Source of the DNA: Clostridia bacterium
Lineage (GTDB): Bacteria > Bacillota_A > Clostridia > Oscillospirales > QAKW01
Length of the DNA: 28,672 bases
Direction: 5' to 3'
NCBI GenBank assembly: GCA_017396865.1
Contig: JAFQKO010000072.1
Coordinates: forward strand, 1 to 28,672
This document shows, one piece after another, positions 1 to 28,672 of the stretch. A model generated the notes under the pieces. The model saw only the letters and a list, made by a program, of their open reading frames with translations. It made no database searches and was not told where the DNA came from. The stretch's first letter is position 1. Each line of letters begins with the position of its first letter. The position numbers and the translations under genes are program-made.

Positions 1-570
1 ACCACCTTCGTAAGCATATTCGAACAACATATAGTTATTGCCATCGATGGTAATCTCACCGATTTCGGTTTTGTTCCAAGTGTTGTGATAAGAGGTTCCG
101 ATCAGAGAACCGTCTGCAGAACCAATCTCAATGGCAACGAGAGTACGGATATAAGCATCGGTCTTACCGGTGTTCTCGACAGTAACAAACTTATCCTGTG
201 CATTAGAAGCGGCCTTGAAGACATCCATACCGCCGTAAGAGTCAACCTGAGTCATACGGACAATAGTGGAATCCCAATCCCAACCGGGACCGTTGGTAAC
301 AAGTGCGGAAGGCAGCAGGGGCTTTGCCTGTGTGAAGTCCTTCAGCACATAGCTTGTTACATCGTCGATGGTATCGGTTGCATAATTACCGTTTGCATCG
401 ACAACACGCTCATACTCGTGTTGCTCAATGGACACGTTGCCAAGGGTCATTACGTTGACGTCGCTGTCGGTATCCTGCAGATAAGCAACGGTGCCTGCGA
501 TGGAAAGGGCAGCCACAGAAGCCAGAGCAGTTACGCTCAGCAACATCTTCTTAACAGAAAACTTTGCCAT
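1..570 (-). CDS. SipW-dependent TasA/camelysin-like surface protein (partial, C-terminus off window)
   Basis: The reading frame starts at ATG 570-568 behind AAAGGAG and is open through 190 codons to the window edge, so the C-terminus is missing. Residues 1-30 form a SipW-type signal peptide: a basic start, a hydrophobic core, then GTVAYL followed by N...LGNV, the pattern seen in TasA/CalY-type secreted fibre proteins. It also carries VENTGKTDAYIRT, a block shared with the proteins at 2179-3636 and 3667-4536. The first ~50 residues are almost identical to those of the 2179-3636 protein, while the rest differs, which suggests a recent duplication or gene conversion. It is the last visible gene of the sipW operon, 63 bp after the pilin gene. 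By family it should be secreted and polymerise or sit on the cell surface. The exact role is unknown, and other SipW substrates are not all fibre formers. Confidence 0.85.
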   Translation of the reverse strand, partial: MAKFSVKKMLLSVTALASVAALSIAGTVAYLQDTDSDVNVMTLGNVSIEQHEYERVVDANGNYATDTIDDVTSYVLKDFTQAKPLLPSALVTNGPGWDWDSTIVRMTQVDSYGGMDVFKAASNAQDKFVTVENTGKTDAYIRTLVAIEIGSADGSLIGTSYHNTWNKTEIGEITIDGNNYMLFEYAYEGG

Positions 571-633
571 GGTTTATTTCTCCTTTTTATAATTTAAAAA
601 TTAATTACGTTTTTTCGGGCGGTTGCCCGGGGC

Positions 634-2130
634 TCATTTACTCTTGCGCTTGCGCAGAATGAGCCCCACGGCAATGGCCAGCATCAGGGCTACGCCGCTG
701 ATGATCATCACCCAAAGAACAAGGTGATAGTTGCTGTGATCACCGGTATCGGGATCACCCGGATCGGGTTTAGCGGGCGGCTCAGGCTTAGAAGGCGGCT
801 CGGGCTCGGCGGGCGGCTCATAGTGGTAGATATTTTCAAACTCTGCCACAACCTCATCCACGCTCATGCCGTTCTGCGTGATCAATGCCTCAAGCTGATG
901 GGCCTCGTTGTGATAAACCTCGATCACAAGCTCATAAACTACGTCGCTATAGGTGACGTGCTCCTTGCCGTCGTTATACTCAAACAAGGTATAGGTGAAG
1001 GTCTTGCCTGCATCCGCATCGGTAAAGACGAGATCAAAGCTTGCAAGTCCATTTGCATCGGTAACGACCTTATGCTCGCTGCCGCTGCCTTCGTTTCTCA
1101 GAACAAAGGTGAAATCGGAGGGCGCCATCGTGCCAACACCGGTTACCTTCACTACCTTATTGACCTTGACGGGGACCGAGATATCCTCGGCAGGCAGATA
1201 GGTATTGGTGAAGCTCGCATCCACAAGGAAGCGATCCTGCTCGGCATCATACCGTGCCTCCACCCCATCGGAAACCTCGATGGATTGAATTTCAAGCTGT
1301 CCGTCCATCGTTTCGTCGCCAACCAGGGCGGTCAGGGTATGCACCGTTTGATCGTAGGCAAGACCTGCGTCGGTGCCCTTCAGTTCGGAAAGACGGAACT
1401 GATATTCACCCGCCCGCTTAAAGCTGATGGCGTTCAGCAGATCGGTGAAATCAAATTGGGCAAAATCGGGATTCTTCGCATCATAGCGGATCACGCGGTC
1501 GCCCAGGGTCTTCCATTGCTCACCGTCCAGCATCTCCAGACGAACGGTGAAGGAATCGCCCTCCTTCCACTCTCTGCCGACCAAGCTCTTGGTACCCTGC
1601 AGCGTGATGCAATTATCGGCCACCTTCGGCTTATAAACGTTGGTAATCTCTGCAATGGCGGCGTGCTCGGTATTGACCGTTGCGGTGGTGGTGGAAATTC
1701 CGTTCTTCACTGAGAAGCCGGGCAGGTCGGTGGGCAGCTCCCGAACGGTCGCTACCGTACCGGCATCGATACCCTCGATGCCGATGGCCTGACCGGGACG
1801 CAAGGTCAGCGAGAGAACGCCCCGTTTATCGGCGGTAACCGTACCGCCGTCGGTGGTTTCGAAAACGTACTCGGAATAATAACCGCCGAGCGCAACTTCA
1901 AAATCAAAGGTAATGTTATCGGGGATCTTATAGCCCGCTCCCAGCGGATGCTCCAGCTTTTTGGAGACCACCAGATCGCTCAGCGCGATCTCCTGCGGCA
2001 TAAAGCGATTGACCACCGGCGCGGTTTGCGCACGCACAAAGGCGTGGGTGGCGGGAACCAGCATCCCTGCAAACAAAAGCATCAGAAGCAACAACGCCGA
2101 TGCGCGCTTTACAATATGCAATTTACCCAT
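634..2130 (-). CDS. Spy0128/FctA-like pilin protein with variant sortase sorting signal
   Basis: This 498-residue protein has an ordinary Sec signal peptide (cleavage likely after ATHA, residue 30), unlike the SipW-type signals of its neighbours. Three beta-rich domains follow, at about 48-168, 172-310 and 316-437. The second and third resemble streptococcal pilin isopeptide-linkage domains, with an early Lys, a mid-domain Glu (FRLSEL; TLFEYNDG) and a terminal Asn block (FTNTYLP; FENIYHY). Such Lys-Asn bonds would make the protein rigid and protease resistant. A Pro/Glu/Lys wall-spanning segment (438-460) leads to DPDTG (459-463), a hydrophobic span (469-491) and a KRKSK tail: a sorting signal with DPxTG in place of LPxTG. 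That resembles the (S/P/N)PxTG motifs used by clostridial class B sortases. No sortase lies in this operon; one is at 18130-18885. It is inferred to be a covalently anchored base or shaft. The domain calls are by eye. Confidence 0.85.
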   Translation of the reverse strand: MGKLHIVKRASALLLLMLLFAGMLVPATHAFVRAQTAPVVNRFMPQEIALSDLVVSKKLEHPLGAGYKIPDNITFDFEVALGGYYSEYVFETTDGGTVTADKRGVLSLTLRPGQAIGIEGIDAGTVATVRELPTDLPGFSVKNGISTTTATVNTEHAAIAEITNVYKPKVADNCITLQGTKSLVGREWKEGDSFTVRLEMLDGEQWKTLGDRVIRYDAKNPDFAQFDFTDLLNAISFKRAGEYQFRLSELKGTDAGLAYDQTVHTLTALVGDETMDGQLEIQSIEVSDGVEARYDAEQDRFLVDASFTNTYLPAEDISVPVKVNKVVKVTGVGTMAPSDFTFVLRNEGSGSEHKVVTDANGLASFDLVFTDADAGKTFTYTLFEYNDGKEHVTYSDVVYELVIEVYHNEAHQLEALITQNGMSVDEVVAEFENIYHYEPPAEPEPPSKPEPPAKPDPGDPDTGDHSNYHLVLWVMIISGVALMLAIAVGLILRKRKSK

Positions 2131-2178
2131 GGCGTTATCGCCTCCTTTCTCCTTTTTATTTATCCTCGGCCGATCAGA

Positions 2179-3636
2179 TTACTTAAGGGTGTTATAGAAT
2201 ACGGTTGCGCCGTCCAAGCTCTTGATCAAAAGACCGTAGCTGTGGCTGGTGGAGAATGCATTATACAAATTATCGGCCATAGCCTGATCCTTTACGTAGA
2301 ACGTAATTGCGCTGGCATCTCCATTCTCCTTATTGGTGAAATACATGCTGCCGCTTTCAAAGGTCACGCTGTCGCTGTAAATATAAACCTCTTTCAAATT
2401 TGCACAGGCACGAGCAACGTAGTTTGCGATCGTTACGTCCTTGGCGTTGATCACGATCTTCTCCAAGCTGCCGCAAGCGCCGAAAGCCTGCTTGCCGATA
2501 TAGGTTACGTTTTGAGGAACGGTGATTTCCTTAATGCCGCTCTGCTGGAATGCGCCTTCATCGATATAGGTAAGGCTTTCGGGCAAAGTAACCTCTTCCA
2601 AAGCGGGAGCTTTGCAGAGGGCGCGATTATTCAGGCGCTCAATCCCCTCGCCAACGTAAACCTCGGTGACCTCAGATTGACCGTCGGAAAGAATGCCGCG
2701 ATACAGAACGGTGCCGCCATCGGAATTTACGGTAGCGGTCTTACCCTCGATAACATAGGCTACACCTTCATAATAAGTATCAACTACGGGAATATCCATA
2801 CCGCCCATCCACTCGGCTGCCTTATCGGCAGATGCGCCAAAGGCGGTGTCGAGAGCGGTCTTGGCATCGGAAAAGCCTGCCGCCTGAACAGCTTGGGAGA
2901 GGGCGATGATTTCATAGGTTCCGCCCAGCAGCTCCATATCCTCGTTGGTTGCATGATGGGTCAAAACAGCCTGAAGCAAAGAGGGATGAGCCTGATTGCC
3001 GGCTGCGAGGGCCTTCTGATAGGTTGCCTCCCAAACAAAGTAGCGAACGTTATCAACGGTGATAAAGCCCACTTCTGCCCACGTATAGAGATCGCTGCCA
3101 TTCGTATTGATCATGATCTCCGCTCCGTTAGCGGCCTCACCGATGGTCATCCCAACGGGGCACTCAAAAGCAAGAATGGTGCGGAAATAAGCATCGGACT
3201 TACCGGTATTCTCAACGAACACCATCTTATCCATCACGTTGGAGAGATTGTTGTCATCCCAAAGACCGTTGCCTGCGGTACCGGTGTATACGTAGTCACC
3301 CCAGAAGAACAGATCCTCGTCATTCTGCTCTGCACTGTAGTCAGTAGAAACGTTGTTTTTAGGAACTGCGGGATAAATTGCCTGACCCTTCTTAAAGGGA
3401 ACCAGCGCGCCTTCCTTCACGCCGTTGCCTGCGCCCATATCGCCTGCATCATGAGCAACGCCTTCGGCGCGCTGATATTCGTGCTGCTCGATGGAAACGT
3501 TGCCAAGAGTCATTACGTTGACGTCGCTGTCGCTATCCTGCAGATAAGCAACGGTGCCTGCGATGGAAAGGGCAGCCACGGAAGCCAAAGCAACTACGCT
3601 CAGCAACATCTTCTTAACAGAAAACTTCTTTGCCAT
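2179..3636 (-). CDS. SipW-dependent TasA-like protein fused to BspA-type leucine-rich repeats
   Basis: This 485-residue secreted protein has two parts. Residues 1-285 are a TasA/camelysin-like module: SipW-type signal (AALSIAGTVAYLQD), LGNV strand, VENTGKSDAYFRT block, and YEIIALSQAVQAAGF near the end, all shared with the 289-residue protein encoded next upstream. Residues 330-450 are BspA/LRR_5-type repeats with the spacing L..V.LP.SL..I...AF, for example VTLPESLTYIDEGAF and ITVPQNVTYIGKQAF. BspA repeats are common in host- or matrix-binding surface proteins, so this looks like a fibre subunit carrying an adhesive head. The start is ATG 3636 behind AAGGAG; Ala-Lys-Lys follows. It lies 30 bp from the upstream gene and 48 bp from the downstream pilin gene with no terminator seen between them. 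The tip or adhesin role is inferred. Confidence 0.88.
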   Translation of the reverse strand: MAKKFSVKKMLLSVVALASVAALSIAGTVAYLQDSDSDVNVMTLGNVSIEQHEYQRAEGVAHDAGDMGAGNGVKEGALVPFKKGQAIYPAVPKNNVSTDYSAEQNDEDLFFWGDYVYTGTAGNGLWDDNNLSNVMDKMVFVENTGKSDAYFRTILAFECPVGMTIGEAANGAEIMINTNGSDLYTWAEVGFITVDNVRYFVWEATYQKALAAGNQAHPSLLQAVLTHHATNEDMELLGGTYEIIALSQAVQAAGFSDAKTALDTAFGASADKAAEWMGGMDIPVVDTYYEGVAYVIEGKTATVNSDGGTVLYRGILSDGQSEVTEVYVGEGIERLNNRALCKAPALEEVTLPESLTYIDEGAFQQSGIKEITVPQNVTYIGKQAFGACGSLEKIVINAKDVTIANYVARACANLKEVYIYSDSVTFESGSMYFTNKENGDASAITFYVKDQAMADNLYNAFSTSHSYGLLIKSLDGATVFYNTLK

Positions 3637-3666
3637 GGTTCTTTTCTCCTTATATAAATGAAAAAA

Positions 3667-4536
3667 TTAAACAAGATTTTCAAACCACTCTACCAAATTG
3701 GCGGCGGTAATATCGCCGAAGCCCGCCTTCAGGGCAGTCTCTGCGCCAACCGATTCAAAGCCTGCGGTCTGAACAGCCTGGCTCAATGCGATCACATCAT
3801 AGGTTGCGCCAAATTGGCTTACAACCGCCGCATCGGCAGCGCCATCCATACCAACCTGCAGAAGGCTGGGGCGGGAAACGGTGCCGGGCTTGAGGGGAAC
3901 GTTATAGGTTGCCACCATCACGCCGTAGACCTCGCCGTTCACGGTAACGGTTTCGGGGATATTCCCCTCGCCGCCAAACGCCCAATCGAAGCGGGAATCA
4001 TTGTTCAGGTTAAAATGAATCATGCCCTGGCCACCGGCGTTGGTTGCCTTCGTCTCATCATATTCATAAAGGAAGATGGTGCGATAGTAAACGTCATCGT
4101 TGCCGGTATTCTCGACAAAAACGAACTTATCTTGCACGCCCTTCAAAGCAGAATCCCAAACGCCTGCGGCATAAGGGGCGTTAACGTCGGCAGTTACCAA
4201 AGCACCGAAATTAACATAAGCCTCATCAGCTGCAACGCCGGGAGCCCATGCCGCGGGATCGTTGGCATCCTTGCCGCTTGCAATATATGCGGCGGGCATC
4301 AACTTTTTATTCTGAACGTAGTCCTGCAGATCAGCGGGGGTCTGCTGATCCTGCTGCGTCATATCCACACGCTCTTTTTCGAGCTGAACGATCTCAACCT
4401 TACCGAGGGTCATGGTATTGACATCGGAATCGGTGGAGGTCAAAAACGCATAGGTGCCGCCGATCACACCAACCGTTGCAACAACGGTGGCGATCACGAT
4501 CAACAGAACGCTCTTTAACGTCAATTGCTTCTTCAT
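3667..4536 (-). CDS. SipW-dependent TasA/camelysin-like surface protein
   Basis: A 289-residue secreted protein. Its N-terminus has a SipW-type signal: MKKQ, hydrophobic span 8-28, then GGTYAFLTSTDSDVN and MTLGKV. The body shares VENTGNDDVYYRT and YDVIALSQAVQTAGFE with the neighbouring LRR fusion protein, whose N-terminal half is therefore a paralogue of this whole protein. It ends at VEWFENLV, just where the paralogue continues into its LRR extension, so it may be the plain shaft version of the same subunit. The gene is 11 bp downstream of the 4548-5177 gene, with GGAGATAACCG before ATG 4536. Fibre function is inferred from the family and from the adjoining sipW; no enzymatic motif is visible. 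Confidence 0.87.
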   Translation of the reverse strand: MKKQLTLKSVLLIVIATVVATVGVIGGTYAFLTSTDSDVNTMTLGKVEIVQLEKERVDMTQQDQQTPADLQDYVQNKKLMPAAYIASGKDANDPAAWAPGVAADEAYVNFGALVTADVNAPYAAGVWDSALKGVQDKFVFVENTGNDDVYYRTIFLYEYDETKATNAGGQGMIHFNLNNDSRFDWAFGGEGNIPETVTVNGEVYGVMVATYNVPLKPGTVSRPSLLQVGMDGAADAAVVSQFGATYDVIALSQAVQTAGFESVGAETALKAGFGDITAANLVEWFENLV

Positions 4537-4547
4537 CGGTTATCTCC

Positions 4548-5177
4548 TTAGGCAATTTCGGTCCAAGCGGCGTAAGCGGTATCGATGTTCTCCTGCTGCA
4601 CAGCATAACCGGTGAAGGTCAGGGTGGGCAGCTTAGCGGGATCCAGAGCGTTGAGCATATTCTTGGTTACACTCTCCAGAACGGTTACCTTATCGTCGGT
4701 CAGCACGTGGAATGCGGTATCGGCGGTAACGGCATCCACCTCGCGGTAGAAAACGCCTGCAACGTCGGCACCGTTGTCATCCTTCAGCTGAGTCCAGCCG
4801 GTGGCAATGGTGTAGGTCATGAAATCGTCGAACTTGGGATCGGCAGACTCCTCTACCTTAACAAACAGGTAGCAAGCCTCGCTGCCCTCCAGCACGGTGA
4901 TGATAGGATCCTTGGTAATATCGCTGCCGGGCATCATCTTGTAGGTGTTGGTGTTGGCATCGCCGTCGTTGTCGAGCTGGGTATCGGTCTCAACGAGGGT
5001 GATATCGATATCACCGTAGGTAAAGGTGTTGGTAACGGCATCGGTCTGGGTGATCAACCAAGCAACGGTACCGCCGACTGCGCCGCCAAGCAGCAGAACA
5101 ACAGCGATCAGCAGAGCGCCAACCTTGGTTCCTGCCTTGGTAACAGCATTGTTGTTTTGATGTTTTGCTTTGTACAT
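4548..5177 (-). CDS. SipW-dependent TasA-like secreted protein
   Basis: A 209-residue protein with a polar N-terminus (MYKAKHQNNN), a hydrophobic signal segment at 18-40 and the SipW recognition pattern GGTVAWLITQTDAVTNTFTYGDI. It then follows the compact TasA-like plan shared with the 5218-5868 protein: ITLVETDTQLDNDGD, a Pro-Gly-containing strand (MMPGSDITKDPIITV), an ACYLFVKVEE strand, and the terminal FTGYAVQQENIDTAYAAW. The last motif is a recurrent end signature (A.Q...I/F..A..AW) of these proteins. It is the third gene of the operon, 40 bp after its paralogue. It has about 30-40% apparent similarity to that paralogue, so this is an older duplication than the 1-570/2179-3636 pair. It is probably a major or minor fibre subunit; which one cannot be told from sequence. 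Confidence 0.88.
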   Translation of the reverse strand: MYKAKHQNNNAVTKAGTKVGALLIAVVLLLGGAVGGTVAWLITQTDAVTNTFTYGDIDITLVETDTQLDNDGDANTNTYKMMPGSDITKDPIITVLEGSEACYLFVKVEESADPKFDDFMTYTIATGWTQLKDDNGADVAGVFYREVDAVTADTAFHVLTDDKVTVLESVTKNMLNALDPAKLPTLTFTGYAVQQENIDTAYAAWTEIA

Positions 5178-5217
5178 TTTTGGAATCTCCTTCCTTATTT
5201 AAAATAATTTTTTAAAA

Positions 5218-5868
5218 TTAGTCGACCTGTGCGTCGAATGCGGTCCAGGCGGCATCCTCTGCATTTTCAAAGCCGCTCACCTGAATGGCATGGGCATTGA
5301 AAACCATCTCAAACTCGCCGTTGGTGCCGTAGAGTGCCTGCAGATCTGCACCGTCCAGAACCGAGGGAACTGCCAGCGTTTCAAAGAGAGCGGGCAGCTC
5401 AACTGCGCCGTTCAGACCGGAAACGGTGGTCTTATAGCGATACTCATAAACCAACGTATCGTTGGCGGTATCTTCGGTAATTCCCTTCAGGATCCAATCT
5501 GCGTTCAGATCGGTGATGAAGTCGTCCAGCTCCAGGTTCTTATCATTCATGATCGCCTTCAGATCTGCAGCGTTCTTCAGGGTCATCATGATACGAACGT
5601 AGGCCTCCTCGCTACCATCCAGAACCGTAACGGTGGGGTCCTTGGTGTAGCTTTCACCGGGGATCAGATGGTAGGCGTTCTTCTTGGTATCGTTGTCGCT
5701 GTCCACGTCGGTTTCATCGAGGGAAAGCTGCACGTCACCAACCGTAAAGGTGTTGACCGCCTCATCTGCGTCGATCAGGTAAGCCAGCGTACCGGCCACA
5801 CCTGCTGCTACCAGCGCCAATACGCAAGCGATCAGCGCCAATACTTTGCCGAGAGATTTTTTCTTCAT
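5218..5868 (-). CDS. SipW-dependent TasA-like secreted protein
   Basis: A 216-residue protein directly downstream of sipW (21 bp gap), a typical place for the signal peptidase's main substrate. The N-terminus MKKKSLGKVLALI begins a signal peptide ending in AGTLAYLIDADEAVNTFTVGDV, a clear SipW-type cleavage region. Further features are LSLDETDVDSDNDTKKN, LIPGESYTKDPTVTVLDGSEEAYVRI and the C-terminal FNAHAIQVSGFENAEDAAW. The alternating hydrophobic pattern suggests a jelly-roll-like beta sandwich as in TasA and camelysin. It lacks the HExxH metalloprotease motif, so a structural rather than proteolytic role is favoured. The start is ATG 5868 preceded by AGGAAAG. Confidence 0.88.
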   Translation of the reverse strand: MKKKSLGKVLALIACVLALVAAGVAGTLAYLIDADEAVNTFTVGDVQLSLDETDVDSDNDTKKNAYHLIPGESYTKDPTVTVLDGSEEAYVRIMMTLKNAADLKAIMNDKNLELDDFITDLNADWILKGITEDTANDTLVYEYRYKTTVSGLNGAVELPALFETLAVPSVLDGADLQALYGTNGEFEMVFNAHAIQVSGFENAEDAAWTAFDAQVD

Positions 5869-5889
5869 GGGTCTTTCCTCCTAATTAAT

Positions 5890-6384
5890 TTACAAATTTT
5901 CACGTCCTCGCAGATATTCCGAAAGAAATACCAGCGCAACGATAAATCCAATGGTTAAAATCGAAACGATCCTGCCTGCCGCCGTTTGCAAAAAAGCTGC
6001 CAGCACGCCCAGACCGGGAATGGAGAACACCGGCGTTCCGATCACCCGCGCGGCATCCACAAGATTATGATCGGCCTCTTCGTTGGCGTCGCCCTTGGTG
6101 CGGAACGCAAGCGAATTACCGTCCTCAACGATTTCTATGATTCGATGGGTTGCTACCGTTTGACTGCCAGCCATGTGAAAGGTGATCACATCCCCCGTAA
6201 GCAGCGCCTCGGGAGCAGCCTCCTTAACGTAGATCAAGGACCCTGTCGGATACTCGGGCTCCATCGAACCGGAAAGAATCGTATAGGGCTCTACCCCAAA
6301 CAATCGCACACCGACCAGCAGAATCATTAAAATTACCACGATCGCAATCAGAACCGTCGAGGAGATTTTAAGTACCTTAGACAA
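5890..6384 (-). CDS. sipW: SipW-type signal peptidase I (Ser/His catalytic type)
   Basis: A 164-residue integral membrane signal peptidase. A membrane span (7-29) precedes the catalytic block YTILSGSMEP, with nucleophile Ser40. The second conserved block is VATHRI, where His80 replaces the Lys of ordinary bacterial signal peptidase I; this is the hallmark of SipW and the ER/archaeal type. GDANEEAD (Asp99) is the third conserved box. A second span (about 136-156) is followed by a basic tail. It would cleave the SipW-type signals of the five TasA-like proteins encoded after it. The start appears to be TTG 6384-6382, 11 nt after AAAGGAAAG; no better ATG precedes the first span. It is the first gene after the promoter at 6421-6449, so the whole operon is sipW-first, unlike the tapA-sipW-tasA order of Bacillus. 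Confidence 0.93.
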   Translation of the reverse strand: MSKVLKISSTVLIAIVVILMILLVGVRLFGVEPYTILSGSMEPEYPTGSLIYVKEAAPEALLTGDVITFHMAGSQTVATHRIIEIVEDGNSLAFRTKGDANEEADHNLVDAARVIGTPVFSIPGLGVLAAFLQTAAGRIVSILTIGFIVALVFLSEYLRGRENL

Positions 6385-6420
6385 ATTCTAGCCACACTTT
6401 CCTTTTTAATATGCTCTGTC

Positions 6421-6449
6421 ATTATACACCTTCAAATTAAATTTGTAAA
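6421..6449 (-). promoter_or_regulatory. Promoter of the sipW fibre operon
   Basis: On the minus strand TTTACA (6449-6444) and TATAAT (6426-6421) are separated by 17 bp. Transcription would start about 30 nt upstream of the sipW TTG codon. The flanking 6450-6543 is very A/T-rich with no other gene seen. Confidence 0.75.
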
Positions 6450-6543
6450 GGGCTTTTTGATGGAAATTAAAAATAATTAACATTACTTTTTTAATTGCAA
6501 CTTAGGTTTGACATTTTTCTCAAAGTCTCATCGTATTTTTTAC

Positions 6544-6577
6544 AAAAAAACACCCCGCTTGCCTCGCAAACGGGGTG
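6544..6577 (-). terminator. Intrinsic terminator of the isomerase/dehydrogenase operon
   Basis: The stem CACCCCG.TTGC/GCAA.CGGGGTG (6551-6577) has a CTC loop and is followed on the minus strand by a run of seven T (6550-6544), just 6 nt after the stop of the 6583-7410 gene. Confidence 0.9.
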
Positions 6578-6582
6578 AAAAA

Positions 6583-7410
6583 TTATAACGTTTTTTCGAT
6601 TTCAAGCAGCAGGTTTTTCGCCTTGATCACGTCCTTGCGCTGCTCCTCGCCTTTGATCTCGCGCTCAATGGTATAGGGACCGGTATAGCCGCAATCCTTC
6701 AGCCGCTTCAGCACGAGGGGGAAGTTTGCAAGGCCGTCGCCTGCGGCACATTCCTTGCCGAGGTGCATCCCGTCGGTGGGATAGAAGCCATCCTTGATAT
6801 GAACGTCGCGAATGTACTTGCCGAAGACCAGAACCGCATCGGCGGCGTTGCCCTTGCCGTAGAGCATCACGTTGGCGGTATCGAAATTGATACCAACGTT
6901 ATCCATGCCGATCTCCTCGATGGCACGCAGAACGGTAACGGGGGTCTCCTGACCGGTCTCAAAGAGGAACCATTGATTACGCTCCTTCAGCACGGTGCAG
7001 ATCTTTTTAATGGAAGCAACGGTGCCGCGGAAATCGGCATCGTAATAGTTTTCAGGCAGGAAGCCAACGTGGGTTGCGATCTGGTTAACGCCCAGCTTCA
7101 TGGCAAATTCCGAGCCGAGCAGCAACTCCTTTTCCCGCAGGAAGCGGTATGCGGGGGGAACGAGGCCGTTGACCATGGGGCCGTAGGTGAAGTTCCATTC
7201 AACGGGGCCGCTGTAGCCGCACCAAAGGGTGCTGATGGTGATGCCGGTTTCGGCAACAGCCGCATTGATCTCGGCCGCCTTTTCATCGGTATAGAGGGAC
7301 ATATCCCAGATGCTGAGCTGGCAGCTCTGCAGGCCGATCTCCTTGGCCTTTTTCAATTCGTCCAAAATAACGGTGTTTGCGCGATAAGGAATGGTTACTC
7401 CGATTTGCAT
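6583..7410 (-). CDS. Sugar phosphate isomerase/epimerase-like TIM-barrel protein
   Basis: A 275-residue protein of the xylose-isomerase-like TIM-barrel family (IolE/IolH/tagatose-3-epimerase/AP-endonuclease-2 superfamily). Candidate metal and acid/base residues sit at the usual strand ends: Glu151 (LFETGQE), Asp177 (INFDTANV), His204 (RDVHIKDG) and Glu249 (YTIEREI), with His114 (ATHVGFLP) on an earlier strand. The N-terminus MQIGVTIPYRA is the first strand. It is the second gene of a two-gene operon, 3 bp after the Gfo/Idh oxidoreductase, a very common pairing in catabolism of inositols, rare sugars and glycosides, where a sugar is oxidised and the keto-sugar isomerised. The substrate cannot be read from the sequence. 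The start is ATG 7410, with a GGAGG-like site inside the end of the preceding gene. Confidence 0.88.
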   Translation of the reverse strand: MQIGVTIPYRANTVILDELKKAKEIGLQSCQLSIWDMSLYTDEKAAEINAAVAETGITISTLWCGYSGPVEWNFTYGPMVNGLVPPAYRFLREKELLLGSEFAMKLGVNQIATHVGFLPENYYDADFRGTVASIKKICTVLKERNQWFLFETGQETPVTVLRAIEEIGMDNVGINFDTANVMLYGKGNAADAVLVFGKYIRDVHIKDGFYPTDGMHLGKECAAGDGLANFPLVLKRLKDCGYTGPYTIEREIKGEEQRKDVIKAKNLLLEIEKTL

Positions 7411-7413
7411 AGC

Positions 7414-8424
7414 TTATACCTCCACGATTTTTCCGCCGTTTTCGGCGCTTTCTACTAATTTCTTGACCAGGTCGACCGTCTTTGCGGCGCTCTCGAGTGT
7501 ATTGCGGGTATTTTCAACCTCACCTAAAATGGTGCGGGCGAAATAAAGGCTTTCCTCGGCCATATGGCTGGTGGTTGCCTCGATCTTCACCTCATAGGGC
7601 TCGCCCTCATCGGGATAAACGACAGTGGTGCCCTTATGCCCCACCTCAATGGTGCCCTTTTCCAGATTGATGCGGCAGCTTGCGCGGAACTTGGTGCTGT
7701 TTGCTTGACCCCAGTCGGCAATGGCGCTGACTAAAATATCATCGTAGTGGAAACGGCTGTGGATGGTGGTGAACTTGGTGCGGGCATCGTTGGCAACCGC
7801 GGTCACCGCCTTAGGCTCGCCGAACAGGAAGCGGATCATATCCACGTCGTGGATATGCAGATCCATGCCAACGCCGCCGCAACGGTCATAGTCGTGGAAC
7901 CAGCCGTCGAAGCCCCAGCGCGGCATCGAGCTTAACCGCTCAAAATAGGCGCTTTCCACCTTGCCGTATTTGCCGCTGTCGATCAGCTCCTTCAATGCAA
8001 GGTACAAATGATCGAACCGCAGGCACATGCCGATCATCAGCTTTTTGCCGCTTTCCTCGGCGGTCTTGATCATCTGCTCGCATTCGGCAGCGTTCAGCCC
8101 CATCGGCTTTTCGCACTGCACGTGATAGCCGCGGCGCAGCAGCTTGCAGGCATATTCACAATGAAGGTAGGTAGGCAGGCAGATATCAATGATATCCAGT
8201 TCCTCCTTTTCCAGCATCTCCTCCAGATCGGTATAAGTACGGTATTCCTTCTTGGATTCGCTTTCGGCGCCCTGATTGATGGCCACCAGATTGGTAAACT
8301 GCTCGGGATCAATATCGCAAAGCGCCACCAGCTCGACCGGTGCGTTCTGCTCGGCGAGCTGCTCATAGCCCTTTCGATGGGAGCGGGCAATGCCGCCGTA
8401 ACCTAAAATTGCAACCTTTAACAT
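7414..8424 (-). CDS. Gfo/Idh/MocA-family NAD(P)-dependent sugar dehydrogenase
   Basis: A 336-residue cytoplasmic oxidoreductase. The N-terminal Rossmann fold starts with VAILGYGGIARSH (dinucleotide-binding GxGxxA). The family signature CEKPMG carries the catalytic-site Lys106, and GGVGMDLHIHDVDMIRF (about 183-198) supplies the conserved His/Asp of the C-terminal alpha/beta domain. The length is typical. The start is ATG 8424 behind AAGGAGG. It is the first gene of the operon with the TIM-barrel isomerase and is divergent from an AraC regulator at 8534-9370. The intergenic region carries direct repeats next to a poor -35, which suggests activation by that regulator. Substrate candidates are inositols, glucosides and other hexose derivatives; nothing in the sequence discriminates between them. 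Confidence 0.92.
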   Translation of the reverse strand: MLKVAILGYGGIARSHRKGYEQLAEQNAPVELVALCDIDPEQFTNLVAINQGAESESKKEYRTYTDLEEMLEKEELDIIDICLPTYLHCEYACKLLRRGYHVQCEKPMGLNAAECEQMIKTAEESGKKLMIGMCLRFDHLYLALKELIDSGKYGKVESAYFERLSSMPRWGFDGWFHDYDRCGGVGMDLHIHDVDMIRFLFGEPKAVTAVANDARTKFTTIHSRFHYDDILVSAIADWGQANSTKFRASCRINLEKGTIEVGHKGTTVVYPDEGEPYEVKIEATTSHMAEESLYFARTILGEVENTRNTLESAAKTVDLVKKLVESAENGGKIVEV

Positions 8425-8456
8425 CGCAATTTCCTCCTTGCTTTTTTCTTAAGTCC

Positions 8457-8519
8457 ATGATACAATACTACCTGATAAAATAAAATGTATTTTTGTTCGC
8501 GTTCATTATATTTTTGTTC
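8457..8519 (-). promoter_or_regulatory. AraC-type operator (two 11-bp direct repeats, 21 bp apart) and weak promoter of the dehydrogenase operon
   Basis: TATTTTTGTTC occurs at 8488-8498 and again at 8509-8519, a 21-bp period (two helical turns) typical of tandem AraC half-sites. On the minus strand they abut a weak -35 TTTTAT (8485-8480) that is 17 bp from TATCAT (8462-8457). On the plus strand the second copy ends 1 nt before the AGAGG ribosome site of the AraC gene, so binding could activate the enzymes and repress the regulator. Confidence 0.65.
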
Positions 8520-8533
8520 AGAGGTATAAAAGT

Positions 8534-9370
8534 ATGGCCTATCGTCACCACCGCTCCGCTCCCCTCTTTCGGGTGCAGGATCTGGTTACTATCCATTACT
8601 ATGAGATCGATGCGGATTATCGCTTCGAGGGGGAATCCCACCCCTTTTGGGAGATCGTTTACGTCAACGACGGCGCGATCCATGCCCGCAACGGCGATGC
8701 CGATTGGAACGCATCGGCGGGCGAGCTTTTATTTCATGCGCCCGATACCTTCCATCTTGCCGAGGGCAACGGAACCGATCAAGGGCATATCTTTATCATT
8801 TCCTTTTCCTGCCGCTCGGCGGCAATGGAGCAATTTCGCGACCTCAAGCTGCGGCTGCCCTCCAACCTCAAAAACCTCATCTCGGGCATCATGCTGGAGG
8901 CCAACAATTTTTACGATATGGAGATCGACGGCCTCTATCCCCTGCCGAATGCGCCGCAGGGCGGCGATCAGATGATCCGCCTTTATCTGGAGCAGCTTTT
9001 GATCCAGCTTTACCGCAGCCGCACCGCCCATACCGTTGCGCCCAAGCCGCAGGATCTGCTCAGCGAGATGATCCTCTATCTCAACAGCCGCGTTTACGAC
9101 ACCCTCTCCCTGCCGGAGCTTTGCGCCCACCTGCACTACGGAAAAACCTTCCTTTCCGGCCATTTCAAAGCAGAAACAGGCAAAAGCATCATGCAGTATT
9201 ATCGCAGCCTGAAGATCAACGAGGCCAAGCGGCTGCTGCATGAGCAGGCGCTGACCGTTTCGGAGATTTCCGATCTGCTTTGCTTTGATACCCCGCAGTA
9301 TTTTTCGCGGGTGTTTAAGGCCGAGATCGGGGAAACGCCGGGCGAATACCGATCCGGCACAATGCATTAA
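8534..9370 (+). CDS. AraC-family transcriptional regulator
   Basis: A 278-residue regulator. Residues 20-100 look like the cupin-type effector-binding domain (YYEIDADYRFEGESHPFWEIVYV, GELLFHAPDTFHLAEG). Residues about 178-275 form the AraC double helix-turn-helix, with SLPELCAHLHYGKTFLSGHFK as the first helix pair and VSEISDLLCFDTPQYFSRVFK, GETPGEYR as the second and signature. It is encoded divergently from the Gfo/Idh-isomerase operon, the usual local-activator arrangement. Start ATG 8534 follows AGAGG; an upstream in-frame start is not needed because the cupin begins promptly. A terminator follows directly at 9371-9398. The ligand is probably the sugar handled by the divergent operon (inference). 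Confidence 0.92.
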   Translation: MAYRHHRSAPLFRVQDLVTIHYYEIDADYRFEGESHPFWEIVYVNDGAIHARNGDADWNASAGELLFHAPDTFHLAEGNGTDQGHIFIISFSCRSAAMEQFRDLKLRLPSNLKNLISGIMLEANNFYDMEIDGLYPLPNAPQGGDQMIRLYLEQLLIQLYRSRTAHTVAPKPQDLLSEMILYLNSRVYDTLSLPELCAHLHYGKTFLSGHFKAETGKSIMQYYRSLKINEAKRLLHEQALTVSEISDLLCFDTPQYFSRVFKAEIGETPGEYRSGTMH

Positions 9371-9398
9371 AAAAAGCGGTTCGCAAGAACCGCTTTTT
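9371..9398. terminator. Bidirectional intrinsic terminator
   Basis: A perfect 12-bp stem AAAAAGCGGTTC/GAACCGCTTTTT with GCAA tetraloop lies between convergent genes (AraC ending 9370, zinc-ribbon gene ending 9407) and gives a T-run on both strands. Confidence 0.95.
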
Positions 9399-9406
9399 TA
9401 ATTGAT

Positions 9407-10246
9407 TCAGATCGGGAACCCTACCTTGAGCGACCCGTTACTTTCATACATACGAACGAGATACCAGGCACCGTCGATCTTCAAAGCAATCATCTCTTCC
9501 TCATCGGTTTTTTCGCCCTTTGAGCCTTCGATCGTAAGATCAACCTCAAGCTCATAGCCTTCCGTTACCGATTCTGCGGGAATATAAAAGGTTTTCTCCA
9601 AGTATTCGGCAGCTCTTTCCAGCTTTGGCTCGCTGAGCTCTTTTTCTTCCGTCAAGTCATAAGAAACCGTATACTCCTCGCCGTATTCTTCTTCAAGATT
9701 AATACGCTGTCTTTCAAACCGATCTTCAACCTGATAGAGATACTCAGCCTTTGAGGTGTTTTCATAATCCTCTATATAGTCCCAACACTCGGGAGGAAGC
9801 ATATCCTCAACCTGATCATAATTTCCCTCATAAAGGGCAAGCGCCTTATCCAAGGCCGAGGAATAGCTGCCGCCTCCTCCGCCGAGGAAAACGATCAATA
9901 AAACGGCAGCAACCGCAACAACCAACAAAGCGGCGATGATGCCGATGATCAGCTTGTTATTGCTCCGAGGCGCGGGCGCTGCATAAGCGCCGGGTGCCGC
10001 ATAGGCGGGTGCGCCGTAGGCAGGGGCCTGCGGTGCAGTATAGGCAGGGGCCTGCGGTGCAGTATAAACCGGCACTTCGGGCGCAGGCGGCACATTATAA
10101 GTGGGTACTTCAGGAGCGGGGATGGTATAGCCGGGTGCTTGGGGTGCGGGGGCGGCCGCAGGCAGTTCGCTCTTGGTGCCGCAGCTCGGGCAGAAAACAG
10201 CAGCGTCATCTAACTGCTTGCCGCAGTTTTGGCAAAATTTACTCAT
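9407..10246 (-). CDS. Zinc-ribbon, Pro-rich linker, single-span membrane protein (paralogue of 10343-11227)
   Basis: A 279-residue protein without a signal peptide. Residues 5-23 are a zinc ribbon (CQNCG...FCPSCG, two CxxC knuckles). Residues 28-95 are a low-complexity Pro/Ala/Tyr linker (units like APQAPAYT and PEVPTY). Residues about 98-121 form one hydrophobic span flanked by RSNNK and GGGG. Residues 125-279 form an acidic ectodomain (alternating helix and strand, IDGAWYLVRMYE near the end). The predicted topology is zinc ribbon inside, C-terminal domain outside. It shares promoter, RBS, first 23 residues and plan with the next upstream gene, so the two are tandem duplicates with diverged ectodomains. 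The family resembles widespread Firmicutes zinc-ribbon membrane proteins of unknown function. Start ATG 10246 follows AGGAGGG. Confidence 0.85.
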   Translation of the reverse strand: MSKFCQNCGKQLDDAAVFCPSCGTKSELPAAAPAPQAPGYTIPAPEVPTYNVPPAPEVPVYTAPQAPAYTAPQAPAYGAPAYAAPGAYAAPAPRSNNKLIIGIIAALLVVAVAAVLLIVFLGGGGGSYSSALDKALALYEGNYDQVEDMLPPECWDYIEDYENTSKAEYLYQVEDRFERQRINLEEEYGEEYTVSYDLTEEKELSEPKLERAAEYLEKTFYIPAESVTEGYELEVDLTIEGSKGEKTDEEEMIALKIDGAWYLVRMYESNGSLKVGFPI

Positions 10247-10276
10247 GGGAAATCCCTCCTGTGCCTTATTAATTGA

Positions 10277-10305
10277 AGCATATCACAAATGTTGCATTTT
10301 GTCAA
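10277..10305 (-). promoter_or_regulatory. Promoter of the 9407-10246 gene
   Basis: Minus-strand TTGACA (10305-10300) and TATGCT (10282-10277) are spaced 17 bp. The same -35, spacing and unusual -10 precede the paralogue at 11258-11286. Confidence 0.8.
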
Positions 10306-10308
10306 CAA

Positions 10309-10338
10309 AAAACAGCGGTCCTTGCGGACCGCTGTTTT
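10309..10338. terminator. Intrinsic terminator after the 10343-11227 gene
   Basis: A 13-bp stem AAAACAGCGGTCC/GGACCGCTGTTTT with loop TTGC starts 4 nt past the stop codon of the minus-strand gene and is immediately followed by the next gene's promoter. Confidence 0.92.
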
Positions 10339-10342
10339 AAAA

Positions 10343-11227
10343 TCAATCTTCTACTCTGTATACACAGCTTTGAGCCGCGTCGAAGCTCACACTATAAGAA
10401 CCGTCATCCTCATAATAAGAGAATACATAGAAATCACCGTCGATTTCAACTACCGAGTAAGTTTGGGTATCAGAGTCTTCATACCCATTCCAGCTTGCTG
10501 TGTACTCACCCTTAACATCGTATACAGCACTTACATTCGACGCCTTGATGTCGTATTCTGCTTCCAACGCCTCAGCAATGCCCTCTACCTCATCGGAATC
10601 CAATTCTTCGCATTCTTCTTCCGAGAACGAGACAGAAACGGAAATTTCCGACACACTATCGCCATAACGCTCGTCGCATCTTTCGATAATCTCGTCCACA
10701 GACATATCGTATTCATCTTCAACCCATGCCCAGTACTCTTCCGGAGCCAGATCGGCGATCGCATCAAAATCACCCAAATCAACATCAATGCTCGTATCGA
10801 TCGCACCCAAATAACCGCCGCGACCGCCACCAAAGAGAAGGATCACCAGAACAACGATCACTGCAATGGCTGCAACGGCAGCGATAATGCCGATCATCAG
10901 CTTCTTATTGTCCTTGGGTGCGGGAGCCGCATAACCTTCGGGCGCAGCATAAGCGGGAGCGCCGTAGACAGGTGCCTGGGGTGCAGTGTATGCAGGAGCC
11001 TCGGGTGCTCCGTAAGCGGGTGCCTGGGGTGCAGTGTATGCAGGAGCCTCGGGTGCACCGTAAGCAGGAGCCTGGGGCGCAGTGTATGCAGGAGCCTGGG
11101 GCGCAGTGTATGCAGGAGCCTCGGGTGCGGGTGCTGCTGCAGGCAGCTCATCCTTGGCACCGCAGTTCGGGCAGAAAACGGCATTATCATCTAACTGATT
11201 GCCGCAGTTTTGGCAAAATTTACTCAT
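10343..11227 (-). CDS. Zinc-ribbon, Pro-rich repeat, single-span membrane protein (paralogue of 9407-10246)
   Basis: A 294-residue protein built like its neighbour: zinc ribbon at 5-23 (CQNCG...FCPNCG), a longer repeat linker at about 34-106 made of APAYTAPQ, APAYGAPE and related 8-residue units, a hydrophobic span at about 110-132 (KLMIGIIAAVAAIAVIVVL), then a strongly acidic ectodomain (140-294) rich in Asp/Glu/Ser and ending in Tyr-rich strands. The ectodomain matches the neighbour only loosely in its spacing (YWAWVEDEY against CWDYIEDYE), so selection on that part is relaxed or diversifying. Start ATG 11227 follows AGGAGG. It is monocistronic, with its own promoter and terminator. The function is not recognised; a surface sensor or envelope-associated role is only a guess from topology. 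Confidence 0.86.
   Translation of the reverse strand: MSKFCQNCGNQLDDNAVFCPNCGAKDELPAAAPAPEAPAYTAPQAPAYTAPQAPAYGAPEAPAYTAPQAPAYGAPEAPAYTAPQAPVYGAPAYAAPEGYAAPAPKDNKKLMIGIIAAVAAIAVIVVLVILLFGGGRGGYLGAIDTSIDVDLGDFDAIADLAPEEYWAWVEDEYDMSVDEIIERCDERYGDSVSEISVSVSFSEEECEELDSDEVEGIAEALEAEYDIKASNVSAVYDVKGEYTASWNGYEDSDTQTYSVVEIDGDFYVFSYYEDDGSYSVSFDAAQSCVYRVED
10912..11125 (-). repeat. Coding Pro/Ala/Tyr tandem repeat
   Basis: About eight 24-nt units encode APAYTAPQ or APAYGAPE. They are in frame within the zinc-ribbon membrane protein and form its linker. The neighbouring paralogue has fewer units, consistent with repeat-number drift. Confidence 0.85.
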
Positions 11228-11257
11228 GGGAAAACCTCCTAAATTTCATTATATAGA

Positions 11258-11286
11258 AGCATAGCACATTCAAAACGTTTTGTCAA
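11258..11286 (-). promoter_or_regulatory. Promoter of the 10343-11227 gene
   Basis: Minus-strand TTGACA (11286-11281), 17 bp, TATGCT (11263-11258). It is the twin of the promoter at 10277-10305. Confidence 0.8.
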
Positions 11287-11317
11287 TCAATTCCCCTCCC
11301 GAATATCGACTCGGGGG

Positions 11318-11346
11318 TTGACAATCGCCCCGTTTTCATTTAAAAT
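11318..11346 (+). promoter_or_regulatory. Strong forward promoter upstream of a non-coding leader and tRNA-Leu
   Basis: TTGACA (11318-11323), 17 bp, TAAAAT (11341-11346). Transcription would run through 11353-11516, which has no convincing gene, into the tRNA. A small inverted repeat CCCGA/TCGGG (11297-11314) sits between this promoter and the opposing one at 11258-11286. Confidence 0.6.
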
Positions 11347-11469
11347 ATACACCGACCCAATGATGCAGCAGCTGCCGCAACACGAGAAATACCGAGCGAG
11401 CCTCCGCTCGCGACGGATTTGTCGATGTTGCAAAGGTCTTGCTGATCAAGGCTTTTTCTGCGCAGAATT

Positions 11470-11497
11470 TTGCAAGCACGGGCAGAAACCCTATAAT
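11470..11497 (+). promoter_or_regulatory. tRNA-Leu promoter
   Basis: TTGCAA (11470-11475), 16 bp, TATAAT (11492-11497), placed about 20 nt before the tRNA 5' end. Confidence 0.65.
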
Positions 11498-11516
11498 TAA
11501 ATAAGTTAAATAATAT

Positions 11517-11599
11517 GCGGGCGTGGTGGAATGGCAGACACGATAGATTTAGGATCTATTGCCTCAAGCGTGCAGGTTCAAGTCCTGTCGCCCGCACCA
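11517..11599 (+). tRNA. tRNA-Leu (anticodon TAG)
   Basis: An 83-nt class II tRNA with encoded CCA. The acceptor stem GCGGGCG pairs with CGCCCGC (11589-11595), discriminator A, then CCA 11597-11599. The anticodon stem ATAGA/TCTAT encloses the loop TTTAGGA with anticodon TAG at 11550-11552, reading CUN leucine codons. The T arm is GCAGG-TTCAAGT-CCTGT, and a short variable arm stem is present as expected for leucine. A strong terminator follows at once. The 3' 25 nt are repeated exactly 145 bp downstream. Confidence 0.97.
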
Positions 11600-11635
11600 A
11601 AACAAAAGGATACCCTTGCGGTATCCTTTTGTTTT
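11600..11635 (+). terminator. Terminator of tRNA-Leu
   Basis: A perfect long stem ACAAAAGGATACC/GGTATCCTTTTGT, with further A/T pairs outside it, and loop CTTGC begins right after the tRNA CCA end. Confidence 0.93.
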
Positions 11636-11720
11636 CGTTTGGGGGATGTGCTCTTGTATCTGCCCGCCATCGGCGGGAGCAGCGCCGGAAGCGCCTGCGC
11701 TTCCAAGTCCTCTTGGGGGA

Positions 11721-11745
11721 GTTCAAGTCCTGTCGCCCGCACCAA
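11721..11745 (+). repeat. Exact 25-bp copy of the tRNA-Leu 3' end (remnant or att-like direct repeat)
   Basis: These 25 bp are identical to 11576-11600, covering the T-loop, 3' acceptor strand and CCA. No matching 5' tRNA half lies before it; the 85 bp between (11636-11720) contain stacked small hairpins, for example GGAAGCG/CGCTTCC. It has its own terminator downstream. It may be an integration-site scar or the relic of a second tRNA-Leu. Confidence 0.8.
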
Positions 11746-11747
11746 TC

Positions 11748-11773
11748 AAAATCCGCATCACGATGCGGATTTT
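11748..11773 (+). terminator. Intrinsic terminator after the tRNA 3' remnant
   Basis: Stem ATCCGCAT/ATGCGGAT (11751-11770) with flanking AAA and TTTTT. The stretch from 11774 to 11895 holds nothing recognisable. Confidence 0.8.
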
Positions 11774-11895
11774 TTCCTTATAAAAGGAACAAGAAGAAAG
11801 AGTAGACTTCCTTTCTCCTTGCAATCATTAATATTAGTGCATACTTTAGGTTTTACCTATTTTTCTGCGGTCGGTGCCTTTTTTAACAGTTTAAT

Positions 11896-11932
11896 AAAGA
11901 CCACGGTAACGCTGTTGCGTACCGTGGTCTTT
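11896..11932. terminator. Terminator of the ABC exporter operon
   Basis: A 13-bp perfect stem AAAGACCACGGTA/TACCGTGGTCTTT with an 11-nt loop lies 40 nt past the stop of the minus-strand ATPase gene; it has A/T tails both ways. Confidence 0.85.
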
Positions 11933-11972
11933 TGCTTTTGATACAAAAATGCGCAGAAATACTGCCCAAGGC

Positions 11973-12725
11973 TTATTTTTTAGGCGCGGGGGCTTTGCCC
12001 AGCATTTTATTATAGAGAGCGGCTGCTTCGTCGATGGGGCCGTCGAAGACCTTTTCGCCATCCTTCATCAGGATGCCGCGGCTGCAAAACTCTTTTGCAA
12101 CCGCCACCGAATGGGTAACGAACATCAGGGTAAGGTTGCCGTCGGCCAGCATTTCATTGATCCGCGCAACGCACTTGCGCTTGAAGGATTCATCACCAAC
12201 GCTCAGCGCTTCGTCCACGATCAGGATATCCGGCTGAATATTCACGTTGATGGAAAAGCCCAGCCGCGCCTTCATACCGCTGGAATAGGTACGCACCGGC
12301 TGATCGATATAATCGCCAAGCTCCGCAAAATCAACGATTGCAGGCTCCAGCTCGGCAATCTCCTTATCCTGCAGACCGAGAATATGACCCTTTAAATAAA
12401 TATTTTCACGGCCGGTAAACTCCGGATCGAAGCCCGCCGAAAGCTCCAGCAGTGCACCGACACGCCCATCCACCGCGATCTCACCGGAGCTGGGGAATGC
12501 AACCTCGGTGACCATCTTCAGGATGGTGGACTTACCGGCACCGTTTCTGCCGAAGAACGCCACCGACTCTCCCTGCTTGATCTCAAAGGAAAGATCCTTC
12601 ACCGCAAACTTTTTCTTGCAGTTGCGATGGCGAAACAGCGCACCGATCAGGCGATGCTTGCTGTTTTTATAAAGGTAATAAATCTTATTAACGTTGGAAA
12701 ACCGAATTACTGTTTTTTTCTCCAT
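11973..12725 (-). CDS. ABC-2 exporter ATP-binding protein (TagH/Wzt-like)
   Basis: An ATPase of about 250 residues. Walker A is GRNGAGKST, the ABC signature is the exporter-type YSSGMKARLGF in place of LSGGQ, and Walker B is ILIVDEALSVGD. A switch His follows (FVTHS). The N-terminal insert YLYKNSKHRLIGALF and the signature variant match polysaccharide and teichoic-acid exporters (Wzt, TagH, RfbE). It lacks the C-terminal carbohydrate-binding domain of O-antigen Wzt, so it is a TagH-short or RfbB-like form. Start chosen at ATG 12725, preceded by GAGGTG at 5 nt; GTG 12743, overlapping the permease stop, is an alternative. It pairs with the permease encoded just upstream. No glycosyltransferases flank it, so the exported glycan is unknown. 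Confidence 0.9.
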   Translation of the reverse strand: MEKKTVIRFSNVNKIYYLYKNSKHRLIGALFRHRNCKKKFAVKDLSFEIKQGESVAFFGRNGAGKSTILKMVTEVAFPSSGEIAVDGRVGALLELSAGFDPEFTGRENIYLKGHILGLQDKEIAELEPAIVDFAELGDYIDQPVRTYSSGMKARLGFSINVNIQPDILIVDEALSVGDESFKRKCVARINEMLADGNLTLMFVTHSVAVAKEFCSRGILMKDGEKVFDGPIDEAAALYNKMLGKAPAPKK

Positions 12726-12739
12726 CTTTACACCTCGCA

Positions 12740-13552
12740 TCACAGAACGTCGGGAATCTCTTTTCTGAGCCGCTTATAGGCCCAAAGGGAAAGCAGCCAG
12801 AAGAGCAGAAGCCAGCAGAGGAAGCAAAGGCAACGCAGGGGATTTTCAAAGAACCAACGGTGATTCACAAAGCTGTTTCTAAAGCCTGTGATCAGGAAGG
12901 TGATGGGGTTTGCCGCCAGGAAATAGCGCACCCAGGTTGCATTGGAGACCGAATCGGCATCCCAAAGAATGCCCGAGAGCCAGAACAGCGGGGTAACAAA
13001 CGCCTTGACCAGATTGAGAAAATCCTTGCTGATCGCCGAAAAGAGCGCCGAAAATTGCGCCCAAAGGGTAAAGAACAGGAAGGAAAGCACAATATACAGC
13101 GGAAGCTGCAGATAATAGATATTCGGCGGGAAGCCCATGATCCAATAAATCACCACCAGCACCGCCACCAAAATCACGTTGATCATCATTTTGGAAAGGC
13201 TGAAGAAGGTGGAGATCACCGAAACGGGAAACTTCATCTTGGTAACCAAATAGGTATAGCGGCGAATACAGTCGGTGCCCAGCGTAAGCATATCCGCCAT
13301 ATAGAACCAGGGCACGATACCGCAGGCCAGCCAGAGGAAGAAGGGCACGCCGTTAACAGGTCTGCCGCTTCGCAGGCCGATCTCAAAGGCGAACCAATAG
13401 GTAAAGAGGGTCATACACGGCTTGATGACCGCCCAGCTCCAGCCCAGCGCCGCACCGCGATAGGTTTTCACCAAATCCGCTTTGGCCAGCTTAAATATCT
13501 GATGTACGTTTTGAGAATGATCACGAAGGATCTCTTTTAATACTTGGATCAT
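12740..13552 (-). CDS. ABC-2 type permease (TagG/Wzm-like)
   Basis: A 270-residue membrane protein with six predicted hydrophobic segments (around 32-55, 65-88, 110-135, 142-168, 175-195, 235-255). The N-terminal LAKADLVKTYRGAALGWSWAVIKP is the amphipathic start plus the conserved G-x-x-W/P segment of ABC-2 polysaccharide exporters. ANPITFLITGFRN near 215-230 is another family hallmark. It works with the ATPase encoded immediately downstream to export a lipid-linked glycan or teichoic acid across the cytoplasmic membrane. Start ATG 13552 follows GGAAGTG. It has its own promoter at 13594-13622. Confidence 0.9.
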   Translation of the reverse strand: MIQVLKEILRDHSQNVHQIFKLAKADLVKTYRGAALGWSWAVIKPCMTLFTYWFAFEIGLRSGRPVNGVPFFLWLACGIVPWFYMADMLTLGTDCIRRYTYLVTKMKFPVSVISTFFSLSKMMINVILVAVLVVIYWIMGFPPNIYYLQLPLYIVLSFLFFTLWAQFSALFSAISKDFLNLVKAFVTPLFWLSGILWDADSVSNATWVRYFLAANPITFLITGFRNSFVNHRWFFENPLRCLCFLCWLLLFWLLSLWAYKRLRKEIPDVL

Positions 13553-13593
13553 AAATTCACTTCCGAAAAAGATTTTTTTACATAGATAGTGTT

Positions 13594-13622
13594 AGTATAC
13601 CAAAAACAAATGAAAAAGTCAA
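13594..13622 (-). promoter_or_regulatory. Promoter of the ABC exporter operon
   Basis: Minus-strand TTGACT (13622-13617), 17 bp, TATACT (13599-13594), about 40 nt before the permease start. Confidence 0.75.
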
Positions 13623-13701
13623 GAAAACCCATTTAGACGCCGATCAACAAAAACCATATGCTCCTGCCGCCAAAACACCTTCGACAATTTTTGCAAAAAG
13701 G

Positions 13702-13730
13702 TTGACAATCTCAAATAATATATTTATAAT
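13702..13730 (+). promoter_or_regulatory. Promoter of the 13763-15988 gene
   Basis: Consensus TTGACA (13702-13707), 17 bp, TATAAT (13725-13730). Transcription would begin about 26 nt before the start codon, leaving a short leader with AAAGGAG. Confidence 0.88.
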
Positions 13731-13762
13731 TGAAGCAACTATACAGTAAAGGAGACAAAACC

Positions 13763-15988
13763 ATGATTTGTCCTAAATGTAACCAACAGTTACCCGAAGG
13801 TGCTCTTCATTGCCCGTTCTGCGGGGAAGCTTTGCGGGTGCAGGCGCAGCCTCAGGCCGCTCCCGTTCCGCCCGCAATGGCACCCAACGGTACCGCTCCC
13901 GCACCTCAGCCCGAGTATGCAATGCCGCAGCCCGAGTATGCGATGCCGCAGCCCGAATATACCATGCCGCAGCCCGAGTATCCCATGCCCAACAGCTTTG
14001 AGGCACCCGCTCCCGAAAAGAAGAAGATGAACCTCAAGCCCATCATCATTGCGCTGATCGCATTGATCGTTGTTGGCGTTGGCGGCTTCTTTGCCTTTAA
14101 GTTTTTCTTCAGCGACACCTCCGGCTATCCCAACTACGTTCTCTATGAAAAGAACGGAAAGCTCTACTATTCCGATCTGAGCGAAGACGGCGGCGTTAAG
14201 ATCACCTCCGACTTTGATTCCGAATACGGCGACGGTCTGCAAATGAGCAAGGATGGCAGCACCCTCTATTATCCCACGGATATCAGCGAAGGCAGCTACG
14301 AGCTTTGGAGCTGCGACGTCAGCGATCCCGAGGGCGCCGAGCGCATCGCCAAGAACGTGCGTGAATATTTCTTGCTTGAGAACGACGAGATCATTTTCCT
14401 GAAGGACAACGGCAAGCTCTATCGCTACGACGGCGAAGAAGCCGAGCTGGCTAAGGACGTTGCAAGCGTACAGCCGCTGACGCTCGATGGCGAGCTGATT
14501 ATCTACTACACCGAGGAAGAGCGCAAAGCCACCGACTCCTCCGATGAGTACGATGAGTACGACGACTACAGCAGCACCATCAAAACCTATTACCTTATCA
14601 AGGGCTCCGATACCGAAGAGCTCGGTTCCGATATCCGCCCCGAGGGTGCCACCAAGGATATGGGAACCTTCTTCTACACCGATGCCGACGGCAATATGTT
14701 CAAGAAGAAGTTCGGCGGCGATGCGGAAAAGCTCGTTTCCGACACCAAGTCTACCTATGCAATCAACGCCGAAAAGGGCACCTTCTATTTCACCCGTGAA
14801 GCAGAGGGCGGCTCCGGCGCACTGGCTTATTTCGACGACGACATGGCAAGCTCCGATGCCGCTCTGACCGAGCCGGTTGAGCCTGTTTATCCCGACTACG
14901 ACGCCTTCGATTCCTACGATGCCTACAGCGCTGCCTATGAGCAGTACAGCGCAGATTATACCGCATACAGAGAGGCTTATTATGCCTATCAGGATAAGCT
15001 GGAGCGCGATGCGCTGCGTGTTGACCTGAAGGAAGCCACCCTGGACGCAGGCGGCTATTCCCTCTACTACTACAACGGCAGCGAAGAGGTTGCCGTGGGC
15101 AACTCCGTTGCAAGCATCAGCACTCTTTACAACTACGACAGCATCGATAATTTCAAGAGCGTCATCACCTACAAACAGTATGATGACTCCGGCGTGACCA
15201 AGCTCAAGATGTCTGAGCTGACCTACTACGACGTAGACAGCGTTGTTTACAAGATCGAGGATCAGCTTTCCGGCAGCTACAGCTTCGGCTTGGCCTCCGA
15301 GGGCACCGCAGTCAGCCTGGGCAGCGAGTCCATTGACGACACCGAAGTCAGCTCGGACTACAAAACCGTTTATTATTCCATCGAGCCCAAGGCAGAAGGC
15401 GAAAATGACGATTACGTCGAGTGCGACATCTATAAGCTTTCCATCGACGGTACGCCCGGCAATCCCGAAGAGGCCGGCGAAGGCTATCGCTTCCGCCTGA
15501 TCGGCGATAAGCTTTGCGTTTATGCCGACCGTGATTCCGAGGACGGCTCCTTCGAGCTGTTCGTTGACGGCACCTCCATCACCGACGATGCCTTCGGCGT
15601 CGACGACATCGACGGCGAGATCTACGTTCACACCGACGAGAAGAATGACGAATACACCCTCAATCGGCTGAACGGCACCGAGCTGGAAATGATCTGCGAG
15701 GACGTTAATGAGTACACAATCAGCGAGGACGGTACCGTTTACGTCGTCTCGGATGAAAAGGAAGACGAATACACACTCTCTTACGTAGACGGTGATGAAA
15801 TGGTTGAGATCGCCGAAGACGTCTGCGACTACTGGTTCACGCCCGGCGGTGAGCTGGTCTTTGGTGCAGAGCCCAGCGGAAGCGAATACGATCTCTTCTA
15901 CTGGGACGGCAGCGAAGCGATCCAAATCGACAGCAACGTTCGCCGTGTATATAATTATACCTACTACTTCGTCGAGGAAGAAGAATAA
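13763..15988 (+). CDS. Large zinc-ribbon membrane protein with acidic propeller-like ectodomain
   Basis: A 741-residue protein. Start ATG 13763 lies 7 nt after AAAGGAG; an in-frame start 11 codons upstream would fall on the -10 box and is rejected. Residues 3-23 are a zinc ribbon (CPKCN...HCPFCG). A Pro-rich linker with four PEY.MPQ repeats follows (about 50-77), then a membrane span (about 92-115, IIIALIALIVVGVGGFFAFKFFF). The large outer domain (120-741) shows repeated short beta units such as NGKLYYSD, GSTLYYPTD, NGKLYRYDG and EYTLSYVDGDE, as in WD40/TolB-like or DUF5050-type beta propellers. A Tyr-rich helical insert sits near 376-420. The domain is very Asp/Glu-rich. It is paralogous to the next gene. 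No catalytic motif is seen. An extracytoplasmic sensing or binding role is possible but unproven. Confidence 0.86.
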   Translation: MICPKCNQQLPEGALHCPFCGEALRVQAQPQAAPVPPAMAPNGTAPAPQPEYAMPQPEYAMPQPEYTMPQPEYPMPNSFEAPAPEKKKMNLKPIIIALIALIVVGVGGFFAFKFFFSDTSGYPNYVLYEKNGKLYYSDLSEDGGVKITSDFDSEYGDGLQMSKDGSTLYYPTDISEGSYELWSCDVSDPEGAERIAKNVREYFLLENDEIIFLKDNGKLYRYDGEEAELAKDVASVQPLTLDGELIIYYTEEERKATDSSDEYDEYDDYSSTIKTYYLIKGSDTEELGSDIRPEGATKDMGTFFYTDADGNMFKKKFGGDAEKLVSDTKSTYAINAEKGTFYFTREAEGGSGALAYFDDDMASSDAALTEPVEPVYPDYDAFDSYDAYSAAYEQYSADYTAYREAYYAYQDKLERDALRVDLKEATLDAGGYSLYYYNGSEEVAVGNSVASISTLYNYDSIDNFKSVITYKQYDDSGVTKLKMSELTYYDVDSVVYKIEDQLSGSYSFGLASEGTAVSLGSESIDDTEVSSDYKTVYYSIEPKAEGENDDYVECDIYKLSIDGTPGNPEEAGEGYRFRLIGDKLCVYADRDSEDGSFELFVDGTSITDDAFGVDDIDGEIYVHTDEKNDEYTLNRLNGTELEMICEDVNEYTISEDGTVYVVSDEKEDEYTLSYVDGDEMVEIAEDVCDYWFTPGGELVFGAEPSGSEYDLFYWDGSEAIQIDSNVRRVYNYTYYFVEEEE
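13910..13990 (+). repeat. Coding 21-bp tandem repeat (PEYxMPQ, about four units)
   Basis: Four consecutive units of PEYAMPQ or PEYTMPQ/PEYPMP form the cytoplasmic linker between the zinc ribbon and the membrane span. Confidence 0.88.
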
Positions 15989-16014
15989 TTCCTTAGGGCG
16001 AACCGTTAAACCGG

Positions 16015-16041
16015 AAAGAGCCGAAGCCCCTTCGGCTCTTT
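16015..16041 (+). terminator. Intrinsic terminator between the two large zinc-ribbon genes
   Basis: Stem AAGAGCCGAA/TTCGGCTCTT with loop GCCCC, followed by TCTTTGG. The T-run is interrupted, so partial read-through into the next gene is likely. Confidence 0.8.
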
Positions 16042-16048
16042 CTTTGGT

Positions 16049-16086
16049 TTGCCGCAGCATTCAAAAGAGCTTGAATGCTGCGGCAA
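16049..16086. repeat. Perfect 16-bp inverted repeat in the leader of the 16123 gene
   Basis: TTGCCGCAGCATTCAA (16049-16064) and its exact reverse complement (16071-16086) flank a 6-nt loop AAGAGC. No T-run follows on either strand, so it is not a standard terminator. It ends 20 nt before the ribosome site AAAGGAGA (16107-16114). Confidence 0.85.
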
Positions 16087-16122
16087 GCCAAGCCTTCATC
16101 ATGCTTAAAAGGAGATACTATC

Positions 16123-18015
16123 ATGGCCTTTTGTATTAAATGCGGTAAGCAGATCCCCGATACCATTAAATTCTGCCCCTATTGCGGCGGTGCCAAATAC
16201 AACCCGCCCGCACCTCAGCCGATGCAGCAGCCCGCACCCCAACCGATGCAGCAGCCCGCACCTCAACCGATACAGCAGCCCGCACCCCAACCGACGCAGC
16301 AGCCCGCACCCCAACCGATGCAGCAGCCCGCACCTCAGCCGATGCAGCAGCCCGCACCCCAACCGATGCAGCAGCCCGCACCCCAGCCGATGCAGAAGCC
16401 CGCACCCCAACCGATGCAGAAGCCCAAGAAGGAGAAGGCTCCGAAGGAAAAGGCGCCCAAGGAAGAGGGCGAAAAGAAGGGCGTCGGCAAAAAGATTCTT
16501 TTGATCCTGTTGGCAGTTGTTTTGCTGGCGGCCGTTGCCTTCGGCGTATATTGGTTCTTCCTGCGGGAGAAGCCGCGTGCCAACGCCTATACCATGTATC
16601 TGCAGGACGATCAGCTGTTCTTTGTTAACACAGCGGAGGGAACACCGATCCTGCTGACCAACCATGCCGATCCAAGCTTATCCGACTATGAAAACCTATA
16701 TGCAGTGAGCAAGGACGGCTCGCTGGCCTACTTCCCCACCAACATCAATCCGCAGGTGCAAAGCTTTACCCTCAGCTATCGCCGTACCGAGCAGGAAAAC
16801 GAAGCGGCCATCGACCTGCAAAGTGACCTGATCGGCTATCAGCTGATCAAGGAGGGAACGGTGGTTATCTACCTTACCACCGACTGCACCCTCTACTACC
16901 ATAATCTGGCCCTCGACCGCAAGCTGGCCGAGAACGTAGCCGCCTTTTTCGCCGCCGAGGACGGCTCGGCTTATTATTATCTGACGCTCAACAACGAGCT
17001 CTATCAGCTCCTCGGCGAGGAGGCTCCCACCCTGATCGACAGCGAGGTCAACGCAATTCACCATGCCTCCGAGGATTTTGAGACCCTGCTCTATTCCAAG
17101 GGCAAAACCCTGCTGGAAAAGAAGCGTGATAAGGATGCAACGGTTTTGAGCGAGCAGTTCGTTCAATTCGAGGCGGTGCTGGAGAACGGCGCCATCGCCT
17201 ATCTGGGCACCAATCAAAACCACAGCTACTATTCCTTCCTTGATGATCAGAACCGTGCCGCCGATGCCGAGATGGCGGAGCCGACCGATCCGAACGCCGC
17301 CGACGCAAGCTATCAACAAAAGCTGGGCCGCGATCAATTCCGCAGCGAGCTGAAGAACGCCTTCCCCGCCGCAGTATCCACCGCCCTCTACCTCAACCAA
17401 AACGGAACGGACACCAAGCTTGCCGAGGCTTGCAACGAGGTGGTTGCCTATCCCGAGCAAAACGTATTGCTTTATCGGGAGATCGACCCCAACGGCGTTG
17501 CCAAAACCGAGATGACCCGCCATGCCGATCTTGATGCCGCCAAGGCCTCGGTCGATGCAGTTTTGGAAAAGACCGCCCTTTGGAACGGCTATCTCAACGG
17601 CAGAACCTCCTTCCTGCGGATTTCGGGCATCTCCCCCATCGCCATGAGCGAGGATGGCAGCACCATCTATTATCTTGGCAGCATGGATCCCCAAAGCAGC
17701 CACCCCTACGGCAATCTTTGCTGCTTCTCGGTGGCCGAAAACTATGCGGAGGTTGCCGCCGAGCGGGTTTGCAGCTTCCTGCCGATCGGCGATACCGTAG
17801 CCTATGCCGTTTACGACAACAAGGAGCATCTGCTCTATCTCGACGACGAACAACTGACCGAGAAGGAAACGGTCGTTTATCCGCTGCCCGACGGCGTATT
17901 CTACCTGAGCGACAAAATCTGCTGCGCCACCCAAAACGGGCAAGCGAAGACCATCGCCGAGCAGGTGGATGCCATCTTCCTGCCCACTGATGGATATAAA
18001 ACCATAACGTATTAG
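16123..18015 (+). CDS. Large zinc-ribbon membrane protein with PAPQPMQQ repeats (paralogue of 13763-15988)
   Basis: A 630-residue protein. Start ATG 16123 follows AAAGGAGA at 8 nt; longer in-frame starts lie within the palindrome region and lack a ribosome site. Order of parts: zinc ribbon 4-24 (CIKCG...FCPYCGG), nine 8-residue PAPQPMQQ-type repeats (29-100), a Lys/Glu-rich stretch (100-123), a membrane span (about 125-146, ILLILLAVVLLAAVAFGVYWFF), then a ~480-residue outer domain with propeller-like units (QDDQLFFVN, DGSLAYFPTN, LNNELYQLLGEE, DGSTIYYLGS). The sequence between positions 17269 and 17370 (AEPTDPN... QKLGRDQFRSELK) aligns with the Tyr-rich insert region of the first paralogue, here shortened. 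It is probably oriented zinc ribbon in, propeller out. The function is unknown. Confidence 0.86.
   Translation: MAFCIKCGKQIPDTIKFCPYCGGAKYNPPAPQPMQQPAPQPMQQPAPQPIQQPAPQPTQQPAPQPMQQPAPQPMQQPAPQPMQQPAPQPMQKPAPQPMQKPKKEKAPKEKAPKEEGEKKGVGKKILLILLAVVLLAAVAFGVYWFFLREKPRANAYTMYLQDDQLFFVNTAEGTPILLTNHADPSLSDYENLYAVSKDGSLAYFPTNINPQVQSFTLSYRRTEQENEAAIDLQSDLIGYQLIKEGTVVIYLTTDCTLYYHNLALDRKLAENVAAFFAAEDGSAYYYLTLNNELYQLLGEEAPTLIDSEVNAIHHASEDFETLLYSKGKTLLEKKRDKDATVLSEQFVQFEAVLENGAIAYLGTNQNHSYYSFLDDQNRAADAEMAEPTDPNAADASYQQKLGRDQFRSELKNAFPAAVSTALYLNQNGTDTKLAEACNEVVAYPEQNVLLYREIDPNGVAKTEMTRHADLDAAKASVDAVLEKTALWNGYLNGRTSFLRISGISPIAMSEDGSTIYYLGSMDPQSSHPYGNLCCFSVAENYAEVAAERVCSFLPIGDTVAYAVYDNKEHLLYLDDEQLTEKETVVYPLPDGVFYLSDKICCATQNGQAKTIAEQVDAIFLPTDGYKTITY
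16207..16422 (+). repeat. Coding 24-bp tandem repeat, nine units (PAPQPMQQ)
   Basis: Nine consecutive in-frame 24-bp units with single-base variants (M to I or T, last Q to K in the final two). They are highly conserved in DNA, as expected for recent slippage expansion. Confidence 0.95.
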
Positions 18016-18096
18016 CGAGTATTTTAACGATGCGTGGGCAAAAATCCGCCTTTTTAAAACGGGGTTCGGGTTTAATGGCTCACCCTAACGTAACAA

Positions 18097-18130
18097 AAAA
18101 TGAACGAAGCTTGGACGCTTCGTTCATTTT
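18097..18130. terminator. Bidirectional terminator between convergent genes
   Basis: Stem TGAACGAAGC/GCTTCGTTCA with a 6-nt loop and A/T runs on both sides. The segment 18016-18096 upstream shows nothing else. Confidence 0.9.
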
Positions 18131-18885
18131 TATTTAATTCTCTTAGCGACAACGACCAGGCGGCCGTCGTCTACCGAATATTCGCAGGTGGAGAGGGTGA
18201 GCAGCTCATCGCCGTATGCGGCGGTAACGCCCGTTTCATAAAGGCTGCGCTGCTTGCACTTTGCCACGTAGGCCTCAAATTCCGCCGCTTCGGCGGCTTC
18301 GGTGAACTGATAATACTTGAACTCATTATCCGCCGTTGTTTTGAACACCGCTAAAACTTCATAGGTACCGTAGCCCTCCAAGGTATCAAACCGAACATAG
18401 CGATGCTTTTCAAAATATGCCTTGCCGCGATAATGGCGCAATCCTGCAAACATGGTGCCGTTGTCCATGTTATGGCCGTAGATAACGATATTATCGCCGC
18501 CCGGGATGATGCAGTCGGCATCGGCAAAGGGCACACCGTAGTAGCTGTACTTTTTATCGTAGCCGCGGCGCAGATAATATTCGGGATCCTCGGGAGTTTG
18601 CACAACGGGATAGTTGATCGCCGTTCCCTCGATGGAGATCCAGCCGACAAAATCCGCATTCTTCGCCGCCACCTCGGCATACTTTTCCGCCGCCGAGAGC
18701 GTCGGCTCCCCCGCCTCATTCTTCGGCACCTCGGGGATCAGCTCCTCCAGCGCCTCGAATTGCTCGGCGCTGTTGGCCTCCTCCCGAAGGTTTCGAATCA
18801 CCATGAAGGCCGAAACGGCAAACACCACCGCCAGCGCAACCACAACGCTCCAATATAAAATTCGTTTCCAATTCCATTTTTTCAT
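18130..18885 (-). CDS. srtB: Class B sortase
   Basis: A 251-residue transpeptidase. A membrane anchor lies at 11-30 with the catalytic domain outside. The conserved blocks are in order: FVGWISIEGTAINYPVVQ, YGHNM with catalytic His138, TLSTCEYS with nucleophile Cys234 and GRLVVVAKRI with Arg242. The NM(x)GTMFAGLRHY helix after the His is characteristic of class B. It would attach surface proteins with an (x)PxTG-type signal to the peptidoglycan cross-bridge or polymerise them. The only visible candidate substrate in the window is the DPDTG pilin at 634-2130. ATG 18885 is chosen; it has no ribosome site and sits 6 nt after a perfect -10, suggesting leaderless translation. A TTG start 12 codons upstream would fall on the -35 box. 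Confidence 0.92.
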   Translation of the reverse strand: MKKWNWKRILYWSVVVALAVVFAVSAFMVIRNLREEANSAEQFEALEELIPEVPKNEAGEPTLSAAEKYAEVAAKNADFVGWISIEGTAINYPVVQTPEDPEYYLRRGYDKKYSYYGVPFADADCIIPGGDNIVIYGHNMDNGTMFAGLRHYRGKAYFEKHRYVRFDTLEGYGTYEVLAVFKTTADNEFKYYQFTEAAEAAEFEAYVAKCKQRSLYETGVTAAYGDELLTLSTCEYSVDDGRLVVVAKRIK

Positions 18886-18891
18886 GCTACC

Positions 18892-18921
18892 ATTATACAA
18901 ACTCCCCTTGAACGTTGTCAA
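18892..18921 (-). promoter_or_regulatory. Sortase promoter, probably giving a leaderless mRNA
   Basis: Minus-strand TTGACA (18921-18916), 18 bp, TATAAT (18897-18892). The expected +1 coincides with the ATG at 18885. The -35 is embedded in the terminator hairpin of the preceding gene. Confidence 0.8.
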
Positions 18922-18930
18922 GGGGAGTTT
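18899..18930. terminator. Hairpin ending the fusion gene, overlapping the sortase promoter
   Basis: A 13-bp stem AAACTCCCCTTGA/TCAAGGGGAGTTT with loop ACGTTG lies 2 nt past the stop at 18933. The T-run is long on the plus strand (seven or more T) but only three T on the minus strand before GTATAAT. Confidence 0.8.
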
Positions 18931-18932
18931 TT

Positions 18933-20354
18933 TTATTTCAATTTTGCAACAACCGTTTCGGCACGACGCTTGATCTCATCAAGGTCGCCTTTTTCGATCA
19001 AATTCTTATCCACCAGCAAAGAGCCCATGCCGATGCCGCAAGCGCCTGCATCGAGATATTCCTGCATCTGCTCCACGCCGACACCGCCGACAGCGAGCAG
19101 CCGCACGTGGGAGAGCGGAGCGCTGACCGCTTTGATATAGCCTACGCCGCCCATCATGCTGACGGGGAACACCTTAACGAAATCTGCCCCTGCACGATGG
19201 GCGGCGGCGATCTCGGTAGGAGTCAGGGCGCCGGGGATGGAGACCAGCCCCAGCTCCTTCGTCTTTTTAATAATATCGGGATTGGTATCGGGCGAGATGA
19301 TAAACTTACCGCCCGCCTGCTTGGTCAGCTCCACCTGCCGCTCGGTCAGCACCGTGCCGGCGCCGATCAGCATCTGATCGCCCACCGCCTCCACCAGCGC
19401 GGCGATATTGCCTGCGATCTCCTCGTCGGAGATCTTACCGGTGGCATCATAGGTACACTCCAGCAGACGGATGCCGCCCTCAGCGCTGGCCTTGGCATAG
19501 GGAATCAGCTTCTCGCGAGAAACGCCCCGCACGATCACGATCAGTTTTTCTTTTAAAATAGTCTCGATGGTATGATTCATTTCGTCCTCCGCAATGATTT
19601 CCAATATTCTTGATTTTCTGTTGTTCAAAAAGGCGATCCAAGCCTCGGGGTCGATAAACGCTTCCTTCTCCCCTGCCCGCACCCGATCCAATCGGCCTGC
19701 GGTATCGTTATTGCCCACGTGGTTGCCGAGGAACAGCTCCACCCGCTCACCCAGCAACCGCTCGATACTGCTCAAAAACTTTTGGCGGTTTTCGAAGGGC
19801 ACGCCGTGCTCGGTTAAAAATTGATGGATCAGGGTATTGGTGCCCGCACCGCCGAACATACCTGCACGGTAGGTCTTTCCATCCTCCTCCACGTCGAAGA
19901 AGAAGGAAAGGGTTCCGTCGGTATGGCCGGGGGTCTCACAGCACAAAACGGTGGTATTCCCAAGGGTAACGGTATCGCCCTCCCGCAGTACGCCGTCGGG
20001 CTGAAAGAATTTCATCGGCCATTTGGAAAGAGAGGTATCCTCCTCGCCGTTGACCATTTTTTCATCCGCCGCGCCCACATAGGTCTTGGCATCGCAAAGC
20101 GCCAGCAGATCGGCGGTGGCGCCCGCATGGTCATAATGACCGTGGGAATGGAGGATGATCTTAACGTCTGCGGGCTTAAAGCCCAGCTCCGCCATATTCT
20201 CAATCACCGAATCGAGATATTGATCATAGCCGGGATCGATCATGATCAACCCCGCACCGGTATCGATCAGATGGGTAGAGGCGGGGCGGTTGCCTACAAA
20301 ATACACGTTTCCGAACACCTTGCCCGGTTTAATATAATCCTTTTCGTTCAACAT
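18933..20354 (-). CDS. Fusion: metallo-beta-lactamase-fold hydrolase + KDPG/KHG aldolase
   Basis: One 473-residue frame joins two enzymes. Residues 1-255 are a metallo-beta-lactamase fold: HSHGHYDH (His71, His73, Asp75, His76), GHTDG (His144) and GNHVG (His212). The usual bridging Asp is replaced (AGMFGG, 164-169). Residues 263-473 are a complete class I KDPG/KHG aldolase: Glu299 (LLECTYDA), GAGTVL (331-336), Schiff-base Lys394 (FVKVFP) and GGVG (423-426). A Met at 259 (nt 19580) is preceded by a perfect GGAGGA 4 nt away, so a free aldolase could also be made. The aldolase would split a 2-keto-3-deoxy acid into pyruvate and an aldehyde; the hydrolase might act as a lactonase or thioesterase (inference). 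It starts at ATG 20354, overlapping the dehydrogenase stop by one base (TAATG), so translation is coupled. Confidence 0.9.
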   Translation of the reverse strand: MLNEKDYIKPGKVFGNVYFVGNRPASTHLIDTGAGLIMIDPGYDQYLDSVIENMAELGFKPADVKIILHSHGHYDHAGATADLLALCDAKTYVGAADEKMVNGEEDTSLSKWPMKFFQPDGVLREGDTVTLGNTTVLCCETPGHTDGTLSFFFDVEEDGKTYRAGMFGGAGTNTLIHQFLTEHGVPFENRQKFLSSIERLLGERVELFLGNHVGNNDTAGRLDRVRAGEKEAFIDPEAWIAFLNNRKSRILEIIAEDEMNHTIETILKEKLIVIVRGVSREKLIPYAKASAEGGIRLLECTYDATGKISDEEIAGNIAALVEAVGDQMLIGAGTVLTERQVELTKQAGGKFIISPDTNPDIIKKTKELGLVSIPGALTPTEIAAAHRAGADFVKVFPVSMMGGVGYIKAVSAPLSHVRLLAVGGVGVEQMQEYLDAGACGIGMGSLLVDKNLIEKGDLDEIKRRAETVVAKLK

Positions 20355-21439
20355 TATTTCAACCCCAAAAGATAATCCAGCCCTGCACGCAGGCGAACCC
20401 GCTCCTCCTCGGTTTCCACCGCGGAGCAGACGGAAAGAAGGTCGTAGTAGCGCTCTTTGGTTTCTTCATCGACGGTAACACCGATCTCGGCGATCGAGCT
20501 CGGCATTCCGTAGCCCTTCATCAGCTCGCGCAATGCCGTATTGTTCTCCTCTTCCCCATTGAAATGGTTTTGCAACAGCAAGCCGACACCAACAATCTCG
20601 CCATGAAGATAGGGGCTGGCCGTTTCATGGAACAGGGTGCGGGTGCTTTCATAGAATTTATGGGCCAGCGCCGTCTGGTTGGAGCCGCGGGCAATGCCGC
20701 TGATGACGCCCGTTCCCACCAAGGCGGTGAAGATCAACTGCTCCACCGTATCGGTGAGAAGTCCCTTTTCCATATCGGCAATGCAGTCCATGGTTTTGGT
20801 ATTGAGGATCTGATAGGAATGCTTGCTCATAATATACGCCCAATCGAGGCCGAGGGGAAATTCCGTTACCGTTTCGTTGAAGCGTTGCTTAATTTCGACA
20901 AATTTTGCAAGGGCATCAAACACACCCGCCAGCAGCAACCGAACCGGCTGCTTGGCAATAATTTCGGTATCGGCCAGCACCGCATCCACCTCATAATCAT
21001 AATGGCGGCTGCCGACGGTGCGCCCCTCGGGGGTATACCGCACACTCAAGGGAGTGTAGCAGGCGCAGGTGGCACTGGAGGTCGGCAGGTTGATCACGGG
21101 CAGCTTGGCATAATAGCCGCAAAGCTTGGCAAAATCCATCAGCACACCGCCGCCGACGCCGACGATGACGTCATAGCCTTCCTTTTTAGCAAGGTCGGCC
21201 AGCTCCATCGCCCGCTCATCGTTGCAGGTACCGGGATGCTCAACAAACAGATACTTAGCACAACCGGCAGATACGCTCTTTTCAATCTTCTCCTTGGTCA
21301 GCGAAAGGGCGGTCGGCCCGCCAACGATCAGCGGCGCTTTACCAAGGCGCAACACCTCGGCACCCACCTGACTCAGCAGCCCCGCCTCCTGCAGATAGCG
21401 GCCGCAGCCGATACGAAAGGATTTTTCACGAATGGGCAT
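20354..21439 (-). CDS. Iron-containing/glycerol-dehydrogenase-family (GldA-like) NAD(P)-dependent dehydrogenase
   Basis: A 361-residue protein of the GldA/glycerol-1-phosphate/dehydroquinate-synthase-like superfamily. The cofactor block is GVGGGVLMDFAK (about 94-105), followed by NLPTSSATCA (117-126). Metal ligands fit Asp175 (GVFDALAKFVE), His260 (ALAHKFYES) and His279 (YLHGEIVGVGLL). The length matches GldA. It is the first gene of an operon with the hydrolase/aldolase fusion and is divergent from an AraC regulator, which suggests oxidation or reduction of a polyol or sugar acid feeding the aldolase. The substrate is not identifiable; the family also includes glycerol-1-phosphate dehydrogenases. 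Start ATG 21439 follows AAAGGAG. Confidence 0.9.
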   Translation of the reverse strand: MPIREKSFRIGCGRYLQEAGLLSQVGAEVLRLGKAPLIVGGPTALSLTKEKIEKSVSAGCAKYLFVEHPGTCNDERAMELADLAKKEGYDVIVGVGGGVLMDFAKLCGYYAKLPVINLPTSSATCACYTPLSVRYTPEGRTVGSRHYDYEVDAVLADTEIIAKQPVRLLLAGVFDALAKFVEIKQRFNETVTEFPLGLDWAYIMSKHSYQILNTKTMDCIADMEKGLLTDTVEQLIFTALVGTGVISGIARGSNQTALAHKFYESTRTLFHETASPYLHGEIVGVGLLLQNHFNGEEENNTALRELMKGYGMPSSIAEIGVTVDEETKERYYDLLSVCSAVETEEERVRLRAGLDYLLGLK

Positions 21440-21471
21440 ATTATTTTGCTCCTTTATCTTGATTTACTTTC

Positions 21472-21534
21472 ATTTTAATGCTAAAATAATATAAAATCAA
21501 TGGGTTTTATTGCCCAAAACTTTAGATTTATTGC
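21472..21534 (-). promoter_or_regulatory. Promoter plus AraC-type direct repeats (21-bp period) for the dehydrogenase operon
   Basis: TTTATTGC occurs at 21506-21513 and 21527-21534, exactly 21 bp apart. On the minus strand they lie 5 bp upstream of TTGATT (21500-21495), 17 bp, TAAAAT (21477-21472). The distal copy touches the GGAGG of the divergent AraC gene, so autorepression is likely. Confidence 0.65.
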
Positions 21535-21543
21535 GGAGGCGCC

Positions 21544-22347
21544 ATGATCTTTAACGCCTACACCGAGCAACAAAATACCGTCGGCGGTTTTTCCGTCAAA
21601 AGCAGTGGGCATATCTTTGCCAAGCCGGGGCGGGAGATCAACCGTCCGCAGGGGCGGGAGGATTGGCTTTTATTCTACGTTGCCAAGGGGAGCGAGACCT
21701 TTTATCTGCCCCAAAAGGTAACGGCGCAGGCGGGCAGCTTCATTCTCTTTCGCCCCCACGAGCGTCAGCACCATATCTGCACGGCAGAGCGCACCTCGGA
21801 ATTTTACTACGTTCACTTTAATGCGCCCGCCGATTTTGAGCCGCCCTTCGAAACGAGCGTTGTTTATTCTGCCGAGCCGCGGCGGGCGGTGGCGATGCTT
21901 TATGAGGCGCTGATCGAGGAGATCCTGCAAAAGCTGCCCTGCTATGAAAAGCTCTGCGTTTATAAGCTCCACGAGCTGCTGACGGTTTTGGAGCGCAGCC
22001 TGATCCACGATACCCATCCGCTGGGAGATTATTTTGATAAGATCGCCTTCATCGTTCAGCAGATGAACAAGGACTATCAGAATCCCCGCTCTTTAGAGGA
22101 ATATGCCGCCGAATGCGGCATCAGTAAATATCATTTTTTGCGGGTGTTTGAGCAGGTGACGGGCTCCACCCCCATCGAGTATCAAAACCGCATCCGCATC
22201 GAGCAGGCAAAGCTCCTGCTGGAGGAGAGCAACACCCCCATCAGCGAGATCGCCGCCCGATTGGGCTATACCTCTCCCGCCTATTTTTCCGATGCCTTTA
22301 AAAAGAAAACGGGGCTTTCGCCCTCTCAATACCGAAGAAGAATATAA
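21544..22347 (+). CDS. AraC-family transcriptional regulator
   Basis: A 267-residue regulator. The N-terminal half (about 25-120) is cupin-like (GGFSVKSSGHIFAKPGREINRPQ; GSFILFRPHERQHHI; FYYVHFNAP). The C-terminal ~100 residues are the AraC DNA-binding domain: SLEEYAAECGISKYHFLRVFEQ, then ISEIAARLGYTSPAYFSDAFKK and LSPSQYRRR. It is divergent from the dehydrogenase/aldolase operon, with 21-bp-spaced repeats between them. Start ATG 21544 is 5 nt after GGAGG. It is not close in sequence to the other AraC regulator at 8534-9370, so the two loci use the same regulatory design independently. Confidence 0.92.
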   Translation: MIFNAYTEQQNTVGGFSVKSSGHIFAKPGREINRPQGREDWLLFYVAKGSETFYLPQKVTAQAGSFILFRPHERQHHICTAERTSEFYYVHFNAPADFEPPFETSVVYSAEPRRAVAMLYEALIEEILQKLPCYEKLCVYKLHELLTVLERSLIHDTHPLGDYFDKIAFIVQQMNKDYQNPRSLEEYAAECGISKYHFLRVFEQVTGSTPIEYQNRIRIEQAKLLLEESNTPISEIAARLGYTSPAYFSDAFKKKTGLSPSQYRRRI

Positions 22348-22350
22348 TAA

Positions 22351-22380
22351 ATATGGCTGTCGCTTATGCGACAGCCATAT
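22351..22380. terminator. Hairpin between convergent genes
   Basis: A perfect 13-bp stem ATATGGCTGTCGC/GCGACAGCCATAT with TTAT loop fills the 34-bp gap between the AraC and lipoprotein stops. The T-tracts on both sides are short. Confidence 0.85.
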
Positions 22381-22381
22381 T

Positions 22382-23464
22382 CTATTTATTCAATTCAAAG
22401 TAGGCTCCGTCCGGAACCGTGCAGATCGGTGCATCCTTACCGGGATAGGCAAAGGACGGTATTTTCGTGGATTCCGCCGCAATGAAAACGTATCCGTTTT
22501 GGGCCTTGCGGAACACGTAAACGTTTTGATACGGATCGTCCGTTTTGCAGATCAGCTTATTGCCTTCGATCGTATAGGTACCCTGCGCCACGTAGGTATC
22601 AAATACATGGTGCTTGAAGATAAACCGATGGTCCTTTTCCCACAGAAGCAGCGGATTTTTCCACCCTTCCATATACTGATAACGATAATCCGTCCAAACA
22701 CCGCTCGGCAGATAATATGCACTCTCATAATGCCAAATCCGTATTTCGACATCATCCGGCGTCATCTCCGGTATACCGATAATCAAATCCCGATAATACC
22801 CATCTTGGGGTTTAAGCGTTTCATCCATCATCATGATCATTCTATTATATTTCAGCACATCAAAGGTGCTGTAATCATGATGCAGAGAACCGCCGTCTTT
22901 CATCATATAGTTATACTGATTCTCGCAGCAATATTCAAAATTACGTTTCCACTCGGCGTAGAGCAAATCAATCACCGCGGGGTCGGCAGCCAGCGCTTCC
23001 CGCAGCTCAACGGTCTTGCCATCTACCTCGATATAAAAGTTTTGAATGCCGTAATAATAGATTTCATAATCGAAATGCTTCCCCAAAGCCCCTTCGGTCA
23101 GCCGTTCCATCGTTTTCCCGCCGGTATATTCCACCTTCTTAACGACGGTGGGCATTGCCTCAACCTCTTCCTGAAGCCGCAGATAGAGCGGCTTTTCCTT
23201 AGAGGACGGAACGGTAACAATCGTGCTCTCCGATTGCTCCTCCGAGGGCTTTTCCTCTGAGGGCTTTTCCTCCGAGGGCGCTTCATTCGAGGCTTGCTCT
23301 TCCTCCTGCTGTTGCTCCGCTTCCAAAACCAACGGCTCATTTTCTTTCGCTTCGGTCACAACTGTTGCAGCCGTTGCAGAGGAACCCTCCTCTTTTTTAC
23401 AGCCGCACATAACCATCGTAAACAGTAAAACTACCATCAAAAGTAAACTGATTTTTCGTTTCAT
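22382..23464 (-). CDS. Putative lipoprotein, unknown function
   Basis: A 360-residue protein. Residues 1-21 are a lipoprotein signal with MCGCKKEE at the end; Cys22 is the likely lipidated residue, with Gly at -1. A disordered Glu/Ser/Pro/Gln linker follows (about 40-80), including three EEKPS-type repeats. Residues 90-360 are a folded domain with many Tyr/Trp and alternating strands, ending in a small strand-rich module (YTIEGNKLICKTDDPYQNVYVFRK) like those in lipocalin-like or copper-resistance-type lipoproteins; I do not recognise the main family. It is monocistronic, with a consensus promoter and a tandem repeat operator-like site upstream, so expression is probably regulated. Start ATG 23464 lies behind AAGGAGGA. 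Confidence 0.85.
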   Translation of the reverse strand: MKRKISLLLMVVLLFTMVMCGCKKEEGSSATAATVVTEAKENEPLVLEAEQQQEEEQASNEAPSEEKPSEEKPSEEQSESTIVTVPSSKEKPLYLRLQEEVEAMPTVVKKVEYTGGKTMERLTEGALGKHFDYEIYYYGIQNFYIEVDGKTVELREALAADPAVIDLLYAEWKRNFEYCCENQYNYMMKDGGSLHHDYSTFDVLKYNRMIMMMDETLKPQDGYYRDLIIGIPEMTPDDVEIRIWHYESAYYLPSGVWTDYRYQYMEGWKNPLLLWEKDHRFIFKHHVFDTYVAQGTYTIEGNKLICKTDDPYQNVYVFRKAQNGYVFIAAESTKIPSFAYPGKDAPICTVPDGAYFELNK

Positions 23465-23502
23465 AACAGAGAGTCCTCCTTTTCCGCTTTTCTTCTGATT
23501 TC

Positions 23503-23531
23503 ATTATAGCAAACGCCCCAAAACGTGTCAA
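23503..23531 (-). promoter_or_regulatory. Promoter of the lipoprotein gene
   Basis: Minus-strand TTGACA (23531-23526), 17 bp, TATAAT (23508-23503). Confidence 0.85.
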
Positions 23532-23543
23532 TCGATTCTGAAA

Positions 23544-23565
23544 AATGTAACATTAATGTAACATT
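23544..23565 (-). promoter_or_regulatory. Two abutting 11-bp palindromic repeats upstream of the lipoprotein promoter
   Basis: AATGTAACATT occurs twice head to tail (23544-23554, 23555-23565). On the minus strand it reads TGTTACA-N4-TGTTACA, an 11-bp-period direct repeat 12 bp upstream of the -35, as for PhoB/OmpR-type response-regulator boxes. Confidence 0.6.
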
Positions 23566-23607
23566 TTCTTGTTAAACCTTCACAAAAAACACCATACATT
23601 TTTATGT

Positions 23608-23644
23608 AAAAAGCCTGCGATGCCAAAGCATCGCAGGCTTTTTT
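23608..23644. terminator. Intrinsic terminator after the XRE gene
   Basis: Stem AAGCCTGCGATGC/GCATCGCAGGCTT with CAAA loop and A5/T6 flanks lies 35 nt beyond the XRE stop codon. Confidence 0.93.
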
Positions 23645-23678
23645 GTTCAATATGACAACAAATAAAATAACGACCGCT

Positions 23679-23909
23679 TTATCGCTTATTGCGCGGATAG
23701 GGTTCCTTTTCATCGGTCAGACCCGCCAGATAATCCATGCTGGTTTCAAGAGCAAGCGCGATCTTACGGCATTGCTCAAAGGTATAATACCGCTTACCGT
23801 TTTCAATCTTTGCATAATCGCTTTGATCAATTCCGGTCAACATCTGCATCTTAACCTGTGTATAGCCTTTTTCTTTTCGGAGTTCTTTCAATCTGTTCAT
23901 AATCATCAC
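23679..23909 (-). CDS. Small XRE-family (Cro/C1-type) HTH regulator
   Basis: A 76-residue stand-alone HTH protein (73 residues if ATG 23900 is used). The five-helix HTH_3 pattern is clear: NRLKELRKEKGYTQVKMQ, the recognition region MLTGIDQSDYAKIENGKR and FEQCRKIALALETSMDYLAGLTD. The end PYPRNKR is a short basic tail. The exact start is uncertain: GTG 23909, ATG 23906 and ATG 23900 are in frame and none has a strong ribosome site. It is divergent from the small Cys-rich membrane protein gene at 23984-24214, whose promoter contains a direct repeat that this protein could bind. Confidence 0.9.
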   Translation of the reverse strand: MMIMNRLKELRKEKGYTQVKMQMLTGIDQSDYAKIENGKRYYTFEQCRKIALALETSMDYLAGLTDEKEPYPRNKR

Positions 23910-23925
23910 CCATCAATATTATGGC

Positions 23926-23965
23926 AAATTGACCTATTGAAATTAGGGTGAAATTGACCTATAAT
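23926..23965 (+). promoter_or_regulatory. Promoter with direct repeats (putative XRE operator)
   Basis: TTGAAA (23937-23942), 17 bp, TATAAT (23960-23965) drives the small membrane protein. AAATTGACCTAT occurs at 23926-23937 and again at 23951-23962, overlapping the -35 edge and the -10. AATATTA and TAATATT flank the segment as an inverted pair. Confidence 0.6.
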
Positions 23966-23983
23966 ATTTATGAGGTGATTACT

Positions 23984-24214
23984 ATGGCTGATTTCTGTTT
24001 GGATTGTTGGAACGAGATTAACGAAACATCTGATCCTCCAAACAAATACCGATTTTCAAAAAGCAAAAATCTTTGCGAAGGCTGCGGCGAGTTCAAAAAC
24101 ACCATTGAGTGCGAACGAAAAATATCCAATATTGCACTCATTGCAATCCTGCTGTTTCCGTTCAAATGGGCTTACTACAAGATTTTGTTTTGGTATTGGA
24201 GTCGAAAAGAATAA
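23984..24214 (+). CDS. Small Cys-rich (zinc-finger-like) single-span membrane protein
   Basis: A 76-residue protein starting at ATG 23984 with GAGGTGA six nt upstream; a longer in-frame start 12 codons earlier lies in the promoter. Residues 4-7 are CLDC and 31-34 are CEGC, two CxxC knuckles that could hold one zinc ion. Residues 46-70 are a hydrophobic segment (IALIAILLFPFKWAYYKILFWYW) ending with a basic SRKE tail. No family is recognised. It is divergent from the XRE regulator and immediately followed by the long palindrome at 24214-24316. The promoter distance gives a very short leader. The base composition is more A/T-rich than its neighbours, which may indicate later acquisition of this gene pair. 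Confidence 0.75.
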   Translation: MADFCLDCWNEINETSDPPNKYRFSKSKNLCEGCGEFKNTIECERKISNIALIAILLFPFKWAYYKILFWYWSRKE

Positions 24215-24316
24215 AGACCGCCCAAATCGGATGCAGTTCTCGGCTTCTCACGGCGAAGGCGTATGTCGATACGTCGAGCCGTGAAAGTCGGGAAATGCGC
24301 CGATTTCGGCGGTCTT
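24214..24316. repeat. 103-nt nested palindrome (structured RNA, MITE-like element or terminator)
   Basis: Three coaxial stems are seen: outer 17 bp 24214-24230/24300-24316 with one C.C mismatch; middle 17 bp 24237-24254/24278-24294 with one bulge and two G.U pairs; apical CGTAT/ATACG (24260-24264/24269-24273) with GTCG loop. It fills the gap between the small membrane protein and the malic enzyme stop at 24322. On the minus strand it is followed by TTTATTCTTTT, so it may also terminate the malic enzyme operon. Confidence 0.75.
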
Positions 24317-24321
24317 AACCG

Positions 24322-25494
24322 TTAGATGCGGGCTACGCCGGTCTCCTTAGCCGCTTCAACCACTGCCTTTGCAACAGCGGGAGCAACCCTCTTATCCAGC
24401 GCACCGATGATGATATTCTCTTCATTGAGTTCTTCATCGGGGATCAGGGCGGCCAGAGCATAGGAGGTAGCGACCTTCATTTCCTCATTAATGCAGGATG
24501 CGCGGCAATCCAAAGCACCGCGGAAGATGCCGGGGAATGCCAGCACGTTATTGATCTGGTTGGGGAAATCGGAGCGGCCGGTACCAACGATACGGGCACC
24601 TGCGGCCTTAGCCTTATCGGGCATGATCTCGGGGGTGGGGTTGGCCATCGGGAACATGATGGAATCCTTTGCCATGGAAGCAACCATCTCTTCGCTGACG
24701 ATGTTGGGGGCGGAAACGCCGATAAAGACGTCGGCACCCTTCATGGCATCGGCCAAAGTACCCATCTTATGCTCCAGATTGGTCAGCTCTGCCATCTCGG
24801 CATGGGCCTCATTCAGCTCGGGCATCCCCTTGCAGATGATACCGAAGCGATCCACCATGGTCAGGTTCTTCACACCCATATTGAGCAGGTGCTTACCGAT
24901 GGCGATACCGGCAGAGCCTGCACCGTTGATGACAACCTTGACTTCACCGATCTGCTTTTTAACAACCTTCAGGGCGTTGATCAAAGCAGAGGCAACCACG
25001 ATGGCGGTGCCGTGCTGATCGTCGTGGAAGATGGGAATATCGCAGATCTCCTTCAGCTTACGCTCCACCTCGAAGCAGCGGGGTGCGCCGATATCCTCCA
25101 GATTGATACCGCCGAAGCTGCCGGAGATGAGGTAGATGGTGCGAACCAGCTCGTCCACATCCTTGCTGCGGATGCAGATGGGGAATGCGTCAACGTCGGC
25201 AAAGGCCTTAAAGAGGGCGCATTTACCTTCCATAACCGGCATACCGGCCTCGGGGCCGATATCGCCGAGACCCAGAATAGCGGTACCGTCGGTAATAACG
25301 GCAACCATGTTGTTGCGGCGGGTCAGCTCGTAGCTCTTGTTATAATCCTTCTGGATCTCCAGGCAAGCCTCGGCAACACCGGGGGTATAGGCCAGAGAAA
25401 GATCCTCACGGGTTTCGATGGGGCAACGGGTAACGACCTCGATCTTACCGTTCCACTCGTAGTGCTTCTTTAAAGATTCCTGTCTGATATCCAT
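24322..25494 (-). CDS. NAD(P)-dependent malic enzyme (oxaloacetate-decarboxylating)
   Basis: A 390-residue bacterial short-form malic enzyme, converting malate to pyruvate and CO2 with reduction of NAD(P). Conserved blocks are SLAYTPGVA (Tyr36), PVMEGKCALFK (catalytic Lys), IFHDDQHGTAIV (metal-binding Asp), the cofactor site INGAGSAGIAIG (about 189-200), ANPTPEI and GRSDFPNQINNVLAFPGIFRGALD cut into its usual elements. It lacks the phosphotransacetylase domain of MaeB. It sits 4 bp after the Ldh-family dehydrogenase gene, whose last codons contain its GGAGGAG ribosome site. The two enzymes share malate/pyruvate-type substrates, suggesting a joint role in malate use or NAD(P)H balance. Cofactor preference cannot be read safely. 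Confidence 0.95.
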   Translation of the reverse strand: MDIRQESLKKHYEWNGKIEVVTRCPIETREDLSLAYTPGVAEACLEIQKDYNKSYELTRRNNMVAVITDGTAILGLGDIGPEAGMPVMEGKCALFKAFADVDAFPICIRSKDVDELVRTIYLISGSFGGINLEDIGAPRCFEVERKLKEICDIPIFHDDQHGTAIVVASALINALKVVKKQIGEVKVVINGAGSAGIAIGKHLLNMGVKNLTMVDRFGIICKGMPELNEAHAEMAELTNLEHKMGTLADAMKGADVFIGVSAPNIVSEEMVASMAKDSIMFPMANPTPEIMPDKAKAAGARIVGTGRSDFPNQINNVLAFPGIFRGALDCRASCINEEMKVATSYALAALIPDEELNEENIIIGALDKRVAPAVAKAVVEAAKETGVARI

Positions 25495-25498
25495 ATCC

Positions 25499-26608
25499 TT
25501 ACTCCTCCCAGGGGAAGGTATACTGGGTCAGACCCAGCTCATCGCGAACGGCGATGATTTCCTTCTGAACCGATTCATTGATAGGTACACCGTCTTTACG
25601 GGCAAGGCGAACCAGATGCTCCTTCTCGCCTGCGGTGTAGATCCGCTCCTCGCCGGGAGCCTTCTTGGAAGCGCGAACCTCACGGAGAATATCGCCTGCC
25701 TTCTTGCGGCAAACGTCCTCGCCGAGGAAGTGCTCGGTGTCGATGGCGATAAAGAAGTGGCCGAGGCGGAAGGGAACCTTATTGCCGTTCTCATCCATAC
25801 CGGTCAGAGACTTACCGTAGCTACCGTCCTGCAGAACAGCGGAAAGCAGCTCAACGAACATGGCGTAGCCATAGCCCTTATAGCCTGCCTGCTCCTCACC
25901 GGGACCACCCAAGGTGCACAGTGCAGCCTCGCCGCGGCCCATCGCCTTCAGTGCATCGGCGGAGGTACCTTCGTATGCCTTGCCGTCTACGCCGATCAGA
26001 GCGCCCTTGGGAGCATCCTTGCCGATACGGGCATAATACTCCAGCTTACCGTTCTGATAGGTGGAGGAAGCGCCGTCGAAGTTAAAGTCAAAATCCTCGT
26101 CGGTGGGAACGCCCAGGGTCAGGGGGTTGGTACCGAACATACCCTCAACACCGAAGGTCGGAGCAACGGTGGGGCGGGCATTGGTGCCGGTCAGGCCGAT
26201 GCAGCCCGCTTTGGCAGCCATAGAAGTATAATAACCGGCAATACCGTAGTGGCAGGAGTTACGAACAACGACCATACCCATGCCGTATTCCTTTGCCTTT
26301 GCAATGGCCATGCTCATCGCCTTATAGCCGATGACCTGACCCATGCCGTCGTGACCGTCCACAACTGCGGTGGTGGGGGTCTCTTTAATGATCTCAAAGT
26401 TGGTTACGGGGTTCTGAATGCCTGCCTTAATGCGGTCCAGATAAACGGGCTTGAAGCGGTTTACACCGTGGGATTCAATCCCTCTCTTATCAGACTCCAG
26501 CAGAACGTCTGCACAGATCTTTGCATCCTCCTCGGGGATGCCGTAGCCCTTGAACGCATCAATTACGTAGTTGGTGATAACGTCCCAGCTCACAATGTTC
26601 TTTGCCAT
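25499..26608 (-). CDS. Ldh2/MdhII-family malate/lactate-type dehydrogenase
   Basis: A 369-residue NAD(P)-dependent 2-hydroxyacid dehydrogenase of the Ldh2 fold (malate, sulfolactate, ureidoglycolate and related enzymes), unrelated to Rossmann LDH. Signature residues are SDKRGIESHGV with Arg42 and His47, VVRNSCHYGIAGYY with active-site His120, and GTNPLTLGVPT around 160. The C-terminal cofactor region includes GGPGEEQAGYKGYGYAMFVELL. Length is typical. It is the first gene of the operon with malic enzyme, which favours malate as substrate, but sulfolactate or another 2-hydroxyacid is possible. Start ATG 26608 follows TAGGAGGA. A terminator-like hairpin in the leader suggests attenuation. Confidence 0.93.
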   Translation of the reverse strand: MAKNIVSWDVITNYVIDAFKGYGIPEEDAKICADVLLESDKRGIESHGVNRFKPVYLDRIKAGIQNPVTNFEIIKETPTTAVVDGHDGMGQVIGYKAMSMAIAKAKEYGMGMVVVRNSCHYGIAGYYTSMAAKAGCIGLTGTNARPTVAPTFGVEGMFGTNPLTLGVPTDEDFDFNFDGASSTYQNGKLEYYARIGKDAPKGALIGVDGKAYEGTSADALKAMGRGEAALCTLGGPGEEQAGYKGYGYAMFVELLSAVLQDGSYGKSLTGMDENGNKVPFRLGHFFIAIDTEHFLGEDVCRKKAGDILREVRASKKAPGEERIYTAGEKEHLVRLARKDGVPINESVQKEIIAVRDELGLTQYTFPWEE

Positions 26609-26640
26609 GGTTTTTTCCTCCTAATTTTAAGCCACTCGAC

Positions 26641-26695
26641 AAAAAAAGTGCACAGCAAAAAGAAAGGCTTCCTCGCCTTCTTTTTCCTGCGCACT
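26641..26695 (-). promoter_or_regulatory. Leader terminator/attenuator before the dehydrogenase-malic enzyme operon
   Basis: A long imperfect hairpin (26647-26695; arms AGTGC.CAG.AAAAAGAA.GGC type, loop GAGGAA) is followed on the minus strand by seven T (26647-26641). It lies between the operon promoter (26732-26759) and the start codon at 26608, with no gene in between, so it would stop transcription before the first gene unless prevented. Confidence 0.7.
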
Positions 26696-26731
26696 CTCAA
26701 AATCTCATGTGCTTTATTAATTTACAAGTTT

Positions 26732-26759
26732 ATTATAACATTCCGACAGAATTTGTCAA
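26732..26759 (-). promoter_or_regulatory. Promoter of the dehydrogenase-malic enzyme operon
   Basis: Minus-strand TTGACA (26759-26754), 16 bp, TATAAT (26737-26732). The expected transcript leader is about 117 nt. Confidence 0.82.
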
Positions 26760-26805
26760 TACCCAATTCAACAAAAAACTCTGCGTGAAGTAGATTGTTT
26801 TTAGT

Positions 26806-26834
26806 TTGACTTTACTATAAAAAAATGATATCAT
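26806..26834 (+). promoter_or_regulatory. Promoter of the DegT-Gfo/Idh operon
   Basis: TTGACT (26806-26811), 17 bp, TATCAT (26829-26834) in very A/T-rich sequence, about 40 nt before ATG 26877. Confidence 0.6.
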
Positions 26835-26876
26835 AAAATTATAATAAATATTTATCAAAAATGGAGGATTACCACC

Positions 26877-28184
26877 ATGGGAAAAGCAACCGATTTTCGC
26901 TACAATACCGGCGCGACCAGAGTGCCTTGGGCCGCAGTTGGTGAAAACTACAACACCGCAGATCTGATGGAGATCATTCGTTTCCTGATGCAGGGCGAAG
27001 GCCCCGAATACGATCAGGCCATCAACGCGGTTTACGAGCAGGTCAAAAAGCTGGGCGAGATCGCAACGCCGCCGGGCAAGCTCTCCCTTGCCTCTCAGGT
27101 TGAGGGCGCAGAGGAGGCCTGCAACCAATACCTCGGCACCGATTCCAGCACCTTTGTCACCAATGCGACTGCAGGCTTTGAGATCGCCTACAAATATGCC
27201 AATCTGCAGCCGGGCGATGAGGTCATCGTTCCTGCCATCACCTTTGTTGCCACCATGGCCTATCCCCTTGCTGTCGGCGCAAAGCTGGTCTTTGCCGACG
27301 TCGATCCCCGCACCATCAACATGGATCCCGCCGACGTTGCCAAGAAGATCACCCCCAAGACCAAGATGATCGTTCCCGTACATATCGGCGGCTACCCCGT
27401 GGACATGGATCCCATTATGGAGCTGGCCAAGAAGCACGACATCCTCGTTCTGGAGGATGCCGCCCATGCCTTCGGCGCAATGTATAAGGGCCGCAAGATC
27501 GGCACCATCGGCGATTTCGCCGCATTCAGCTTCCACGAGGTTAAGAACATCACCTCCTTCGGTGAGGGCGGCATCGCCACCACCAACATCCCCGGCTTTG
27601 CCCCCGATATGAAGCGTGCCCGCTTCCTCGGCATGGACTTCAGCGCACCCATCAAAAACTGGCTCTACAACATCACCCCCATCCCCGGCAAGGAGAAGCC
27701 CTTTGTTGCGGCGAACTACTCCACCACCGAGATTCAGGGCTTGGGACTGAAGCTGCAGATCGCCCGTAACGAAGAGATCATCGCCGAGCGTTTGCGTGCA
27801 GCCACCTACCTCACCAACCGTTTGGCCGAGAACGATGCCATCATCCCGCAGGATCTGGGCAACGACGACATCAAGCCCACCTTCCACCTCTACCTGCTGC
27901 AGATCGATCCTGCCAAGGCAGGCGGCGACGTGCAGACCCTCAAGAAGAAGCTGGAGGAAAAGGGTGTTACCAACATTCCCCACTTCGGCCCCCTCTATCG
28001 CTTCAAGGTGGTTGAGGACATGGGCTACAATGCCGACGAGATCGCCAAGACCTGCCCTGTTTGCGAGGAGGTCTTCTACAAGAGATTTACCCATCTGCCC
28101 ATCTACGGTCTGACCGACGAGCAGTTGGAATACATGGCCGATGCCATCCTTGAATCCGTTGCAGAGATGCAGGCAGGTAAGTAA
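26877..28184 (+). CDS. DegT/DnrJ/EryC1/StrS-family PLP aminotransferase
   Basis: A 435-residue PLP-dependent sugar aminotransferase. The internal-aldimine block is FSFHEVKNITSFGEGG with Lys223. EDAAHAFGA (Asp194, His197) contacts the cofactor, and GDEVIVPAITFVAT (113-126) is the typical entry strand. The N-terminus is about 60 residues longer than in minimal members (NTGATRVPWAAVGENYN plus a helical pair), as in NtdA-type proteins. The start is ATG 26877 after TGGAGGA. The next gene, 2 bp on, is a Gfo/Idh oxidoreductase; such pairs oxidise a sugar or cyclitol hydroxyl to a ketone and then aminate it. The product may be an amino sugar or aminocyclitol for a surface glycan or small molecule (inference). 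Confidence 0.93.
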   Translation: MGKATDFRYNTGATRVPWAAVGENYNTADLMEIIRFLMQGEGPEYDQAINAVYEQVKKLGEIATPPGKLSLASQVEGAEEACNQYLGTDSSTFVTNATAGFEIAYKYANLQPGDEVIVPAITFVATMAYPLAVGAKLVFADVDPRTINMDPADVAKKITPKTKMIVPVHIGGYPVDMDPIMELAKKHDILVLEDAAHAFGAMYKGRKIGTIGDFAAFSFHEVKNITSFGEGGIATTNIPGFAPDMKRARFLGMDFSAPIKNWLYNITPIPGKEKPFVAANYSTTEIQGLGLKLQIARNEEIIAERLRAATYLTNRLAENDAIIPQDLGNDDIKPTFHLYLLQIDPAKAGGDVQTLKKKLEEKGVTNIPHFGPLYRFKVVEDMGYNADEIAKTCPVCEEVFYKRFTHLPIYGLTDEQLEYMADAILESVAEMQAGK

Positions 28185-28186
28185 GG

Positions 28187-28672
28187 ATGAAAAAGGTTAA
28201 ATGGGGCGTGATCGGTTGCGGCGGCATTGCCGACCGCAGAACGCTGCCCGGCATGATGCTGGCAGAGAATGCCGAGCTGATCGCCGTGATGGATGCCAAT
28301 AAGGCAGCCGCCGAAAACGTCAAAGAAAAATACGGCGCCAAATATGCCTTTGATCGCTATGAAGATCTCCTCGCCCTTGAGGAGATCGAGGCGGTCTACA
28401 TCGCCTCCCCCGTTTTTGCCCATAAGGAGCAGGCCCTTGCCGCCGCCAAGGCAAAAAAGCACATCCTTTTGGAAAAGCCCCTCGGGCTGACCTTGGAGGA
28501 TTCCATCGAGATCATCGAGGTTTGCGAAAAGGAAGGCATCAAATTGGGCGTTGGCCTGATGATGCGCTTCCATGCCTACCATCAGGCGCTCAAAAAGATC
28601 ATTGCCGAGGGCAAGATCGGCGAGATCGTTTCGATGCGGGCGCAGTTCACCTGCTGGTATCCCAAGATGGAA
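28187..28672 (+). CDS. Gfo/Idh/MocA-family oxidoreductase (partial, C-terminus off window)
   Basis: 162 codons are visible before the window ends. The N-terminus VKWGVIGCGGIADRRTLPG is the Rossmann dinucleotide site, VYIASPVFAHKEQALAAAKA is the next conserved strand-helix, and LEKPLGL contains the family Lys. LGVGLMMRFHAYHQ continues the fold. Start ATG 28187 is 2 bp after the DegT stop codon, with AAGG overlapping the stop, so the genes are co-translated. Its sequence differs clearly from the Gfo/Idh enzyme at 7414-8424. It probably makes the keto-sugar that the DegT enzyme aminates. Confidence 0.92.
   Translation, partial: MKKVKWGVIGCGGIADRRTLPGMMLAENAELIAVMDANKAAAENVKEKYGAKYAFDRYEDLLALEEIEAVYIASPVFAHKEQALAAAKAKKHILLEKPLGLTLEDSIEIIEVCEKEGIKLGVGLMMRFHAYHQALKKIIAEGKIGEIVSMRAQFTCWYPKME

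Follow-up and report, generated by a model that had tools for sequence, protein, structure and literature searches.

The minus-strand operon at the start of the analysed DNA (a stretch of 28,672 nucleotides from a Clostridia bacterium contig, hereafter the window) encodes a SipW-like signal peptidase, five TasA-like proteins and an FctA-type pilin that itself begins with a SipW-type leader. We regard it as reasonably likely that this pilin is a TapA-like, wall-anchored base that seeds a donor-strand fibre of the TasA-like subunits. The single operon spans positions 6384..1, and its gene order, read in the first 6.4 kb of the window, was sipW, TasA-like subunits 1, 2 and 3, a TasA-like protein with leucine-rich repeats (LRR), the pilin and a fifth TasA-like gene (Table 1). 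The gene content listed in a preliminary description, namely sipW, at least five TasA/camelysin-like genes and an isopeptide-domain pilin carrying a sorting signal, was all seen on the minus strand; the point missed there was that the pilin starts with a leader and mature strand of the subunit-2 type. The promoter-like site 5′ of sipW came from a scan in which 6.5 sites (sd 2.9) were expected and 10 found, which is not clearly above chance. Since a terminator-like hairpin closes the upstream gene, the operon is probably its own transcription unit; the terminator scan as a whole gave 8 sites against 7.1 expected, again not clearly above chance.

Table 1. Features of the operon and of the candidate anchoring enzyme, in window coordinates.
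Feature	Position	Strand	Evidence or remark
Terminator-like hairpin ending the upstream gene	6551..6577	-	12 pairs, 8 GC, T tail
Promoter-like TTTACA-17-TATAAT, 5′ of sipW	6421..6449	-	11/12 consensus bases; consensus match alone
sipW-like Ser/His signal peptidase, TTG start	5890..6384	-	Profile matches and invariant motifs
TasA-like subunit 1, 216 aa	5218..5868	-	TIGR04088 over cut-off; model residues 25–41 at pLDDT <50
TasA-like subunit 2, 209 aa	4548..5177	-	Class with the N-terminus best matching the pilin
TasA-like subunit 3, 289 aa	3667..4536	-	ORF and family profile matches
TasA-like with C-terminal BspA-type LRR, 485 aa, candidate adhesive subunit	2179..3636	-	LRR_5
Pilin, putative base subunit, 498 aa	634..2130	-	FctA, leader, triads, sorting signal
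Fifth TasA-like gene, open at window end	1..570	-	ORF and profile matches
Class B sortase, candidate anchoring enzyme	18130..18921	-	TIGR03064 172.4 bits (cut-off 153.75)

The sipW product exceeded the cut-off of TIGR02228 (101.4 versus 51.85 bits) and scored 105.1 bits against the SipW model NF046067, below the cut-off of 190. The Ser-x-Ser-Met and Thr-His-Arg motifs of SipW were invariant (20/20), and the Ser/His pair combined with an ER/archaeal-type profile match places the protein among the SipW peptidases. SipW-type signals and a camelysin identity had been claimed for all five TasA-like proteins. The signals stood directly for subunit 1, which passed the TIGR04088 SipW-signal model (23.8 bits; cut-off 19), and through relatives for the other four, which scored 14.2–15.6 bits; the camelysin label fell short, none of the five passing the PF12389 cut-off (20.0 versus 22.5 bits for subunit 1). 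At E ≤ 0.01, TIGR04088 matched 17/18 first-subunit, 4/19 second-subunit and 19/33 third-type proteins among the chosen relatives, and PF12389 matched 14 of the 18 relatives of subunit 1, although the alignments used in the analysis (A1–A4) are hand-chosen rather than complete sets. Profile comparison joined the TasA-like classes over most of subunit 1 (E 4e-34 and 1e-23) and linked to it the LRR-bearing class, whose member in the window, counted among the five, matched LRR_5 at 65.9 bits (cut-off 27.7; E 4.1e-18). The TasA-family assignment therefore follows from the profile matches of the chosen relatives and these class-to-class comparisons. In structure-based searches, Foldseek placed the TasA jelly-roll 8aur at rank 31 (E 0.038, a weak match) and VIA was weak with no clear match to the TasA fold; a PDB sequence search with subunits 1 and 2 matched nothing relevant.

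The pilin consists of a SipW-type leader, an N-terminal strand (residues 30–45), three beta domains, a proline-rich linker and a sorting signal. It scored above the cut-offs of FctA (70.1 versus 22.1 bits), DUF7601 (37.2 versus 27) and LPXTG_anchor (16.1 versus 15.9), and its C-terminus is a complete tripartite sorting signal in which DPDTGD, rather than LPXTG, precedes a TM helix and the basic tail RKRKSK. Each domain carries one Lys-Glu-Asn triad (57/131/164, 181/249/309 and 325/384/433), which places the protein among FctA-type pilins with triads; by analogy with Spy0128, we take these to be probable isopeptide triads. Among 24 relatives, the triad was retained by 22 for domain 1, by all 24 for domain 2 and by 17 for domain 3. 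The middle domain matched group A streptococcal (GAS) T-antigens (1.5e-15; 1.1e-14 in a second search) and the third matched FctB (1e-4 and 7.3e-5), one of the matched FctB entries being labelled a putative pilus anchoring protein. In AlphaFold2 models that included the signal peptides, residues 23–49 of the pilin and 25–41 of subunit 1 had pLDDT <50, and ordered beta domains followed in both. Such disordered mature N-termini in monomer models fit a free strand that could be exchanged between subunits. For subunit 1 this is not the outcome expected of a soluble monomer with no exchangeable strand, which the preliminary description had named as evidence against a fibre.

The N-terminus of the pilin follows a SipW-type motif, T-x-A-F-x-V-T-x-T-x-x-x-x-N-x-F-x-P, in alignment A1, whose 13 hand-chosen rows are the window's pilin and 12 of the 16 relatives found among 7992 sequences scored in the first pilin search. 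Leader comparisons were made with profiles built without any pilin sequence. A profile of 19 subunit-2 proteins scored all 25 short pilins at 15.8–36.9 bits (L003 and L019 entered with refined starts), including the window's pilin at 20.0 bits (E 1e-4). The best of 59 other FctA-type ORFs reached 7.4 bits and the best of 3362 further ORFs 11.8 bits; these controls excluded any ORF already classed as TasA-like or SipW. A general TasA-only N-terminal profile was also tried and separated the pilins partially: it matched 20/24 locus pilins at E < 0.01, with the window's pilin at 0.02 and L015, L021, L024 and L047 above 0.01, and three unrelated ORFs also fell under 0.01. When three class profiles were compared on the window's pilin and 23 locus pilins (L015 left out), subunit 2 was the best for 19 of the 24; among the other five, L003 and L019 were scored from a wrong start. 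The spacing between the first aromatic residue and the conserved Phe/Met, counted by an approximate pattern (an earlier one gave similar alignment figures), was 11 in subunit 1 (17/18) and third-type proteins (28/33) and 12 in subunit 2 (18/19), and the pilins had 12 in 18, 13 in five and 10 in one of 24. Thr28 was conserved in 24/24 pilins, Asn41 in 21/23, Phe43 in 23/23 and Pro45 in 22/23. Mean entropy was 1.51 for residues 30–45, 2.70 for the linker, 1.36 for the start of domain 1 and 1.87 for the body, so that conservation extends to residue 45, well past the expected cleavage site, before a variable linker.

We then considered the linkage of sipW and the pilin gene in relatives. A scan of one genome per species yielded 176 pilin relatives, of which 79 loci were kept, mostly from uncultured Bacillota, mainly Clostridia, and many from ruminant guts. 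An FctA protein with a SipW-type leader was present in 24 of the 79, as selected by a profile allowed to iterate over pilins; the other 55 mostly encoded long adhesins, four of them (L017, L022, L053 and L054) having an FctA protein cut at a contig edge whose leader is not judgeable. In 20 of the 24 loci, a same-strand sipW lay upstream of the pilin, and L004 brings the number to 21, the sipW there being separated from the pilin by about 12.8 kb of the contig that they share; in the other 55, a sipW of any kind occurred once (L050). The difference between 20/24 and 1/55 gave a Fisher p of 8e-14, which overstates independence because the loci are related. In the remaining three (L007, L012 and L015), the contig ends before a sipW could be reached; the L007 and L012 genomes have strong sipW matches elsewhere and the L015 genome a 44.8-bit fragment. 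Between sipW and the pilin there were one to six TasA-like ORFs in the 20 loci and nine in L004, and G480, a genome of a 394-genome sample lying outside the 79 loci, had the same order with six. These results bear out the expectation in the preliminary description that sipW and the pilin co-occur in relatives.

The pilin was absent from most sipW loci. Of 200 genomes from a single family, 37 had sipW relatives and G002 alone, the genome around which that sample was drawn, had a full-length pilin; the 394-genome sample of the order, in which at most three candidates per genome were scored, contained the pilin in seven, six of them already known. Twelve other sipW neighbourhoods (L100–L111, several cut by contig ends) contained no pilin of this kind. 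Since most sipW loci lack it, the putative base subunit appears to mark a subset of SipW systems.

These comparisons bear on the alternative, which we find doubtful, that the pilin is an independent wall-anchored adhesin sharing SipW export, with the N-terminal motif merely a cleavage signal and the TasA-like proteins a separate matrix. The base role requires the pilin strand to touch a TasA-like subunit, a contact that we infer from sequence, and two other sipW operons close with sortase substrates of other kinds: that of L111 carries PPKTG and has no leader match, and that of L107 carries IPKTG and has a weak leader match (E 2e-3). Against such an adhesin are the conservation beyond the expected cut, the best match of the pilin motif to one particular subunit class and the linkage to sipW in 21 of 24 loci.

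The C-termini of the pilins suggest how such a base might be held. Nineteen of the 24 locus pilins end with a sorting-signal-like motif, a hydrophobic stretch and a basic tail, L010, L014 and L020 among them lacking P-x-T and L006 and L007 having Asn or Asp for Gly. Of the other five, L015 is truncated and four end differently. L024 ends in a dockerin (2.6e-8), and L018 ends in an X-dockerin-type region matching 4iu2_B (1.4e-21), which we take to be the CttA X-dockerin, with a Dockerin_1 match of 0.0065 that is below cut-off; the dockerin-ended pilins have no sorting signal. The C-terminal region of L025 matched CttA_N (2.4e-11) and that of L021 no recognised module, and neither matched a PDB entry. 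That two relatives carry a dockerin-type module in place of the sortase signal points to attachment as the conserved function. Cohesin was considered as a marker of dockerin-type hosts and was not discriminating, as it occurred in 17/21. The X-dockerin of Ruminococcus flavefaciens CttA is reported to bind wall-anchored ScaE, holding cellulose-binding modules (PMC4266597, PMC5301203); the similar ending of L018 would instead hold a fibre base.

Of the 24 host genomes, 21 were searched, and each of these had a sortase. The only one visible in the window is of class B, about 12 kb from the operon, and none was seen within the operon. A narrow SrtB-type profile, used to see whether a sortase belongs to the operon, had no match in the 24 pilin loci, and PF04203 sortase genes mapped away from the pilin loci in 20 regions checked, G007 being the exception in that one shares a contig with the pilin at a distance of about 12 kb. 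In six hosts, the only sortase found was best matched by the class B model, five of these exceeding its cut-off (L081 scored 102.7 versus 153.75 bits). The sortase B sorting-domain model matched 1/13 pilins; C. difficile SrtB, a class B enzyme, is reported to cut (S/P)PXTG (PMC4155245).

A classical pilus polymerised by a class C sortase, with the FctA protein as shaft and the TasA-like proteins as accessories, is very improbable in our view. The FctA domain does match a GAS T-antigen, and a class C sortase exceeded the cut-off in 10 of the 21 hosts; however, 11 had none over the cut-off (single absences being weak, as the genomes may be incomplete), and together with the six single-sortase hosts this makes class C polymerisation unlikely, as do the lack of a visible sortase in the operon and of a sorting signal in the dockerin-ended pilins. 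The S. pyogenes FCT pilus shares with the window's pilin the FctA isopeptide domain, the FctB-like domain and the sorting signal, but it uses a dedicated pilus sortase, has a SipA-type chaperone instead of SipW and is not known to contain TasA-like subunits. Of the mixed fibre suggested in the preliminary description, the idea of SipW-processed subunits with a covalent wall anchor stands, strengthened by the SipW-type leader on the pilin and the conserved linkage; a mixed sortase pilus is unlikely.

In the preferred reading, the pilin as a wall-anchored base, SipW would cut the leaders of both the TasA-like subunits and the pilin, and the class B sortase would join the pilin C-terminus to the wall via its P-x-T-G-D signal, leaving the isopeptide-locked Ig-like domains as a rigid stalk. 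The free N-terminal strand of the pilin, matching that of subunit 2, would insert into the first TasA-like subunit and start donor-strand polymerisation, as proposed for TapA, and those large TasA-like subunits that end in LRR or pectate-lyase-like regions may be adhesive side or tip subunits. The operon resembles B. subtilis tapA-sipW-tasA in pairing SipW with subunits that have SipW-type leaders and differs from it in its several subunit types and its covalent or dockerin-type anchor; TapA is not known to have a sorting signal or FctA/isopeptide domains. TapA is described as a partner of low abundance that has a complete Ig fold and an N-terminal strand resembling that of the subunit; it is proposed to start donor-strand polymerisation and to have a fold that gives a strand and cannot take one (PMC10151520, PMC9674648). 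A part in anchoring TasA has also been suggested for it (PMC9674648). By analogy, since the pilin combines such a proposed fold with a wall anchor, we conclude that its most likely role is that of base and nucleator of the fibre.

The assertion that known systems never mix SipW and sortase was too sharp, since C. perfringens carries srtB beside sipW-bsaABCRSD (PMC7395162). That system likewise has a SipW-dependent, beta-rich fibre protein and several putative secreted proteins; its BsaA, which is reported to polymerise without srtB, has no LPXTG-like motif, and the available text of that report mentions no FctA-type base subunit (PMC7395162). The C. perfringens arrangement and the TIGR04090 BsaA model, which matched 4/18 subunit-1 proteins, lend some weight to an ordinary SipW/BsaA-type secreted matrix operon whose pilin takes no structural part in the fibre, but this is the least credible explanation, given the subunit-type leader and strand of the pilin and the two relatives that replace a missing sorting signal with another attachment module. 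In B. cereus, SipW acts with two TasA-like subunits, TasA and CalY, in heteropolymers, and the helper CapP seems to be retained at the cell surface by its C-domain; this system is described as sortase-independent, and the CapP C-domain is disordered, unlike the isopeptide stalk and sorting signal of the pilin (PMC13082335). Among titles and abstract openings of openly licensed PMC articles, the present arrangement was not described, and SipW and Spy0128 never appeared together. The operon and its relatives quite possibly represent a distinct class of Gram-positive fibre, in which a non-covalent TasA-like heteropolymer stands on an isopeptide-locked, wall-anchored base whose anchor is interchangeable between a class B sortase signal, a dockerin and an X-dockerin. 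If so, the base subunit would explain how TasA-type fibres attach to the cell, which is directly testable, and would give uncultured gut Bacillota a plausible adhesion organelle; the pilin, in which a pilus stalk and wall anchor follow a leader and strand of TasA type, links two fibre classes that have usually been treated apart.

In as much DNA as was available 3′ of the pilin, none of the 24 loci showed a TasA-like gene. The window does have one there, which is unusual, and the leader of this fifth TasA-like protein is nearly identical to that of the LRR-bearing protein.

The sipW operons of L107 and L111, two neighbourhoods without a pilin of the window type, are closed by different sortase substrates that also differ from this pilin, suggesting that a wall-anchored partner for the TasA-like subunits may have evolved on more than one occasion. 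At three loci of relatives encoding the FctA-type base pilin, the C-terminal sorting signal of the pilin is replaced by an X-dockerin-type region (L018), a dockerin (L024) or a CttA_N region (L025). C-termini also differ among the third-type TasA-like proteins of relatives (hand-chosen alignment A4, n = 33), 4 of which end in a pectate-lyase-like adhesive domain and 2 in LRR_5.

Coordinates of features in the window and in the L107 and L111 loci
Feature	Location	Strand	Description
Zinc-ribbon membrane protein pair	window 9407-11227	-	adjacent, alike; Pro/Ala/Tyr-rich repeats
tRNA-Leu	window 11517-11599	+	RNA family match over gathering score
ABC exporter pair	window 11973-13552	-	ABC_tran + ABC2_membrane
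Zinc-ribbon membrane protein pair	window 13730-18015	+	long, tandem, layout alike
Class B sortase	window 18130-18921	-	~12 kb from operon
Sortase substrate	L107 9700-10572		IPKTG; closes sipW operon
Sortase substrate	L111 11090-12067		PPKTG; closes sipW operon

At E <= 0.001, the plus-strand zinc-ribbon pair matched only ribbon-type family models, and the tRNA was the only RNA family to exceed its gathering score in a scan of the window. ABC exporters of the kind listed are used for surface polysaccharides. The class B sortase was the sole sortase noticed in the window.
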